From assembly GCA_017134815.1 (NCBI GenBank), contig CP071032.1, positions 496,001 to 560,000 of the forward strand: a stretch of DNA of 64,000 nt, read 5' to 3'. A program made the translations under genes and the position numbers. Positions 1 through 64,000 of this stretch are shown here, in pieces. Source of the DNA: Lentisphaerota bacterium. GTDB taxonomy: Bacteria; Verrucomicrobiota; Lentisphaeria; Victivallales; Victivallaceae. Numbering within the stretch: position 1 is the stretch's first letter; every line of letters starts with the position of its first letter. Under the pieces are notes generated by a model, which was given only the letters and a program-made list of their open reading frames with translations, was not told where the DNA came from and searched no databases.

Positions 1-381
1 ACCAAACTCGGGGTTTTCTGTACAGCTCCGGCGATTCGTGATTACAAATGGAACTTTGTCAGTGAATTTATCGGCACTGCTGTGCTGCTTATCGGATTAC
101 TTGGTATTATCAATGTAAATAACGGCATAAGCTCTGGCATTGGCCCGTTTCTGGTTGGTGTGCTGATCTGGGCGATCGGGTTAAGCCTTGGCAGCCCTAC
201 CGGGTATGCGATCAACCCGGCCCGTGATCTCGGCCCGAGGATTGCCCATGCCCTGCTGCCGATAAAAGATAAACGTGACGCTGACTGGAAGTATGCCCTG
301 GTACCAATTCTGGGACCGGTTCTCGGCGGCATTACCGGCAGCCTCATTTATGTTGGATGTGAAAAAGTATTTACCATGTAA
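1..381 (+). CDS. glpF: Glycerol facilitator / aquaglyceroporin, C-terminal part (5' end outside window)
   Basis: Only the last 126 residues are present; the frame is open from the first base. The protein is an inner-membrane channel of the MIP family that lets glycerol and similar small polyols diffuse into the cell. The second MIP signature NPARDLGPR is visible near residues 75-83 of the fragment, with the preceding hydrophobic helices (IGLLGIINVNNGI and VGVLIWAIGLSLG) and a final helix (PILGPVLGGITGSLIY). The Asp directly after NPAR favours the glycerol-conducting subgroup over water-only aquaporins. The glycerol kinase gene follows 120 bases downstream on the same strand with no obvious terminator between, so the pair is probably one glpFK operon: uptake followed by trapping as glycerol 3-phosphate. 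Confidence 0.93.
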   Translation, partial: TKLGVFCTAPAIRDYKWNFVSEFIGTAVLLIGLLGIINVNNGISSGIGPFLVGVLIWAIGLSLGSPTGYAINPARDLGPRIAHALLPIKDKRDADWKYALVPILGPVLGGITGSLIYVGCEKVFTM

Positions 382-501
382 GGTTAAGTTGAGTTCAGCC
401 GGTTTAACAGCCTGGCTGCCGGACTTGTTTCGTCCTGACTATAAATCTCTGTAAAAGATGAATTTAAAGCTTTGAAATAAATCAGAAAAGGAGATTCTAC
501 C

Positions 502-2001
502 ATGGCAGAAAAGTATGTACTCGCACTCGATCAGGGAACTACCAGTTCACGTGCTATAATTTTTGATCGTCACGGCAATATTATTGAGGTTTCACAGCGG
601 GAATTTACTCAGATATACCCACAGGCTGGCTGGGTGGAACATAAACCGCAGGAAATCTGGGCTTCTCAAAGCAGTGTAATGACTGAAGTAATGGCAAAGG
701 CCAGTCTGCATCCTGAAGATATTGCCTGCATAGGCATTACCAATCAGCGTGAAACCACTATTATCTGGGACCGGCATACCGGCCGGCCAGTTTACAACGC
801 AATAGTCTGGCAATGCCGCAGGACAGCTGAAGAATGCGAAAAACTGGTTGAACGCGGCCTTGATGACTATGTCCGTGACAACACTGGGTTACTGCTTGAC
901 GCATATTTTTCAGGAACTAAAATTAAATGGATACTGGACAATGTAGACGGTGCACGCGAGAAAGCCCGTAATGGCGACCTGCTTTTCGGAACAGTTGATG
1001 CCTGGCTGGTCTGGAACCTGACTCAGGGGGAAGTTCATGTTACCGACTACACCAATGCATCCAGAACCATGATTTACAATATCCATGAACTGGACTGGGA
1101 TCAGAGAATGCTTGACGAACTTGATATCCCTCGTGCCATGCTGCCGGAGGTTAAGCCCTCAAGTTGTATCTACGGGCATGTTAACCTGGGTGGACGCGGC
1201 GGTCATCGGATACCCATAGCCGGAATTGCCGGCGATCAACAGTCAGCGCTGTTTGGGCAGGCATGTTTTCATAAGGGAATGGCCAAAAATACCTATGGTA
1301 CCGGCTGTTTTATGCTGATGAATACCGGTGAAGACAAAATTCGTTCGCATAACGGGCTGCTAACTACATTGCTGGCAAGCGGCGGCAAAAAACCGCATTA
1401 TGCCCTTGAAGGCAGTGTTTTTATGGGTGGTGCCACCATACAATGGCTGCGGGATGAATTGAAGATTATCCACGACGCTCGCGATGTAGAATATTTTTCT
1501 CGAAAAGTCAAAGACACCGGCGGGGTTTATCTGGTTCCGGCATTTGTTGGTCTTGGGGCCCCGTACTGGGACATGTATGCCCGCGGCACCATTATCGGCA
1601 TGACCCGCGGCACCAACCGCAATCACATTATCCGTGCCGCGGTTGAATCTATTGCCTACCAGAGCCGGGATATGCTTGAAGCAATGCAGGAAGACGCTGG
1701 GATAAAGATTCACGACTTGAAAGTTGACGGCGGTGCAGTGCGTGATGGTTTTCTGATGCAGTTTCAAGCTGACTTGCTTGGAGTAAATGTAGAGCGCCCC
1801 CTGATGACAGAAACCACTGCCTGGGGAGCTGCTTCGCTGGCGGGCCTGGCTACAGGATACTGGAAGGACTTTGATGACATCTCCAGAAACCGCAAAGTGG
1901 AAAGAATCTTCAAGCCGGAAATGCCGGAAGCTGAGAGAATCCGCGTATATTCCGGTTGGAAAAAAGCCGTGGAACGCTCCCGCAACTGGGCTCTTGACTG
2001 A
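502..2001 (+). CDS. glpK: Glycerol kinase
   Basis: Phosphorylates glycerol to sn-glycerol 3-phosphate with ATP, in the cytoplasm. The 499-residue length is exactly that of the family. It is a FGGY-type kinase: the N-terminal phosphate-binding loop reads [14 protein letters not shown] near residues 9-22, followed by the glycerol-contacting stretch around [11 protein letters not shown] (about 79-89), the ADP-binding [13 protein letters not shown] (about 240-252) and [13 protein letters not shown] (about 265-277), and the C-terminal adenine-pocket region [18 protein letters not shown] (about 407-424). The ATG start follows an AAAGGAGA ribosome-binding site by about 7 bases. It lies downstream of glpF and ends at a strong intrinsic terminator, so the operon closes here. 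No glycerol-3-phosphate dehydrogenase is present in the window. Confidence 0.98.
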
Positions 2002-2020
2002 GTTTATAATCATTAACTTT

Positions 2021-2056
2021 CGCCCTGACCGGAACTATCTAATCAGGGCGTTTTTT
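2021..2056 (+). terminator. Rho-independent terminator of glpFK
   Basis: CGCCCTGA at 2021-2028 pairs perfectly with TCAGGGCG at 2043-2050 across a 14-base loop, followed at once by six T. It lies 20 bases after the glpK stop codon. Confidence 0.93.
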
Positions 2057-2103
2057 ATGGCTTATAACGTTGAATTTCAAAATTAAAAGGTATATCTTGC
2101 TGC

Positions 2104-3015
2104 ATGAAAAAGATTCTGCCAGATAATATTCAACATGTAGCAATTATTGCCCCGGCCGGGCCGGTTAAGACAGATGCGCTTGACGTCGGGGTGGATATTC
2201 TGCACCGTCAGGGCCTGAAGGTAAGTGTTATGCCTAATGTAAAAACTGGCAGTGAGGTATCTTATCTTTCAGCTGATATTGACAAAAGATTGAGCGATTT
2301 GCACGCCTGCTGGCAGGATAAGTCTATTGATTTAGTTCTTTGTGCACGGGGCGGATTTGGCTCAGTCCAGCTGCTGCCAGAAATTGACTGGGAGCTTATG
2401 CGTTCCAGGCCGCTGCCGCTGATAGGTTACAGCGATATCACGGCATTACACGCCGGAATGCTCAAACACAATGCGGGGATTCCGATCGCGGCCCCGATGC
2501 CATTGAGATACCAGCAGGCTTTTTTTGACTGTAATCATGCTGACTTTACACTGAAATATCTGTATGCAGCGTTTCAGGCTGACCAGGAATATCAATTGAA
2601 GCTGCCGGAATCAATGCCTGCTTATGAGTTTATAAAAGACGGTAAAGCTACCGCTCTGCCATTTACGGCAAATCTGGCGGTTCTGGTTACACTTTGCGGA
2701 ACTCCATGGTTTCCCGATCTGGACAAAAGAATTCTTATTGTTGAAGATATTAATGAGCCCGCATATAAGATAGACCGTTACCTGACTCAACTGGAACATA
2801 ACGGAGTTCTTGGTAAACTGTCAGGGCTGTTTTTCGGCAGCTTTACAGCATGTAGCTCAAAGCAGGATTTAAATCTGATAATTAAAAAATTTGCTGCTTC
2901 CATAAATGGACCGGTCTTGAAAAACTTCCCGTTCGGGCACACTTTTCCGCTGTTGTCAATTAACATGACCCGGACAATGACAGTCGACTCCAAAACGAGA
3001 CTGGTTACAGTCTGA
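2104..3015 (+). CDS. LD-carboxypeptidase (peptidase family S66)
   Basis: A 303-residue serine carboxypeptidase of family S66 (LdcA/MccF). LdcA members cleave the terminal D-alanine from murein tetrapeptides during cell-wall recycling in the cytoplasm; MccF members inactivate microcin C-type peptide nucleotides. The nucleophile-elbow motif IGYSDIT places the catalytic Ser at residue 110, Glu214 lies in VEDINEPAYKIDR, and His279 in LPFGHTFPL. The three match the family triad in order and spacing. An ARGGFGS loop near residue 82 is also typical. There is no signal peptide, in line with a cytosolic recycling enzyme. The start ATG lies 48 bases after the glpK terminator, so the gene needs its own promoter. 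The following gene converges on it with only 4 bases between stops. Murein recycling is the likelier role; MccF-type immunity cannot be excluded. Confidence 0.88.
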   Translation: MKKILPDNIQHVAIIAPAGPVKTDALDVGVDILHRQGLKVSVMPNVKTGSEVSYLSADIDKRLSDLHACWQDKSIDLVLCARGGFGSVQLLPEIDWELMRSRPLPLIGYSDITALHAGMLKHNAGIPIAAPMPLRYQQAFFDCNHADFTLKYLYAAFQADQEYQLKLPESMPAYEFIKDGKATALPFTANLAVLVTLCGTPWFPDLDKRILIVEDINEPAYKIDRYLTQLEHNGVLGKLSGLFFGSFTACSSKQDLNLIIKKFAASINGPVLKNFPFGHTFPLLSINMTRTMTVDSKTRLVTV

Positions 3016-3019
3016 CAAT

Positions 3020-4840
3020 TTATTTTTTGTTCAGCGGCAGAGTGATGATTCCACGCTTGATTTTTGCGTCGATTCCCATTGGATTAAGTTGCCTGCTTTT
3101 CTCCAGATACTTTCTGGCTTCAGTCTGCCGCCCCTGTATTGAGAGCAGATGGAACAGGCGTTCATACAGGTATGAACGCGTCGGGGCGAGTTTTATGGCC
3201 TCATAATAATACCTCTCGGCATCTTCAAGATTGTTTCTGGCAAACATGAAGTCTGCTGCACTGGCCCAGGGGAACGGCGAATAGGGTTTTGCCTTGACAG
3301 CATGAAACAGGCGCTGTCTTACTTCATCCGCGCTGACCCGCATGAAATCTTCTCTTGATTTATTCTTGCGCTCACAGGTATTAAGCAGCCGAGCCATTTG
3401 GTATTCGCCATAAAACAGGTGCCAGCCTCCGGTTATGGTTATAACCAGAATTATTATTGAAACGAGATAAAAAATAAACATTTTTCTGTCAACTCCCAAG
3501 TCCTGTCGAGCCGGTCTGCTGCCGGTCATGCAGACGGTAAAAAGTGCCGCCGCTGCCATTGACGCCGGAACCTGAAGGTTGACATCAGCCAGAGAATGCA
3601 GAAAAAAAGCCGCCAGCCCAAGAAAAAGGGCTGGAACATATTCCAGGTAAACATTTTTTTTAATCAGCATCCGAGCTCGTTTATAAGCAATACAAAGCGG
3701 ATAAAAAAAGACCAGTATGGACGTCACCAGCCCGGCAATTCCACACTGCGAGGCAAAAGCCAGCACAAGGCTGTGGGGAGCATGAGGAGCTTCACTGGAA
3801 AAAAACTGCTTAAGCTGCATATATTTATGAAAAAATTCACCCCAGCCGTTTCCTAAAAACGGCGCCTCAAAGAATATTTTTACTGCAACCCGGTAATAGT
3901 CCAGTCTTGAATAAATCGAATCAAAGCTTCTTGAGGAATATTTGATATAAAAAATTCCTGCAATAATCATAAGCGGCAGTATAATAGCTGCACTGATTCT
4001 CAACCATCGATTTATCGGAAAAATAACCGCACAAACGGCAATGCTCAATATCAACGCAAGAATTGCCGCCCGGCTTCTGGTGCCAACCAGGACAAACAGC
4101 ATCAATGCAGTGAAAAGCGGAACAAATATACTTCTAGCAACGATGGGTGGAGATACTCTTCCGAAAAACTTCCATATTGTAACAAAGCAAAGCGGAATTA
4201 CCAGCAGCAGGAATCCAGCCAGAGAATTACAACTGCTGAAGGTTGCGAAAATACGATTATCAAAAACCCGTGCTTTTAATTCTCCTGCAGGAGTAATTCC
4301 ATTTGCCGCTGTAGTTTTTATAAAATATTCCCGCGTTTCCTCAAAACCGAAAAAATACTGCTCAAAACCGAGCAGCAAAGTGACAAAAGTCCCAGCGACC
4401 AGTGCAGTAAGAAGCCAGTATTTCAATCTATGATTATAGCTGATCACAAGAAAAACGGTCAAAGCGTAAGCCGCAATTCCAAAAAGATGCACCAGTTCCA
4501 GATAAACAAAATCTTTGACAGTAGCTCGTATCATTCCCGCTCCTCCTGCGGCTGCCAGTATGACCCACAAAGCTGCGCATCGGAATGACTTATCGCCAGG
4601 AGCAATCCGGTTCAGCCCGAAAGCCGGCAGGGCTGCCAGAAAAACGATTCCACTGAACAGAGGAAACAGTGTGGTCGGCCAGGAAATAATGCACCATGAA
4701 AACAAATCTGCAGGAAACAAGGCGGCTGTTTCAGGCACACCGGTCAGAGTTCCGAATTTCAGCGGCAGCAGAAATGTAAACAGCAATACCAGACAGGTTG
4801 CCAGATTGCGATAAAAATCCATAAACTTGGAACTGTTCAT
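3020..4840 (-). CDS. O-antigen ligase / polymerase-like membrane protein with C-terminal TPR domain
   Basis: A 606-residue polytopic inner-membrane protein with about a dozen hydrophobic helices over residues 1-460. The signature of the O-antigen ligase (WaaL/Wzy_C) family is visible: GTRSRAAILALI near residue 250, and a periplasmic loop with FLGNGWGEFFHKYM and APHAPHSLVLAFASQCG near 330-375, where the His and Arg residues of the family act. Enzymes of this family transfer or polymerise lipid-linked glycans on the periplasmic face of the membrane. The last 110 residues are soluble and resemble tetratricopeptide repeats (ASAADFMFARNNLEDAERYY, YLYERLFHLLSIQGRQTEAR), a layout common in Wzy_C proteins of PVC bacteria. 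The start has a GGAGAG ribosome-binding site. No sugar-transferase genes adjoin it, so the substrate is unknown. Confidence 0.82.
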   Translation of the reverse strand: MNSSKFMDFYRNLATCLVLLFTFLLPLKFGTLTGVPETAALFPADLFSWCIISWPTTLFPLFSGIVFLAALPAFGLNRIAPGDKSFRCAALWVILAAAGGAGMIRATVKDFVYLELVHLFGIAAYALTVFLVISYNHRLKYWLLTALVAGTFVTLLLGFEQYFFGFEETREYFIKTTAANGITPAGELKARVFDNRIFATFSSCNSLAGFLLLVIPLCFVTIWKFFGRVSPPIVARSIFVPLFTALMLFVLVGTRSRAAILALILSIAVCAVIFPINRWLRISAAIILPLMIIAGIFYIKYSSRSFDSIYSRLDYYRVAVKIFFEAPFLGNGWGEFFHKYMQLKQFFSSEAPHAPHSLVLAFASQCGIAGLVTSILVFFYPLCIAYKRARMLIKKNVYLEYVPALFLGLAAFFLHSLADVNLQVPASMAAAALFTVCMTGSRPARQDLGVDRKMFIFYLVSIIILVITITGGWHLFYGEYQMARLLNTCERKNKSREDFMRVSADEVRQRLFHAVKAKPYSPFPWASAADFMFARNNLEDAERYYYEAIKLAPTRSYLYERLFHLLSIQGRQTEARKYLEKSRQLNPMGIDAKIKRGIITLPLNKK

Positions 4841-5112
4841 AGGGTCTCTCCAGATGCTTTTTTAGTAATATAAGTAATATCCGGGTATAAACAAGCAAAT
4901 TGAATCAATTTATGCAGGTTCAGTGCCAGGGCGCGATGCCTTACTGGAGACTGCAGCATTCACCATAATAAAAAAGACAAATTTGTTTTAAATATTTGCA
5001 GCGTTATAAAAAGTTATATAATTTTTTAAAACAGGCAGCATTAAAGGTTGAAAAATCATATTTTTAAGCAGATATTATTCTGTGGGAACATAAACTTAGG
5101 GAATTGCCGCCA

Positions 5113-6093
5113 ATGAACATAGATCTACTGAATAATGACAGCCTGATTTTTGGTGCAGCTTCTGTGGAATACAGCGACGAAATGTATCGTTTTTACAGAA
5201 TGACTGAGGAGCTTCAGGAGTTTTACAATGCAAACGATAAACATAGAGTCAGGGCCTATTGCCCCTCCGGGGTCAGAATAGGTTTTTTGTCTGACACTTC
5301 AACTTTAGCGATGGAAATTGGGTTTGGGGACTATTCAAGAAGTATTTTCAGCATTGATGTTATAATTGACGGTTCAGAAAAATTCACATTCAGTCCTCCT
5401 GAGAGAACGGATTCTTTTACTTTCAATATGGAGATTGCTTCAGGAGGTGAGCGGAGAATTGAAATTTACCTGCCGGTAATGGCTATTTGCTGGGTCAAGG
5501 GAATTAATATTGAGGATGGAGCGACTCTCGCGCCGCTTCCAGAGTATAATAAAAGAGTTATGTTTGTCGGTGATTCAATAACTCAGGGGATGGTTGTAAG
5601 CAGTCCTTCAATGACCTTCCCGGCACAGTTGTCGCAAAGCCTCGGCTTTGATTTTCACAACTGCGGGGTAGGGGGTGCTGTGATGAAAGGCGTCGTGGGC
5701 AGAATGGTTCAGGAATTTGAATGGAACAGTGTTGTTGTCGCCTATGGAATAAATGATTTTTACCAGGAACGCCAACTATGCGTTTTTGAAGAGGATACCA
5801 GACTGATGCTGGCTAATCTCTGCAAGCGCAAGGGGACCGGTTGTTTTGTGATTACACCAATCCCCTGGGCTACCAGGAAATCACCAAATGAATCAGGTTT
5901 TTACCTGGAAGATTATCGCCAGGTAATCCGCAAAGTTGCTGCCGAGTTTCCGCATTTCAAGGTAATAGAAGGACCGGAACTGGTACCAGATGATCCGACA
6001 TACTTTGTAGATGATTTACACCCCAATGACAAAGGCATGAGCCTGTTTGCTGAAAACCTGAAGAAAAAGCTGGAAGAATCAGGGAGATTTTAA
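5113..6093 (+). CDS. SGNH/GDSL-type hydrolase with N-terminal beta domain
   Basis: An esterase-type hydrolase of about 326 residues. Residues 1-145 look like a beta-rich jelly-roll domain; the SGNH fold follows with block I VGDSITQG (Ser155), block II Gly in CGVGGAVM, block III YGINDF (Asn) and block V DDLHPND (catalytic Asp300 and His303). This arrangement resembles family CE2-type carbohydrate deacetylases and related SsfX3-like acyl esterases, so removal of an acyl group from a sugar is plausible. No signal peptide is seen. A TTG in frame at 5104 would add three residues, but the AGGGA ribosome-binding site at about 5098 fits the ATG at 5113 better. It is flanked by the divergent O-antigen ligase gene across a 270-base AT-rich gap. 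The substrate is unknown. Confidence 0.8.
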   Translation: MNIDLLNNDSLIFGAASVEYSDEMYRFYRMTEELQEFYNANDKHRVRAYCPSGVRIGFLSDTSTLAMEIGFGDYSRSIFSIDVIIDGSEKFTFSPPERTDSFTFNMEIASGGERRIEIYLPVMAICWVKGINIEDGATLAPLPEYNKRVMFVGDSITQGMVVSSPSMTFPAQLSQSLGFDFHNCGVGGAVMKGVVGRMVQEFEWNSVVVAYGINDFYQERQLCVFEEDTRLMLANLCKRKGTGCFVITPIPWATRKSPNESGFYLEDYRQVIRKVAAEFPHFKVIEGPELVPDDPTYFVDDLHPNDKGMSLFAENLKKKLEESGRF

Positions 6094-6157
6094 AATACTT
6101 GATTTTGCTGCATACGGGAGTAGATTGTAAACATTTAATCAGCTTAGGTATTATAAA

Positions 6158-6847
6158 ATGGGCAGAAGAGAAAAATTTGTAAGCAATGGCCTGTACGCAT
6201 TGAGAGAAAAGCATCGTGAACGAATTGCTTCCCAAGAAGATAGCTTACAGTGTGACACTGAAGAAAAAGAAAATATTTCTACTGCGGATAAGGAAGAAAA
6301 CTTGCCGAAAAAAACTAACAATAAATTGAAAGTAGTTCCTGAAAAAGGAATTATAACTCCAGAAAAATCAACTTCGTCAACGCGCAGAATTGCGGTGAAA
6401 CGCATAGATGAATACCTTAAAAACAAGCGGGATTTAACCGCGCGTATCCATCAAAATATTGCCATGCTTGAGGATGAAGGCGAAAAAATGCGCAAAAATG
6501 CGGATCAGGCTGCAGAGCTTACCGCATCGCTGGCGCAGCTGCTGACTGAGTTTGACAAAATCGCTGACGCTCCTGAGAGTGACGAGGCAGTCCTTAATGC
6601 CGAGAAAGAACTGGAAACTTTGAGAATTGAGCTGTTTCGCACGAAAGTAAAAGTTGACTCTTTAATTGATAAATTGAGGCCACAGGGGGGAACCGGTCAG
6701 ATATCTCTGCTGCCCGAGCTGAATTCTCTCAATCAAATCCAGATGTTTAAAATGGGATTATGCTTTGCCCTGCCGCTGATAATTGCCCTGCTGGTGGGGT
6801 GTGCTGTCATAGCCTGGGCAGTGGTTAAATCAATGGGAGGGGTTTGA
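6158..6847 (+). CDS. Unknown coiled-coil protein with C-terminal membrane anchor
   Basis: I do not recognise a family for this 229-residue protein. The first 75 residues are highly charged and probably disordered (rich in Lys and Glu, including EEKENISTADKEENLPKK). Residues 80-175 are predicted by eye to form a long coiled coil with heptad-like Leu/Ile spacing (RIHQNIAMLEDEGEKMRK, AEKELETLRIELFRTK). Near residues 197-225 there is a single strong transmembrane helix (LCFALPLIIALLVGCAVIAWAVV), leaving almost nothing after it: a tail-anchored layout with the coiled coil in the cytoplasm. It is followed after one base by a second small membrane-protein gene and then, after 110 bases, by the sigma factor gene, so the three could be functionally linked. 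That link is inference from position only. Confidence 0.72.
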   Translation: MGRREKFVSNGLYALREKHRERIASQEDSLQCDTEEKENISTADKEENLPKKTNNKLKVVPEKGIITPEKSTSSTRRIAVKRIDEYLKNKRDLTARIHQNIAMLEDEGEKMRKNADQAAELTASLAQLLTEFDKIADAPESDEAVLNAEKELETLRIELFRTKVKVDSLIDKLRPQGGTGQISLLPELNSLNQIQMFKMGLCFALPLIIALLVGCAVIAWAVVKSMGGV

Positions 6848-6848
6848 C

Positions 6849-7043
6849 ATGCATTATGCGGCAAGGATGGACCGCTCGAGACGCAAAAAGCTGGTTTTGA
6901 GATATACTCACACAAAAGGTTTTTCAAAAGTAACCGGCAGAAAAAGCCATGGCTCTTCGATAAATTTTGTCAGAAACCGCATTGTTCTGGGGGTTATGAC
7001 TTTTGTTTTTGCTGTCCCCGGACTTTTTTATTTATTTTTTTAG
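6849..7043 (+). CDS. Unknown small basic membrane protein
   Basis: A 64-residue protein beginning one base after the stop codon of the upstream gene, so it is almost certainly co-transcribed and probably translationally coupled. The upstream sequence GGGAGGGG at about 6835-6842 can serve as a ribosome-binding site. The N-terminal 45 residues are strongly basic (MDRSRRKKLVLRY, VTGRKSH) and the last 19 form one transmembrane helix (IVLGVMTFVFAVPGLFYLFF) ending at the C-terminus. As in its neighbour, the anchor is at the C-terminus with the charged part facing the cytoplasm by the positive-inside rule. No homologue comes to mind. Two tail-anchored proteins of opposite charge (the upstream one acidic and coiled coil, this one basic) might bind each other; that is speculation. 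Confidence 0.65.
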   Translation: MHYAARMDRSRRKKLVLRYTHTKGFSKVTGRKSHGSSINFVRNRIVLGVMTFVFAVPGLFYLFF

Positions 7044-7153
7044 AAAAAAAGTTATATTCATTCTAAAAATACTTCGATATATTTTGAAAAAAACCATTAG
7101 ACAGTATACTTTAGTATGATAGATTTTATGATCGAAACTCAAAAGGTGCATTG

Positions 7154-8563
7154 ATGCCAATTGCCCGCGAAAAAGAAGTGACAGAGAAGAAACAAAAAAG
7201 CAAAGACAAGCAAAAGAGCAAAGTGCAGTCTGAACCTGAGCTGCCGGAGAGGCCTGTTGATAATCCGGATAGAGATTCTCTGCAGATTTACCTGCATCAG
7301 ATTGGTGAAATTCCTCTGGTTGCTGCAGAGCGACAGAAAGAGCTGACCGACGCCATTGATGCAGCTGGCAGAAATTACCGTAAAGCTCTTTATCCCCTTG
7401 GTTTTATCTTGCTGGAACACACCAGAATACTTGATCAGTTTGCAAAGAATAAAACAAATCCCAAAGAGCATTTTCTTCCTTCTTCGCTGCTTGTAAAAGC
7501 AAAGTCCGGCTTTGCTGAGGAAGCGGCGAACTGGAATATCCAGATACAGAGTATTTACAGGAAACTGGTTGCCGCTTACAGGTCTGATCTTGAAAAAGCT
7601 GATGCGTTGCGCAGAAAAGCTTCAGAACTGCTTATGCGCTATGAAGCTGTATATGATCATCTGGAAGAATGGTATGAAGTGGCCCTGGAGTACTTGAGGC
7701 TGGCTGAATTGAAAGGCAGCGAAGATATTTCAGAGGATGGAGTTATCGGGATTGAAGAAAAGTTTTTAATGCCGTATGAACAGCTGCTTGTTCATTTGGA
7801 ATCAATAAAAAGATCGCGAAACACACTTCATGCACTGCATCAGGAAATGCTTGAGGGAAATTTACGACTTGTAATCAGTATTGCCCAGAAATTTCGCAAT
7901 CGCGGGCTGCCTATGAGTGACTTGATACAGGAAGGTAATCTTGGACTGATGCGTGCGCTGGAAAAGTTTGATTTCAGACTGGGACACAAATTCAGCACCT
8001 ATGCAACCTGGTGGATTAAACAGACTATCAGCCGGGCAATTTCTGAACAGGCACGGGTAATACGCATACCGGTGCATATGATAAATACTATCAGTGCAAT
8101 GAATAATGCGGAGCAGACGTTTATTCAGGAAAAGGGCAGGGAACCGTCTATAGAAGAGCTGGCCTCTACTCTGGAAATACCGACTTCGCGCATCAGTGCT
8201 ATCCGCAAAATGGCTCGACAGGCTATATCACTTCAGGCCCCGGTAGGTGACGGAGAGAGCAACTCTGTCCTTGAGGACATTCTGGCATCTGAAGGGACCG
8301 GTGACGACCCGGTCCAGGGAATTGCCGGCAAGGTGGTAAGAGAAAAACTTCGTGAGGTGTTAGCTACATTGCCGGAACGCGAACAACAGATCATTATTAT
8401 GCGGTTTGGTTTGATGGGGTATTCTCCGATGACGCTGGTTGAAGTCAGCAAGCATTTTAATTTGACCCGGGAACGCATTCGGCAACTTGAAATTAAAATT
8501 CTGGAAAAATTACGTTCCCCAAGCAAATTAAAATATTTTGACGGTTTTTTCCACACAAAATAA
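7154..8563 (+). CDS. rpoD: RNA polymerase sigma-70 factor, RpoD type (group 1 or 2)
   Basis: A 469-residue sigma factor directing RNA polymerase to promoters. The ATG at 7154 follows AAAGGTG; a TTG at 7151 is less likely. The first 35 residues are a short Lys/Glu-rich tail in place of a full region 1.1. Region 1.2 is [16 protein letters not shown] (about 38-53). A non-conserved stretch follows to about residue 230. Region 2 runs from [13 protein letters not shown] through [32 protein letters not shown] and VIRIPVHM: the -10 recognition helix is close to the RpoD consensus. Region 3 is [11 protein letters not shown] and region 4.2 is [18 protein letters not shown], the -35 helix-turn-helix. 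These motifs fit a housekeeping factor, but a group 2 paralogue cannot be ruled out without the rest of the genome. Confidence 0.92.
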
Positions 8564-8671
8564 AATTTACCAATTGTTCTCTATTTATTTTTTTGTGGTT
8601 TCAGTCTTTAAAAACCAAAAAAGAACGTTATTTATATCTCTGTGCTTAATACACTAAATTGAGGTTTTAGA

Positions 8672-9193
8672 ATGGACTCAAAGCTTGATTTCATATTCAA
8701 AAGGCGCAGCGTGCGTAAATTTACTGATGAACCGGTAAGCGCAACTCAGCTGAACAGCCTGCTTGAAGCGGCCATGGCTGCCCCGTCTGCAGTGGCTAAA
8801 GATCCGTGGCGCTTTATTATTGTCAGAGACAGAAAAAACCTGATAGCAATAAGTGAGTTTCTGTCAAACGGCAGTTTTTTAAGTTCTGCAGGATGCGGTA
8901 TTGTTGTATGCGGTGATATCAATGAGGCTCACTCCAACAGCTTGTCTTACATGATTCAGGACTGTTCAGCGGCAATAGAAAATATTCTGCTGGCTGTTAC
9001 AGCTCTGAATCTTGGTGCCTGCTGGCTGGGAGTTCACCCCCGGGAAGACCGCATGGAGAACATAAGTGGGTTCTGCAAACTGCCTTCTCACATAATTCCA
9101 ATTGGAGTGATTGCCATTGGCCATCCGGCTAAACAGCCGGAGCCGCGCACCAGATACAATCCTGATTATATCAATCAGGAAAAGTGGTCCTGA
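8672..9193 (+). CDS. Nitroreductase-family flavoprotein
   Basis: A 173-residue FMN-dependent oxidoreductase of the small nitroreductase family, normally a homodimer using NAD(P)H. The N-terminal FKRRSVRKFTDEPV (about residues 9-22) is the phosphate-binding and dimer signature, AAMAAPSAVAKDPWRFII (about 33-50) the second FMN contact, and LGACWLGVHPRE (about 113-124) plus IGVIAIGHPA (about 148-157) complete the pattern. Family members reduce quinones, nitroaromatics or flavins; the physiological substrate cannot be told from sequence. The ATG follows GAGGT. It lies 108 bases after the sigma factor gene without a visible terminator, so read-through is possible, and it ends at a palindromic bidirectional terminator. 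Confidence 0.88.
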   Translation: MDSKLDFIFKRRSVRKFTDEPVSATQLNSLLEAAMAAPSAVAKDPWRFIIVRDRKNLIAISEFLSNGSFLSSAGCGIVVCGDINEAHSNSLSYMIQDCSAAIENILLAVTALNLGACWLGVHPREDRMENISGFCKLPSHIIPIGVIAIGHPAKQPEPRTRYNPDYINQEKWS

Positions 9194-9195
9194 CA

Positions 9196-9228
9196 ATAAA
9201 AAAGCCCTCCAGCTGGAGGGCTTAAGTT
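9196..9228. terminator. Bidirectional terminator between convergent genes
   Basis: A perfect 22-base palindrome, AAGCCCTCCAG followed by CTGGAGGGCTT, spans 9202-9223. On the plus strand it is followed by AAGTTTTATTA; on the minus strand by a run of T (the complement of the A-run before 9202). It sits between the nitroreductase stop (9193) and the stop of the minus-strand acetolactate decarboxylase-like gene (9238). Confidence 0.88.
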
Positions 9229-9237
9229 TTATTACGA

Positions 9238-10017
9238 CTAGTTGAAGTTTTCCACGGATTTAGTGATATCTCCTCTTAGATCAAGCTTTCTGAGCTTTTC
9301 CACATCAGGAGGCAGGAAAACCTGAAGTCTGGTATATGGAGCATACTCCAGAACACCTTTACGGATTTTGAAGTCCTTCACATGACCGCCCTTGGTTTTT
9401 TCTTCGCTTACAAAATGGTAATGATACCCGGCAACATTAAACTTGCCGGCATATGCCGGAAACCTGAACCCAACAAGCGTACCTTTCAGGTTTGACATAT
9501 TATGCACTACCTGTCTTTTAATCACTTCGTCCAGAGGTTGATATGGGGGTTTTTGCGGCGGCAGGCTTCTAGTGGTTATCGTAGCAAATTCACCTTTTAT
9601 TACTACAGCGTAGAATATATTCGGATTTTGCTCAACCGTATCGATGTATTTATTTAATTCTTCTTTTGTCATTGGATTGTTAATCATAACTTTGGCTTTG
9701 GGCCTGAAATCAACAACTGTCGAAAAGCAAACTTCATCCTGTGGCTTGACCGGTATCAGCTTACCCTCAATATTCGTTACATAGAACTCTCCATCAACTA
9801 AAGTGAATTCCCCGTCAAGCTTACTTAACGCCCCGACGCCATAGTCACCATAGCTCAACAGCTCATCGCAGGTCATAGTTGCATCGTAACTGCCGGCAAC
9901 CATAGCGCCAATAGTAGACGTTTGGGTCATAGCCGGCGGACCGCTGTTGCAGCCTGTCAGAATAACGGCAGAGGCGGCAAGCGCCATAACTGTGAGTTTT
10001 GAGCCCAAAAAACGCAT
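9238..10017 (-). CDS. Acetolactate decarboxylase-like lipoprotein
   Basis: A 259-residue protein of the alpha-acetolactate decarboxylase (BudA/AldC) family, which converts 2-acetolactate to acetoin. The family core is recognisable: DELLSYGDYGVGALSKLDGE (about 52-71) near the N-terminus, then GTLVGFRFPAY, the metal site GYHYHFVSEEKTKGGHV (three His binding zinc) and the C-terminal acidic/beta region. Unusually, it starts with a lipoprotein signal peptide with lipobox LTGC at residues 20-23, so it should be lipid-anchored outside the cytoplasm. Some family members are secreted, for example in Brevibacillus, but anchoring is not typical. The ATG has a GGAGG site. No acetolactate synthase gene is nearby. 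It ends at a shared terminator with the nitroreductase gene. Confidence 0.83.
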   Translation of the reverse strand: MRFLGSKLTVMALAASAVILTGCNSGPPAMTQTSTIGAMVAGSYDATMTCDELLSYGDYGVGALSKLDGEFTLVDGEFYVTNIEGKLIPVKPQDEVCFSTVVDFRPKAKVMINNPMTKEELNKYIDTVEQNPNIFYAVVIKGEFATITTRSLPPQKPPYQPLDEVIKRQVVHNMSNLKGTLVGFRFPAYAGKFNVAGYHYHFVSEEKTKGGHVKDFKIRKGVLEYAPYTRLQVFLPPDVEKLRKLDLRGDITKSVENFN

Positions 10018-10181
10018 AGTAATCCTCCATTAGTTAATTTGCTGAATACCTTGGATCTAAATCTCCTTAATAATATAATAATTTAAATAAAAAAAAATGC
10101 AATTTGCATAGCTTCAACCAAGCATGGATTTTGTAAATATATTTTTACAGAATATCGACCTGAAAGCCATTAACTGCTCAA

Positions 10182-10649
10182 TCAGGAACTGTCTCTGTCT
10201 TTGCGCGGGGCAGTGTTGTTGTGGAAAATTTTGAAAATGCCTGCTCCAAGCCAGACAATTAGTAAAAACACCGGCATCAGCGGTGCCAGTATTATTATAA
10301 GTAAATAATATAAAAAACGTTTGCTTCTGCTGTTTTCAGGGCTTTTAATGTTTTTCCAGATTGTCCCGAAAATTGAGTAATTGAACTGGATGTTTACAAA
10401 TGGAATATACCTGGTGTATTTGCCAACAGCTTCACCACATTTGCTGCAGTAATGCCGAAACGGCGAATCAACCGGAGTCAGGCACCTGGGACACACCGGG
10501 CGAGCGTTATCATCAAGCTTTACCCCTGCTTTTTCCCATGGATCCTGTTGCTTTGGAATTTTTTTGATCCAGTAAACTATAAGTACGTAAAAAATAAAAA
10601 TGCCCAACAGCAGAAGCAGCGGTAATATGTTTGTATAAAATGTGTCCAT
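10182..10649 (-). CDS. Membrane protein with zinc ribbon, unknown function
   Basis: A 155-residue protein with an N-terminal transmembrane helix (LPLLLLLGIFIFYVLIVYWI, about residues 9-28), a zinc-ribbon-like knuckle pair CPRC and CSKC separated by 13 residues (about 53-72), and a second hydrophobic stretch near the C-terminus (YLLIIILAPLMPVFLLIVWLG, about 117-137). Two helices put the ribbon on one side, most likely the cytoplasm. I do not know the function. The gene starts 3 bases after the stop of the upstream nucleotidase-like gene and has a GAGGAG ribosome-binding site, so the two form one minus-strand transcription unit. Confidence 0.7.
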   Translation of the reverse strand: MDTFYTNILPLLLLLGIFIFYVLIVYWIKKIPKQQDPWEKAGVKLDDNARPVCPRCLTPVDSPFRHYCSKCGEAVGKYTRYIPFVNIQFNYSIFGTIWKNIKSPENSRSKRFLYYLLIIILAPLMPVFLLIVWLGAGIFKIFHNNTAPRKDRDSS

Positions 10650-10652
10650 CTT

Positions 10653-12077
10653 TCAATTTCTCCTCTTCTGATTTTCAGGCAATAACTGTTTTTCCTGCAA
10701 ATAAAGAGATACCGTTTCCTGTATCCCTGAGGTCTGGATGACTTTTTCAGGGTGCTTAATTCCGTAGCTGTGCAGCAGTGGTAACCTGCCTCCGGCCCCG
10801 GCCAGTAGATAACTGCTCAACACCACGGTAAAATTGTTTTTCGAATTATTAAGCAATATCAGCGGCGTAAATCTTGCAGATTTACTGCTTTTAAATTCAT
10901 TGAGCACGGCCCGGAATGTTTCCCGGCTGCCAAAATCAACCAGACATACTTTATCATGGAAGCGGTACCAGTCAAAGATGGTTTTTCTAGTCAAGGGAAT
11001 TATTTGCTTTAAAACTCCGCCTTTTCTGCAGTTTGAATAGAAAACCGCTCCTGCTTTTTTACCCATAACCCGGCATTTCCATTTCATTGCTGCAACCGCA
11101 GTTTCTTCAATGACTTTATGCCTCCCGACCGATCTGGAGAGCTTTAGTTCTGATAATAAGAATCTGCCGTGCTCATTGGCATTTATTAAATCTTCATTTA
11201 TTAAGCTGCGCAGTTTTTTATACTCTGATGTACTTTCTTTTACTTTAAGCAAAGATGACGTTATCCTGGCTGCTTTCTGCCGTTTCTTATCAAAAGTAAT
11301 CTCAATTTTAGCTACACATTCTGCATGTTTTCCAGCTTGGACATACCAGTTATCAGGACCAATTTTCTGCCCGCTCTTTTCTACGTGTGTATGGCCTCCA
11401 AGCACCAGATTTATTTCTGGAAAATCAGCCAGCAGCGAATAAGCATTATAACCTTTGGCATATATGCCAAGGTGCTGGGCGAGAATTATTATGTCAGGTT
11501 CTTTTGCCCTTACTTCAGGCATAATTCGATGCAGGGAGTAACTCATCTTTAATGTTTGCAAAACTCCCGGAGGACGCCATCGCTGCCAGCTGATACCAGG
11601 CATAGTCAAGCCGATTACTGCAACCTTGAGGCCGCCGCGTTTAAAGATTTTCCATGAAGAAGTTATTGCTGCGCTCTGCAAAGTCCTGCAATTTATGTTT
11701 CCAGCCAGAACAGCACCCTGAAACTGTCTGATTCGCTGAGCAAGTGTTTTTAAATTCAGGTCAAACTCATGATTTCCCGGAATCCAGGCATCATAATGCA
11801 GAAAGTTCAACGCTTTAATCATTATTTCACCTTGGGTGGCGTAAGCGCTGTAGGTGCCCTCAAGGGTATCGCCGCAATCTATCAGGAGGGTATTTTCAGG
11901 GCCCGCCTTTTCTTTTTCAGCAACAATCAGAGTGGCCAGTTTCAGCAACCCTCTATCCGTGCCGGTGATGTGCCCGTGGATATCTGTAGTGGCCAGCACA
12001 GTGACTCCAGATGCCTGAAGGCTGCATATAGAGCACAGAACCATGAGCAGGATATAAAATTTTTTTGTAGAATGCAC
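10653..12077 (-). CDS. 5'-nucleotidase / UshA-family metallophosphatase, exported
   Basis: A 474-residue enzyme of the UshA/CpdB group: calcineurin-like metallophosphoesterase domain followed by a 5'-nucleotidase C-terminal domain. A signal peptide (ILLMVLCSICSLQASG, ending about residue 24) directs it to the periplasm. Metal-site motifs are in order: TTDIHGHI (about 30), DCGDTLEG (about 66), PGNHEFD (about 99), a His in LAQHLGIYA (about 200) and GGHTHVE (about 232). Members hydrolyse nucleotides, cyclic nucleotides or UDP-sugars to scavenge nucleosides and phosphate. It is shorter than typical UshA (about 550), with a reduced C-terminal domain that still shows the substrate-stacking region. 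The start is GTG, with GGAG eight bases upstream. It heads a two-gene unit with the zinc-ribbon membrane protein. Confidence 0.85.
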   Translation of the reverse strand: MHSTKKFYILLMVLCSICSLQASGVTVLATTDIHGHITGTDRGLLKLATLIVAEKEKAGPENTLLIDCGDTLEGTYSAYATQGEIMIKALNFLHYDAWIPGNHEFDLNLKTLAQRIRQFQGAVLAGNINCRTLQSAAITSSWKIFKRGGLKVAVIGLTMPGISWQRWRPPGVLQTLKMSYSLHRIMPEVRAKEPDIIILAQHLGIYAKGYNAYSLLADFPEINLVLGGHTHVEKSGQKIGPDNWYVQAGKHAECVAKIEITFDKKRQKAARITSSLLKVKESTSEYKKLRSLINEDLINANEHGRFLLSELKLSRSVGRHKVIEETAVAAMKWKCRVMGKKAGAVFYSNCRKGGVLKQIIPLTRKTIFDWYRFHDKVCLVDFGSRETFRAVLNEFKSSKSARFTPLILLNNSKNNFTVVLSSYLLAGAGGRLPLLHSYGIKHPEKVIQTSGIQETVSLYLQEKQLLPENQKRRN

Positions 12078-12257
12078 CAGCTTGACTCCAGCCTTTATTT
12101 AGTTTAAAAGTTGCTGAACAATGAAATTTTACAAGATATATTAACAAAAAAGCATATTTTTTTTTATTCATCCTTGAAACTTCAACGAAAACAGCGATAT
12201 TACTTGCTCAATTTGTATTGAACATTAAATAATTTTAAAATATAACGAGGTACAGAA

Positions 12258-12410
12258 ATGTCACAGCATCCGAGTCTGAGAGTCGGTGGTAAAATCCGCA
12301 AGAAACGCAATGTAATGAAGCGCTTCGAACGCCTTGACGCTCTGCGCGCCGAAGGCAAGATTCCTGAAGAAAAAGTACTTGGATTGCCCAAGACAAAAGT
12401 TCAGGACTGA
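12258..12410 (+). CDS. Small basic protein of the Chlamydiae/Verrucomicrobia type
   Basis: A 50-residue, highly basic protein: starts MSQHPSLRVGGKIRKKRNV, continues with MKRFERLDALRAEG and ends with KVLGLPKTKVQD. I recognise this pattern (short N-terminal SQHPSLR, central KRFER, C-terminal VLGLPK) as the small basic protein family reported in Chlamydiae, Verrucomicrobia and relatives and linked in databases to the ribosome; the exact function is not known to me. The ATG is preceded by CGAGG. It stands alone between a divergent gene and its own terminator, and it is too short for usual gene-finding cut-offs. As a lineage marker it points to the PVC superphylum. Confidence 0.88.
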   Translation: MSQHPSLRVGGKIRKKRNVMKRFERLDALRAEGKIPEEKVLGLPKTKVQD

Positions 12411-12426
12411 TTTCCCTGTTTACTTT

Positions 12427-12457
12427 GCGGAGCCGTATCTGGTTCCGCTTTTTTTTT
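12427..12457 (+). terminator. Rho-independent terminator of the small basic protein gene
   Basis: GCGGAGCC (12427-12434) pairs with GGTTCCGC (12441-12448), one G-T wobble, loop of six, then nine T. Confidence 0.9.
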
Positions 12458-12530
12458 GATTTTTTCAAAAAAACTGCAATATTTACACCTTATAGAACGT
12501 TCTTTTTTCGAAGTACAAAAGGAGGCTGCC

Positions 12531-13322
12531 GTGAACCTGAGATACCTTAACGTAATTTCATTGCTTTTAGCTGCCGGAACTCTAACTGCCGGAACTCTGG
12601 TCTATAAAACCGGCAAAAATGAAAATGAGAAGATAGTTTCCGATGTTGAAATAGTCAGCATGGACCTGAAGAACATCACTATCAAACGCGGTAAATCTCA
12701 GAAAACAATCCCACGGCACTGGGTCCGTAAATATTTCAGCAGCGATATTAAAGGAGCGGGGCAGTTTGAAGATAATACTTCTGATTATACTGTCACTATT
12801 ACTAATGTAAAAGTCCCGCTTAAAGGCTGCATAAAAGTCAAAAACTCCAAAAGCAAAAAGAAAAGCATCCAGACCTCTGAATTTGAAGTTGAATTTACAG
12901 TTTCAAGGAAATATGAGAAGCACAAATCCAAAGCGATGAAAATGCCGTATATTTATCTTCATATTCTGACAACCCGCAGCAAATCCTACGGTAAACATCC
13001 GGTTTACACCTACTGCTACCCCAAAGAGGCAAAAATACGCTCCAAAACTTATGATGAAGCTAAGATAATGGAAAAAGTGAACGAAATAGACCGCCCCAAT
13101 ATTTGGAATAACAGTGCCTTTAAAGGTTATTTAGGGAGCGGAAACAGTCAAAGACCGGGGAAAGTGGGCGGCCGCTGTGCCAGAATACCTCTCAAGGGAA
13201 TCAAGGATAAAACCATTCTCGCGTATCACATCGAGATCTGGGGCAAAAACAGAATTGTTGCCACCAAAGATTGGTCCAAAGCAGGTTATAAACCTGGAAA
13301 CTCATGGTGGAAACACTATTAA
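12531..13322 (+). CDS. Exported protein of unknown function
   Basis: A 263-residue protein starting at GTG with a strong AAAAGGAGG ribosome-binding site five bases upstream; an earlier in-frame TTG at 12456 lies inside the preceding terminator and is rejected. The N-terminus is a signal peptide (YLNVISLLLAAGTLTAG). The next stretch (EKIVSDVEIVSMDLKNITIK) reads like a short beta domain seen in exported proteins of PVC bacteria that discuss a keyword then a residue property, but I cannot name a family. The remainder is rich in Lys and Tyr and mostly beta-like by eye, ending in GNSWWKHY. It is monocistronic by position. Function unknown. Confidence 0.75.
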   Translation: MNLRYLNVISLLLAAGTLTAGTLVYKTGKNENEKIVSDVEIVSMDLKNITIKRGKSQKTIPRHWVRKYFSSDIKGAGQFEDNTSDYTVTITNVKVPLKGCIKVKNSKSKKKSIQTSEFEVEFTVSRKYEKHKSKAMKMPYIYLHILTTRSKSYGKHPVYTYCYPKEAKIRSKTYDEAKIMEKVNEIDRPNIWNNSAFKGYLGSGNSQRPGKVGGRCARIPLKGIKDKTILAYHIEIWGKNRIVATKDWSKAGYKPGNSWWKHY

Positions 13323-13342
13323 GGGTAGTCCAATATCACAAA

Positions 13343-13369
13343 ATGCCGAAATAATATAATATTTGGCAT
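13343..13369 (+). terminator. Possible stem-loop after the exported protein gene
   Basis: ATGCC plus AAAT (13343-13352, one bulged G) pairs with ATTTGGCAT (13361-13369). There is no T-run directly after it, so it may be a weak or Rho-assisted terminator or an RNA-stabilising hairpin. Confidence 0.35.
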
Positions 13370-13486
13370 CTTGCCATTTCACTTTATGGCAGTTATAGTA
13401 ACTGTTTAATTAAAAATCACGCGGATCTGTGAACTGCTGAGCATTGTCCGCATTTACTTTACTGACGTTTGAGAAAAGGAGTACAC

Positions 13487-15436
13487 ATGGCTAAAGGTAC
13501 TGTTGTGCAGAAAATTATCGATGAGCATTTTGTCTATGGTGACAAAGCACCCGGCAAGCCGGCGGCTATCAGGATAGACCAGACTTTGACTCAGGACGCT
13601 ACCGGAACAATGGCTTACCTTGAACTGGAAGCTATGAAGGTTCCCCGGGTAAAGACGGAAATTTCCGTATCTTACGTGGATCACAATATGATGCAAAATG
13701 GTCCGGAAAACCGCAATGACCACATGTATCTGCAATCGGTAGCTGCTGCCAAGGGGGTATATTTTTCACCTCCAGGCAACGGAATATGTCATCAGGTACA
13801 TCTGGAACGCTTTGGCGTTCCTGGCAAAACCCTGCTGGGCTCGGATTCTCACACTCCCACCGGAGGCGGAATCGGCATGATTGCAATTGGCGCCGGTGGT
13901 CTGGATGTGGCACTGGCCATGGCGGGTGAACCATTCAGACTGACTTATCCGAAGGTAATTGGCGTTAAGCTAACCGGAAAACTTAGCCCATGGTGTGCCG
14001 CCAAAGATATTATCCTGAAACTTCTGGATATACTTTCTACTAAAGGTAATGTCGGTTGTATCGTCGAGTATTTTGGTGAAGGAGTCACTGAGCTGTCCGT
14101 TCCGCAGCGTGCTACTGTTACCAATATGGGGGCTGAGCTTGGTGTAACAACTTCAGTTTTTCCCTCTGACGCAAGCACCAAAGCGTTTCTTGAAGCTCAG
14201 GGCAGAGAAAATCAATGGGTTCCGCTGCAAGCTGATTCCGATGCTGAATATGACCGGGTTATCGAAATTAATTTATCCGACCTGCAGCCTCTTGCCGCAT
14301 GTCCTTCAAGCCCGGACAATATAAGAACAGTCAAGGAAATGAGCGGTAATGAGGTATCTCAGGTGATAATTGGTTCCTGTACAAACAGCTCTTTCCGCGA
14401 CCTGGCGTTGGTGGCTACTGTGCTGAAAGGACGTAAAGTAAATCCCAATGTAACTTTGGCTATTGCCCCGGGCAGCAGGCAAGTACTTGAGATGCTTTCG
14501 CGAAACGGGATGCTTGCTGATTTGATTGCAGCAGGCGCCAGAGTGCTGGAGACCGGTTGCGGTCCGTGCATCGGACAGGGGCAGAGTCCAGCCGATGATA
14601 CTGTAACTCTGAGGACATTTAACCGTAACTTCGCTGGGAGAACCGGCACTAAATGCGATCAGGCCTACCTGGTAAGCCCGGAAACTGCCGTGGCCGCAGC
14701 TCTTACCGGCAAGTTTACAGATCCAAGAGAACTTGATATTGCCTGTCCCTGTATTGCGGATGTTGAAAAATTCCTGATTAATGACAATTTCATAATTGCA
14801 CCGGCTGCAGATGGCTCCAAGGTGGAGATTGTCCGCAAACGGACAATCGGCAATCCACCGGAAAACTGCGAACTCCCGAATGAAATTGACGGTAAGGTGA
14901 TCATTAAGGTAGGTGACAAAATCACTACAGACCACATTATGCCAGCAGGTATTCACCTGAAACTGCGCAGTAATATTCCGGAATATTCTAAAGTCGTTTT
15001 CGAATGTTTCACCGAAGAGGGCAAACCCTCTTTTGCCGAGCGGGCTTCAGCAGTGCGTGACGCCGGACGGCATGGCATTATCGTCGGGCGTGACAGTTAC
15101 GGGCAGGGGTCTTCACGTGAACACGCTGCCATCTGTCCAATGTATTTAGGCATCAAAGCTGTCATTGCCTTTGCTATTGAACGTATTCATGCGGCCAACC
15201 TGATTAATTTCGGTATTCTGCCGCTGGTGTTTGCCGATCAATCTGACTATGATAAAATTGAGCAGGATGATACAATAAAAATTGATAATACCAGAGAACA
15301 GCTCGGTGTCGGCTTGCCGGTTATTGCCACAATTTGTAAGCCTGACGGCAGCAATATAGAAATAACTCTCAAGCACAATATGTCGCAGGAGGATATTGAT
15401 ATTGTCCTGGCCGGCGGCCGGCTTAACTGCGTTTAA
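13487..15436 (+). CDS. Aconitate hydratase
   Basis: A 649-residue [4Fe-4S] hydro-lyase interconverting citrate and isocitrate in the TCA cycle. The ATG at 13487 follows AAAGGAG; a TTG 18 bases upstream is less likely. Visible motifs: GSDSHTPTGGGIGMIAIGAGG (positions about 123-143), the first cluster cysteine in IGSCTNSS (about 303), the other two in GCGPCIGQGQSP (about 361-372), and the C-terminal swivel-domain substrate loop GRDSYGQGSSREHAA (about 535-549). The length and domain order fit the shorter aconitase subgroup found in Aquifex, Bacteroidetes and deltaproteobacteria rather than AcnA or AcnB. A homologous role on isopropylmalate (LeuC/D fused) is less likely. It stands apart from any citrate synthase gene. 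Confidence 0.92.
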   Translation: MAKGTVVQKIIDEHFVYGDKAPGKPAAIRIDQTLTQDATGTMAYLELEAMKVPRVKTEISVSYVDHNMMQNGPENRNDHMYLQSVAAAKGVYFSPPGNGICHQVHLERFGVPGKTLLGSDSHTPTGGGIGMIAIGAGGLDVALAMAGEPFRLTYPKVIGVKLTGKLSPWCAAKDIILKLLDILSTKGNVGCIVEYFGEGVTELSVPQRATVTNMGAELGVTTSVFPSDASTKAFLEAQGRENQWVPLQADSDAEYDRVIEINLSDLQPLAACPSSPDNIRTVKEMSGNEVSQVIIGSCTNSSFRDLALVATVLKGRKVNPNVTLAIAPGSRQVLEMLSRNGMLADLIAAGARVLETGCGPCIGQGQSPADDTVTLRTFNRNFAGRTGTKCDQAYLVSPETAVAAALTGKFTDPRELDIACPCIADVEKFLINDNFIIAPAADGSKVEIVRKRTIGNPPENCELPNEIDGKVIIKVGDKITTDHIMPAGIHLKLRSNIPEYSKVVFECFTEEGKPSFAERASAVRDAGRHGIIVGRDSYGQGSSREHAAICPMYLGIKAVIAFAIERIHAANLINFGILPLVFADQSDYDKIEQDDTIKIDNTREQLGVGLPVIATICKPDGSNIEITLKHNMSQEDIDIVLAGGRLNCV

Positions 15437-15693
15437 ATCAGCTGGGCAGAGGCCCGGTAAGTGGTCTCTGCCGGTCTCCACAAACGGTTGCCGGGCTCTC
15501 ATCCCGGTTCCACCCTTGTGCAATATCAGTTTTCCGCGAGAGCGGACTGTAAACCTTTTCTAACTGAGCCTGACTGTCAAGCGGTCAGCGTTGAAACACC
15601 TGGCTGGAGTATCTTGAAAAAGTAAAAGCAAGCGGTATAAGTAAAGAGTCGTTTAACCCCTTTTGTCCAGAAACAGAGTATTATTTTAAGGAT
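15437..15693 (+). ncRNA. Hairpin-rich intergenic region, candidate structured RNA
   Basis: This 257-base gap is more GC-rich than other gaps in the window and contains four consecutive potential hairpins: GGCAGAG (15445-15451) with CTCTGCC (15466-15472); CCGGG (15491-15495) with CCCGG (15503-15507); TCCGC (15533-15537) closing a GAGA tetraloop with GCGGA (15542-15546); and CTGAC (15570-15574) with GTCAG (15584-15588). No coding frame of note is seen. I checked by eye for 4.5S RNA, tmRNA, RNase P and tRNA signatures and found none. It may be an uncharacterised small RNA or a complex aconitase 3' UTR / ung leader; strand and ends are unknown. Confidence 0.35.
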
Positions 15694-16404
15694 ATGAATA
15701 TGGATCTTTGCACCGCCATTCCTGAAAACTGGAATGCATTGTTACAACAGGAACTGGCTTCTGACTGGTTTGCAAAGTTGCAAAGCTTTCTTGATAAAGA
15801 ATGGCAGAGCGAAAAAATTTTTCCGCCACAGGAATTAATTTTTAATGCACTTGAAACAACTTCGCCGGAGAAAGTCAAGGTTCTTATCCTTGGACAGGAC
15901 CCTTATCACAATGACGGACAAGCTCATGGATTAAGTTTTTCTGTGCCTGAGGGGATAAAGCTGCCGCCGTCTCTGCGCAATATTTACAAGGAAATGGCAG
16001 CGGATATCGGAATTACACCACCAGTCGCTGGAAATTTACGGTCATGGGCAGAGCAGGGGGTTTTGCTGTTAAACGCAGTACTGACAGTGCGGGCCCATAA
16101 AGCAGCTTCACATCAGAAAAAAGGGTGGGAAAAATTTACTGACGCCATAATTGAGAAGGTCAATAAAAACTGCGACGGTGTAGTTTTTGTGCTCTGGGGC
16201 AGTTATGCTCAGAAGAAGGCACCGCTGATTGATGAGAACCGGCATTACATAATCAGTTCAGTGCATCCTTCTCCTCTATCCGCACATCGCGGTTTTTTTG
16301 GCAGTAAGCCATTTTCAAAGATTAATGCCGCTCTCGAGCGGTTCGGACGGAAGCCTGTCAGATGGGACGCTGTATCTCAGGAATCACAGTTGGAACTTTT
16401 TTAA
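15694..16404 (+). CDS. ung: Uracil-DNA glycosylase (family 1)
   Basis: A 236-residue DNA repair enzyme that removes uracil from DNA and starts base-excision repair. Family 1 motifs are intact: the water-activating GQDPYHNDGQAHGLSFSV with catalytic Asp at residue 69, the uracil-specificity Asn in VLLLNAVLTV (about 126), and the DNA-intercalating HPSPLSAHRGFFGS with catalytic His191. The length is normal for bacterial UNG. The ATG follows AAGGAT. The next gene begins 15 bases downstream with its own ribosome-binding site, so the two are likely co-transcribed. Confidence 0.97.
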   Translation: MNMDLCTAIPENWNALLQQELASDWFAKLQSFLDKEWQSEKIFPPQELIFNALETTSPEKVKVLILGQDPYHNDGQAHGLSFSVPEGIKLPPSLRNIYKEMAADIGITPPVAGNLRSWAEQGVLLLNAVLTVRAHKAASHQKKGWEKFTDAIIEKVNKNCDGVVFVLWGSYAQKKAPLIDENRHYIISSVHPSPLSAHRGFFGSKPFSKINAALERFGRKPVRWDAVSQESQLELF

Positions 16405-16419
16405 ATACGGGGAGTTAAC

Positions 16420-16941
16420 GTGGAAGAACTTTGCAGGGAAATTGCTCTGGCAATTGTAAATTGTGCCGCCAAAAACGGTTATATTGAAGGGCAGATTGCT
16501 GTCATAGAAGAACTTGCAGACTATGAAAAGGAACTGTTTAAATTCATGCTGGTTGAGACCCGTAAGTTTCTTGACCGGGAATGCAGGCAGGAAATTTCCG
16601 GCGAGGAAATCATTTCTCTTTTTACTTATGTTTCGGCCAAAGCAGGCGAAGCTGTCAGCTGCTGGGTAAACGGTCAGACACCGGAATTTTCCAGTCACGG
16701 TATGTTTGACGGCAAGGTCCCCATGTATAGCGATGACAAAGTTATGGCTTACTTCAAAACATTGGAGCTGCCCTCGGATATGGCAAAGACTTTCAGCAAC
16801 TGGTGCCGGGAAAACCCTGATTTCTGTTCAGAAAATCACCTGGATCCGATAATCCCGCTTTTTGAAGCATTGAAGTGGACGTGGCGGATCGCGGTCAATC
16901 TAACAGTCTGTCTGCTTGAAAAACAGGGTTTCAAGTTCTGA
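16420..16941 (+). CDS. Conserved-looking protein of unknown function downstream of ung
   Basis: A 173-residue cytoplasmic protein with a GTG start placed 6 bases after GGGGAG. It is mostly helical by eye: REIALAIVNCAAKNGYIEG, then YEKELFKFMLVETRKFLD, a Trp-containing middle, and a C-terminal helix WTWRIAVNLTVCLLEK that is amphipathic rather than a membrane anchor. It has five Cys spread without a metal-binding spacing that I recognise. I cannot assign a family. It probably shares a transcript with ung (15-base gap) and is followed by recD2 after 55 bases, so a DNA-metabolism context is possible but unproven. Confidence 0.7.
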   Translation: MEELCREIALAIVNCAAKNGYIEGQIAVIEELADYEKELFKFMLVETRKFLDRECRQEISGEEIISLFTYVSAKAGEAVSCWVNGQTPEFSSHGMFDGKVPMYSDDKVMAYFKTLELPSDMAKTFSNWCRENPDFCSENHLDPIIPLFEALKWTWRIAVNLTVCLLEKQGFKF

Positions 16942-16996
16942 TTAAAATTGCTTTCCTCAATATTGAAAATGCTGTAGTTTAAGCTTAAAGTACAGC

Positions 16997-19168
16997 ATGG
17001 GAAATTCACAAAAAAATCAAGGCCTGACCAGCCACACGGTCCGTGGCGAAATTGCAAGAGTAGTTTATGCCAACGATGAAGGGACATATTCAGTTCTGCG
17101 AGTCAGGGACAGCAACGGGCAGGAGCATGTTGTAGTTGGAAATATTTCCGGTGCCTTCGAAGGTCAGAACCTTGAAGCCACCGGAAAATATGAAACTCAT
17201 CGTGAATTCGGGCGGCAGCTGCGGGTCGAACAGTTCCGTTTTACTCTGCCAAGCACCCGGGAAGGAATCGTAAAGTACCTTTCCTCAGGCATGATTGAAG
17301 GCATAGGCCCCAAGTATGCTGAATGCATTGTAAATCACTTTGGTGAAAAGACTCTTGATATTCTGGATAACTATTCGGTTAGACTGCAGGAAGTTCCCGG
17401 TATCGGCAAAAAACGGGCTGCCATGATCAGCGGAGCCTGGAAAGAACAGTCGGCTAAACGCGATACTTTTATCTTTCTGCAAGGGCTGGGAATCAGTTCG
17501 CTTTTCTGTCAGAAACTTTACAAAGAATATGGTGACCGGACCGCTCAAGTGGTCAAAAACAATCCTTATCAGCTTGCTGATGAAATAGATGGCATTGGCT
17601 TTCTGATGGCGGACCGGATTGCTTCGTCACTGGGAATTTCCAATGATGCCGCAATCCGGCTTGCCGCCGGAGCTATTTACACTATTAACCAGCTGACTGC
17701 TGCCGGGCACTGCTGTTACCCGACTGAAGAATTTGTGCAGAAGTGCGCGGAAACCCTGCAGGTGGATAATGAGCAGGCACAATGCGGAATAACCGAAGCT
17801 TTAACTCAGAGCTTACTGGTTGAAGACAGCGGCATGTATTACCCAAGAAACCTGTTTAAGGCCGAATCAGAACTGCCCGGCCATTTGTTGCGTCTGATCA
17901 GTGTGAAGCGGCACTGCGGCGAACGTTTGGCAAAAATACCGGCAGCCAGCAATATTTTACTAAGCGATGAACAGTTGACTGCAGTTGAAAGGGCAGGGCA
18001 CTCACCTGTAAGTATTATTACCGGCGGTCCCGGAGTGGGCAAGACAACCGTAGTAGGCGAAATCGTCAGAAAAGCCAAAGCTGCCGGTTTAAAGATTTAT
18101 CTGGCGGCGCCAACCGGCAGAGCTGCAAAGCGCATGTCCGAATCAACTGGCTTTCCGGCAAAAACCTTGCACCGAATGCTTAAATGGGAGCCTGCAGAAA
18201 GATCATTTGCCTATAATCAGTATCACCCGCTGCCGTGTGACCTCTTGATTGTTGATGAGGTTTCAATGCTGGATTTATCACTGGCTTTATGCTTGTTTCG
18301 AGCAATAAAAGCAGGTACGACTGTCATACTGGTTGGAGATAAGGATCAGCTGCCTTCGGTCGGTCCTGGTGATGTATTTCACTGTCTGCTCAAATCCCGT
18401 CTGTTCCTGGTGACTCACTTAAGTAAGATATTTCGCCAGGGAGAGGGCAGCCGTATTATTTTAAACGCTCACCGGGTGAATAATGGGCAAATGCCTGAAG
18501 GAAACTCAAAACAGCAGGAGCTCACGGATTTTTACTGGATAGAGCAGGACGATCCGGAACGGGTGGCCGATTTGATTTTACGGATGCAGAGTGAACGTAT
18601 CCCGCAGCGCTTCGGATTTCACCCGGCCCGTGATATTCAGGTGCTGACGCCAATGAACCGGGGACAGGTTGGAACTGCTGCCCTGAATCAAAGTTTGCAG
18701 GAAAAACTTAACCCGGGGCACAAGCCGCAATTTAAATCTGGAGACAAGGTGTTCAAAACCGGCGATAAGGTAATGCAGACCAGCAATAATTATGATAAGA
18801 ACGTTTTTAACGGAGACATGGGCAGAATCGGCAATATCGATATCAAGGAAAAGCAGTTCTCGGTTTACTTTGACAACCGGGCTGTGACTTATGAATTTAC
18901 TGAAACTGATCAGCTTACGCTGGCTTATGCAATTACCATCCATAAATCCCAGGGCAGTGAATTCCCGGCAGTTATAATGCCGATGCTCAATCAGCATTAT
19001 ATGATGCTGCAGCGCAATCTGCTTTATACCGGCATGACCCGGGCACGCCGGCTGTTGATACTGATTGGAAGCAGTAAAGCCATAGGTATGGCAGTACGTA
19101 ACTCCCGGCTGGAGCCGAGATATTCAAAGCTGCTCGAACGCTTGAGCAATTATAGACAGGAGCATTGA
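16997..19168 (+). CDS. recD2: RecD2-type ATP-dependent DNA helicase
   Basis: A 723-residue superfamily 1B 5'-3' helicase of the RecD/TraA group found in bacteria without a dedicated RecBCD partner. The N-terminal domain (about 10-80) is an OB-like YrrC part; helix-hairpin-helix motifs follow (MIEGIGPKYAECIVNHFG and VPGIGKKRAAMI), typical of RecD2. Walker A is GGPGVGKTT near residue 345, Walker B LLIVDEVSMLD near 418, then motif III VGDKDQLPSVGPG near 447, and the C-terminal SH3-like and helicase motifs AYAITIHKSQGSEFPAV (about 642) and YTGMTRARRLL (about 676). All catalytic motifs are intact. RecD2 acts in repair and replication-fork processing. The next gene starts 2 bases after the stop. 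Confidence 0.95.
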   Translation: MGNSQKNQGLTSHTVRGEIARVVYANDEGTYSVLRVRDSNGQEHVVVGNISGAFEGQNLEATGKYETHREFGRQLRVEQFRFTLPSTREGIVKYLSSGMIEGIGPKYAECIVNHFGEKTLDILDNYSVRLQEVPGIGKKRAAMISGAWKEQSAKRDTFIFLQGLGISSLFCQKLYKEYGDRTAQVVKNNPYQLADEIDGIGFLMADRIASSLGISNDAAIRLAAGAIYTINQLTAAGHCCYPTEEFVQKCAETLQVDNEQAQCGITEALTQSLLVEDSGMYYPRNLFKAESELPGHLLRLISVKRHCGERLAKIPAASNILLSDEQLTAVERAGHSPVSIITGGPGVGKTTVVGEIVRKAKAAGLKIYLAAPTGRAAKRMSESTGFPAKTLHRMLKWEPAERSFAYNQYHPLPCDLLIVDEVSMLDLSLALCLFRAIKAGTTVILVGDKDQLPSVGPGDVFHCLLKSRLFLVTHLSKIFRQGEGSRIILNAHRVNNGQMPEGNSKQQELTDFYWIEQDDPERVADLILRMQSERIPQRFGFHPARDIQVLTPMNRGQVGTAALNQSLQEKLNPGHKPQFKSGDKVFKTGDKVMQTSNNYDKNVFNGDMGRIGNIDIKEKQFSVYFDNRAVTYEFTETDQLTLAYAITIHKSQGSEFPAVIMPMLNQHYMMLQRNLLYTGMTRARRLLILIGSSKAIGMAVRNSRLEPRYSKLLERLSNYRQEH

Positions 19169-19170
19169 AA

Positions 19171-20046
19171 ATGCTTGAAAACCTTAAACTTCAGACAAAA
19201 GTTAATATCGCACCGGGGAATTTTCCTGATTTTGAGGCAAATGCGGTATTTTGCGGAATTGGGTCGTGTTTTTCTGAAAACCTGATCAATATGTTAGTGG
19301 ATACCGGATTTGACGCTGTCCAGAATCCAACAGGTATTGTCTACAATGCATGCTCAATCATGCAGGTTATAGAACGTTGTGCTCATGACAGGCCGTTTGA
19401 GCGTAAAGACTTTTTTGCTTATGGCGGACTGTATCACAGCTGGGAGCATCACGGGAACTTTTCAAAAGATAACCTGGAAGCCGCTGTAAATACGGCAAAC
19501 CATGCCCTTGGCTGTTTTCGCGAGAAACTGTTACATGCTGATGCATTAATCATAACACCTTCTTCCTCTGTTGTGTACGTAAATAAGGAAACAGAAACCA
19601 TTGTGGCGAATTGTCATAAACTGCCAAACAATTGTTTTTACAGAAGAATTGTCAGTGTAGACGAAAATTACCGGTACCTTTCCCACCTTGTCAATCTTGT
19701 TGCGGGAATCAATGCTGAATGCAAAATTATATTTACTCTATCACCGGTCCGGCACTATCCGGGTGATCTGGTTTTGAACGGTCAGAGTAAAGCCAATCTG
19801 CTGGCAGCAGTACATCAGGTCTGTAATGACGGCAGTTGCTGTTACTTTCCGGCATACGAGATCTTGAATGATGAGCTGCGTGACTACAGGTTTTATAAAC
19901 CGGATATGCTGCATCCGAGCGACTTGACTGTTGATTATATCTGCACCAGTTTTCTAAAAACTATTTTAAGTCGTGACGCGTTTAAACAGTATAAGAATCT
20001 CCTCAAGGCAGCTGAGTTTAAAAAGCACCGCAGAATAAATTCTTGA
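19171..20046 (+). CDS. GSCFA-domain protein
   Basis: A 291-residue protein of the GSCFA family, named after its N-terminal motif, here GIGSCFSENL near residues 30-39. The Ser in GSCF and the C-terminal DMLHPSDLTVDYI (about 250-262) resemble the GDSL and DxxH blocks of SGNH hydrolases, so the family is thought to be a hydrolase or acyltransferase; the substrate is unknown. It is common in Bacteroidetes and PVC bacteria. The ATG at 19171 lies 8 bases after AGGAG; a TTG at 19165 is too close to that site. It begins 2 bases after recD2 and is probably co-transcribed with it, with no evident functional link. Confidence 0.82.
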   Translation: MLENLKLQTKVNIAPGNFPDFEANAVFCGIGSCFSENLINMLVDTGFDAVQNPTGIVYNACSIMQVIERCAHDRPFERKDFFAYGGLYHSWEHHGNFSKDNLEAAVNTANHALGCFREKLLHADALIITPSSSVVYVNKETETIVANCHKLPNNCFYRRIVSVDENYRYLSHLVNLVAGINAECKIIFTLSPVRHYPGDLVLNGQSKANLLAAVHQVCNDGSCCYFPAYEILNDELRDYRFYKPDMLHPSDLTVDYICTSFLKTILSRDAFKQYKNLLKAAEFKKHRRINS

Positions 20047-20097
20047 ATTGCTGTATTTTAAGTCCTATATTTAATGAAAAGAAGAGCAGGGAGGTTT

Positions 20098-22239
20098 ATG
20101 CCTAAATTAAGCATTAAAGTAAAGATAGCTGTGATTATGATAGCGCTTTGCGGAGTAGCTTTTTTTGCCGCATATCTGCTTACTTATGTAAACCTCAGGC
20201 GCCTCGGCCGATATACTCTCAGTACCTATGAAAAACTGGGAAGAAGCGCTCTCGATGAATCTTCCAAGTCACTGGTAGTGCATTCTATAGAGGAATTAAA
20301 ATCACTCTCTTCAGGACAAAGCGCCATTATAAATGTTCAGCTCAAACGCATCTCTGATGAACTTGCTGTGCTGGCCAATTTATCCGCTCGCTGCCTCGCG
20401 CCTGACAGTACGGACTTTAAATCAGTTAAAGATTTTGTTTCAGATAAAAAACCAGCCAACATTTATGATTATTCTATTATTGAGGATTTTGGAGTTCTCA
20501 AAAGACAGTCGAGTTTTTCACCAGCAGACAGAAAACTTGCGACCCTCCACCCTTTGTTGAAGTTTATTTTTGGGAATCATGAAAATCTTGATCAGATATA
20601 CGTGTCTTTGAGCAGTGGCAGTACAGTCAGTTTCCCGTGGCGTAAGACGCCTCATGGCTACAACCCTCACACCAGACCCTGGTATACTGCGGCCATAAAG
20701 GCCGATGGCAAAGCAGTCTGGGTCGGTCCCTATGTATCCGCATCTTTTAATCAACTGGTAATAACCTGCTCTAAAGCGATAAAAAATGAATACGGAAAAA
20801 TTGTCGCGGTGGCGGCTCTGGATATGGACGTAGAAAAATTAACCAATGAATTTTTAAAGCGCCAGTTGAGCCGCGAGAGTACTGCATTTATTATCGATTC
20901 TGAAGGAAATATCCTGGCTCGCAAAGGAATGGAAAGTTCAGGACTCAACTGGCAGCAGGAATACAAAAAGGAAAACCTTTTCAACACTAACATTAAAGCT
21001 CTGAAAAAAGTTGCTGTAAAAATGATAGGTGGGGAATCCGGAATTCATAACATCAACCTTCCCGGCGAGCCCAGCCTGTATATCGCATATTCCCCGATAC
21101 CAGAGGCTGAATGGAGTTTTGCCGTAGTTATCAGGACTGCCACTCTGATGGAAGCCGCTCAGAAAACTGATTTAATGATCAAACAGAATGTACTTGATCA
21201 CAGCAACTATATCCGTAAGTTTTTGCATAGAAATTCCATAGATTACCTGATACTCGCAATTGCAGCGGTTTGCGGGATACTGGCCAGCAGTATGATTCTT
21301 TCCCATAAAATTACCTCACCAATCATGCTGCTGAAACAGAAAGCTCAGGATATCGGAAAAGGAAACTTCAAGAGCAAAATTCACCTCAAAACCGGCGATG
21401 AGCTGGAGAGGCTTGATAATACCTTTGACAATATGACCCGTGAGATCCAGACTTATATGAGGGATATAGCAGCCAGCGTCAGCGAGCGTGAAAAAATGGA
21501 GCAGGAGATGATGGTGGCTGCTGATATTCAACAGGCTATGCTTCCGGAGGATATTGATGAGAATGATCGTTTTACCCTCAAATCATTTATGAAACCGGCC
21601 AAGGAAGTTGGCGGGGATTTCTATAATTTTTTTATGGTGGACAAGGACCATTTGTTTTTCTGCATTGGCGATGTTTCCGGCAAGGGCATGGCAGCATCAA
21701 TGTTCATGGCCCAGGCTACTACACTGGTTGGTCATGAAGGGCGAACCGGTAAAACTCCTGATAAAATGCTGCACAGTCTTAATATCGCTCTTTCCAAGAA
21801 AAACGATACCTGCATGTTTGCCACGGTTTTTTGTGGTATACTGGACTTGAATACCGGAGTGGTGACTTTCAGCAATGCCGGTCATACTCCGCCGATTTTC
21901 CTGAAACGTGGGACTGCCAGACTTCTGCAGTTAAACAACGGTATTGCAGTCGGTCCGTATCCAGTGCCTGCTCAAACTTTTAAACAGGAAAAAGTTAAAC
22001 TTGATCCAGGAGACTCCCTGCTGCTTTATACAGATGGGATAACCGAGGCTAATAACCCTGAAGGTTCTTTTCTTGGGCTTGAGGGATTATTGAGAATATT
22101 CTCAAACAGGACAACAAAACATCTGAAACCGATTATGCGGTTGCTTAACGGTCTTGATAATTTTTGTCAGCAGGAAGTTCAGACTGATGATATTACTATG
22201 GTTGCAATAACATATATTGGGAAAGAAAAGCATTCATGA
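20098..22239 (+). CDS. Membrane sensor with HAMP and SpoIIE-type PP2C phosphatase domain (first of tandem pair)
   Basis: A 713-residue signalling protein. The ATG at 20098 lies 3-8 bases after GGGAGG, so the earlier ATG at 20074 is rejected. Layout: transmembrane helix about 9-30, an extracytoplasmic sensor (about 31-380) with a Cache-like pattern (HTRPWYTAAIKADGKAVWVG), second helix LAIAAVCGILASSMIL, HAMP (about 403-455), then a SpoIIE/RsbU-like Mn-dependent Ser/Thr phosphatase. The phosphatase keeps its metal-binding acidic residues in EVGGDFYNFF, IGDVSGKGMAAS, LYTDGITEANN and VQTDDITM. Such proteins dephosphorylate anti-sigma-factor antagonists in partner-switching pathways in response to external ligands. 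It overlaps the next gene by 4 bases (ATGA). Confidence 0.9.
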   Translation: MPKLSIKVKIAVIMIALCGVAFFAAYLLTYVNLRRLGRYTLSTYEKLGRSALDESSKSLVVHSIEELKSLSSGQSAIINVQLKRISDELAVLANLSARCLAPDSTDFKSVKDFVSDKKPANIYDYSIIEDFGVLKRQSSFSPADRKLATLHPLLKFIFGNHENLDQIYVSLSSGSTVSFPWRKTPHGYNPHTRPWYTAAIKADGKAVWVGPYVSASFNQLVITCSKAIKNEYGKIVAVAALDMDVEKLTNEFLKRQLSRESTAFIIDSEGNILARKGMESSGLNWQQEYKKENLFNTNIKALKKVAVKMIGGESGIHNINLPGEPSLYIAYSPIPEAEWSFAVVIRTATLMEAAQKTDLMIKQNVLDHSNYIRKFLHRNSIDYLILAIAAVCGILASSMILSHKITSPIMLLKQKAQDIGKGNFKSKIHLKTGDELERLDNTFDNMTREIQTYMRDIAASVSEREKMEQEMMVAADIQQAMLPEDIDENDRFTLKSFMKPAKEVGGDFYNFFMVDKDHLFFCIGDVSGKGMAASMFMAQATTLVGHEGRTGKTPDKMLHSLNIALSKKNDTCMFATVFCGILDLNTGVVTFSNAGHTPPIFLKRGTARLLQLNNGIAVGPYPVPAQTFKQEKVKLDPGDSLLLYTDGITEANNPEGSFLGLEGLLRIFSNRTTKHLKPIMRLLNGLDNFCQQEVQTDDITMVAITYIGKEKHS

Positions 22240-24341
22240 GCAAAATGTCATTAAAATCAAAGATCATTTTCTATATAACCGCAATACCGGTGCTTTCCTT
22301 TGCAATTATTTGTGTTCTGACAATAATGAATATGCGTGACCTTAAAGAATTCGCCTTTGACTGCAGCAAAGACCTTGCCGAAAACGTGGCAAAAGAAAGT
22401 ATGAGTGTTTTAGAAAAAGAGTCCAGGCGGGAACTGAAAATGTTATCACAGGGGCAGGCGATGATTACCAGTCTGCAGCTGCAGCGTATTGATGCAGAGG
22501 TTACCAATATTGCCTGCTTGTATAAACTGATATACAACGGAGTTTATACTGCAGAAAACAACCGTTTCACCGAGGCATTCTCAACTAAGTTTATATTTGA
22601 TGACAGTTTTTCGTATTTTACATTACCGGCAGGAGTCAGCATAAAAAGTATTGAGCCTGACATCATGAGAATGTCGATGCTTAGAAACGCATTTAAATGT
22701 CTGTGTGTCTTTAATGAATACACCAGTGGAATAGGTATTGCTCAACCTGATGGACTGTTTTTCAAATTCAGCTGGTTTCCAATTCCACAGGATTTTGATC
22801 CCAGGGGGCGTATCTGGTACAAACAGGCTATTAAAAACCCAGATAAAAATATCTGGACCGGGCCGTATATAGCAATTGACAGCAATCGCAAGGTGCTAAG
22901 CTGCTCCAGAGCAGTTCAGGTAGACGATAAAATTGTGGCGGTGGTCTGCGTGGATGTTCGTCCCAGGGCTATTTCCGAAGACTTCATTGTAACTCTGGGG
23001 ACCGGCGGATTTGGTTTCATTATTGATCAAAACGGTAAGCTTATCGCCAAGGAACGCAATATCGATAAACAACTCTTGTGGAATGTTCCCCAGCGTGTAA
23101 AGCAAAACTTTGAAACCGAGATGAGCAAATTGAAACTGCCCGACAGCAAGTTCAGAACCATAAGCTTCATGGGGGAACCCATTGAATTTTACCTGACTCC
23201 ACTGAATATGACAAACTGGACAGTTGGCATTGCTATGCCACGAAACCTGATTACTGAAAAGGCCAGACGCAGCGGCCATAATATCAGAGATGAAAATTTA
23301 ATTTACAGTTTCTATATGGATAGAAATATTCAAAGTAAACTCCTGCTGTATATTGCCTCAGGGATCTTTATAATTTCCCTGATTCTGCTGTGCAGTCTGT
23401 ATATTGCAAAGCGGTTCTGTATTCCGATAATGAAACTGGAGCAGGGTGCGGAACGAATAGGAAAGGGAAAGCTGGATGAAAAACTTTATATTAAAAGCGG
23501 CGATGAACTGCAGGATCTGGCTGAAACATTCAATAAAATGTCGGCAGAACTCAAAGGAAGGATCCGGGATTTCAAGGAAAATCTCACGATTAGAGAGCAG
23601 ATAGACCGGGAGCTTAATGTTGCAGCCAAGATACAGCGCTCAATTCTGCCGGACAATTTTCCGGCATTTCCGGATCGCGATGAAATTGAAGTTTATGCTG
23701 AAATGAAGCCGGCAAGAGAGGTTGGCGGAGATTTCTATGACTTTTTCTTTATTGACAACAAACACCTGTTCTTTACTATTGGCGATGTTTCAGGGAAAGG
23801 GTTGCCAGCAGCTTTATTTATGGTCAGAGCCCTGACTCTGCTCAGGCACGAAGCGCTTGAAAATTCGCCGCCGGACAAAATTTTGTCCAGTGTGGGAAAT
23901 GAGCTTGAAAAGAACAATCACTCCTGCATGTTTATTACCGGGATCTGCGGTATTCTTGATACTGAAACCGGGGAGATGCTGCTGGCAAACGCAGGGCACA
24001 ACCCTCCATTCATAAGAAAGAGGAAAAAAATTGAGACACTAGAACTTCCAACCGGAATGATTATCGGGGCGTTACCATTGACAAATGGTGAAATCACGAT
24101 AAAGTCCTATAAATTAGAAAAGGGTGATACCTTGTTTTTATATACTGATGGAATCACTGAAGCTTTCAACAAAGATGGAGCCCAGTTTGGAGTTGACCGG
24201 CTTAAAGCTATTTTACAGCGCTTTGCCGGGGCGAATCCCCATGAAGTGGTTAATGCGGTGTCAACAGCAGTAAATGACTTTGTCGATAAAGCTCCGCAAT
24301 CTGATGACATAACTATGCTTACGATTAAATATTATGGGTGA
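22236..24341 (+). CDS. Membrane sensor with HAMP and SpoIIE-type PP2C phosphatase domain (second of tandem pair)
   Basis: A 701-residue paralogue of the upstream protein with the same layout: transmembrane helix about 9-30, extracytoplasmic Cache-like sensor (DPRGRIWYKQAIKNPDKN, about 188-205), second helix YIASGIFIISLILLCSLYIA near 368, HAMP about 390-442, and a phosphatase domain with EVGGDFYDFF, IGDVSGKGLPAALF, LYTDGITEAFN and PQSDDITML, so the metal site is complete. The sensor part is clearly diverged from that of its neighbour while the catalytic part is well conserved, which suggests duplication followed by ligand specialisation. Start and stop overlap both neighbours (4 bases upstream, 8 bases downstream), so translation of all three is likely coupled. 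Confidence 0.9.
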   Translation: MSKMSLKSKIIFYITAIPVLSFAIICVLTIMNMRDLKEFAFDCSKDLAENVAKESMSVLEKESRRELKMLSQGQAMITSLQLQRIDAEVTNIACLYKLIYNGVYTAENNRFTEAFSTKFIFDDSFSYFTLPAGVSIKSIEPDIMRMSMLRNAFKCLCVFNEYTSGIGIAQPDGLFFKFSWFPIPQDFDPRGRIWYKQAIKNPDKNIWTGPYIAIDSNRKVLSCSRAVQVDDKIVAVVCVDVRPRAISEDFIVTLGTGGFGFIIDQNGKLIAKERNIDKQLLWNVPQRVKQNFETEMSKLKLPDSKFRTISFMGEPIEFYLTPLNMTNWTVGIAMPRNLITEKARRSGHNIRDENLIYSFYMDRNIQSKLLLYIASGIFIISLILLCSLYIAKRFCIPIMKLEQGAERIGKGKLDEKLYIKSGDELQDLAETFNKMSAELKGRIRDFKENLTIREQIDRELNVAAKIQRSILPDNFPAFPDRDEIEVYAEMKPAREVGGDFYDFFFIDNKHLFFTIGDVSGKGLPAALFMVRALTLLRHEALENSPPDKILSSVGNELEKNNHSCMFITGICGILDTETGEMLLANAGHNPPFIRKRKKIETLELPTGMIIGALPLTNGEITIKSYKLEKGDTLFLYTDGITEAFNKDGAQFGVDRLKAILQRFAGANPHEVVNAVSTAVNDFVDKAPQSDDITMLTIKYYG

Positions 24342-26022
24342 TAAAAACTGTTCTGTGCTTTTTCTGGAGTTAAACTCCTCTTATTCTCATTCCATGCTTT
24401 CATACTGCATGTTGCGGGCTCTTGCTGAAAAGAATGCGGCTGAATGGAGCTGGCACCATGTGGAAACCACCCTGAAAACACCTGTAAATGAAACACTTAA
24501 AAAAGTTTATACTATAGAGCCAACGTTAATAATAGCTACCGCCTACATATTTAATATCGACTTATTATGCCTACTTGCAGCTGAAATAAAGAAAAAGCTG
24601 ACAGAGTGCATGATTTTCTTTGGCGGTCCGAATTTTATTGGCAGCAACCACCAGTTTTTGCTGGACAACCCGCAAATTGATGGGGTATTGCGCGGAGATG
24701 AAACATCGGTGCCGGAATTACTTAATGCAGTCAAGGCGGATTTTGACTGGAAAAATGTAAGTGGTTTGTGCAGAGTGGAGCAGGGGAGGTATTTTGACAA
24801 TGGTATTGCGGAATTCAAAGGCGAACTTGATGAACTCCCATCGCCTTATGTTACTCCTTATCTGCATGATAATAAACCTTTTTACCAGCTGGAAACCAGC
24901 CGGGGCTGCCTGGGCAGCTGTACATTCTGCACGAGCGCTGTCCATAAAGCAGTAAAAACTTTTTCCATCGACCGAATAAAAACTGATCTTGAAGCCTTAA
25001 GGTCCAGAGGGTTTCGTGAGATACGCCTTATAGACAGGACTTTCAACGAAACCGCCGGGCGAGCAGTTGCCATGCTGAAGCTTTTTCGTGATAACTTTCC
25101 TGAAATGAAATTTCACTTGGAAATTCACCCGGCCAGACTGCAATCTGAGGTAAAAGAACTGCTTTGTTCAATGCCTGAGGGACAACTTCATATTGAGGCT
25201 GGAATTCAGAGTTTTGACCCTGTAGTTTTGAAAAATATTAAGCGTTCTTCAGCTGATGGGATCCCGGAACGTGGCCTGAAGGAGTTGGTTGAAATGCAGA
25301 ATTTCGAAGTTCATGCAGATTTGATTTCCGGTCTGCCGGGGCAAACTCTAGCTTCATTAGAGCAAGATATAAACAGAATGCTGCAAATAGGTCCGGCCGA
25401 AATACAGCTTGAGCCGCTAAAAATACTGCCTGGCACCCCAATTCTCAATCAGCTGAAGCAGTGGGATATTAATTATATGGTTGACCCGCCGTGGCAGGTT
25501 TTGAGTTCTGCAACAATGTCAAAAGATGATATTGACCAGTCCTGTCTCTATTCTCATGTACTTGACTCCTATTATAACCATCAGGCCTTGTGCAATGTTT
25601 TCAGTTACTGTTCAAAAAATATGTCTGATTTCTTCACCAGATTCAGCTCCTGTTTTAAAAAATACAGGTCTTCATCAGGAAAACTGCCTTTGGAGAGAAG
25701 ATTTGACATTCTTGAAGATTATTTAGAATCTCGTTCAGCATTAAAGTCATTGCAGCTTTGTCGTTTCGGCAAACTGGCGGCTGGGTTTAAAGTTAATGGC
25801 TTAAATCTGTCAAAGCGGCCTGCAGGGAAGGGGGGGAAATGTATCTGGAGTAATGGAAACACTCAAAAGGCAGTAAGAGTTTGCCAGATGAAGTGTAATT
25901 TCAATGCCGCAGATTACTGGCTTGACAGAAAGTGTAATAACCTGAAAACAGGTGATTTCACTTATATATTTTTAATGCACTACGGAAGAAACGTATGTAA
26001 AATATTACAAAAAAACACCTAA
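24334..26022 (+). CDS. B12-binding-domain radical SAM protein (DUF4080-type)
   Basis: A 562-residue protein with an N-terminal cobalamin-binding-like Rossmann domain (about 1-150: ELNSSYSHSMLSYCMLRAL, FGGPNFIGSN) followed by a radical SAM core. The [4Fe-4S] cluster cysteines are in SRGCLGSCTFCTS near residues 188-200, the canonical C-x3-C-x2-C; the later EAGIQSFDP and DLISGLPGQT motifs are those of B12-radical SAM and MiaB/HemN-like enzymes. The C-terminal 180 residues match the layout that I associate with the DUF4080 extension. The reaction is unknown; tailoring, methylation or cofactor modification are options. It overlaps the upstream phosphatase gene by 8 bases, so it is likely part of that operon even though no functional link is known. 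Confidence 0.82.
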   Translation: MGDKNCSVLFLELNSSYSHSMLSYCMLRALAEKNAAEWSWHHVETTLKTPVNETLKKVYTIEPTLIIATAYIFNIDLLCLLAAEIKKKLTECMIFFGGPNFIGSNHQFLLDNPQIDGVLRGDETSVPELLNAVKADFDWKNVSGLCRVEQGRYFDNGIAEFKGELDELPSPYVTPYLHDNKPFYQLETSRGCLGSCTFCTSAVHKAVKTFSIDRIKTDLEALRSRGFREIRLIDRTFNETAGRAVAMLKLFRDNFPEMKFHLEIHPARLQSEVKELLCSMPEGQLHIEAGIQSFDPVVLKNIKRSSADGIPERGLKELVEMQNFEVHADLISGLPGQTLASLEQDINRMLQIGPAEIQLEPLKILPGTPILNQLKQWDINYMVDPPWQVLSSATMSKDDIDQSCLYSHVLDSYYNHQALCNVFSYCSKNMSDFFTRFSSCFKKYRSSSGKLPLERRFDILEDYLESRSALKSLQLCRFGKLAAGFKVNGLNLSKRPAGKGGKCIWSNGNTQKAVRVCQMKCNFNAADYWLDRKCNNLKTGDFTYIFLMHYGRNVCKILQKNT

Positions 26023-26037
26023 CGACAAGGAGCCGCA

Positions 26038-27162
26038 ATGAACACCAGGAAACTGCTCGCAGCAGCAATAACAGTTTTTACAGCTTCAGCTTGTTTTTCA
26101 TTAACCGTGGGAGATAAAGCCCCTGAGCTTAGAATAAAGAAATGGGTGAAGGGGAAACCGGTAAAAATAACAGCCGGAAAAGGTAAAAAAGTATTTGTCA
26201 TTGAATTCTGGGCAACCTGGTGCAAACCTTGCAAAATGTCAATCCCACATCTAAATATCCTGCAGCGTAAGTATAAAAAACAAGGACTTGTTATTGCAGG
26301 AATAAGTACTGAAACACCTGAGGTAATCAGTAAATATCTTAAAGGGCAGGGGTTGGCTGATTACAGTTTTGGAGCCGATGATAAAATGAAAACTTCCGGA
26401 GCCTACATGAAGGGAGTCAGCGGAATACCAGCCGCATTCATAATCGGCAAATCCGGAAGGGTTGTCTGGATAGGGCATCCGCTGGAAGTTGAACCTGTAC
26501 TCAAAAGAATTTTTGCCGGAAAATTTGATATGCACAAAGAGCAGCATGAACGTAGAGAAAATAAAAAATTGAAAGCTGCCTTTGCAAAACGCGACTATCA
26601 AGCAGCACTGCAACTCACTGATGAACGTCTTCAGGAAAACCCCGGAGATCCCAAATATGTTTCTTTAAAAGCCTTCATTTTATTCTCTATGGGCAGGGCG
26701 GCTGAATCATTGAAATACGTTAATAAAATGATAGAAGCCTACCCTGAGAATCTGAAGTTACTAAAAGTTAAGGTGTTTATTCTTAAAAAGTTAAACATGA
26801 ATAAAGAACTTGATCTATGCTATGCAGAGTGCATTGATAAATATTCTAATCCATTGGAATTAAACAGCTTGGCATGGGATTTAATAAGCAGAAAGTTTGG
26901 CACAGCCAAGCTTAAACTGGCTTTACGTGCAGCCTGTAAAGCCTATGAAGCAGAAAAGTATCTGAACCCTGCAGACAAGGCCGTTGTAGGCAATACGCTC
27001 GCCAGAGTTTATTATCTGGTTGGCCGGCCGGACAAGGCTGTCGCTGTTCAAAAAGAAGCTTGTTTTATTTTTAAGAAATATAAAAGCCAAGAGTATAGAC
27101 GCGCACAGTTGAACTTGAAATATTATCTGGAAGCTTATTCCATTGGTCAGACGATCAAATAA
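26038..27162 (+). CDS. Exported TlpA/ResA-like thioredoxin with TPR domain
   Basis: A 374-residue protein with a signal peptide (LLAAAITVFTASACFS, cleaved about residue 22), a thioredoxin-like domain (about 23-165) with active site WATWCKPCK near residue 57-65 and the cis-Pro loop GVSGIPAAFII, and a C-terminal helical region (about 175-370) with tetratricopeptide-like units (QAALQLTDERLQENPGDPKY, AAESLKYVNKMIEAYPEN). It should act as a periplasmic disulfide reductase, as TlpA/ResA proteins do in cytochrome maturation or oxidative-damage repair; the TPR part would bind partner proteins. The ATG follows AAGGAG by 7 bases and lies 15 bases after the radical SAM gene, so it closes that operon. 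Confidence 0.87.
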   Translation: MNTRKLLAAAITVFTASACFSLTVGDKAPELRIKKWVKGKPVKITAGKGKKVFVIEFWATWCKPCKMSIPHLNILQRKYKKQGLVIAGISTETPEVISKYLKGQGLADYSFGADDKMKTSGAYMKGVSGIPAAFIIGKSGRVVWIGHPLEVEPVLKRIFAGKFDMHKEQHERRENKKLKAAFAKRDYQAALQLTDERLQENPGDPKYVSLKAFILFSMGRAAESLKYVNKMIEAYPENLKLLKVKVFILKKLNMNKELDLCYAECIDKYSNPLELNSLAWDLISRKFGTAKLKLALRAACKAYEAEKYLNPADKAVVGNTLARVYYLVGRPDKAVAVQKEACFIFKKYKSQEYRRAQLNLKYYLEAYSIGQTIK

Positions 27163-27184
27163 GTCTTTTTTTACAGTATTTCAA

Positions 27185-27213
27185 CTCTCATGGCAGGCTT
27201 ACAGTCATGAGAG
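27185..27213. terminator. Stem-loop after the TlpA-like gene
   Basis: CTCTCATG (27185-27192) pairs perfectly with CATGAGAG (27206-27213) across 13 bases; AGTTTGTTATA follows. The T-run is weak, so this is a probable rather than certain terminator. Confidence 0.5.
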
Positions 27214-27886
27214 AGTTTGTTATAACTGAATCAATGCATGGAACTGATAAATCAACGCTGACGGCCTGTTTTTACTTTCCTCAATAAAGTGTATACAAAA
27301 CCATTTTCACGTCTTCAGAAGCCTTTTCAGGTATATAATAAACGTCGCATAATACATATTATGTTAATTTACACACAGTAAATAAAAGGACTTATTAATA
27401 TTGTAAGTATATAATCTATAGATAAATACATCTATTAATAACCGTCACTGTTAATAACTTGATAATAAAAAACTCTAATAATTGTTATTAAACTGTCAAG
27501 ACCCACTTAAAACTCCAATTTTAAGATATTTGGCAAAAAGAGATTTAGAGCAGGCGATATATTATCCCAAAATAGTCATTCTCATTAATGAAAAAAGCTG
27601 GCCTTATCATAGTTCAGCGGCTATGAAAGTAAGAAATATCCATGTAAAATACCCCTCCCCTTCTGACAAAGTGCGAGAAAAAATTTAATTGATGCTTTCG
27701 AGCTCATCGAGTAAAGATGACATAAGAGGGAAGGTAATAATAATATTTAAAGAAAAAAGATCATGGCCAAGCACTAGATAATAAAATATATTTTAGCATA
27801 AATATAATATTTGAAAATAAAAACAGCCTTGCAAACAACATACATTTATAATACATTAGAATACACATGAACTGGAGAATTATCGC
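27214..27886. other. AT-rich non-coding stretch, possible decayed sequence
   Basis: About 670 bases with very low GC and frequent stops in all frames. The only longer open frame, 27482-27688, begins at TTG, lacks a ribosome-binding site and resembles nothing that I know; it could be a relic. TTAATAAC occurs at 27435 and 27451. I see no RNA gene, repeat array or insertion-sequence end here. Confidence 0.4.
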
Positions 27887-28621
27887 ATGGAAATTCAAAA
27901 TATTTATGATAACCTGGCATTTTTTTCTGAATACAAGAAATTGAGAGATAATGCCAGAGGGTTCAACAATGAGATAGAGCAGCCGGCTGTCCGCTCTCTG
28001 GTCGAAAATATGAAAGACAAAAAAGTTCTGGACATAGGTTGTGGTTTCGGAAATTTTTGTCGCTATGCTGCCGATCAGGGAGCGTTGAGTGTTCTTGGCA
28101 TTGATCCATCTAAAAATATGATCAGGGAAGCTGCATCCACTACACTTTCCAGTAACATTCAATATCTCTGTCTGCCGGTAGAGACTTTTTCGACGAACCT
28201 GGCAAGTTTTGATATTATAGTTTCGTCGCTGGCTTTTCATTATGTAAAGGAATTTGACAGTCTCGTTCAAAATATTGAGAAGTGGCTCAAGAAGTCAGGG
28301 CAGCTGGTATTTTCTGTTGAGCACCCGATTTGCACTGCCTGGCCGGAAGGATCATTAAAAAAAGATAATGCAGGGAAAAGTTTTCATCCCGTGTATAATT
28401 ATCGTGATGAGGGACAATTTGAACAAACCTGGTTCGTTGATGGGGTCAGAAAATATCACAGAAAGTTATCTACCTACATCAACACTCTTCTCGAACATGG
28501 TTTTGCTGTTGAGCGAGTGCTGGAACCAATGCCCTCAGATGAACAAATTGCTCAATACCCCAAACTGAAAATCCATAGGGTTCGCCCTCCCCTTTTAATT
28601 ATTTCAGCAAAAAAGCGCTGA
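27887..28621 (+). CDS. Class I SAM-dependent methyltransferase
   Basis: A 244-residue methyltransferase of the Methyltransf_11/UbiE-like group. Motif I VLDIGCGFGNFCRYAA lies at about residues 46-61, the acidic end of the second strand at GIDPSKNMI (about 70-78), motif II/III at FDIIVSSLAFHYVKE (about 107-121), and the C-terminal region ends with RPPLLIISAKK, the final strand of the fold. The ATG follows TGGAGA. The substrate is unknown; homologues with this C-terminus act on small molecules. It sits in an AT-rich stretch, converging with the minus-strand glycosyltransferase cassette (24 bases between stops). Confidence 0.87.
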   Translation: MEIQNIYDNLAFFSEYKKLRDNARGFNNEIEQPAVRSLVENMKDKKVLDIGCGFGNFCRYAADQGALSVLGIDPSKNMIREAASTTLSSNIQYLCLPVETFSTNLASFDIIVSSLAFHYVKEFDSLVQNIEKWLKKSGQLVFSVEHPICTAWPEGSLKKDNAGKSFHPVYNYRDEGQFEQTWFVDGVRKYHRKLSTYINTLLEHGFAVERVLEPMPSDEQIAQYPKLKIHRVRPPLLIISAKKR

Positions 28622-28645
28622 GGTTGCCCGAAAAATACTCAAAGT

Positions 28646-29689
28646 TCAAGTGAACATATCAAAGAAGACCTCGACATGCAAACCAAATATTTTATACTTT
28701 ACGGGTAGAGCTTTCAAGGTTCTCAGAATAACCACCACCCGGTTTTTCTGTCGCTTGATAAAGCTCTTTTCGTTAGGGTGTAATTGTGCTTCTTTGGTTA
28801 TCTTCATAATTACGGCCACTTTTTCTACCCCATCAGGGAATTTCACCATTGCCTTGCCACCTTCAGCTACTCCTTTCGTCAAAAATCTTGACGGCAGAAA
28901 TGCTTTTATGTGCATATTCTGGTCGGTGGCAATTGCCAGCAGTTCTTTGTTTTTTGTAACAAACTCTTTTTCATCAACATTTATTTGCACAATTGTGCCT
29001 CCGGTTGGAGCGAGAATATCACATATTTTATGTCTTTGCTTGAGATGGAGAATCTCCTTATTCAAACTCCTTATTTTTGAGTCGTAAAGTTCTTCCATTC
29101 TGATGTTATAGTTAAATTTACTCTCGGCTATTTTTTTGTTGATCTCATGCACCTGAATTATTGCTTCATTTAAGTCTATTCTAGCCTGTTGTGCTTCAAA
29201 AAAAGTGCTTAGTCCTCTTTTGCGCAGACTGGATATGGATTTGTAATTTGTTTTTATTACCTGCAGGTGCCTGATTGCTTCTGTTTTCATTTTAGCCAAA
29301 TGCTCCAGCTCAGGATTCTTTGATGCCAGTTTTTTGCCATTGAGCATATCGATTTCCTTTTCAATATACAGAATTTCATTTTTATATTCCGGAGCATCAA
29401 GCTGAATCAGTTTCTGCCTGGGCTTTACTTTATCTCCAACTCCAATAAATACCCGGTCAACAAATAAGTCGAAAGGAGATCTGATTTCAATTTTGTTGAA
29501 TGAAACAAAGCCTTCGGCTTTGGGTATGAAATGTTCTTCAAAGAACATGTATGAGAAATAAATGACTGGGCTCATGATTATGATAACCAGCAAATACCAC
29601 TGCATTTTCGCGACCTGCCGTTTCCCTGCAGAGTAACTTTTTAAAAATGCTGCTGCCGTATTTTTTTTATTAAACTTTAAAGCCGCCAT
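28646..29689 (-). CDS. HlyD-type membrane fusion / adaptor protein
   Basis: A 347-residue adaptor. The ATG at 29689 has AAGGAGG directly upstream; an ATG 13 codons earlier would overlap the previous gene and is rejected. Layout: cytoplasmic N-terminus, one transmembrane helix (WYLLVIIIMSPVIYFSYMF, about 30-48), a barrel-sandwich half (VFIGVGDKVKPRQKLIQLD), a coiled-coil hairpin (about 110-215), the second half (ICDILAPTGGTIVQINVDEKE) and a beta-barrel. This is the HlyD/EmrA fold that bridges inner and outer membranes in export systems, and in polysaccharide systems (Alg44-type) it works with a synthase. It is the last gene of a three-gene unit and starts 11 bases after the glycosyltransferase stop codon. 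Confidence 0.87.
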   Translation of the reverse strand: MAALKFNKKNTAAAFLKSYSAGKRQVAKMQWYLLVIIIMSPVIYFSYMFFEEHFIPKAEGFVSFNKIEIRSPFDLFVDRVFIGVGDKVKPRQKLIQLDAPEYKNEILYIEKEIDMLNGKKLASKNPELEHLAKMKTEAIRHLQVIKTNYKSISSLRKRGLSTFFEAQQARIDLNEAIIQVHEINKKIAESKFNYNIRMEELYDSKIRSLNKEILHLKQRHKICDILAPTGGTIVQINVDEKEFVTKNKELLAIATDQNMHIKAFLPSRFLTKGVAEGGKAMVKFPDGVEKVAVIMKITKEAQLHPNEKSFIKRQKNRVVVILRTLKALPVKYKIFGLHVEVFFDMFT

Positions 29690-29700
29690 CTCATTCCTCC

Positions 29701-31026
29701 TTAGTGGGTTTTTTTTATGACCCACCACGGAGCCATAGAAGTGTCTTTATGAATCTTCAAAAGTGTTTCGCAAATTGCAGCCACAACAGTCCATAAGCGC
29801 ATTATAAACTGATACAAAGGCATTAACAGAATATATGGAATAAAAACTAAATTCTTAGCTTTTTTTTCCGGGGTGATAAGCAGATACAGCATAAACATTG
29901 CCAGTGACCAGAAAAGATAATAAAGATAGCTGATCAACAGCACAGAAATAAAGAAAACATGCTTATAAAACATTAAAAGGTAGAGAGAGTACAGTACTAT
30001 CAGCAAAGGCACCAGCATACAAAAACCAATGTCGTACCACAATATACCCAGAAACTTCTTCCAGCCCAGCATTTTCGGCCTGAGTATCTTCCGGTAGCGC
30101 TTTAAAATTATATAATAGAGATCCCCATCCCAACGCAACCTTTGCTTGAACAACGAACACATTGTATCAGGAACGTCTGTATAGGCTACTGCGTTATTAT
30201 CGTGAACAATCTTCAGATATGGATAGCGTTTGAAATATCCTTTTATCCTGATGATAAGGTCCAGATCCTCTGCTGTTCCGTTTCTCCAGCCACCGATTTT
30301 TTTAATAAAGCTTTTTCTGAATGCACCACAGCCGCCAGAAACATTATTTAAAATTCCCATTCCTGAAAGTCCGGTACGCGCCATTTGGAATGTGAACATA
30401 TACTCAAGAGTTTGAAAGCGAGTTGCCAGACTTTTATGACAGTTTCTGACTTTAAAGTTACAAGAAACGGCGATAACATTTTGATCTACAAAATTCTGAG
30501 TCACAACGGATACAAAATCATTGCTGCATGAAGAATCTCCGTCAAGCATAATAAGGATTTCCCCTTTAGCCAGACTGAGCCCCAGGTTAATTGATGAAAC
30601 CACCCCTCCCCTGACCTGTTTGGGTATAACTTTAATATGGCGCCTGGGTGTATTTATGAAGGCTTGGCGGGCAACCTCCGCAGCTTTCAAGGTTTTACTG
30701 TTATGCCGGATATCATCAATTATCAGTAATATTTCGATATTACCTCTGTAGCGTTGTTCAACAAGGGTGGAAACAGTGCGCAGGATGTCATTTCCTTCGC
30801 TGTAACACTTTACAACGCAGGTTACATCCGGGTAGAAAGGAACCAGAATTGGAGTACCAAAGGTTCTTTTAAAGTAGATTCTAAAAGCGCTTAAAATTAT
30901 CAGGGCATAAAGCGGGAATTCAATGAAAATAAGCACGGGGAAAAATGACAGAAAAAACTGCCAGAATTCACTGTTAACCAGATAAAGGCTTATTACATGG
31001 TTGAGTTCGTCTAAGAAACTGTTCAT
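29701..31026 (-). CDS. Processive family 2 glycosyltransferase, membrane-bound
   Basis: A 441-residue synthase-like enzyme of the cellulose/hyaluronan/chitin synthase group. After an N-terminal transmembrane helix (about 20-45), the GT-A domain shows VVKCYSEGND, the metal- and UDP-binding MLDGDSSC (D-x-D, about 162), the general-base pair in GTAEDLDLIIRIKGY (about 255), and QRLRWDGD (about 297), the Q-x-x-R-W motif of processive enzymes. Four or five transmembrane helices follow, forming the likely translocation channel. It would build and extrude a polysaccharide of unknown sugar. Its start overlaps the stop of the upstream zinc-ribbon gene (ATGA) and an HlyD-type adaptor follows, so the three proteins probably act together. 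Confidence 0.9.
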   Translation of the reverse strand: MNSFLDELNHVISLYLVNSEFWQFFLSFFPVLIFIEFPLYALIILSAFRIYFKRTFGTPILVPFYPDVTCVVKCYSEGNDILRTVSTLVEQRYRGNIEILLIIDDIRHNSKTLKAAEVARQAFINTPRRHIKVIPKQVRGGVVSSINLGLSLAKGEILIMLDGDSSCSNDFVSVVTQNFVDQNVIAVSCNFKVRNCHKSLATRFQTLEYMFTFQMARTGLSGMGILNNVSGGCGAFRKSFIKKIGGWRNGTAEDLDLIIRIKGYFKRYPYLKIVHDNNAVAYTDVPDTMCSLFKQRLRWDGDLYYIILKRYRKILRPKMLGWKKFLGILWYDIGFCMLVPLLIVLYSLYLLMFYKHVFFISVLLISYLYYLFWSLAMFMLYLLITPEKKAKNLVFIPYILLMPLYQFIMRLWTVVAAICETLLKIHKDTSMAPWWVIKKTH

Positions 31027-32366
31027 TTCTCAGTAGCAATTTCCGCTATTAAGGTTTTTGCTTTTACCTGTCTCTGACTGCCTTTTGCTGCTGTATAGGG
31101 AAAAAGTTTTACAGCCGTATCTGCAGCTGTCGGGCATTCCAATTCGTCAAAAAATGTTAAAACGTTTTTTTCGATTGCTTTCAATTGTTTCTTATCAGTC
31201 CCGGGCAATAAAAACCAGAAATATCCCGTAAGGTTTTTCGTCGCAATTGCAGTAGGCTCGAAAATGCTTCGAAGCTTCTTAGCAATAGAACTGATTATTT
31301 CATAACTGTCCCAGTCAACCTTTACCCCCAGAATGCTGAACATGTATTCATCATGGTGAACCCTCTGCATTTCCAGAAACCAGTCAAGTATATCATAAAA
31401 ATATGGTAAATGAACATAATTATCTTTATCTCGCATGTGAAGCATGGAACTTGCAGTACCATTTAATATCTGATCCCGGCCGAGATCAGTCAGATTATAA
31501 GTGTAAATTGAGTGTTTAGTTAAGTTTTCCGGCAATGAGTGCTTTTTGCAGTCTATACAAAATGCCAGAGGTTTACTTTCAGTATGATATTCTCCACATT
31601 CAAAACACACACCCGATTCAAGGGTTTTGTCATAATCCTCTCCAAAGTGATTCAGCTTAGCTCTGCATTTAGGACAGATCAGTTTGTCCTCAGTTACAAA
31701 ATCATCTTCTGGTCCCACCATGCCGCATGTGAAACAGTGCAGAAAATCCACAGTTTTGATATTGACACTGTTGCATGAAGGGCAACGTTCTGAAAAACAC
31801 AGACGCGCAGAAAAACAGTGAGGACACGTAAATATCCTGTCAATTAACCTGTTTTCAGATAGAATATTTTTGCCTGACAGTTCCGTAAATACGTATTCTT
31901 GATTATCATCTTCATTATCAAATAGTTTCAGAAGAGGATAGTTATAATACAGTCTGTTATCCGGGGCGGTTTCTGGGTGGATTTCAATATCCCTTCTGCA
32001 GTATAAATACGCAAGCATCTTCCGCTTCCATGAAGAAGCTCTATAATCTTTCAATGAGCTGAAGTTCCGATTTATATTATCAATCGACTTATTGTTCATA
32101 TCATGGTTGTCAAAGTTTCCATCAATAAGCTCTTTCCTGAGATCAGGATGATCTGAAAACACAGGGGTTGCATAATATCTGTCTGATCTTCTTAAGCCTC
32201 TAATAATATCTTCGCATTGTTTTAAAGAAAAAAAACTTATAAATACAGCGGTGAAATTACGCTTGTCAGCGAGGCAGTCTGATAATGAATTATATATTTC
32301 AGCTTCATTATATTGTTTACGTAAAACAGAAAAATCGAATTTATTATCACAAATAAGAGCAACCAT
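31023..32366 (-). CDS. Multi-zinc-ribbon regulatory-type protein (TackOD1-like)
   Basis: A 447-residue soluble protein. The first 110 residues look like a receiver-type Rossmann domain without obvious phosphoacceptor conservation. The middle (about 180-275) is a chain of zinc-ribbon pairs: CPHC, CPSC, CFTC, CPKC, CFEC and CIDC. The last 120 residues (from EYMFSILGVKVDW) have alternating strands and helices that resemble a nucleotide-cyclase-type fold without a GGDEF motif. The combination reminds me of proteins annotated with the TackOD1 metal-binding output domain, often found beside family 2 glycosyltransferases; this comes from memory. It would sense or regulate the synthase. The ATG has AGGATC upstream; it overlaps the synthase gene by 4 bases. 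Confidence 0.7.
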   Translation of the reverse strand: MVALICDNKFDFSVLRKQYNEAEIYNSLSDCLADKRNFTAVFISFFSLKQCEDIIRGLRRSDRYYATPVFSDHPDLRKELIDGNFDNHDMNNKSIDNINRNFSSLKDYRASSWKRKMLAYLYCRRDIEIHPETAPDNRLYYNYPLLKLFDNEDDNQEYVFTELSGKNILSENRLIDRIFTCPHCFSARLCFSERCPSCNSVNIKTVDFLHCFTCGMVGPEDDFVTEDKLICPKCRAKLNHFGEDYDKTLESGVCFECGEYHTESKPLAFCIDCKKHSLPENLTKHSIYTYNLTDLGRDQILNGTASSMLHMRDKDNYVHLPYFYDILDWFLEMQRVHHDEYMFSILGVKVDWDSYEIISSIAKKLRSIFEPTAIATKNLTGYFWFLLPGTDKKQLKAIEKNVLTFFDELECPTAADTAVKLFPYTAAKGSQRQVKAKTLIAEIATEK

Positions 32367-32585
32367 AAATTATGATCCTAGATATTGATATGATAAACGC
32401 TTTAAATTTACAGAGATCAGTAAAAAGTTTCTTTGTGGTGTATTCGAGATTAATTATAATAAAGAAAGTAAAATATTTATACGCCTCTTTCTGCAATAAA
32501 AGTAAAGCACAATGATATTTTTTACAAGTTAAAAAGGCAAAGGTAATATATTGCAATTAAAAAAAATGACATTATACCGCAAGTA

Positions 32586-32717
32586 TTAGAAGTCATAAGT
32601 TATTATAAATAAAAACAGTTTAGCATTAATCCAATCATGTATGCCGTTTGATAAAAATAAGGGATTTTTAGTCAAGCATATAAAATAAATTGTCGTCAAT
32701 GGCTCACCTGCCGCCAT
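32586..32717 (-). CDS. Possible 43-residue small protein or gene remnant
   Basis: An ATG on the minus strand at 32717 is preceded by AAGGAGGG at near-ideal spacing (five bases) and by a TTGACA element about 50 bases further upstream (complement of 32762-32767). The encoded 43 residues (MAAGEPLTTIYFICLT, ending in KLFLFIITYDF) are hydrophobic in places, unlike any family I know. The strong ribosome-binding site contrasts with the AT-rich, poorly coding downstream part, so this may be the intact start of a decayed gene. It lies in the 520-base gap between tRNA-Leu and the zinc-ribbon gene; I see nothing else in that gap. Confidence 0.3.
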   Translation of the reverse strand: MAAGEPLTTIYFICLTKNPLFLSNGIHDWINAKLFLFIITYDF

Positions 32718-32889
32718 AGTGCCCTCCTTTTTTTAAAAGGTGTGACACTGTTTATCAATTTTGTCAAGTCTAAAAAAACCTGTGTACTTTTTGTATACTT
32801 ATTATTAGATCAATAGACGGAAATCGCAAGAAATCATTTACGCACATAAACCGCTAAGAAGCTTTATTTTGAGGATAATTTGAGGAGGA

Positions 32890-32972
32890 TGGTGCGCGGG
32901 GCGGGACTCGAACCCGCACTCCTAAGAACCAGATCCTAAATCTGGCGCGTCTGCCAATTTCGCCACCCGCGC
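32890..32972 (-). tRNA. tRNA-Leu (anticodon UAG)
   Basis: Read on the minus strand, the acceptor stem is GCGCGGG (5' end at 32972) with CCCGCGC (32894-32900 complement), discriminator A and an encoded CCA. The anticodon arm CCAGATTTAGGATCTGG carries UAG (complement of 32936-32938). There is a long variable arm of the class II type between it and the T arm, whose loop reads GGGTTCGAGTCCC. It decodes CUA leucine codons. Confidence 0.95.
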
Positions 32973-33195
32973 GTCATGGAAAGCGTAGCTAGAAAATACC
33001 TCAAAAAACTGTTAATTCAATTGTCAAACCACAAAAAAGATATTTTTAACAGGTCATTTTTTGCCAAGTAACTTGCCGTATAGTAAATTATGTAATAAAT
33101 TATACATTTTAATAAAATGCCAAAAATTCCGGAGATACAAAATCTGTATTTCCAGTTTTATTTACTTAATGAACAAAGCGAGAAATTACAAATAG

Positions 33196-34476
33196 ATGCT
33201 TGATACTGAAAAAGATAACAGAAAAATAGTTGAACGTGCGTTGCTGGTTGGAATTCACGAGCAGTCTACTCCTCCTGCTGAAGCAAGGGAACACCTTGAT
33301 GAACTGGAAGAGCTTGTCGACAATCTTGATATTGGAGTCATCCATAAAGAAATAGTAAATTTAAAAACTATCAGTTCCAGGTATTATGTAGGTAGCGGCA
33401 AAGCTGACGAGATTCTTGAAAAAATCAAGGAACTTGAAATCGACTGTCTGGTTTTTGATGCGGAACTTTCCCCATCGCAACAGCGCAACTGGGAAAAACA
33501 TACCAGAATCTGTGTAATTGACCGTCAGGAAGTGATTCTTGATATTTTTGCAAACCGGGCCTCAACAAGAGAAGCTGCTTTACAGGTTCAGCTTGCCAGA
33601 ATGGAATACTCCCTGCCCCGGTTGACCAGGGCATGGACTCACTTGTCGCGGCAGCGTGGCGGGGCCAAGGGAACCAGAGGTGAAGGAGAACAGCAGATAG
33701 AAGTAGACCGCAGGCTGCTTAAGAAAAGCATAAGTGCCTGCAAACGTGAACTTAAAGAGGTCAAAAAGCAACGTGCGACTCAGCGCAAAAGCCGAAAGCG
33801 CCATGAAATGCCGCATGCCGCGATTGTCGGTTATACCAACGCAGGTAAATCGTCACTGCTTAACCGTCTCTCAGGTTCGGAAGTTCTGGTTGAAGATAAA
33901 CTTTTTGCGACACTGGACCCTACCACCAGAAGCATTATCCTGCCTAATAATCAGAAAATGCTCTTGACGGATACAGTTGGGTTTGTCAGGAAGTTACCGC
34001 ATGATCTGGTTGAAGCGTTCAAATCCACTCTGGAAGAAGCTGTACTGGCTGACTTCCTGGTACTGGTACTGGACATCAGCAACCGGCATGTTGAAGAACA
34101 CTGGGAAACTACCATGTCAGTACTTAAAGAACTGGGTGCTGAGGACAAAGATATTCTTATTGTATTCAACAAAGTAGATAAACAGAAAGACCCTGTAATG
34201 CTGGCCAGGGCAAAAGGCTTATTTCCTCACAGTGTTTTTATTTCAGCAGTAACAGGCGAAGGCATTGAGGAATTGAATTCCAGAATGATTAAATACACCA
34301 GGGTTGTCTCAAAAGTGCTGCACCTGAAAATTCCTCCACAGCGCCATGATATTGCCGCACTGGCTTACAGCAGAGGCAAGGTACTGGAGTCGAGTTATGA
34401 CGATGACGGTCATTTACGGCTGACAGTAAATATTAATTCGGCTTTAGAAAAACTATTTCTGGATTTTGTTGCTTAA
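33196..34476 (+). CDS. hflX: Ribosome-associated GTPase HflX
   Basis: A 426-residue GTPase that binds the 50S subunit and splits stalled or hibernating ribosomes, often induced by heat. The N-terminal HflX domain (about 20-200) contains the glycine-rich ALQVQLARMEYSLPRLTRAW and GAKGTRGEGEQQIEVDRR motifs. The G domain has G1 VGYTNAGKSSLLN (about 211-223), G2 LFATLDPTTRS, G3 LTDTVGFVRKLPHDLVEAFKS, G4 FNKVDK and G5 SAVTGEG, all intact. The start ATG has no strong ribosome-binding site. It is preceded by 220 bases containing only the likely tRNA-Leu promoter on the other strand; I see nothing else there. The next gene begins 51 bases downstream. Confidence 0.96.
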   Translation: MLDTEKDNRKIVERALLVGIHEQSTPPAEAREHLDELEELVDNLDIGVIHKEIVNLKTISSRYYVGSGKADEILEKIKELEIDCLVFDAELSPSQQRNWEKHTRICVIDRQEVILDIFANRASTREAALQVQLARMEYSLPRLTRAWTHLSRQRGGAKGTRGEGEQQIEVDRRLLKKSISACKRELKEVKKQRATQRKSRKRHEMPHAAIVGYTNAGKSSLLNRLSGSEVLVEDKLFATLDPTTRSIILPNNQKMLLTDTVGFVRKLPHDLVEAFKSTLEEAVLADFLVLVLDISNRHVEEHWETTMSVLKELGAEDKDILIVFNKVDKQKDPVMLARAKGLFPHSVFISAVTGEGIEELNSRMIKYTRVVSKVLHLKIPPQRHDIAALAYSRGKVLESSYDDDGHLRLTVNINSALEKLFLDFVA

Positions 34477-34527
34477 ATACCTTATATTAAGAGGATGTAA
34501 TAATAATTAACGGAGACATTTCTGTAG

Positions 34528-37500
34528 ATGACAAGGTGTTTGCCATTATATCTGCTGGGGACTTTCATATTTGCATATTTTTCACTGCAGCCCGCAGTAT
34601 CGGGCTACGAAGACGATGACTTTGCTCCTTTGAAGGCTTGGCGTCAGGGCTATAGTTGCTCTGACAAAGGCGAGCAGAACAAAGCTAAAGGGAATAACGC
34701 TGAGGCTCTCCGGTGGTTCCGGAAAGCCTTAAACTATTATGAAGCGGTAAGCAGGGCAAGGCCTGACTGGAATCAGAACATTATTGGCAAACGCATTAAA
34801 TACTGCCGGCAGGAAATAAACAGTCTTCTATCCTGTACAGCCCCCTCGCCGACTCTGAAAAATAACACATCTTCCGAATACTCTTCAAAATCGTCAGTTT
34901 CATCTTCAGCCCTCAATGAGCTCAGTTCTGAAAACGAAGACCTGAAAACTGAGTTAAAAAAGTACAAGGCAAAGCTTTTCAGTACTATGGTTGATCTTGA
35001 TGATACCAGACGTGAATTGAAGCAGAAAGCAGACAGTGCCGATCAAATTGAAAACATGATGCGTGAAAAAAGATTACTTAACCATAAATATAACCTGCTT
35101 CTGGAAAAATATGAATCCCTGCAGACCAGGCTGTCAGAGCCGGACTCAGAGAAAACCCGCCTGAAGAATCAGTTGCTTGAAGAAAAGATGCAGGCGGATA
35201 TTATAAATCAGCGTTTGAAAATGCAAAAACGTAAAGAGAATGAACTCCGTTCGGAAATGGCAGAGCTTTACCGGCTGAAAACAGCTCAGAAAATGAAACT
35301 TCAACAACTGAAAAACTCGCTCAAATCTGCCCAACGCAGAGTAAATACGTTCAAAAAACAACTTAGTGTCGCTGCTATTGAAAAACTCGGTTTGACTGAC
35401 ACTGTCAACCAAACCAAAACCCGGGTGGAACAAGCCCTGAAGAGACTGGCACAGAAAGATGCTGAATTAGAGAAACTTAATAACTGGCTGCTCGAACTCA
35501 GGGAAAAAGGAGGAAATCAGTCGAAGCTGAATAAGGAAATTGCAGAAAGATCAAGAATCATCAGCAATAAGTATGATAAACTGCAGAAAGAATATGATGA
35601 GCTAGCCGGACATAAACAGGCACTTGCTGATAAACTGCGCTCAGCCAATATGGAATATGTTCAGATAAAAAAGACGATGCAGAATATTGATCAGCAGAAA
35701 AAACTGCTGTTTCAGGATTATCAGCTTCTCCAAAAAAAATATTATGAACTAGAGTTGTGTGAACAGTCTAATGCAAAAGAGCTTGGACAAACAAGAGACA
35801 AAAACAGTAAACTTGAAGCTCAAATCAACTTATTGAGTAAACGGTATGACAAGTTGAAAGGCAGGCTGAACCGCAGAATGAGTTCAGAGTACCAGAACAT
35901 TCTGGATCTGAAGAGCAAAAACCGTAAACTGCTCAAGGAAATTGAACGGGATAAAATTGCTTATGGCCAAATTTCTGAAAAATGCCGAAACAAAGAAAAA
36001 AGTATCAACAGATTAACTGTCAAACTGGAAAGTATAAAAAAGGATTTTCGAGCGCTCTCCCTCCAAAATAAAGTCCTGATGGAGGATAAACTTAAACTGA
36101 AAGAAATATCGCAAACCTGCCTGGAACTGCAGCAAAAGAATAAAGCTTACCAGAATGACCGTAAGGTAATTGACTCATTAAAGTCGGAAAAGGATCATCT
36201 GCTGAACAGGTTACAGGAAGTAGCTATTCTAAAAAAGCAGATAATGGGCTTGGAGAAGCAGAATCAAGCACTCTCCGATGACTGCAGTAATTTAAAAATG
36301 TCGATGAACGACTTCCTTAAGTTACGCGAACAGCTGAGAAGTGCAAAAGAAAGCATTACTGGATTAAGGCGTTTGCAGCAGGTAAACACCAGTCTGAACA
36401 AAGATTTATCAAAACAAACTGAAAAGTGTGCTCTTTTAGAGGAAAAATTAAAACTTGTCACGGCCCGCCAACCTGATTTAGTCAAGCTTCAAGCTGAAAA
36501 TGCCGGTCTTAGTACTACTATCCAGGTTTTAAACAAACAGTTAGATGCACTGAAAAAGCAACAGACAGATTTGCTTAAACAGAAAAATTCAAATATAGAT
36601 TTGAAAGCCAGGCTGGCAGCTTTGGTTGCTGAAAATGCAGAAAATGAACAGCAATGCCGTCTGGCTTTGAAACAGCAGCAACTGCTTAAAGATGAGATTA
36701 AAACCAACTGCGCTGTTATAGCTGAAAAAGACAGGATCATGCAATTGATGCAGAATCAAATACGGCTCCAGGGCAATAAGCTGGTGATGTTAAATCAATT
36801 AAGAAAAAATAATGCCCTATTAGAGGAAAAAATAGAGCGTTTAACTGCTCAAAATCGTATACTTGCAGCAAAACAGCTGAATAAGAGAAAACTGGTTAAT
36901 CAGTTTAAGGCTATGAATAATAATTATGCCGGACTGGAAAAGAAATATAAAGATACAGTTGACCAGCTGACTGCGTTGAAGAGTGATAAAGCAGAAAAAT
37001 TAAAAAGGTTTGAGCAGCTTACCAGTGAACTTGATAGATTGCGGAAAGCCGGTAATAAGAATATGAAAAAATTCGGAGCCGAAGTTACTGCTCTAGAAAA
37101 TGTCAGTAAACACAAAGATCAAAGAATCACCGCACTGCTGGAGAACATAAAGGACCTCAATAGAACAATTCATAATAATGAAAAGACAAAAAATGAACTG
37201 GTACTGAAGGTGAAAGCTGAGTACAGAATGGATATAGATCGGCTTGAAAATGCAAAACTAAAATTAAAAAAACGCCTGATTGATTTAAACGGTATAGCTG
37301 ACAAAACCGCGATTAACCTCACTGCGCTTGAAAATAGAAACAAGCTGCTGGTATCACGTCTGGAAAAATTATCAAACCGCAACAAGTATCTAGAAAATAA
37401 GAATAAACAGCTGGCTGAAAAAGTTCCAGAGCAACACGTGGTCAATGCTGCCACACCCTCGCAACTAAAGAAGCTTCTAGACAGCGGAATCAAGGCAGAA

Positions 37501-38433
37501 CATAGTGGTTCCGAAGATGTTGCAATATGGCATTATCGCAAATACCTGGAAACAAATCCTAAAAATGCTGAAGTGAACCGACGCCTCGGGACCATTTTAA
37601 TAGGACGAGAACAGTTAACAGAAGCTGCCGCCTTGCTGCAACGAGCTTACCTGCTGAATCCGGATGAACAAAATACAGCCTTAAATTACGGAAGAATTCT
37701 GCTGATGCAGAATAAACCCGGTAACGCCTGTGCCGTTCTGGAAAAAGCAATCAGGCATCACCCGGACAATTATGCATTATTGGTTGAGTTGGCAAAAGCT
37801 CTTGTAAAAACCGGCAGCAGCAGGGAAGCGGCAAAGCTTTTAAATACCGCGGTAAAACTGCAGCCTGAAAAACCTGGGGCCTATCTCGAACTGGCAAAAG
37901 TCCAGCTAAATTCAAATCAGCGCAAACTGGCTGTCAGGCATTATAGAAAAGCCAGAGAGCTCGGAGCTGTTCCGGATCCATTACTTGAAGAGAAGCTGAA
38001 AAAACAGCTTGATGATAATTCGGAAATGACCGCCTTCCTGAACAAAGCTGCCACAGAGGCTGAAACCGGCAATGACTGGGTCTCCGCCGCCTGGTACTTC
38101 AATCAGCTGCTTCAGCTGAACCCTGACAACCGGTTATTCAGATTGAAGCTGGCTGCGACTCAGCTCATTCAGAAACAGTTCAAGAGCGCCAGCAAAACTA
38201 TTGCTCCTCTTAAGTCAACTTACTGCGGTGCAATCATTTTTTCTGCCGCTCAAGCCGGCAGCTGTGATTTTGCTGCCGCAAATACTTGGATAAGCAAAGG
38301 CTTAAATCTGCCTAAAGATCATAAAATAAATGCTTTAAAACCACTTTTAGAGGTCTACATCAAGCGCTCAAGACAAAAAGGTTCTGCCGTCAAACTGAAA
38401 CAATATCTTTCCAGACTGGAGAAAGTAATTTAA
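34528..38433 (+). CDS. Giant exported coiled-coil protein with C-terminal TPRs
   Basis: A 1301-residue protein with a signal peptide (YLLGTFIFAYFSLQPAVSG, ending about residue 25) and no other membrane segment, so it should be periplasmic or surface exposed. Residues 30-100 hold a TPR-like unit (NNAEALRWFRKALNYYEAVS). From about 130 to 965 there is an almost unbroken coiled coil rich in Lys, Glu, Leu, Gln and Asn; a rod of this length would exceed 100 nm if fully extended as one helix. From about 968 onward come TPRs (SEDVAIWHYRKYLETNPKN, LTEAAALLQRAYLLNPDEQ, ACAVLEKAIRHHPDN, REAAKLLNTAVKLQPEK). The ATG follows ACGGAGA. The next gene starts at the base after the stop codon, so the two are coupled. 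No catalytic motif is seen; a scaffold or spacer role is an inference. Confidence 0.85.
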   Translation: MTRCLPLYLLGTFIFAYFSLQPAVSGYEDDDFAPLKAWRQGYSCSDKGEQNKAKGNNAEALRWFRKALNYYEAVSRARPDWNQNIIGKRIKYCRQEINSLLSCTAPSPTLKNNTSSEYSSKSSVSSSALNELSSENEDLKTELKKYKAKLFSTMVDLDDTRRELKQKADSADQIENMMREKRLLNHKYNLLLEKYESLQTRLSEPDSEKTRLKNQLLEEKMQADIINQRLKMQKRKENELRSEMAELYRLKTAQKMKLQQLKNSLKSAQRRVNTFKKQLSVAAIEKLGLTDTVNQTKTRVEQALKRLAQKDAELEKLNNWLLELREKGGNQSKLNKEIAERSRIISNKYDKLQKEYDELAGHKQALADKLRSANMEYVQIKKTMQNIDQQKKLLFQDYQLLQKKYYELELCEQSNAKELGQTRDKNSKLEAQINLLSKRYDKLKGRLNRRMSSEYQNILDLKSKNRKLLKEIERDKIAYGQISEKCRNKEKSINRLTVKLESIKKDFRALSLQNKVLMEDKLKLKEISQTCLELQQKNKAYQNDRKVIDSLKSEKDHLLNRLQEVAILKKQIMGLEKQNQALSDDCSNLKMSMNDFLKLREQLRSAKESITGLRRLQQVNTSLNKDLSKQTEKCALLEEKLKLVTARQPDLVKLQAENAGLSTTIQVLNKQLDALKKQQTDLLKQKNSNIDLKARLAALVAENAENEQQCRLALKQQQLLKDEIKTNCAVIAEKDRIMQLMQNQIRLQGNKLVMLNQLRKNNALLEEKIERLTAQNRILAAKQLNKRKLVNQFKAMNNNYAGLEKKYKDTVDQLTALKSDKAEKLKRFEQLTSELDRLRKAGNKNMKKFGAEVTALENVSKHKDQRITALLENIKDLNRTIHNNEKTKNELVLKVKAEYRMDIDRLENAKLKLKKRLIDLNGIADKTAINLTALENRNKLLVSRLEKLSNRNKYLENKNKQLAEKVPEQHVVNAATPSQLKKLLDSGIKAEHSGSEDVAIWHYRKYLETNPKNAEVNRRLGTILIGREQLTEAAALLQRAYLLNPDEQNTALNYGRILLMQNKPGNACAVLEKAIRHHPDNYALLVELAKALVKTGSSREAAKLLNTAVKLQPEKPGAYLELAKVQLNSNQRKLAVRHYRKARELGAVPDPLLEEKLKKQLDDNSEMTAFLNKAATEAETGNDWVSAAWYFNQLLQLNPDNRLFRLKLAATQLIQKQFKSASKTIAPLKSTYCGAIIFSAAQAGSCDFAAANTWISKGLNLPKDHKINALKPLLEVYIKRSRQKGSAVKLKQYLSRLEKVI

Positions 38434-40191
38434 ATGGATATCAAAGCTTCCAGAAACAGTTATGTCTATCTTGCAACAATAGTTGCTGCATTTTCAGTTA
38501 GAACGGTACTTTTCGGGTTCTGGCTGTACAACCCGCTGCGTTTTTACAATCAAGTTGCCGGGCTTGACATGCAGACACTTGTGAACCTGGGGGCACGGCT
38601 GTATAATGGAGAAACCACATTCACCCTGCATAAATTAGCGCTTGCCGCTGCCATGCTCTTCAACAAAGGGCGTCCCTGGCCTGATGCGGTTATAGTAGTT
38701 CAGCTTTTAATGGGAATAGCTGTTGCATTATTAACCGCCTGGTGCGTGTTGAGATTGAAAGGCGACCGAGCTTGGGCGACTGCCAGCGGTATCCTCGCTG
38801 CGTTATATGCCCCTGCTCTAATATATCAGGTTGTAATACTTAAGGAAGCGTTTCTGACTTTTTTCGCGGTACTGGCTCTTGCCGGTTTACTTTGGAGCCA
38901 CCGTAAAAACTTTTCCGGGATATCAGTCTACATTGCCGGTGTGCTGCTGGCTCTGCCGTGCCTGTGCCGGGTTACAGCATTACCCTTTGCCGGGCTTGCT
39001 TCGCTGTGGATAGCCTTAGTAATGATCAGAAAATTATCTAACTGCAAAAAAACTGTTCAGAAACTGCTTATAAAAATGTCCCTCCTGGCACTTGGAGTCT
39101 TTTCTGTTTTTATCCCCGCATCTGTGTTAAATTACAATTTGACAAACGGCAGTCAACTATTGCCTTTTAACTTGAATATCAAATATGCCTTTAACCTTGG
39201 AAGTGTGCAGGATATTAAAACCCTTGATGTTCCTGCTACTCAAAAGACAGCTAAGTCACTTCGAAACAGAGACATTTTCGTTAAAGGACTGACTTTTATC
39301 GAAAATTTCATAAGAAAGGTGCCGCTGATTTTTCAAGCCAGGGAAATTCCCAATAACCTGAATTATTATTTTATCAAGCCCTTATTACCTCCGTTAAATT
39401 ATATGATCGGACCATATTTACTGCTACCTCTGGCTGTTACAGGCTTGATTATGCTGATTTTTGGAGGAAGATTTTTTCGAGCTGAAAGTATTATACTGGT
39501 TTTTATTGTCGCTTATATTCTGCCGATTTGCTTTTTTTACCCATTAGGCCGGTATCGTTTAGTTCTTTACCCGGTATTTTGCATGGTGGCACCCTACCCG
39601 CTTTTATATGCCATAGACAAGTGGCGAAGCGGCTCTGCCAGAGCAAGAAAGATGATTGCACTGCCGGCAGGTATTTACTTTACTGCACTTGTACTAACCT
39701 GCCCATCAGGAACTTTTATCAGGGCCTCGGATTTTGTTTCACATGGGAAAGCTGCGGCGGCGGGACATAAAAATCCGGCGGCTGGATTGCCATACTTTCT
39801 GGCAGCATACAAAAAGTCTCCTGAAAACCAGTCTGCTGTCATAAATTTAACAGAAACTCTTATGCAAATGAGAAAAAATAAAGAAGCACTGGCCGTAGTC
39901 TACAAAGCACATATGCAGAATCCAGATAACCCTGCTTTTAAATACTATTCCGGCATGCTGCTGCTCATCAATAGAAAATATTTCCAGGCGGAAGCCGTAC
40001 TTAAAAAACTTGCGCCTGAGTCGCTTGGAAAATTGCGCATAAACTACTTTTACATGCTCGGAGAGGCTGCCAGAATGCAACAACGACCTGAAGTTGCTTT
40101 AAATTATTACAAAGCGGCTTTAGCCGCCAATCCAGCTCCGGATCAGCGCAAGCTGATTGAGCAGCTGGTCAGCAACCTTCAACGCAAATAA
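38434..40191 (+). CDS. Polytopic GT39/PMT-like membrane protein with C-terminal TPRs
   Basis: A 585-residue protein whose ATG immediately follows the stop of the coiled-coil gene, so they are translationally coupled. About ten transmembrane helices fill residues 10-430 (for example VVQLLMGIAVALLTAWCVL, LIYQVVILKEAFLTFFAVLALAGLL). The pattern resembles the dolichyl-phosphate-mannose/lipid-phosphate-sugar transferase superfamily (GT39/ArnT, C type), including an early periplasmic loop with acidic residues (GLDMQTLVNLGARLYNGE), but I cannot verify the catalytic Asp/Glu. The last 140 residues are TPR-like (NKEALAVVYKAHMQNPDN, RKYFQAEAVLKKLAPESL, RPEVALNYYKAALAANP). It probably transfers a sugar from a lipid carrier to a protein or glycan outside the membrane, perhaps to its upstream partner. 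Confidence 0.68.
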   Translation: MDIKASRNSYVYLATIVAAFSVRTVLFGFWLYNPLRFYNQVAGLDMQTLVNLGARLYNGETTFTLHKLALAAAMLFNKGRPWPDAVIVVQLLMGIAVALLTAWCVLRLKGDRAWATASGILAALYAPALIYQVVILKEAFLTFFAVLALAGLLWSHRKNFSGISVYIAGVLLALPCLCRVTALPFAGLASLWIALVMIRKLSNCKKTVQKLLIKMSLLALGVFSVFIPASVLNYNLTNGSQLLPFNLNIKYAFNLGSVQDIKTLDVPATQKTAKSLRNRDIFVKGLTFIENFIRKVPLIFQAREIPNNLNYYFIKPLLPPLNYMIGPYLLLPLAVTGLIMLIFGGRFFRAESIILVFIVAYILPICFFYPLGRYRLVLYPVFCMVAPYPLLYAIDKWRSGSARARKMIALPAGIYFTALVLTCPSGTFIRASDFVSHGKAAAAGHKNPAAGLPYFLAAYKKSPENQSAVINLTETLMQMRKNKEALAVVYKAHMQNPDNPAFKYYSGMLLLINRKYFQAEAVLKKLAPESLGKLRINYFYMLGEAARMQQRPEVALNYYKAALAANPAPDQRKLIEQLVSNLQRK

Positions 40192-40217
40192 AGCAATCTG
40201 CAAAAATCTTCGTTATA

Positions 40218-41594
40218 TCAATTGTGCAGTTGCCTTTCAAGCAGGGAAACAGAGCGGCGCATATTTTCGTTCTTTGAGCAAAGCTCCGGAACTTTCTTGC
40301 ATGCGTTCATGACAGTCGCATGGTTCTTGCCAAATGCTGTGCCTATTTCCGGAAAGGAAAATGCAGTCAGCTTTCGACATAAAAACATTGCAACCATTCT
40401 GGGTTCGGCAATATTTTTGGGACGCTTGGAGCTTAAAATGTCATTGACACGAATATCAAAATGTTCTGCCACCGCACGCTGGATAGCTTCAAGTGATATA
40501 GTTTTTGAAGCGTTTTCCTCTTCGAGCAACTTATGCAGCAATGTTTCAGCTTTTTCTACAGAGATCGCTGAAACTGACATTGCAGAAGCAAAGGCAACAA
40601 GGCGGAGCAACGCCCCCTTGAGTCTTCTCACGCTCGATGAGATATTGGCGGCAATGAATTGCAGGACATCATCTTCAAGTTTTACAAGGTGTTCCTCCTG
40701 CATCATTTTCAGAATAGCCAGGCGTGTTTCAAAACCGGGAGCATTTATCTCGGTTGTAACTCCGCTTTCAAATCGTGAGACTAACCGGTCCTCAAGGCCG
40801 GCAATTTCACATGGCTGCTTATCAGAAGTCAGAATAATCTGTTTATTCTGGTTATAAAGCGTGTTGAAAGTATTGAAGAATTCTTCCTGCAGCTGGGTTT
40901 TATTAGCCAGCATATGCACGTCATCTACCAGCAGTATGTCCACGTTTCTGACAGAGCTGCGGAATTCGGCGTGCTTTTTTAAGCGCAAAGAGTCTACATA
41001 GTTGTTAAGAAACTCTTCACACGTAGTGTACTTAATACGTATACTGGGGTCTTTAATCAGAGATTCATGGGCTACAGCCTGGAGCAGGTGAGTTTTACCT
41101 ATTCCGGTACCACCATATATATATAATGGATTATAAAGCCCGGCGTTTTCAGCCGCAGTTTTTGCGGCAGTATAAGCGTAGCGATTTTCTTCACCAACTA
41201 CGAAATTTTCAAAAGTATGACGGCTCAGACAGTTTGAAGGTCGCTTGCTGGGCAGCTTTACCTTGCTTTCACTGCGTTCTGGTGATGCTGATATCTCCTT
41301 TAATGCCGTTTTGCCGCGAGTGTTTTTTTCAGGAGTATGGCCATACTCAAATTTATAAGCATAATCAATATCGTCAATTGATGCCAGAGCATCTGAGAGG
41401 ACATCATCGAAATTGTCCTTGAGCCAGTCTGCGAAAAAATCATCTGAAACGCCCAGCACAATTACATTTCCGTCAAGATTGACCGGAAGTATGTTTTGAA
41501 ACCACTGTTCATATGTGGTCTTATGTAATTGCCGCTGTAATCTGGAGGCTGCTTCATTCCAGATAATTTCGGCTTTGGTTTCCTCTTTTCGCAT
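40218..41594 (-). CDS. dnaA: Chromosomal replication initiator protein DnaA
   Basis: A 458-residue initiator that binds DnaA boxes at the origin and melts the adjacent AT-rich DNA. Domain I (about 1-90) has the expected YEQWFQNILPVNLDGNVIV pattern; a linker follows; the AAA+ domain III shows YGGTGIGKTHLLQAVAHE (Walker A, about 160-177), LLVDDVHMLANK (Walker B, about 219-230) and sensor regions SRFESGV; domain IV ends with the DNA-recognition motif FGKNHATVMNACKKVPEL (about 420-437). The length is normal. The start ATG has no strong ribosome-binding site. It lies beside an AT-rich intergenic region with near-consensus DnaA boxes that may be the origin or the site of autoregulation. No dnaN or gyrase gene is adjacent, unlike the classical arrangement. 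Confidence 0.96.
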   Translation of the reverse strand: MRKEETKAEIIWNEAASRLQRQLHKTTYEQWFQNILPVNLDGNVIVLGVSDDFFADWLKDNFDDVLSDALASIDDIDYAYKFEYGHTPEKNTRGKTALKEISASPERSESKVKLPSKRPSNCLSRHTFENFVVGEENRYAYTAAKTAAENAGLYNPLYIYGGTGIGKTHLLQAVAHESLIKDPSIRIKYTTCEEFLNNYVDSLRLKKHAEFRSSVRNVDILLVDDVHMLANKTQLQEEFFNTFNTLYNQNKQIILTSDKQPCEIAGLEDRLVSRFESGVTTEINAPGFETRLAILKMMQEEHLVKLEDDVLQFIAANISSSVRRLKGALLRLVAFASAMSVSAISVEKAETLLHKLLEEENASKTISLEAIQRAVAEHFDIRVNDILSSKRPKNIAEPRMVAMFLCRKLTAFSFPEIGTAFGKNHATVMNACKKVPELCSKNENMRRSVSLLERQLHN

Positions 41595-42216
41595 CGTGCG
41601 AACCCCTTTATTTTTCCTGATAAGTGTTACTAAATAATTAAAGTTATTAACAGTTTTTATTTCTGCTCAGCTGAGCAGAGATATTTACGCAAATCTAACA
41701 TTGTTAAGACGCTAAAAATTACACGCTATTGTGATACGATACTAATATTTCTTAGATAATAAAATGCCATAAGCTCTTGATTTTGAGCTTGAAGGGCTCA
41801 AAATCGAGCATGGAAGCTGAGAAGTTAAGCTGACTCAAAAATAATTTGCGTAAGTAAAGCTTAATTCAGCTCAAAATAAAAAACTTACACAATGTTTTCT
41901 AAAAAACTCATAACTTATCAACAAGTTATTAACAGCCCCTCAATGCTTCCCTGGCGGGCAACAATAATAAAGTTATTTGACTTTTGTCAATAATCAAATA
42001 AAAAACTAAAATATTTTCAAAAAAAATCAAACAACCTTACCCATCCCCGGGCTTTCTAATTTTAGTCCTTTCGGGGTGTAAAAACAAGTAAAATTGAAAG
42101 ATTTTCGGTGTATTAATTATAAGTGATTGAAAATGAATCGAATTGTTTTACTGTATGTTTATATGTTATAAAAAAACGCATTTGCAGCGCTAAGTTATTT
42201 AAGGAGTAAGCGATAA
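41595..42216. other. AT-rich dnaA-nagA intergenic region, candidate replication origin
   Basis: A 622-base gap between the divergent dnaA and nagA genes. DnaA-box-like 9-mers: TTATTAACA at 41644-41652 and 41926-41934, and TTATCAACA at 41915-41923, each one or two mismatches from TTATCCACA and all in the same orientation. The stretch from about 41960 to 42040 is extremely AT-rich and could be an unwinding element. A long stem-loop lies at 41773-41809. There is no coding frame of note. It may be oriC, or only the dnaA regulatory region; the sequence alone does not decide. Confidence 0.45.
41773..41809. repeat. Long inverted repeat upstream of dnaA
   Basis: GATTTTGAGC (41779-41788) and GCTCAAAATC (41796-41805) are perfect inverted copies, extended outward by GCTC (41773-41776) and GAGC (41806-41809) with a two-base bulge. 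GCTCAAAAT recurs at 41869-41877, so the element may be a protein-binding site as well as a hairpin. Confidence 0.7.
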
Positions 42217-43410
42217 ATGAAAAAGAACCGCAAACTGTTCATAACGGACTACTGTCTGACTCCGTTAAAGAAGATTGAAAAGAGTGCGATTCTATGTCAG
42301 GATGACAAAATTCTGGCAATTGGCGGGGCATCAGCTTTTGTCCGGGAAGAAGGTCTTGAAATCTATGACTTTGAAAACGCATACGCTACTCCCGGATTCA
42401 TTGATACTCATATTCACGGCGCAGGCGGGTTTGACAGCACTAATGCTTATACCGGCCGGGAAAAGATTGAAGATATGAGCCGAATACTGGTTGAACGGGG
42501 TGTAACCACCTTTATTCCGACTGTGGTATCCGATGAGAGTGAAAACATGCTGAAAAACCTTGCTGCTCTTTCTGAGATGATGGGCAGAAAGCTTCCGGGA
42601 GCCGAAGCAGTAGGCGTAAATATCGAGGGGCCATTTATCAATCCAAAGAAATCCGGCTCACAGGAATCGAGTTTCATACGTGATAAGATAGACCTTGGAT
42701 TTTGCCGTGAATTACTGAGTGCGGCAAATGGAAAGGTAAAGAAAATGACCTTTGCTCCCGAACTTGAGGGCGCGGTTGAACTTGTTGAGCTGCTTCGTGA
42801 TGAGGGAGTGATTCCATCTATGGGACACAGCCTGGCTCAGGAAAAAGAGACCCTGCGCGCGATTGACGCTGGAGCCAGAAGCTGCACCCATCTCTTTAAT
42901 GGTATGCCGCCCCTGCATCAGAGGCGGGTTACTCTGACCGGAATCATGCTTACAGACGCCAGAGTCAGTGTAGAGCTTATTATAGACGGCCGGCACCTGC
43001 ACCCGCGCATGGTCGATCTGGCCTGTCGCTGCAAACCATTTGATAAAGTTATTGGTATAAGTGACGGTACAATGGGCTCTGGAATGCCTGACGGCGATTA
43101 TCATATCGGTCCGACTCCGATAAAAGTTGAAAACGGATTCTCCCAGAATAAAAGCGGGCTGCTGGCAGGGACCACGACGCTGCTGGACACCGGCTGGCAC
43201 AGCCTTATGAGTTACAGTCACATGCGCGAGATAAATGCGGCTGCATGCGTCACCAGCAATGCCGCAAAAGGTCTAAACCTTGAAGACCGCGGTTTGCTGC
43301 AGCCGCTGAAGAAAGCAGATATTGCTTTTTTCGAGCGCGGCACCAACCGTCCTTTGATGACAGTATGTGGCGGCAAAATTGTTTTTAAAACTAACACTAA
43401 CCTCAAATAG
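42217..43410 (+). CDS. nagA: N-acetylglucosamine-6-phosphate deacetylase
   Basis: A 397-residue amidohydrolase-superfamily enzyme that removes acetate from GlcNAc-6-phosphate to give glucosamine-6-phosphate, for amino-sugar use and cell-wall recycling. Motifs in order: the His-x-His metal site in DTHIHGAGGFDS (about 63-74), NIEGPFINPKKSG (metal-binding Glu, about 134-146), MGHSLAQ (His, about 204), CTHLFNGMPPLHQR (His, about 227-240), and the catalytic Asp in GISDGTMGSGMPDG (about 283). The length is that of the family. The ATG follows AAGGAG. No nagB or transporter gene is adjacent. A methyltransferase gene follows after 24 bases. Confidence 0.95.
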   Translation: MKKNRKLFITDYCLTPLKKIEKSAILCQDDKILAIGGASAFVREEGLEIYDFENAYATPGFIDTHIHGAGGFDSTNAYTGREKIEDMSRILVERGVTTFIPTVVSDESENMLKNLAALSEMMGRKLPGAEAVGVNIEGPFINPKKSGSQESSFIRDKIDLGFCRELLSAANGKVKKMTFAPELEGAVELVELLRDEGVIPSMGHSLAQEKETLRAIDAGARSCTHLFNGMPPLHQRRVTLTGIMLTDARVSVELIIDGRHLHPRMVDLACRCKPFDKVIGISDGTMGSGMPDGDYHIGPTPIKVENGFSQNKSGLLAGTTTLLDTGWHSLMSYSHMREINAAACVTSNAAKGLNLEDRGLLQPLKKADIAFFERGTNRPLMTVCGGKIVFKTNTNLK

Positions 43411-43434
43411 ATTCACGATAGGATTAAATGCTGA

Positions 43435-44304
43435 ATGGAATATAGACTTTTGGATACCGGTAACTGCCGGAAACTCGAACAGGCAGGAAAATACCGGTTG
43501 ATCAGGCCCGCTTTAAATGCTTTCTGGACACCAACTTTAAAGCAAGCAGAATGGGATCAGGCTGATGGAGTTTTTGAGAGGAATTCATCCGGTGGTGGCA
43601 ACTGGGAATGGAAGAACAAAGTCCCCGACTCCTGGTTGATCAGGTGGGGAGGTTTTGATTTGACCGTGAAGCCAACCAATTTCGGTCATCTCGGTTTTTT
43701 TGCTGAACAGTACGCAAACTGGGAATGGTTCCGCAAGGTCATCCCGATGATTACCGGAGAGGTAAAAACTCTAAACCTTTTTGCTTACTCCGGAGTGGGT
43801 TCAATGGCAATGGCTGAAGCCGGTGCCCGTGTAACCCATCTGGACGCGGCTCGCGGCATGATTGAATGGGGGCGGGATAATCAGCGCATCAACGCTTGCG
43901 TTCCTGATACAATTCGCTGGATTGCCGATGACGTCCAGAAATTTGTACGACGCGAGATAAAGCGGGGCAATAAGTATAATGGTATTGCTCTGGACCCGCC
44001 GACCTTCGGACGGGGCAGCAAAGGACAGCTCTGGAAAATTGAACAGCATCTTGGTCAACTGCTGCTTGACTGCCGGAAGCTGAAAGACGATTCAAAACCT
44101 TTTTTTATCGTTTTGAGTTGCCATTCTCCCGGATTTTCCCCGCTTGTTCTGGAAAGAATGGTGCGGGACGTTTTTGGAAACGGCGAATCATATACTGGAG
44201 AAATGACTGTACCGGAAGGAGAGCAGCGTTGCCTGCCTGCTGGTAATTTTGTTAGATTTTCCCAGGGATTTAAAGAGAAGGTATGTTTACTGGATAACAT
44301 CTGA
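43435..44304 (+). CDS. RlmI-like SAM-dependent methyltransferase (no PUA domain)
   Basis: A 289-residue methyltransferase of the RlmI/RlmK (Methyltrans_SAM) group that modifies 23S rRNA cytosines or similar targets. The SAM-binding motif LFAYSGVGSMAMAEAGARV is near residues 119-137, THLDAARGMIEWGRDNQ near 138-154, and the catalytic-loop region GIALDPPTFGRGSKGQLW near 182-199. The N-terminal part is a beta-rich region ending in FGHLGFFAEQYANWEW in place of the PUA domain found in E. coli RlmI, and the conserved Cys of cytosine-C5 methylases is not obvious, so the target may differ. It lies between nagA and a phosphatase gene, with small gaps on both sides. Confidence 0.85.
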   Translation: MEYRLLDTGNCRKLEQAGKYRLIRPALNAFWTPTLKQAEWDQADGVFERNSSGGGNWEWKNKVPDSWLIRWGGFDLTVKPTNFGHLGFFAEQYANWEWFRKVIPMITGEVKTLNLFAYSGVGSMAMAEAGARVTHLDAARGMIEWGRDNQRINACVPDTIRWIADDVQKFVRREIKRGNKYNGIALDPPTFGRGSKGQLWKIEQHLGQLLLDCRKLKDDSKPFFIVLSCHSPGFSPLVLERMVRDVFGNGESYTGEMTVPEGEQRCLPAGNFVRFSQGFKEKVCLLDNI

Positions 44305-44320
44305 TCGGAGTCTTGATTAA

Positions 44321-46441
44321 ATGTCAATAAAAAGCAAAATACTTCTGTCGCTACTGCTCCTGGCTGGAGTGTCGTTTATTACCATCTGTGTTTATTCATT
44401 GATCAGTCTTGAAGACATGGGGCGGTTTTCTCAAAAGGCCTCCAGAGAACTGTCCTTTCACGCGATTAATGACGGGCGTAAGACCATGCTCCGCCTGTGT
44501 CAGAACAACCTGATTAATCAAGCTAAAAACCAGGCGGCCATAGCCGATCTTGAGAATCACGGTTTACAGTCAGACATTCAACTGCTGGCAATTCTCTGCC
44601 ACCGGCGTTTCCTGAATATCTCACTGCAGCCGATTCAGATGACCTGGGACAGTTTAAAACACTATTCCGGCAGCAGTAATCAAATGCTGTATGTGCTTCC
44701 TGAAAAAAATAGACACAGTCTGGAGGCTCTTAACGCAATAAAAGTTTTTTCTTCATTGAAATGCTGTGCACGCAAAATTTACTCAAATAATAAATTTGTC
44801 GAGAGCATTACTCTGGTTTCACCAACTGGTGCGTATGCGGTTTTCCCTGCACATGAAATACATCAGGCCTATAATCCGTTCAACAGTGACTGGTATAAAT
44901 CAGCTCTCACTTCAACTTCCATAAAATGGAGCAAGCCTTATGTTTGCCCTTTGAGCCAGAAAATGGTTGCGACCTGTTTTATTCAGGTTAAAGGGGTTGA
45001 CGGGAAAACAGAAGCAGTTATCGGGGTCAATATTGGAATTCAGAAACTGGTTGATTCTTTTATTAACCCGCGTCTCGGCAGCTCTGTTTTCAGTTTTCTG
45101 CTTGATGAAAGCGGCAGCCTGCTTGGAACCAGAAGGTTTTCCAGTTGTGGCAAATGGGAGCTCTGCAGCAGTAATATTTCTGTTTTTAAAGGCCCTAATA
45201 AGGAAATCAGCGCGATGGGACGGGCTATGATTTCAGGCGGTTCCGGCATTGTAAAGCTCAAAGCCGGTGAGCTGGTGGAAAAAGCCAGTTTTGTCGCTTA
45301 TGCCTGGGTCCCGACGACCCGCTGGAGTGTAGGTGTAGCGATGCCGGTCCAGGATGTCCTGAAGCCGATTGCCAAATCCAAGGAATTTATCTTGAATGAA
45401 CTGGCACTGCAGAATAATTCGATCCGCAACAACCTGAGGGCCAAATTGCGTAACTATCTCCTGATCGGGGTCTTCTTTGTTCTTCTGGTAGTATTCTTTG
45501 GTGTGTGGATTGCCGAAAAGGTTACCAAACCTTTCAGTCAGCTTATTAACGGAACCAGGGACATCGGTGCCGGAGAATTTGATAACATCATTTCGATTAA
45601 ATCAGGGGATGAACTGGAAGAGCTGGCCATGAATTTCAACAGCATGTCACACGAACTGAAAACTTACATGAACAATCTGGAGGCATCTATAGCAGGTCAG
45701 CAGAAAATTGAAAATGAGCTGGCTGTCGCCGCTAAAATTCAGCAGGCAATGCTCCCCCATGCAACTGATGAGCTGTTCAGCCGAAATCGCCTGGAGCTTG
45801 ACGCAACAATGCTTCCCGCGGCTGAGGTCGGCGGAGATTTTTATGACTGGCATGAACTTGGTAAAGACCGCTTCTACTTCTGTATTGGTGATGTTTGTGA
45901 TCGCGGGATACCGGCGGCTCTCTTTATGGCACAGATAAAAACTTTGCTGGCCGGCAAGGTTAATAATAATATTACCCCGGAAGTGCTGCTGGCAAAACTA
46001 AACAAGGCATTAAGCAGAAACAATGAGTCCTGCATGTTCGCAAAGATATTCTGCGGCATCATTGATTTTCATTCACGTGAAATGACCTTCTGCAATGCCG
46101 GATACACTCCGCCGTTTTTTATAAAAGACGGCACTGCCAGCTCGGTAAAATGCAAAGGCTGCGACATTCCAGTCGGTCCTCTTTCTGAAGAAAAAGTAAA
46201 ATACAATGCCCATAAAATTGCCCTTGACGAATTTGATGGACTGGTACTGTATTCAGATGCGGTAACCGCGTTGCCTGATAATAAAGGTGAGCATTTCGGT
46301 AAGGCAAGGCTTGAAAAGCTGATAAATGAAGTTGCCGGCAAGTCCGCTGAGGAAATAGTTTCAGCTATAAAAAAAGCAACTCTGTCCTGGGGAAATATGC
46401 AGGAGGACGATATAACCATCCTCTGCATGAAATTGAAATAA
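44321..46441 (+). CDS. Membrane sensor with HAMP and SpoIIE-type PP2C phosphatase domain (third copy)
   Basis: A 706-residue protein laid out like the tandem pair at 20098-24341: transmembrane helix about 8-28, extracytoplasmic Cache-like sensor (NPFNSDWYKSALTSTSIKW, about 187-205), second helix LLIGVFFVLLVVFFGVWIA near 384, HAMP about 405-455, and a PP2C domain. The metal-binding acidic residues survive in EVGGDFYDWH, IGDVCDRGIPAALF, LYSDAVTALPD and QEDDITIL, but two stretches differ from the usual forms: SGKG is CDRG and TDGITEA is SDAVTAL. Activity is likely but may be altered. It starts 16 bases after the methyltransferase gene with a GGAG site. Confidence 0.88.
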   Translation: MSIKSKILLSLLLLAGVSFITICVYSLISLEDMGRFSQKASRELSFHAINDGRKTMLRLCQNNLINQAKNQAAIADLENHGLQSDIQLLAILCHRRFLNISLQPIQMTWDSLKHYSGSSNQMLYVLPEKNRHSLEALNAIKVFSSLKCCARKIYSNNKFVESITLVSPTGAYAVFPAHEIHQAYNPFNSDWYKSALTSTSIKWSKPYVCPLSQKMVATCFIQVKGVDGKTEAVIGVNIGIQKLVDSFINPRLGSSVFSFLLDESGSLLGTRRFSSCGKWELCSSNISVFKGPNKEISAMGRAMISGGSGIVKLKAGELVEKASFVAYAWVPTTRWSVGVAMPVQDVLKPIAKSKEFILNELALQNNSIRNNLRAKLRNYLLIGVFFVLLVVFFGVWIAEKVTKPFSQLINGTRDIGAGEFDNIISIKSGDELEELAMNFNSMSHELKTYMNNLEASIAGQQKIENELAVAAKIQQAMLPHATDELFSRNRLELDATMLPAAEVGGDFYDWHELGKDRFYFCIGDVCDRGIPAALFMAQIKTLLAGKVNNNITPEVLLAKLNKALSRNNESCMFAKIFCGIIDFHSREMTFCNAGYTPPFFIKDGTASSVKCKGCDIPVGPLSEEKVKYNAHKIALDEFDGLVLYSDAVTALPDNKGEHFGKARLEKLINEVAGKSAEEIVSAIKKATLSWGNMQEDDITILCMKLK

Positions 46442-46458
46442 ACAGCTATTCTGTAAAC

Positions 46459-46492
46459 GACAGATGAACAATGATTGAAATGTTCATCTGTC
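46459..46492. terminator. Strong stem-loop between convergent genes
   Basis: GACAGATGAACA (46459-46470) pairs perfectly over 12 bases with TGTTCATCTGTC (46481-46492), loop of 10. No clear T-run follows on either strand, but its position between two convergent stop codons suggests a bidirectional terminator or 3'-end stabiliser. Confidence 0.65.
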
Positions 46493-46505
46493 AGTTCCCA
46501 GGTTT

Positions 46506-47627
46506 TTAGTGATGTGAGAATATTCTTTCAGGGGCATGATACAGCGCCACACCGAGCTCGTTAGCACGTTTTATGACATCGGCATCCCGCAGTGAGCCGG
46601 CAGGAGCTATAATCGCTTTTATTCCGGCTTTTGCCGCAGTTTCCACCGCATCAGGAAACGGGAAAAAACCGTCGCTGGCCATAGCTGAACCTTCAATCCG
46701 GTTTTCGCCTTCATACTTCTCCCGGTACTTTATAATGGCCTGTTCTACAGCGCCAACCCGATCCTGCTCGCCAGTTCCGACTGAAAGAGTCTGTCCATTG
46801 CTGACTATTACCACTCCATTTGACCTGACACTGATATTTACATACCACCCGAATAATAAATCTTCAAGCTGATCATCGCTGACCTGTATTTGTGAAACCT
46901 GGTGCCCTGCCCTGTTGTTTTCGCCCTCTGCCAGCTTCATGTCGGCAATGCTTCTTAAAGATGTTGTAAGCGGGGTTGCCGCAACCAGTGAGCCGTCGGC
47001 CAGGACCTTGAAAGTATTATGCAGGCTGGACGCTTCACCGGTATACCTGGGCAGAGTAGCAGGGTTGCCACACTTGATAATACGGATATGCCGGTTAAGC
47101 TTGTAAGTTTCAGTATCATTGAAAACATCGAGAACACCAGCCGCGTATGACGGTGCAACTACGCATTCAACAAAAGAACTCATGATTTCCTGAGCAGTCT
47201 CAATGTCAACTTCAGTATTAAAAGCTACCGCGCTGCCAAACGCGGCTCGGGCATCTGCGTCCCTGGCTTTCATATAAACCTGTTTAACGGTTTCATCCTC
47301 AAACTGGACCGCTGCTCCACTTGGGTTTACATGCTTCATTACAGCACAGGCTGGCCTGTCAAAAAACTTGACAATATTCAGAGCGTATGAGATGTCCTCC
47401 AGATTAGTCTGAGATAATCCGCTTTTGCCGGTTTTGAGGATTTCCATGTCTCCGATTACATTTACCTGCCCGGCCGGCTTATAGAATGCTGCCGGCTGGT
47501 GAGGGTTTGTACCGTAACGTAGATCCTCAACTTTAAGGTAAACTTGCCCGTTTACTTCGCATTTTTCCGGAAAATCGCCGACATTTTTTGACAAATAGGT
47601 GTTGCGATTCAATTCATTCGCTGACAT
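46506..47627 (-). CDS. Stand-alone AICAR transformylase (PurH C-terminal domain only)
   Basis: A 373-residue protein matching only the transformylase half of PurH; the N-terminal IMP cyclohydrolase (MGS-like) domain of about 190 residues is absent. It transfers a formyl group from 10-formyltetrahydrofolate to AICAR, the penultimate step of purine synthesis. Motifs: LRYGTNPHQPAAFY (about 36-49), the catalytic Lys-His in VMKHVNPSGAAV (about 95-106, where Cys of NPCG is Ser), FGSAVAFNTEVD (about 128-139) and the C-terminal GFFPFPDAVETAAKAGI and APAGSLRDADVI. The ATG has a GGAG site. IMP cyclohydrolase must be supplied elsewhere. It is monocistronic and convergent with the phosphatase gene. Confidence 0.9.
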   Translation of the reverse strand: MSANELNRNTYLSKNVGDFPEKCEVNGQVYLKVEDLRYGTNPHQPAAFYKPAGQVNVIGDMEILKTGKSGLSQTNLEDISYALNIVKFFDRPACAVMKHVNPSGAAVQFEDETVKQVYMKARDADARAAFGSAVAFNTEVDIETAQEIMSSFVECVVAPSYAAGVLDVFNDTETYKLNRHIRIIKCGNPATLPRYTGEASSLHNTFKVLADGSLVAATPLTTSLRSIADMKLAEGENNRAGHQVSQIQVSDDQLEDLLFGWYVNISVRSNGVVIVSNGQTLSVGTGEQDRVGAVEQAIIKYREKYEGENRIEGSAMASDGFFPFPDAVETAAKAGIKAIIAPAGSLRDADVIKRANELGVALYHAPERIFSHH

Positions 47628-47893
47628 CTTATTGCTCCGTATTTGGTTGCTGATAAATACTATGAAGTAATGAATCTAGTACTTTTTTGTATTATTAGCA
47701 AATCCAACGGTTTGTATTTTAAGAAAAAATCTATAAGATTATATCACAGCCATCCCACAGGGTGCTGTGCAGGTATACGACATGTGCTGACGAACCGTAC
47801 AGGCATTAGGAGTTAACGGTTTTATGCACAAGATATTTATTTTTAAAACTCATGAAATTTCAATTTATTGGATGACAGTTACATTATATTATT

Positions 47894-48535
47894 ATGAATT
47901 CTGCAAAAGGTTTTTTTATTACGATTGAAGGGCCGGAAGGCGCCGGTAAAAGTACTCAGCTGCAAATGCTGCGTGATTTTATCGAGTCTCACGGGCGGGA
48001 GTGTATAGTCACCAGGGAGCCGGGAGGTACGCCAGTGGCCGAACAGCTGCGTGCCCTTATCAAACATCACAACGGGAACGAACCGATTTACGATCAAACT
48101 GAGCTGCTGCTTATTGAGGCGGCTCGTGCTCAGCACGTAAGACACTTTATTGCCCCTGCCCTGGAACGCGGAGCAGTTGTGTTATGTGATCGTTTTTATG
48201 ATTCAACCACGGCCTATCAAGGATACGCACGGCGGATGGATCTTGAAATGCTGCATCAGTTGAACAGTTTCGCGGTTGGCGGCTATCACCCGGATCTTAC
48301 TATTCTGCTGGATATCGACCCGGAGAAAGGCTTCAACCGGACAGCCGGTCGGACCGAAACCCTTGGTGAGCATGATAGATTTGAACTTGAAGACCTGAGT
48401 TTTCACAAAGTGGTTCGCGAAGGGTTCCTGAAAATCGCGGCTGCCGAACCTGAACGTGTCAAGATTGTTTCCGCCGCTGATGCCCCGGAAAAAGTACACT
48501 CAAAAATCAGGGAGCTGCTGTTAAATGCTTTTTGA
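47894..48535 (+). CDS. tmk: Thymidylate kinase
   Basis: A 213-residue kinase that phosphorylates dTMP to dTDP, needed for DNA synthesis. The P-loop IEGPEGAGKSTQLQML is at about residues 10-25, TREPGGTPVAEQLR at about 41-54, and VVLCDRFYDSTTAYQGYAR at about 95-113, containing the DRF/Y motif that binds the base and phosphate. The lid region follows near TAGRTETLGEHDRFE; Arg residues there are typical of the E. coli-type (class II) enzyme. The upstream 266 bases hold no other gene. It overlaps holB by 11 bases, a common tmk-holB arrangement. Confidence 0.97.
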   Translation: MNSAKGFFITIEGPEGAGKSTQLQMLRDFIESHGRECIVTREPGGTPVAEQLRALIKHHNGNEPIYDQTELLLIEAARAQHVRHFIAPALERGAVVLCDRFYDSTTAYQGYARRMDLEMLHQLNSFAVGGYHPDLTILLDIDPEKGFNRTAGRTETLGEHDRFELEDLSFHKVVREGFLKIAAAEPERVKIVSAADAPEKVHSKIRELLLNAF

Positions 48536-49577
48536 TAAATATGCTGAAAAATTTCCAGTTATATCCAATGCGGTTATTCAGGCGAGAAAGAATAAAAAAC
48601 TTTCACATGCCTACCTGCTGCATGGAGATACTCCGCAGATTCGCAAGGAGTTTTCCGCGATTATTGCCCAGATCGCAGTTTGCCCTGAAGTGGAACAAAC
48701 CGGCAAACCGTGTGGGACATGCAAAGCCTGCCGCCAGCTGGAAGACGGAACCTACCCCGAACTTTACAGCCTGATGCCGGTTGGCAAGGCCTGGCAAATA
48801 CCGGTTGGTGACCGCAAAAACCCTGAACCTAATACAGTACGCTGGTTTGAGCAGCAATTTTACCTGACCAGCATTACTGCTGCCGGCCGTAAAATCGGGG
48901 TTATTTTTGACTGTGACCGGATGAAAGCTGAAGCTCAAAACGCTTTTCTCAAGACGCTTGAAGAACCGCCCCGCGATTCTCTTTTTATTCTCGCAACCGG
49001 CAATCCGTCTGCTCTATTGCCGACAACCCGCTCCAGGTGTCAGGCTCTGTCCCTGCTGAATAACTGCTGCAGTTTTGATTTTGACGGGGCAAGCAGTTTG
49101 TTTAAGAGTCTATATACACTGCAGTTTGAAGCTGCCGGAAACCTTGCTCTTGCCGAGGAATGTGTAGCAAAGGTTGTAGCAATCACCAATAACCTGAAAA
49201 CCGCGGCAACCGAAAGGGTTGAAGCTGAATGGGAACAGCGCCTGACAACTTCAAAAGAGCTCGAACCTGCTGTACGCAAACGTATTGAAAAGCAGTTTGA
49301 CGCGGCGGTAGCCGGGGAATATATTCGCGAGAGAACTTACTTCATGTCTGCATTACATACCTGGTTTGCTCAAACTTATCATTTAAGCAGCGGAGCATCT
49401 TTTGAAAATCTGGCCAACCCGGAAATTTTTGACGGTCTGAAACTGCCCGGCAGAATTGATGAAAAAGAAGCTGCCAGAGCTTTGAATTGCGTGGATAAAA
49501 TGCTTTCTGATTTGCGATTTAATGTAAATGAAGAGCTTGCTATCAGGACCTGCGGACTTACCATTGCCTTAAATTAA
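48525..49577 (+). CDS. holB: DNA polymerase III delta' subunit
   Basis: A 350-residue AAA+ clamp-loader subunit. The start ATG lies inside the 3' end of tmk (11-base overlap). The P-loop is degenerate (HGDTPQIRKE, about 33-42), as is normal for delta', which does not hydrolyse ATP. A zinc module CPEVEQTGKPCGTCKAC (about 53-69) and the arginine-finger motif TTRSRCQ (about 167-173, the SRC motif) are intact, as is FDCDRMKAEAQNAFLKTLEEPP. The C-terminal 170 residues are helical and poorly conserved, as usual. It works with DnaX and HolA to load the sliding clamp. Delta' annotation rests on these motifs and the tmk neighbour. Confidence 0.9.
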   Translation: MLFDKYAEKFPVISNAVIQARKNKKLSHAYLLHGDTPQIRKEFSAIIAQIAVCPEVEQTGKPCGTCKACRQLEDGTYPELYSLMPVGKAWQIPVGDRKNPEPNTVRWFEQQFYLTSITAAGRKIGVIFDCDRMKAEAQNAFLKTLEEPPRDSLFILATGNPSALLPTTRSRCQALSLLNNCCSFDFDGASSLFKSLYTLQFEAAGNLALAEECVAKVVAITNNLKTAATERVEAEWEQRLTTSKELEPAVRKRIEKQFDAAVAGEYIRERTYFMSALHTWFAQTYHLSSGASFENLANPEIFDGLKLPGRIDEKEAARALNCVDKMLSDLRFNVNEELAIRTCGLTIALN

Positions 49578-49685
49578 AGAACTATAAGTATGGCAAAGTG
49601 CTTGAAAATGCCGAATATGGGGCTAATTTTGAAGTTTTGAATTGTTTTATCTTTAAATATATTTCTTATCAAGAAGGAAATCGAA

Positions 49686-50795
49686 ATGTCAAAGAATTAT
49701 AAAATTGCTGTTCTCCCTGGAGACGGAACCGGTCCGGAAGTCGTTGCCGAGGGGGTAAAGGTTCTCAACGCAGCTGCCGAAAAATATGGTTTTGGCCTCA
49801 CTTATGAATATTTTGACTGGGGCGGTGACCGCTACCTTGAAACCGGCAATGTTCTGCCTGATAACGCCGGTGAAATCCTCAAAAAGTTTGACGCAGTATT
49901 TCTCGGAGCGATTGGTCACCCCGATGTAAAACCGGGAATTCTTGAAAAAGGCATCCTTCTTAAGTTACGCTTTGACTTGGACCAGTATATCAACCTTCGT
50001 CCGGTCAAGCTTTACCCCGGGGTTGAGACTCCTATTGCCGGCAAAACTCCTGCTGATATAGATTATGTTGTAGTTCGTGAAAACACCGGCGGACTTTATA
50101 CCGGTATCGGCGGTTTTACTATGAAAGGCACTCAGGATGAAGTTGCTGTTCAAAGTATGGTATATAACCGTAAACAAGTAGAGCGCTGTATTCGCTTTGC
50201 CTTTGATCAGGCAGCCAAACGCCACAGCAGTGAATCTCCCTGGAAAGGGTTAAGCGAAAAAGATATTGCCGAGGGCAAAATTGCACAGCTCACTCTCTGT
50301 GGAAAAACTAACGTACTTACCTATGTATTTGATCTCTGGGAGCGTGTTTTTTACGAGGTGGCCGAAGACTACCCGCAGGTTAAAACCGATTACTGCCATG
50401 TAGATGCCACCTGCATGTGGATGGTAAAAAATCCCGAATGGTTTGATGTAATCGTTACCTGTAACATGTTTGGTGATATCATTACTGACCTGGGTGCCAT
50501 GACCCAGGGCGGAATGGGTATCGCAGCAGGTGGAAATGTTAACCCTGACGGAGTCAGCATGTTTGAGCCTATCGGTGGTTCAGCTCCCAAGTATACCGGA
50601 CAAGGTGTTATCAACCCGCTGGCTGCCATATCTGCCGGAGCCATGATGCTGGACTTCCTGGGTGAAGCTGAAGCTGCTGGAAAAATCGAAGCGAGTGTTG
50701 CAGTTGTAACCGGCGAAAAACTTGACTCCATGGCCGCTGGGCGTATGGGATATTCTACTGGCGAAGTTGGTGACCTTGTTGTTGAAAATCTTTAA
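49686..50795 (+). CDS. Isocitrate/isopropylmalate dehydrogenase-family enzyme
   Basis: A 369-residue NAD(P)-dependent beta-decarboxylating dehydrogenase. Visible: LPGDGTGPEVVAEG (about 10-23), the substrate loop with FLGAIGHPDVKPG and LLKLRFDLDQYINLRPVKL (about 93-111, with two of the Arg residues for the carboxylates), VRENTGGLYTGIGG (about 123-136), a Lys-Asp segment and the metal-binding Asp motif TCNMFGDIITDLGAM (about 258-272), then GSAPKYTGQGVINPLAA (about 297-313), where His is replaced by Pro-Lys-Tyr. The pattern fits LeuB-like (3-isopropylmalate) or tartrate/homoisocitrate enzymes better than classical isocitrate dehydrogenase. No leu genes are adjacent, so the substrate stays open. 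The ATG follows AAGGAAA. Confidence 0.85.
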   Translation: MSKNYKIAVLPGDGTGPEVVAEGVKVLNAAAEKYGFGLTYEYFDWGGDRYLETGNVLPDNAGEILKKFDAVFLGAIGHPDVKPGILEKGILLKLRFDLDQYINLRPVKLYPGVETPIAGKTPADIDYVVVRENTGGLYTGIGGFTMKGTQDEVAVQSMVYNRKQVERCIRFAFDQAAKRHSSESPWKGLSEKDIAEGKIAQLTLCGKTNVLTYVFDLWERVFYEVAEDYPQVKTDYCHVDATCMWMVKNPEWFDVIVTCNMFGDIITDLGAMTQGGMGIAAGGNVNPDGVSMFEPIGGSAPKYTGQGVINPLAAISAGAMMLDFLGEAEAAGKIEASVAVVTGEKLDSMAAGRMGYSTGEVGDLVVENL

Positions 50796-50814
50796 TAAAT
50801 AAGATTTACTGCAC

Positions 50815-51660
50815 ATGAGCAGCCTTATTGCACAGATTCTTGATCACTGTCGCTCCGGCGGCAGTGATTTTTATAGTATTAAGAGCGGAAGGGTAAATGG
50901 CCTTGTTGCCAGAAGCCTTCCTGCATCCGACTTTGACTCTATTAATAATCCAGATACTCTGTTCAATCTGGAAAACTTGACTAAGGATTCAGTTGGCACA
51001 ACTGCCGGACCGGTTGTAATTGCCGGCAGAAATTATTTTCTGAAAAGATATAATAACCGCAATATAAAGCATCGGATTAAAAACTCCCTGCGGCTGGCCA
51101 AGCCTTTTAAGGTGCTGGCAGCATCAGTCAAATTCAGGGAAGCGGGAGTATTTGTACCTGAAGTGATTGCAGCATTAGAAAAAAGAAAAGCCCTGCTGGT
51201 TGAAAGCTCTTATCTGCTGACCGAAATGCTGCATGAAATTCACACTGCCGCAAATCAGATTGAAAATATTGTTAAGAACCTCCACGAAGAAGCCTTTATA
51301 CAAAGTACCTGCACCAGCCTGGCTAAAATTCACAGCGAAGGCATCGTTCATGGCGACCCCAAAATGACCAACCTCCTGATTTCAGCAAAAGGAAATTCAT
51401 TTGAGACTGGTTTTCTGGACCTTGACGGGGCCATATTGAGTGAAAACCCCGTGCCTGACAGCCTGCGTATCAAAGAACTGGCCAGAGTTATATCGTCATG
51501 GTTGAAAACCTGCAGGGATTTACGTCTCCCGCATGACAAACTTGATGTTCTGGTCAAAAAGTATGCCGAATCATATCTTGAGCTGGCCGGGGTTGATCTT
51601 TTCGGGAACAAACTCCTTGACCGTACCGAATACCTGGTAAAAAGGGTGAGAAAAAGATGA
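50815..51660 (+). CDS. Kdo/WaaP-like lipopolysaccharide kinase-family protein
   Basis: A 281-residue protein-kinase-fold enzyme of the Kdo/WaaP group, which phosphorylates lipopolysaccharide core sugars. Visible elements: a likely ATP-binding Lys in RNYFLKRYNNRNIKHR (about 76-91), the catalytic loop IVHGDPKMTNLLIS (about 176-189, with Asp and Asn of HGDxKxxN) and the metal-binding Asp in GFLDLDGAIL (about 200-209). It has an RIO-like short C-terminus. No membrane segment is present, so it acts at the cytoplasmic face. It overlaps the lipoate ligase gene by 4 bases (ATGA) although the two pathways are unrelated. A role on another small-molecule or protein substrate is possible. Confidence 0.78.
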   Translation: MSSLIAQILDHCRSGGSDFYSIKSGRVNGLVARSLPASDFDSINNPDTLFNLENLTKDSVGTTAGPVVIAGRNYFLKRYNNRNIKHRIKNSLRLAKPFKVLAASVKFREAGVFVPEVIAALEKRKALLVESSYLLTEMLHEIHTAANQIENIVKNLHEEAFIQSTCTSLAKIHSEGIVHGDPKMTNLLISAKGNSFETGFLDLDGAILSENPVPDSLRIKELARVISSWLKTCRDLRLPHDKLDVLVKKYAESYLELAGVDLFGNKLLDRTEYLVKRVRKR

Positions 51661-52370
51661 ATAATGCTGACAATGAATGGTTTTTATGGCTGGATAATGC
51701 TCATTCTCCACAGCTTAACATGAGTATTGATGAGATTTTACTTAACAGGATTGCCGCAATAGGCAAACCTCTCCTCAGAATTTACAAATGGGATCGTCCG
51801 TCTGTAACCATCGGCTATGTTCAGTCCTTTGACGCAGCTCCACATGACAGATACACTGTTGTACGCCGTCCCACTGGCGGTGGAGTAGTCTACCATGACA
51901 GTGATTTGACCTATACGGTCATTATACCTCCGGGGCATGATATTGCAAAGCTGGACCGCCTTGAAAGCTATCATGTTTTTCACCGTGCAATATTGCTGGC
52001 ACTTGCAGAACTCGGACTTGAAGCCAGGCTGGCTCCGGATGAAAGCAGTCCTGTTGACCGTGCCACTATGCAGTGTTTTGTCACTCCTACCCGTTATGAT
52101 GTTATTGCCGCTGGCAGGAAGTATGCCGGCGCGGCACAGCGCCGAACCCGCAGCGGAGTTTTACATCAGGGCAGTATCGATTTGAAAGCTGCCGCCGGAG
52201 ACGAGAATCTACTTAAGCAAAAACTTATAGCTGCATTTGAAAAGCAATTTAATATTAACTTTATTGACTTTACCCCGGATACACAGTTTATTAAAAGCGC
52301 CGAGGAGCTAGCTATTGACAAGTATGCTACCGATGACTGGAATTGTTTAAAAAAACACGGCAAAAGGTAA
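51657..52370 (+). CDS. Lipoate-protein ligase / octanoyltransferase family (LplA/LipM-like)
   Basis: A 237-residue member of the biotin/lipoate protein ligase superfamily, which attaches lipoyl or octanoyl groups to 2-oxoacid dehydrogenase and glycine cleavage H proteins. NMSIDEILLNRI (about 22-33) and RRPTGGGVVYHDSDLTYTV (about 78-96) are family signatures. The lysine motif in AAGRKYAGAAQRRTR (about 148-162) is that of LplA, and a Cys in MQCFVTPTRYDV (about 136-147) sits where LipM-type transferases have their nucleophile, so either activity is possible. The HQGSI motif follows. Its ATG overlaps the kinase stop and its TAA overlaps the rnc ATG (TAATG), so three genes are coupled. Confidence 0.85.
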   Translation: MNNADNEWFLWLDNAHSPQLNMSIDEILLNRIAAIGKPLLRIYKWDRPSVTIGYVQSFDAAPHDRYTVVRRPTGGGVVYHDSDLTYTVIIPPGHDIAKLDRLESYHVFHRAILLALAELGLEARLAPDESSPVDRATMQCFVTPTRYDVIAAGRKYAGAAQRRTRSGVLHQGSIDLKAAAGDENLLKQKLIAAFEKQFNINFIDFTPDTQFIKSAEELAIDKYATDDWNCLKKHGKR

Positions 52371-53071
52371 TGGCAGAAGACATAGAAAAATTTAAAAGAC
52401 AGATAGGTTATAACTTCAAGAACAAAGCACTTTTGCGTGAAGCTCTTACGCATCGCACATATGCTGTCGAAAATGACTTAAAATACGATAATCAGCGGCT
52501 TGAGTTCCTTGGAGATGCAGTACTGGAGATTATTCTCAGTGAGTTTTTGTATAACCTTTACCCGGATGCCGCTGAGGGAGAAATGACTAAAATGCGTTCA
52601 GCTATGGTCAATCAGGACTCTCTCGCGATACTGGCAAGAAAGCTGGATTTAGGAAAATTTCTACTGGCTGGTAAAGGAGAAACTGAATCCGGCGGGTGTG
52701 AACGGGATTCAACTTTATCCGACCTCTTTGAAGCTGTAATCGGGGCGTTTTATCTGGATGCCGGATTTGATAAGGTAAAAACTTTTATTGTTGATCTGTT
52801 CAAGAAGGAATTTCCGCAACCAGATAAATTGCTGCTTGGGTTGAACCCTAAAGGATTACTCCAGGAGTACTCCCAGAAAAAATGGGGAGAAGCCCCGGTT
52901 TATGAAGTCCTTAGCGTCAGTGGCCCTGACCACAGTCCGCTTTTTGAAGTTGAAGTCAAAGTTGCTCAAATCAGTGCTACCGGTCAGGCTTCAAGCCGGA
53001 AAAATGCTGAAAGTCAGGCGGCAAAGAACGCTTTGTTAAAGCTTGCAAAATCGGATAATTCCTTTATATAA
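52370..53071 (+). CDS. rnc: Ribonuclease III
   Basis: A 233-residue double-stranded-RNA endonuclease that processes rRNA precursors and regulates mRNAs. The signature NQRLEFLGDAVLEIIL (about 41-56) holds catalytic Glu and Asp, and a second acidic pair is in DLFEAVIGAFYLDAGF (about 117-132). The C-terminal double-stranded RNA-binding domain runs from GLLQEYSQKKWGEAPVY to SSRKNAESQAAKNALLKL. The ATG at 52370 overlaps the preceding stop (TAATG); a TTG nine codons upstream is less likely because it would extend into the ligase gene without a ribosome-binding site. The length is normal. Confidence 0.95.
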   Translation: MAEDIEKFKRQIGYNFKNKALLREALTHRTYAVENDLKYDNQRLEFLGDAVLEIILSEFLYNLYPDAAEGEMTKMRSAMVNQDSLAILARKLDLGKFLLAGKGETESGGCERDSTLSDLFEAVIGAFYLDAGFDKVKTFIVDLFKKEFPQPDKLLLGLNPKGLLQEYSQKKWGEAPVYEVLSVSGPDHSPLFEVEVKVAQISATGQASSRKNAESQAAKNALLKLAKSDNSFI

Positions 53072-53186
53072 AATTTATGGCTCGCCACCTTTAAAAGTAT
53101 CGGGCCATTTTCGCTGACAGATAAGGATATTACAATAATAATCTACAAATTCTGGCAACCCCAGATAACCTGTTAAGGAGGCCGTG

Positions 53187-54299
53187 ATGAGCTACTGTTT
53201 AGGTTTTCCCGGCAAAATAATATTTGGAGAAGGTAAGCTTGAGTCCCTGCCGCTTGAGCTTGAAGGAAAAGCAAAGATTCTACTGGTGGTCGGAAATCAT
53301 ACCGTTAAATCCGGCGTCGCGTCAAGAGTGATTGGTCTACTGAACGATTTTGAAGTTTTAGAAATTTCCGGCATCCAGGCGGAACCACCGCTTGATGATG
53401 TTGATATGATAATAAATGCCGGTAGAAATTTTGAGGCTGACGCCGTTGTCGCTATTGGTGGCGGCAGTGTCATTGATGCCGCTAAGGCGGCGGCGGCTAT
53501 TATTCCCTTTGAAGGGGATTGTGCCGAGTACTTTTATGGAGTACGCAGTATTGCGACAGCAGGACTGTTTTTTGTCGCCTTGCCGACAACCTCCGGAACA
53601 GGAACAGAAGCTACCTCAAATGCGGTTCTTACTGATCCGGAAACCGACATAAAAAAATCAATTCGTCATCACTGCATGTACCCGGATGTGGCTATTGTCG
53701 ACCCGGAGCTTACTTACAGCTGCTCCCCCGCCCTGACCGCTCATAGTGGACTTGATGCCTTTACTCAGGCGATTGAATCTTATATTTCCAAAGGCGCAAA
53801 TACAGTTTCTCGCACTCTGGCTGCCAAAGCTGCAACTCTGGTTTTTAACTCAATTGACACAGCATGCTCCGAACCCGATAATCGTGCAGCTCGCTCTGCA
53901 ATGGCCGAAGGCAGCATGATGACTGCAATGGCATTTGCCCAGAGCAGTCTGGGAGCTGTTCACGGGCTTGCACATCCAATTGGAGCCAGGCTCCATATTC
54001 CTCACGGATTGTGTTGTGCCATACTCCTGCCCTTGATATTGCGCTGGAACATGGATACGTGCGAAGACAAGCTCAAGGTTCTGGCGGCAAAATGTAATTG
54101 TGAAGATGCCGGTAATTTTATAGATCAAATACAGGCTCTTTGCAGACGGCTTGGGGTACCTGAAAATTTCAAAGAGTTCGGCTTGAATAAAAAGCATTAT
54201 GACTTCATTCTCAAAAACTGTCGCAGCGGCAGTATGCGCAGTAATCCGCGCCATCTCGAGGATGATGAAATTATAAGGATACTTGAGACTTTATCATGA
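53187..54299 (+). CDS. Iron-containing alcohol dehydrogenase
   Basis: A 370-residue enzyme of the Fe-ADH family (group III), using NAD(P) and a divalent metal. The ATG at 53187 follows AAGGAGG by five bases. Motifs: GGGSVIDAAKAAAAI (about 92-106, nucleotide binding), PTTSGTGTEATSNAVLTD (about 133-150), the metal-ligand segment HSGLDAFTQAIESY (Asp and His, about 190-203) and LGAVHGLAHPIGARLHIPHG (His residues, about 255-274). The family includes butanol, 1,3-propanediol and lactaldehyde dehydrogenases and phosphonate-type enzymes; the substrate cannot be told here. It overlaps the PfkB kinase gene by 4 bases, so the two may act in one sugar or polyol pathway. Confidence 0.9.
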   Translation: MSYCLGFPGKIIFGEGKLESLPLELEGKAKILLVVGNHTVKSGVASRVIGLLNDFEVLEISGIQAEPPLDDVDMIINAGRNFEADAVVAIGGGSVIDAAKAAAAIIPFEGDCAEYFYGVRSIATAGLFFVALPTTSGTGTEATSNAVLTDPETDIKKSIRHHCMYPDVAIVDPELTYSCSPALTAHSGLDAFTQAIESYISKGANTVSRTLAAKAATLVFNSIDTACSEPDNRAARSAMAEGSMMTAMAFAQSSLGAVHGLAHPIGARLHIPHGLCCAILLPLILRWNMDTCEDKLKVLAAKCNCEDAGNFIDQIQALCRRLGVPENFKEFGLNKKHYDFILKNCRSGSMRSNPRHLEDDEIIRILETLS

Positions 54300-55246
54300 G
54301 CTTAAAGACCAAAAAGCCGATCATTGCTCTCGGGCTTAATCCGGCCTGGCAGAAGACGCTGTTTTTTGAAGAGCTGTTTACAGGAAAGGTTAACCGTGCA
54401 TACGACCTGAACTGCTTTGCTTCCGGGAAAGGAGTTAATTTCTGCCGTGCGGCATCCATCTGGAATCGTCATCCTGTCAAGTTAATGCAGTTCGCCGGAG
54501 GCGAAACCGGGAAGCTGCTATGCCTGGAGCTGCTGAAAGAGAATTTCGAGACTGTTACTATTGAAACCGTCCACGCGACAAGGACCTGCAATACCTGTCT
54601 GTGCCGTGCTAACCGGGAAATGACAGAGCTCATTGAGCCTTCCCAGCCAGTGTCACGCCTGGAAATGGACGAATTCCACTATTTACTGCAACAGGAAATG
54701 GCTGACTGTGCCGGTGTAGCTTTATGCGGCACCCTGCCAACCGGCAGCAGTATCGAGACCTATATTAAAGCTGCTGAAATCATCAAAGCTGCTGAAATTC
54801 CCATGTTGGTAGACTCATGGCAGGATATTGCGGCGGTGCTTCAGGTGGGAGGCAGAATCATATTTAAAGTAAATGCCGGTGAAATAAAAGCTGTTACCGG
54901 AAAACAGCACACAGTTTCTGCAATAAAAAAACTGCTGGCAGATTATCCGGTAGAAGCGGCGGCTGTTACAGATGGCCCGGCCAATGCATACTTCGCGAAA
55001 TCCGACCGGCTTTACACTTTTGAATTGCCGGTCATTGAGGATATTATCAGTCCGCTTGGTGCCGGTGATACCAATGCAGCAGTCTTTTTCTGTGAATACC
55101 TGAATCACAGCACACCTCATGAAGCCTTTGCCCGCGGCCTGGCGGCGGCTTCAGCAAACTGCCTGAACGCAGTCTGTGGCTGTTTTGAGCCTGATGCTGC
55201 TGAAAAAATCTTCAATATGATTAAAATAAAAGAAACTAAATTATGA
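54296..55246 (+). CDS. PfkB-family sugar kinase (1-phosphofructokinase/LacC-like)
   Basis: A 316-residue ribokinase-superfamily enzyme. The N-terminal pattern NPAWQKTLFFEEL with the following FASGKGVNFCRAA (about 43-55) is that of the 1-phosphofructokinase/tagatose-6-phosphate kinase group (NPALD, GGKGxNVA), with substitutions. The catalytic motif SPLGAGDTNAAVFF (about 250-263) contains the GAGD anion hole and base. Six to eight Cys, including a TCNTCLC run, are unusual for the family. The natural substrate could be fructose-1-phosphate, tagatose-6-phosphate or a related hexose phosphate; lack of a PTS gene nearby leaves that open. Start overlaps the dehydrogenase stop (ATGA), indicating coupled translation. 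Confidence 0.84.
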   Translation: MSLKTKKPIIALGLNPAWQKTLFFEELFTGKVNRAYDLNCFASGKGVNFCRAASIWNRHPVKLMQFAGGETGKLLCLELLKENFETVTIETVHATRTCNTCLCRANREMTELIEPSQPVSRLEMDEFHYLLQQEMADCAGVALCGTLPTGSSIETYIKAAEIIKAAEIPMLVDSWQDIAAVLQVGGRIIFKVNAGEIKAVTGKQHTVSAIKKLLADYPVEAAAVTDGPANAYFAKSDRLYTFELPVIEDIISPLGAGDTNAAVFFCEYLNHSTPHEAFARGLAAASANCLNAVCGCFEPDAAEKIFNMIKIKETKL

Positions 55247-55289
55247 TAATAAAAATAAACAATAACACGTGCTTAACAGGAGAACTATA

Positions 55290-56366
55290 ATGAATCCGAA
55301 TGAAGCAACCCAGTCAACATGTCGGACAGCCACTCCAGAAAAACCTAGAGGCAGAAGCGGCTGCCTCTGGCTGACAGGTATCTTAGGTGTTTTTGTTATA
55401 CTATGCCTTTTGGCCGTAACCGCCCTTATTGCCGGGGCTGTATTCAGTATTTACAGTGACTCTGGCAGTGGTGACAGCTTGAAGTCATATGACCGTGAAT
55501 ATATCAGCGGAACCAGGGGTTCAAAGAATATCATTCTGACGGTTCCGGTGAGCGGTATTATACATTCCGGAGATATGGCCGGAGCATTTTCACAGGAAGG
55601 AGCTTCCGCTGACAAAATATGCAAGCAGCTAAATGCCGCCCTGCGGGATTCCAACGTAAAAGCGGTAATCATCAAAATTGATTCTCCCGGAGGCGAAGTT
55701 GTCGCTGCAGACAGGATATATAACGCTGTGCAGAAGATCAGAAAAGCCAAAATTCCAGTAATTGCGGTTATGGAATCTCTGGCGGCCAGCGGTGGACTGT
55801 ATATAGCCGTGGGATGCGATAAAATCGTTGCAAACCCGATGACTACAACCGGCAGTATAGGCGTTATCATACAGACTTACAAATATTATGACTTATTCAA
55901 AAAGATAGGGCTAGAAAGTGAATCATATACTTCCGGCCCCTACAAAGCTCTGCTTGACGGCAGTCGGCCGACAACCCAGACAGAGCGCCTGATTATCCAG
56001 AAGCAGGTGGATGAGGTCTATGAGCATTTTGTAGGTGTTGTAGCAGCCGGTCGACCAAAGCTTACTGCCGACAAAATCAAACACAGCACAATTGGTGACG
56101 GCAGAATAATGCTTGGCAAAGACGCGTTGCAAGCCGGCCTTGTGGACCAGCTGGGATATTTCCAGGATGGCGTTGACGTGGCCAGAAAAGCCGCAAAGCT
56201 GCCTGAAAACGATTATATGGTAATGTGTTACTCACGCCGCTTTTCTTTGTTCAGCCTGCTCGGAGCACAGGCTAATGCGGCCTCAAGGAATATAAATATA
56301 AAACTGCCGGGAAGTGGAAGTACAAACCTGAAAGCGGGACGTTTTTACTTTTTGCCAGCAAACTGA
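55290..56366 (+). CDS. sppA: Signal peptide peptidase SppA (family S49)
   Basis: A 358-residue membrane-anchored serine protease that degrades cleaved signal peptides. The ATG at 55290 follows AGGAGA; an ATG-less start 7 codons upstream is rejected. One transmembrane helix (WLTGILGVFVILCLLAVTALIAG, about 29-51) leaves a periplasmic catalytic domain. The nucleophile Ser is in VMESLAASGGLYIAVG (about 161-176), and the general-base Lys in SGPYKALLDGSRP (about 217-229); INDSPGG-like substrate region is KIDSPGGEVVAADRI (about 128-142). The half-length form (one S49 domain) is typical of bacteria other than E. coli. It ends near a strong hairpin. Confidence 0.92.
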   Translation: MNPNEATQSTCRTATPEKPRGRSGCLWLTGILGVFVILCLLAVTALIAGAVFSIYSDSGSGDSLKSYDREYISGTRGSKNIILTVPVSGIIHSGDMAGAFSQEGASADKICKQLNAALRDSNVKAVIIKIDSPGGEVVAADRIYNAVQKIRKAKIPVIAVMESLAASGGLYIAVGCDKIVANPMTTTGSIGVIIQTYKYYDLFKKIGLESESYTSGPYKALLDGSRPTTQTERLIIQKQVDEVYEHFVGVVAAGRPKLTADKIKHSTIGDGRIMLGKDALQAGLVDQLGYFQDGVDVARKAAKLPENDYMVMCYSRRFSLFSLLGAQANAASRNINIKLPGSGSTNLKAGRFYFLPAN

Positions 56367-56387
56367 AAATCATGTTATCAGTTTTTC

Positions 56388-56409
56388 ATGGGGGCTTTTC
56401 AGCCCCCAT
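56388..56409. terminator. Hairpin between convergent sppA and lipoprotein genes
   Basis: ATGGGGGCT (56388-56396) pairs perfectly with AGCCCCCAT (56401-56409), loop TTTC. No long T-run follows on either strand, but the GC-rich stem and the position between convergent stops fit a bidirectional terminator. Confidence 0.75.
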
Positions 56410-56430
56410 TTGAGTGCATACAGGAAAGTT

Positions 56431-56958
56431 TTATTCAAAACAGTTGAAAGATTTAATTATTTTCTTTATCGCTTTTTCGGAGAGATCCAGCGGAATGGCA
56501 TTCAAACGGTCATTTTTAACTATAACTCTAAAGTGTTTGATGCTTAATACATAAGGTGGATTCAGCAAGAAATCCTGCTTGTAATATGTTCTGTTTTCTT
56601 TCAAATAATTCTGTCTGGTATTTTCTTCGAGAGCCATCAAGTTCTTGTAGGCGTATATTGCAGAGTCATCATCTTTGTACCGCCGGATTTTAACTTTAAT
56701 TCCCTGTACATGGATAGTTCTGAATTCGATCAGCTTACTTTTCCTGTTTTTAATAAGCTTTGCAAGCTTCATACTGTCATCGTAAAATTTCTTATCAACC
56801 GCAGAACGTTTTACTGGAGGTTCAACTTTCAATCCGTCTTGTTGAAAATGCAGCAGCAGGTCATCTATTGAATCCTGTTTATCAGCACTTTTGTTTGAAC
56901 ACCCTGCAAGTAAAACCATAAAAGCGGCAAAAGCCAATGTGATGAAAGTACTTTTCAT
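56431..56958 (-). CDS. Lipoprotein of unknown function
   Basis: A 175-residue predicted lipoprotein: signal peptide with lipobox LLAGC at about residues 16-20, followed by a Ser/Asp-rich linker and a small helical/beta domain with no family that I recognise. Recognisable pieces are KRSAVDKKFYDDSMKLAKL, a basic KVKIRRYKDDDSAIYAYKN stretch and ILSIK-like strands near the end. The ATG at 56958 has AGGAGA upstream; an ATG eight codons earlier is less likely because the lipoprotein signal is better placed from the second. It is monocistronic and ends at the hairpin shared with sppA. Confidence 0.75.
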   Translation of the reverse strand: MKSTFITLAFAAFMVLLAGCSNKSADKQDSIDDLLLHFQQDGLKVEPPVKRSAVDKKFYDDSMKLAKLIKNRKSKLIEFRTIHVQGIKVKIRRYKDDDSAIYAYKNLMALEENTRQNYLKENRTYYKQDFLLNPPYVLSIKHFRVIVKNDRLNAIPLDLSEKAIKKIIKSFNCFE

Positions 56959-57122
56959 ATAATTCTCCTGAATATTACGCAATTTCCAATAGTTAAAATA
57001 TCCCTTTTTAGCATAAACTCAAATAAATCGTTTGAGTATTCTGTAATTACATTGGAAAAAGCATGATCAAGGACTATTTTTCATGATACTATTTTTCTTA
57101 ATTAAGCACAGGAGACAGGTAT

Positions 57123-58304
57123 ATGACTGCAATTGGCACTCCTTTAAGCAAAACAGCAACAAAAGTAATGTTGTGCGGTTCGGGAGAACTAGGGAAAGAG
57201 GTTGTTATTGAAATGCAGCGATTTGGAGTTGAAGTTATCGCGCTTGACCGTTACCCAGATGCCCCGGCAATGCAAGTTGCTCACCGAGCTTATACACTTT
57301 CCATGCTTGATGGTGACGCTCTTCGGGAAATTATAGAAAAAGAACGTCCTGACTATATTGTGCCGGAAGTAGAGGCTATTGCCACCTCTACACTTGTTGA
57401 GCTTGAACAAGAAGGCTTCAATGTTATTCCCACCGCCAGAGCCACACTGCTGACTATGAACCGGGAAGGCATCAGGCGGCTGGCGGCCGAAGAACTGGGG
57501 CTGCAGACTTCACCATACCGGTTTGCTGAAACAAAAGACGAATTTGATGAAGCTGTAGCCGCAATAGGCATGCCGTGTGTTGTCAAGCCTATTATGAGTT
57601 CTTCAGGTCATGGACAGAGTGTAATAAAAACTGCCGGAGACATTGACAAAGCCTGGAACTACGCTCAGGTAGGGGGACGGGCAGGAGCCGGTAAGGTTAT
57701 TGTTGAAGGGTTTGTTGATTTTGACTATGAAATTACGCTCTTGACAGTCAGACACATTGGTGGCACAAGCTTTCTGGAGCCGGTAGGCCATCGACAGGTG
57801 GATGGCGATTACCGCGAATCATGGCAGCCGCAGCAGATGTCCGAAACGGCACTGCAGAGAGCTCAGAATATGGCGAGTATGGTTACTGCAGCCCTGGGCG
57901 GACGCGGTTTGTTCGGGGTTGAACTGTTTATAAAAGGTGATGAAGTATTTTTCAGCGAAGTGTCACCGCGACCTCATGATACAGGTATGGTAACTATGAT
58001 TTCACAGGACCTTTCAGAGTTTGCGCTGCATGCCAGAGCCGTTCTGGGACTGCCTATTCCAAATATTGCGTTTCACGGTCCGTCCGCATCACGCGCGGTT
58101 GTAGTTGAAGGGAAAAGCAATCAGGTAAGTTTCCACAACCTCGAAGCTGTGCTTGCAGAGCCTGACACTTCAATGCGTATTTTTGGCAAAGGAGAGGTGG
58201 ACGGCCATCGCCGCATGGCAGTAATTCTGGCCCGGGACGAAAGTGTGGACAAGGCCTTGTCAAAGGCCAGACGTGCTTATGACAACCTGGAGGTCAGACT
58301 TTGA
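57123..58304 (+). CDS. purT: Formate-dependent phosphoribosylglycinamide formyltransferase
   Basis: A 393-residue ATP-grasp enzyme that makes formyl-GAR from GAR, formate and ATP, the folate-free route for the third step of purine synthesis. The N-terminal GAR-binding region [20 protein letters not shown] (about 17-36) with [18 protein letters not shown] (about 41-58), the ATP-grasp core [18 protein letters not shown] (about 145-162), the [14 protein letters not shown] segment and the metal-binding [28 protein letters not shown] region (about 260-287) are all present. The length is normal. The ATG follows AGGAGA. Its stop overlaps the next gene (TTGA), an unusual partner for purT. Confidence 0.97.
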
Positions 58305-59215
58305 CCATCCGGCGCAATGAGCCAATCAGAGTCACTGGAAAGTATTTCTCCTGGTCAACTGCCCGGGAGAAACATTTTGAATTTTGTCCGCGAGCCTATT
58401 TTTATCAGTATTACGCTGCAGCAGGCGGATTTGAAAAATACTCAGCGGCGAGACAGTTATATAAACTGAAACATTTAACAACAGTACCGTTCTGGATCAA
58501 GTCCCTGCTTGGGGAATGTCTCAGAGACTGGTTTTATGATGTTTCTGGCGACATTCCTCCGGAAAAAGTCATGCGACGCCTGCTCAGCTGGCGTTTCCGC
58601 AAAGGGATCAAATCGCTTTCCTTGCAGGAATGGCGTGAAGACAGCAAAAAACTGAATCTTTTTGAGCACTATTATGAACATAGTGACCTTGGAGATATTC
58701 TTGAAAGTGTTACAGCGGCACTCACCACTGCCGCTAAAAAGCTTTTTCAGAGCGGGCTTATTGCACGGCTTGAAAAGGTTGATCAGGTAAACAAAGTGAT
58801 TTTCAATCCTCCCCTGGAAACCAACCTTGGAGCTCTCAAACTGTGGTTTGCTGCTGATCTAGTCTGGCAAGAGGACGGTAAAGTAAATTTTCTAAATATT
58901 CTTGTCGAAAACGAAAGTGAATTATCCGCGGTGCGAATGGTGCTGCACCGGCTTTATGCAATGCATCAACTCAAGCTGTCGCCTGATAAAGTACAAAGTT
59001 TTGGCTTTTTGCCCTCAAATGGGATAGTGTACCGGTTTGATGACAGCAAACTTAATGTTTCTGAGTGCATCAACCACATTAAAGACAGCAGTGCAAAGCT
59101 CCTGCAGCTGCATACAGATGAACTCAGGGAGGAGGAATTCATTAAAAGCGGTAATAACTGCGATAACTGTCGCTTTCAGGAATTCTGCAGAAATCGCTCT
59201 CTTCAGCTTGCCTAA
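58301..59215 (+). CDS. PD-(D/E)XK-like protein with Fe-S-type cysteines, possibly catalytically inactive
   Basis: A 304-residue protein with the layout of Cas4/AddB-type nucleases: an N-terminal [10 protein letters not shown] motif (Cys29) and three C-terminal cysteines C287, C290 and C296 ([10 protein letters not shown]), the four expected to bind a [4Fe-4S] cluster that closes the nuclease fold. The start is TTG, overlapping the purT stop; GGAGG lies 7 bases upstream and no ATG is available. The region where active enzymes have Asp then Asp/Glu-x-Lys reads [18 protein letters not shown]: Asp186 is present, but N199-I200-L201 stands where the catalytic E/D-x-K triplet is expected. So the nuclease may be dead and serve a structural or binding role. 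No addA-type helicase is adjacent. Confidence 0.68.
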
Positions 59216-59226
59216 TGCCGGTCAGT

Positions 59227-60513
59227 TCAAATTGTTGCCCCTGGTTTTCCTAGCCTCGGTTTTCTGAGTTTGAAAAATAGAACCCCGCAGCTCAGGATGA
59301 TGGTATAAAGCATAGCGGCCAACAGCCAGCTTTGCGTTCCGAATCTGCTGAACATTGTATATATCAACCAGCCTGAAGCCACCAGCCACAAAACAAAGGA
59401 ATAGTATCTTATTGCCGGCAGTTTCTTTAATGAACCAAACACATATAAAAGAAAAGCAATGCTTATCAGCAGCAGAACAATCAGCGGGTTTTCAAGATAG
59501 TTATTAAGCTTGGCTATTTCTTGAATACAGAGATTTAAAAACGCTGATATTCCGGTAATTGTAATCAGAGAATTGACTCTGGGCGTATATGAAAATACTC
59601 TGTTCATCAGGCAACCAAAAAGCGCCAGAACGATTATAGCTGATCTGATTTTGAAAAAACTGTGCGTAAACAGGTCCGATTCATGCAGGTTTATCGACAT
59701 GTAATTAAATAATAACAGTACAGTTCCAAGGCAGAAGAAAAAAAGCCCTGCCTGTAATGCCGATCGTGTTGCTCTGCTCAAACTTGAGACACACAGAATA
59801 ATACCGACCAGCATTGCCATCCCGGAAACAGCAAAACGTATTATATCAGTATAACGGTTATGAAAAAACCATGAATTATGCCCAAGCATGATTGCTCCAA
59901 GTACCATTCCAGCAGGAATCAACCAGCCGGATGTACTGAATATAGGATGAACGCGCGTTCCCCGCTTCCACGGAGGGCGCCAGTAAAGCATCATAAAACA
60001 TGAATCGGCCAGCATGCCGGCCAGAAAGTGGGAATTCAGAAAAATCATTACCCCGGGAGTGTAAACAAGGTATATCTTTCGGAAAGCGAAAATCTTGATC
60101 AAGCCGGTGAAAGCAACCACCGCGGCCGCGGCCGTGATACGGTTATCCGGAGGAAAGCTCCACAGTAAAGCAAGGCCAATTACCGACCACAAGCTGTAGT
60201 ACCATGGCGCCGCCGGCACTGCTCCGGCTGAAACACCCTCATATACCAGGCTGAATAAAGAAAGCACCATCGGAATCAGTGCAAATATATCTGCGGTTTT
60301 GTGGTAGACCAGGTCATAACGGCCTTTCCAGCCGAAAAGAGCTCCGAGCACAACTGCCAGAGCCGCACCCGGAAGCATGGCAAAATCAATGAAGTTTATA
60401 TACCGGCAGGACACTGTTACCGTTGCCGCCAATACAATAAAAGCTGAAGATATACATACAAGATGCACAAAAGTCTTATTGAAAACCTTGTGCTCGTTCA
60501 GAGTGGGTCTCAT
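59227..60513 (-). CDS. Polytopic membrane protein of unknown function
   Basis: A 428-residue protein with about ten to twelve transmembrane helices and short loops (for example FAMLPGAALAVVLGALFGW, ALFFFCLGTVLLLF-like, IIVLALFGCLMNRVF, VLLLISIAFLLYVFG). I recognise no transporter or enzyme signature; it could be an acyltransferase-, ligase- or permease-like protein, none with support. The start ATG has only a weak ribosome-binding site (ACAGGT). It converges with the PD-(D/E)XK-like gene (11 bases between stops) and lies 23 bases after the U32 peptidase stop on the same strand, so it could be co-transcribed with the asd-side genes. Confidence 0.68.
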   Translation of the reverse strand: MRPTLNEHKVFNKTFVHLVCISSAFIVLAATVTVSCRYINFIDFAMLPGAALAVVLGALFGWKGRYDLVYHKTADIFALIPMVLSLFSLVYEGVSAGAVPAAPWYYSLWSVIGLALLWSFPPDNRITAAAAVVAFTGLIKIFAFRKIYLVYTPGVMIFLNSHFLAGMLADSCFMMLYWRPPWKRGTRVHPIFSTSGWLIPAGMVLGAIMLGHNSWFFHNRYTDIIRFAVSGMAMLVGIILCVSSLSRATRSALQAGLFFFCLGTVLLLFNYMSINLHESDLFTHSFFKIRSAIIVLALFGCLMNRVFSYTPRVNSLITITGISAFLNLCIQEIAKLNNYLENPLIVLLLISIAFLLYVFGSLKKLPAIRYYSFVLWLVASGWLIYTMFSRFGTQSWLLAAMLYTIILSCGVLFFKLRKPRLGKPGATI

Positions 60514-60536
60514 GGCTAAACCTGTGAAGTTTCATG

Positions 60537-61805
60537 TTACAGCTCTTCCCCTTCAGCCTCTTCTCCAAAACGTCTTTCAACCAGCATGTAAAGCTGGTCA
60601 TTTTTCCTTACTTTTTCCGGCACCGGAACCGAAACAATACTGCCTTTTGGAGCAGTTTCAACTTTTTTACCAGCCAGTCGAATCTCACTTGCCTGAAATT
60701 TTAAAGCCCCGGTTGTCGGACCGTTAACCAGTAACAACTGCCCTGTCTTCAGATCCGCAGCTTCAATACTGAGCTCAGCAACACCCAGTTTACTGAAATA
60801 TTTATTTACTCTGCCAAGATGAATTTTGTGCAGTTTAGCCCTGCTGCCGCCAAAACCGCACCAATCTCCCAGCGGCTCTCCAAGGTAATAACCGCCACGC
60901 CAGAAACCACGGTTAAAAACCGTCTTTAATTCCTCAAGCCAGAAGTCAATTTTATCTGGAGTATAATCATGGCGCTGCCATGCGTTGCAAGCTTCACGAT
61001 AAACTTTTGTAACCGTTTGCACGTAATCGGCAGACCGGCCCCTGCCCTCGAGCTTCAATATGGACACTCCGCTTTCCAGGAGACGGTCCAGGAACTCAAT
61101 TGTACAAATGTCCTTAGGGGACATTACGTATTTATTGTCAATAACCAGTTCCTCTCCGGTCTCCTCATCAATGACCCGGTAGCGTCGGCGACAGTTTTGA
61201 AAGCAGGCACCTCGATTGGCGGATGAGTTGTATGCCCCGAGACTCATGTAGCACTTCCCGGAAACAGATACACATAGTGCTCCGTGAGCAAAAATCTCTA
61301 CCCGCACCTTATCGCCTGACGGACCACAGATATTTTCTTGGTCAATAGTTGTAATAATCTTATTAATCTGCGCAAGTGTCAACTCTCTTGCCAGCACCAT
61401 TACATCCGCAAACTGTGCGTAAAAGCGAACCGATTCAATATTGCTGACATTTGCCTGCACAGATACATGTACAGGCAAACCAATTTTGTCAGCGTATTTT
61501 ATTACCGCCATATCAGCAGCAATTACAGCATCAACGCCAGCTGCCTTGGCAGCATCACAGGTATTTCTCACAAATGTCAACTCATCATCATAAACAATTA
61601 TATTGAGTGTGAGATAGGTTTTGACACCTGCCTTCCTGCAAAGCCTGATAATCTTAGGCAAATCGTCAATGCTGAAATTTACCGTTGCGCGTGAACGCAT
61701 GTTTAAACTGCCGACGCCAAAATATACGGAATCGGCTCCAGCCCGGATCGCTGCTGCCAGTGAGTCAAACGATCCGGCAGGTGCCATTACTTCGATTTTA
61801 TTCAT
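60537..61805 (-). CDS. Peptidase family U32 protein
   Basis: A 422-residue member of the U32 family, today linked to tRNA/rRNA hydroxylation (TrhP, RlhA) and to ubiquinone-related hydroxylation as well as collagenase-like activity. The N-terminal MAPAGSFDSLAAAIRAGAD (about 8-26) and the U32 signature EIFAHGALCVSVSGKCYMS (about 172-190) with cysteines GACFQNC (about 199-205) are present; later CTIEFLDRLLESGVSILKLEGRGRS completes the pattern. The four-Cys arrangement fits an iron-sulfur cluster, as in RlhA/TrhP. The start overlaps the AsmA-like gene stop (ATGA), so both are translationally coupled. Target unknown. Confidence 0.9.
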   Translation of the reverse strand: MNKIEVMAPAGSFDSLAAAIRAGADSVYFGVGSLNMRSRATVNFSIDDLPKIIRLCRKAGVKTYLTLNIIVYDDELTFVRNTCDAAKAAGVDAVIAADMAVIKYADKIGLPVHVSVQANVSNIESVRFYAQFADVMVLARELTLAQINKIITTIDQENICGPSGDKVRVEIFAHGALCVSVSGKCYMSLGAYNSSANRGACFQNCRRRYRVIDEETGEELVIDNKYVMSPKDICTIEFLDRLLESGVSILKLEGRGRSADYVQTVTKVYREACNAWQRHDYTPDKIDFWLEELKTVFNRGFWRGGYYLGEPLGDWCGFGGSRAKLHKIHLGRVNKYFSKLGVAELSIEAADLKTGQLLLVNGPTTGALKFQASEIRLAGKKVETAPKGSIVSVPVPEKVRKNDQLYMLVERRFGEEAEGEEL

Positions 61806-62620
61806 TCAGAACCAAATACTTTGTCAGTTATGTCTCTGATGCTTTTGCCTATTGTCCTGGCAGTGTTGTCACCATTGTCGTCGATGTTTTTCAACAGTCC
61901 CTCTTTGATAGATGAAAGGTCGAGTCCAGATATTTTGGCCTGACTGAGATCCTTGGCAATCTGATCAAGTAACTTAGTAAATACTTCATTGAAAACAACT
62001 ACCGGATCATTATTCTTTTTACCGATATCCTGCATTTCAAATTTATTCAAAGTAACGGAAGCGCTCTGATTCAGCATCTTTGATGAAACCTGAACAGTGC
62101 CGTTGTTGACAACAAGCTCTTCAATAATAACTTTTTTCTTTTTGCCTTCAGGAGCCGGAGCAGTTGGCTTTGCAGGCTCTTTGACCGCAGGTTCTGCCTT
62201 TTTACTCCTGGCAGAATACTGAGCGACGTTGTTCTGCAGATCTTTCAGATTACTGCCTCCTTTAATCGTCGGCTCATAATCTACGTTCATATCACTTATG
62301 GTAATTTTCTTAATTACAATAGTATCAGAAAAGATTGATTTAATATCCATATCGACGGCGAAACTTCCCATCTTGAAGGCATCTGGTTTCAGATAACCAT
62401 CCGGATTTGCTATTTTCAAACCGCTGATTTTCAAGTTTCCGTTAAGCACCGAAATGTACACATTGCTGACACTTACTTTGGTGCCAAGTGCTTCCGAACC
62501 GAACTTGCGTATGCCGCCGGCCACTATTGTATCAAGATAAGCAAACACCACCACTAAAGCAATGATTACCACAATTAACAGTCCCAGGAAGAAAAATAGA
62601 ATTCTTTTACCTAATTTCAT
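61802..62620 (-). CDS. AsmA-like membrane-anchored protein
   Basis: A 272-residue protein with an N-terminal transmembrane helix (ILFFFLGLLIVVIIALVVVFAYL, about 6-28) followed by a periplasmic repetitive beta domain: SVSNVYISVLNGNLKISGL, AVDMDIKSIFSDTIVIKKI and DMNVDYEP, the pattern of AsmA/DUF748 and chorein-type lipid-transport or assembly proteins. A Pro/Ala/Lys-rich linker (PAVKEPAKPTAPAPEGKKK) divides it. The ATG at 62620 has GAGGTG upstream; the in-frame start 18 codons earlier is rejected because it lacks one. It probably helps envelope assembly. It is followed by the U32 gene with a 4-base overlap. Confidence 0.78.
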   Translation of the reverse strand: MKLGKRILFFFLGLLIVVIIALVVVFAYLDTIVAGGIRKFGSEALGTKVSVSNVYISVLNGNLKISGLKIANPDGYLKPDAFKMGSFAVDMDIKSIFSDTIVIKKITISDMNVDYEPTIKGGSNLKDLQNNVAQYSARSKKAEPAVKEPAKPTAPAPEGKKKKVIIEELVVNNGTVQVSSKMLNQSASVTLNKFEMQDIGKKNNDPVVVFNEVFTKLLDQIAKDLSQAKISGLDLSSIKEGLLKNIDDNGDNTARTIGKSIRDITDKVFGSE

Positions 62621-62653
62621 GTTGCACCTCGTTTTTTTATGGTTCTCCTGCAA

Positions 62654-62695
62654 TAAAATAAGCGCAATGACCACTAAAACAAGCGATCATTGCGC
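62654..62695 (-). terminator. Rho-independent terminator of asd
   Basis: GCGCAATGA (62662-62670) pairs perfectly with TCATTGCGC (62687-62695). On the minus strand the stem is followed by TTATTTTATT, downstream of the asd stop codon. Confidence 0.85.
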
Positions 62696-62721
62696 GAACT
62701 TTAAAAATATTACTGTACCTT

Positions 62722-63726
62722 TTAGAGCAGTTCAGCTATCTGGACAGCGTTCAGAGCGGCACCCTTCAGTACCTGATCTCCGCTGACAAAAATATCCAGG
62801 CCGCATTTATCATTGCGGGAAATATCCTGCCTGATACGTCCTACCAGAATATCATCCTGATTAGTAGCGTCAATCGGCATCGGGTAAACAAGATTTGCCG
62901 GATCGTCAACCACTATTACTCCAGGGGCCGCTGCCAACAGCTCACGGGCCTCTTCAGGTGTAATCTCATTCTCAAATTCCAGGTTTAAAGCCTCAGAGTG
63001 AGCACGCATAATCGGCACGCGAACACATGTACAAGATACCTGCAGCTCATCATCATGCAGCATCTTGCGGCTTTCGTGAAGCATCTTCAGCTCTTCTTTG
63101 GTGTAACCATTATCATAGAATGCATCAATATGCGGTATAAGGTTGAAGCCGATGCGATGTGCAAAAGCCTCTGGTGAAATCTGTTCTTCATTCAGCAGCT
63201 GTCTGGTTTGAAGCTCAAGTTCCGCCATTCCCTTGGCACCGGCTCCACTGGTAGCCTGATAGGTTGCAGCAACCAGACGTTTGAGCTTTTTGGCTTTATG
63301 CAGAGGAGCTACGGCAACCAGCATGATGATAGTCGAACAGTTAGGATTGGCAATCACACCATTATGCAGTTTGACATCTTCCGGATTTACTTCCGGAACC
63401 ACCAGAGGTACATCATCTTCCATCCGGAAAGCACTGGAGTTATCTATCATCACCGCTCCGGCATTTACAACCGCCTGACGGTATTTTTTGGAAATATCTG
63501 AACCGGCACTGAAAAGTGCGATGTCAATATCTTTGAAAGAATCTTCTGTGAGTTCTTCAATTGTGATTTCTGTGCCCTTGAATGTCAGCGTCTTGCCTGC
63601 AGAACGCTTAGATGCGAGTAAACGCAGGTTCTTTACAGGGAAATTGCGGTTTTCTAGAGTCTTGATCATTTCGATCCCGACTGCACCGGTAGCACCGGCA
63701 ATGGCCACATTAAACTCTTTTGACAT
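62722..63726 (-). CDS. asd: Aspartate-semialdehyde dehydrogenase
   Basis: A 334-residue enzyme that reduces aspartyl phosphate to aspartate semialdehyde, the branch point to lysine/diaminopimelate, threonine and methionine. The N-terminal NADP-binding AGATGAVGIEMIKTL (about 10-24), the catalytic Cys in VIANPNCSTIIML (about 127-139), the AATYQATSGAGAKGM motif (about 155-169), an HRIGFNLIPHID segment and the C-terminal His/Arg region VPIMRAHSEALNLEFE are visible. The length is normal for the Gram-positive/archaeal-like shorter type found widely. The ATG follows ACGGAGA. It has its own terminator, and the 138 bases upstream on the minus strand hold no other gene. Confidence 0.96.
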   Translation of the reverse strand: MSKEFNVAIAGATGAVGIEMIKTLENRNFPVKNLRLLASKRSAGKTLTFKGTEITIEELTEDSFKDIDIALFSAGSDISKKYRQAVVNAGAVMIDNSSAFRMEDDVPLVVPEVNPEDVKLHNGVIANPNCSTIIMLVAVAPLHKAKKLKRLVAATYQATSGAGAKGMAELELQTRQLLNEEQISPEAFAHRIGFNLIPHIDAFYDNGYTKEELKMLHESRKMLHDDELQVSCTCVRVPIMRAHSEALNLEFENEITPEEARELLAAAPGVIVVDDPANLVYPMPIDATNQDDILVGRIRQDISRNDKCGLDIFVSGDQVLKGAALNAVQIAELL

Positions 63727-63864
63727 TGTCGTCTCCGTTTGATTTTTTATTAAAACTTGGGCACTAAAAAGCAGAACTATAGCTTTAAGTATTGATATTT
63801 CAAGCGGTAAGCAACCTGTTTTTGTTAAAAAGCTGAAAATATAGATTTTTGAAGGAGAAGGGAA

Positions 63865-64000
63865 TTACCTGTCAGAGTACACAAACACCCGCTTCCCCCC
63901 GGCCGCAGGCAAGTCAAATACTTCTGTCACTCTCCATGAAATATTGTGCCTTGAGGATATTTTTTTTAAATTATCCAGCTCTGCAGCAGCTTGTTCAGGA
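63865..64000 (-). CDS. C-terminal end of an unidentified gene
   Basis: On the minus strand a frame is open from the window edge to a TAA at 63865-63867, giving about 44 residues that include ELDNLKKISSRHNISW and VTEVFDLPAAGGKRVFVYS. The mix of charged and hydrophobic residues looks protein-like, but the fragment is too short to identify. It would be read before asd on the same strand, with a 138-base gap. Confidence 0.5.
   Translation of the reverse strand, partial: PEQAAAELDNLKKISSRHNISWRVTEVFDLPAAGGKRVFVYSDR

Follow-up and report, generated by a model that had tools for sequence, protein, structure and literature searches.

A TackOD1 zinc-ribbon protein, a GT2 synthase, and a HlyD-type adaptor are encoded in a widespread cassette that looks like an undescribed system for polysaccharide secretion, one subunit of which probably senses c-di-GMP

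The window analyzed here (i.e., a stretch of 64,000 nucleotides from contig CP071032.1 of a Lentisphaerota bacterium) contains a minus-strand cassette of three genes, which encode a TackOD1 (PF18551) protein, a GT2 synthase, and a HlyD-type adaptor (Table 1). The first-pass annotation, made from the sequence alone, had described three minus-strand genes with an ATGA overlap and an 11-base gap, and its coordinates were correct to the base. None of the three open reading frames is disrupted, and the cassette retains its catalytic residues, zinc ligands, and ribosome-binding site. No RNA element or riboswitch was detected upstream of the cassette, where the sole element is a tRNA-Leu, and the promoter and terminator counts at the cassette were not above those of shuffled sequence. 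An alternative GTG start of the adaptor gene at position 29728 would add an N-terminal extension; the ribosome-binding site ahead of the ATG at 29689 is the better one.

Table 1. Features of the cassette (positions are those of the window)
Feature	Coordinates	Strand	Basis
Regulator, 447 aa: degenerate REC, triple zinc ribbon (TackOD1), degenerate GGDEF	31023-32366	-	PF18551, AlphaFold model, and fold search
Receiver-like domain, residues 1-110, without phospho-acceptor	32037-32366	-	Response_reg matches of relatives; alpha/beta elements in model
TackOD1 domain, residues 111-292	31491-32036	-	C211 and the 11 Cys of the family could ligate zinc at three sites
Degenerate GGDEF domain, residues 317-447, without GG[DE]EF	31026-31418	-	Profile and fold search
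EPTA, residues 370-373, at the position of the lost I-site RxxD	31248-31259	-	Alignment with relatives
ATGA start/stop overlap of regulator and synthase genes	31023-31026	-	Sequence, exact
GT2 polysaccharide synthase, predicted processive, 441 aa	29701-31026	-	GT2 Pfam matches, model, and structural matches
DxD, D162-G-D164	30535-30543	-	D162 and D164 invariant in 49 synthases
QxxRW, Q295-R-L-R-W299	30130-30144	-	Q, R, and W invariant in 49 synthases
Gap between synthase and adaptor genes, 11 bases	29690-29700	-	Sequence, exact
AAGGAGG ribosome-binding site of adaptor gene	29696-29702	-	Sequence
HlyD-type periplasmic adaptor, 347 aa from ATG 29689	28646-29689	-	HlyD_3

In a profile search, the regulator matched TackOD1 strongly (E = 2.3e-54; 184 bits versus a curated cut-off of 32), as had been suspected at first pass, and the protein does not belong to an unrelated family. 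TackOD1 domains typically have 11 cysteines, arranged as five CxxC motifs and one HxxC motif (PMC5847659). All 11 are present in the window regulator. Residue 211, a histidine in most relatives, is replaced by cysteine in the window clade, turning HxxC into CxxC and explaining the six CxxC motifs noted initially. The checked set of zinc ligands, predicted to be metal loaded, was present in 76 of 81 proteins and is the most conserved part of the regulator.

The flanking domains had been called receiver-like and cyclase-like, and both calls are supported in relatives. Response_reg was matched by 4 of the 67 regulator relatives (best E = 5.8e-24) and GGDEF by 22 (Pfam), while the C terminus of the regulator-family profile matched GGDEF crystal structures (6zxm, E = 4e-13, and others). 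GGDEF domains were also the best matches in a fold search with the AlphaFold model (pLDDT 85; residues 1 to 18 of low confidence). The window regulator gave no Response_reg match in Pfam and does not qualify as a REC protein; one relative (L087) matches Response_reg yet has no phospho-acceptor Asp. None of the 78 aligned relatives covering this region has GG[DE]EF, which sets these proteins apart from active diguanylate cyclases. Sequence searches with the TackOD1 protein alone or with the adaptor returned no solved relative.

The synthase has about four membrane helices (one N-terminal and three C-terminal). Besides the DxD and QxxRW motifs, D104, D254, and D256 are invariant in the 49 synthases, and the best structural matches of the model (pLDDT 92.6) were hyaluronan, cellulose, and chitin synthases (HAS, BcsA, and Chs; E = 1e-16 to 1e-10). 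The initial assignment to QxxRW family 2 synthases thus stands, with the active-site geometry in place. By its DxD and QxxRW motifs and its channel-forming predicted fold, the enzyme fits the processive GT2 type (BcsA/HAS/Chs), and we predict that it is processive. The best NCBIfam match was the PgaC/IcaA PNAG synthase (TIGR03937; E = 1e-37), but this assignment was rejected at 130 bits versus a cut-off of 422; PgaA, PgaB, and PgaD of the PgaC/IcaA system are absent from the cassette.

A HlyD_3 match above the cut-off (PF13437; E = 4.2e-10) confirmed the third protein as a HlyD-type adaptor of the MFP family, with one N-terminal membrane helix according to hydropathy. A GH18-like domain is encoded in 54 related loci, in most cases as a fusion with an OEP (TolC-like) domain. 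No TolC-like channel or GH18-like gene is present in the window cassette, and the two OMF genes of the window genome are unlinked to it. Because the relatives' TolC-like/GH18-like protein is absent, the outer-membrane partner must come from elsewhere. The idea of a self-contained synthesis-and-export unit therefore keeps its polysaccharide synthesis and export part but not its self-containment.

Relatives were reached with an alignment query, since a genome scan with the single protein P0003 gave none. GT2 lies immediately downstream in 71 of 80 distinct TackOD1 loci, which span about ten phyla, versus 1 of 530 flanking background genes; the TackOD1-GT2 gaps are mostly -4 to +10 bp. A Pseudomonadota sample drawn independently showed the same pairing in 12 of 12 cases. 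HlyD is a neighbor in most loci, lying directly upstream in 56 and one or two genes downstream in others, and the trio recurs in gene neighborhoods across many phyla. The literature searched contained no paper on a TackOD1/GT2/HlyD system or on a link between TackOD1 and polysaccharides.

We defined the c-di-GMP I-site triple as RxxD plus an Arg or Lys at +31, a residue noticed on inspection of the sequences and not predicted beforehand. The window regulator has Asn at +31 and does not have the I-site receptor signature. Of 31 copies from genomes that encode diguanylate cyclases, 26 carry the triple, versus 0 of 35 from genomes without them (Fisher p = 1e-13, uncorrected), a comparison in which completeness figures are lacking for genomes reached through other loci. 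It is missing despite host diguanylate cyclases in L064, L087, L094, L126, and L128. As a mark of c-di-GMP binding, RxxD alone was weakened: it is kept in 13 of the 35 copies from genomes without diguanylate cyclases, mostly in one Bacteroidota clade, and the full triple separates the two sets much better. On the GT2 tree, all eight placed relatives in the window clade have both the triple and diguanylate cyclases, and only the window has neither. The tree holds only three independent pairs (about two concordant and none opposite; sign test p = 0.5), and the association between I-site and diguanylate cyclases rests on few independent evolutionary events.

In the window genome, we found no complete diguanylate cyclase and no PilZ domain; the assembly is about 94% complete, and a missed diguanylate cyclase is possible for this reason. 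Its sole GGDEF is a 105-aa relic with GGNKF. No Pfam PilZ match was obtained for the regulator, synthase, or adaptor, in agreement with the first-pass statement that none carries a PilZ-like motif, and the proteins are not of the BcsA/XcsA/Alg44 type in which c-di-GMP control goes with a PilZ domain on the synthase or adaptor. That statement went further, proposing that the zinc-ribbon protein acts instead of a c-di-GMP-binding partner. For the window copy this reading is apt, since its I-site is lost and neither a complete diguanylate cyclase nor PilZ was found in its genome; it does not suit the family, in which most relatives from diguanylate-cyclase genomes keep the full triple. Because they do, it is more likely that the regulator of the family is a c-di-GMP receptor in its own right, resembling BcsE or PelD.

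Several known systems share parts of this design. PelD differs from the TackOD1 protein in being membrane bound and having a GAF domain, and the Pel synthase differs in being a soluble GT4; BgsB, of the mixed-linkage glucan system, is a membrane-fusion-type protein. PelD is a degenerate GGDEF receptor of a synthase-dependent system, as the regulator of this family probably is, and its GGDEF domain is missing where c-di-GMP is unused, for example in streptococci (PMC7112168). BgsA-BgsB is encoded by a two-gene operon (bgsBA) that pairs a GT2 synthase with BgsB, although c-di-GMP binds a C-terminal domain of BgsA itself and there is no TackOD1 protein (PMC9495663, PMC5567048). BcsE, a c-di-GMP-sensing regulator of cellulose secretion, combines a degenerate REC with a degenerate GGDEF (PMC7439463); it is cytosolic and shares the RxxD I-site with the window protein's relatives, whereas the window copy has none. 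BcsE also differs in that no zinc ribbons lie between these domains and one more domain is present at its N terminus, and it acts together with BcsRQF and a BcsA that carries PilZ.

The relatives' gene content (GT2 synthase, HlyD-like adaptor, TolC-like channel, and glycosidase) resembles that of XcsA-XcsB-TolC, the cyanobacterial tripartite cellulose secretion system of Maeda 2018, as outlined in PMC12430437. XcsA carries a PilZ or PCR domain and the Thermosynechococcus genes are scattered, whereas the TackOD1 regulator of the present cassette is a protein of its own and the relatives' channel, usually GH18-like fused, lies in the cassette. The window has the adaptor encoded with the synthase but not the glycosidase and TolC-like partner. 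Archaeal REC-TackOD1 proteins share the zinc-ribbon domain, often with REC, but belong mostly to type IV pilus loci, and no GGDEF-like domain has been described for them (PMC5847659, PMC4858521).

We consider, at a probability of about 0.7, that the three proteins form the core, at the inner membrane, of a synthase-dependent system for polysaccharide secretion, with the TackOD1 protein as a synthase-docking subunit. The GT2 enzyme would polymerize a nucleotide sugar and thread the chain through its own membrane channel, and the adaptor would take the chain in the periplasm and hand it to an outer-membrane channel (in relatives, the TolC-like protein, which in most cases also carries a GH18-like glycosidase domain; in the window, an unlinked OMF). 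The TackOD1 protein would dock on the synthase as a soluble cytosolic subunit, with its degenerate GGDEF domain gating synthesis. In hosts with diguanylate cyclases, the I-site of this domain is retained, and the domain is a probable c-di-GMP binder in the manner of BcsE and PelD. The window lineage has lost the I-site and, it appears, c-di-GMP signaling as well, and the subunit may for this reason be c-di-GMP independent, serving as an assembly factor or responding to another input.

That the TackOD1 protein instead senses metal or redox state directly, with zinc loading switching the synthase and the REC-like and GGDEF-like flanks as scaffolds, appears unlikely. The conservation of the zinc ligands agrees with it, as does persistence of the domain in Bacteroidota genomes and the window genome, where no diguanylate cyclase was detected. 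Zinc ribbons are commonly structural, however, as suggested for TackOD1 itself (PMC5847659), and a metal switch leaves unexplained why the I-site triple tracks diguanylate cyclase content. Even less credible is a DNA-binding transcription regulator of the cassette that is no synthase subunit, an idea we rate as highly improbable: no helix-turn-helix family was found in the 67 relatives, the tight TackOD1-GT2 spacing over about ten phyla suggests stoichiometric co-production, and the nearest architectural analogues, BcsE and PelD, bind c-di-GMP and act posttranslationally. In its favor are the nucleic acid-binding capacity of zinc ribbons and the existence of archaeal REC-wHTH-TackOD1 architectures (PMC5847659).

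The synthase could also make a glycolipid or add single sugars, with HlyD belonging to a separate transporter; a single-sequence PDB search gave only soluble or nonprocessive GT2 enzymes, and some lipid-linked GT2 families were among the weak NCBIfam matches. Given the QxxRW motif, the HAS/BcsA/Chs fold match, and the conserved linkage to HlyD and OMF-GH with no further conserved transporter gene in the neighborhoods examined, we regard this as very unlikely. We think it quite unlikely that the window cassette is a decaying relic of a full system from which the channel/glycosidase gene and the I-site were lost. Both are indeed missing, and the cassette is patchy in the organism's family (3 of 78 genomes), but its reading frames and functional residues are intact, and L013, L015, and L023, with the same gene order, also have no OMF-GH in the cassette yet keep the I-site.

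The family thus has the appearance of a synthase-dependent system for polysaccharide secretion, hitherto undescribed, in which one subunit probably senses c-di-GMP, and the window copy is a reduced, decoupled version of it. We give even odds to the fuller reading of a widespread undescribed system whose subunit is a c-di-GMP receptor by default and was rewired to c-di-GMP independence at least twice (in Bacteroidota/Balneolota and in the window lineage). TackOD1 was named in archaea, where its function is "obscure," and in the bacteria sampled it pairs almost universally with GT2, which suggests a role that can be tested; if confirmed, this would be its first function in bacteria. Cassettes that place a TolC-like channel beside the synthase and HlyD adaptor are relevant to the tripartite model of cyanobacterial cellulose export, which is unproven. 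The system would also offer a natural comparison of synthase gating with and without c-di-GMP. It occurs in about ten phyla, among them Bacteroidota in whose genomes no diguanylate cyclase was detected, and may thus serve to test how c-di-GMP-independent control of cellulose-synthase-like enzymes works.

The three cassette genes and their junctions proved, on rechecking of the ORFs and sequence, to be exactly as described in the first-pass annotation. A profile search assigned the first product to TackOD1 (PF18551; E = 2e-54) and identified the third as a HlyD-type adaptor. No further genes join the cassette, which stands alone among its neighbors. Its G+C content is near that of the surroundings and gives no sign of foreign origin. 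The tRNA-Leu gene, taken with the patchy occurrence of the synthase (found in 3 of 78 genomes of the family), might indicate an insertion site.

Positions of the window features and of channel/glycosidase genes at related loci
Feature	Position	Strand	Remark
Two tandem dCache-HAMP-SpoIIE phosphatase receptor genes	window 20074-24341		
Radical-SAM DUF4080 gene	window 24334-26022		follows the receptor pair
Thioredoxin-TPR gene	window 26038-27162		follows the radical-SAM gene
Methyltransferase gene	window 27887-28621	+	convergent with cassette
HlyD-type adaptor	window 28646-29689	-	cassette
GT2 synthase	window 29701-31026	-	cassette
TackOD1 regulator	window 31023-32366	-	cassette
tRNA-Leu	window 32890-32972	-	~520 bp upstream of cassette
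hflX-like gene	window 33196-34476	+	divergent, upstream of cassette
1,301-aa protein	window 34528-38433		long repetitive, apparently coiled-coil stretches (from ORF list alone)
Channel/GH18-like protein, Planctomycetota/Lentisphaerota type	L098 4050-7238		PD40 propeller match
Channel/GH18-like protein, same type	L094 3688-6807		
Channel/GH18-like protein, same type	L087 5800-8946		
Channel and glycosidase as separate genes	L017 10506-13213		

The regulator model (pLDDT 85; residues 1 to 18 poor) comprises an alpha/beta N-terminal domain, zinc ribbons, and a C-terminal domain for which GGDEF domains were the best fold matches. A profile search with 67 relatives matched GGDEF crystal structures (E = 4e-13), and Pfam matches among these relatives were to GGDEF (22/67) and Response_reg (4/67). 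The GG[DE]EF motif was found in none of the relatives, and the receiver domain of the related protein at L087 has no phospho-acceptor. The regulator is therefore a degenerate REC-zinc ribbon-degenerate GGDEF protein. A published parallel is BcsE, in which a cytosolic tandem of degenerate REC and GGDEF domains binds c-di-GMP via the RxxD of its I-site (PMC7439463). A second is PelD: streptococci, which make no use of c-di-GMP, lack its degenerate GGDEF domain (PMC7112168).

Regarding the GT2, the best named family was PgaC, with a score far below the PgaC cut-off. Residues D104, D162, D164, D254, D256, Q295, R298, and W299 were invariant across 49 relatives. In the AlphaFold model (pLDDT 92.6), a GT-A domain is accompanied by about four membrane helices; among solved structures, the top matches were hyaluronan synthases, followed by BcsA and chitin synthases. 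On the basis of these results, the protein is best read as a processive synthase with a built-in channel.

The TackOD1-GT2-HlyD cassette recurs strongly. When 84,980 species genomes were scanned using a TackOD1 alignment as the query, 80 loci were recovered, from Bacteroidota, Balneolota, Lentisphaerota, Planctomycetota, Calditrichota, Nitrospirota, Nitrospinota, Aquificota, Caldisericota, Myxococcota, Pseudomonadota, and Aminicenantes (some titles are those of bins and may be misnamed). After removal of duplicates and addition of genomes from the window's phylum (n = 80 TackOD1 genes), a GT2 was the next same-strand gene downstream in 71 of 80 cases, with gaps of mostly -4 to +10 bp; at least four places away, such a GT2 accounted for 1 in 530 genes. 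Because the scan relied on a query motif, it was repeated without that bias in Pseudomonadota: 11 of 299 genomes carried TackOD1 above the cut-off, and a GT2 followed directly downstream of each of the 12 hits (including L119, which was already in the set as L023). One record (L088) bears the title Candidatus Kuenenia stuttgartiensis, which is probably incorrect, since its cassette falls within Bacteroidota and its genome has no GGDEF.

The HlyD gene is immediately upstream in 56 loci; in others, the window included, it is found one or two genes downstream. Three Balneolaceae loci (L071, L072, and L085) have an extra gene of ~110 to 120 aa between the HlyD and TackOD1 genes. In 54 loci, a nearby additional gene encodes a GH18-like domain, which shows LDxEPH and MxY motifs and has profile matches to chitinases (best E = 1e-4) and a putative GH (8e-9). 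In most of these loci, the domain forms the C-terminal portion of an OEP protein, a TolC-like outer membrane channel. The longer such proteins (about 1,040 to 1,060 aa) are of the Planctomycetota and Lentisphaerota type. This gene is not in the cassette of the window or of its nearest relatives (L013, L015, and L023); two TolC-like genes occur elsewhere in the window genome. The PgaC match and the GH18-like partner in relatives hint that the polymer may be of the N-acetylhexosamine type.

For 66 TackOD1 copies, we compared the c-di-GMP I-site with the presence of a genome-encoded GGDEF protein (E < 1e-20). Where the genome has diguanylate cyclases, 26 of 31 copies carried the triple (R-x-x-D with R or K at +31, the same spacing as in PleD), versus 0 of 35 copies where it has none. 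RxxD alone was weaker (28/31 versus 13/35), because one Bacteroidota clade retains RxxD but lacks the +31 residue. Given that +31 was picked after the sequences were inspected and that the tree offers no more than three independent contrasts (about two concordant and none in the opposite direction; sign test, P = 0.5), the apparent tracking of host diguanylate cyclases by the triple is a strong pattern, not yet statistical proof. One pseudomonadotal genome (G550) with diguanylate cyclases carries two divergent TackOD1-GT2 pairs (L126 and L128), neither with the full triple.

The window's clade is marked by Cys replacing His at residue 211. For each of the eight relatives from this clade on the GT2 tree, the protein carries the triple and the genome encodes diguanylate cyclases; the window copy alone has EPTA at the I-site (residues 370 to 373) and Asn at +31. 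The sole GGDEF-family match in the window genome is a 105-aa GGNKF relic (L101, 1489-1806), which suggests that c-di-GMP signaling was lost, and no PilZ was found in this genome. The proposal of a unit under zinc-ribbon control that has no c-di-GMP partner fits the window copy, and the wider comparison suggests a derived state.

The ingredients of the cassette are already known, and its architecture resembles XcsA-XcsB-TolC (PMC12430437) and BcsE-regulated cellulose secretion (PMC7439463). Unlike these systems, the window copy has a separate TackOD1 protein and neither PilZ nor an I-site, and by the features tested the cassette is not a member of either. In the library searched, which covers few subscription journals, no paper was found linking TackOD1 to polysaccharide synthesis. 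The family most likely represents a synthase-dependent system for polysaccharide secretion in which the TackOD1 subunit would sense c-di-GMP where it is present, and the window cassette is predicted to be a reduced, c-di-GMP-decoupled version of it.
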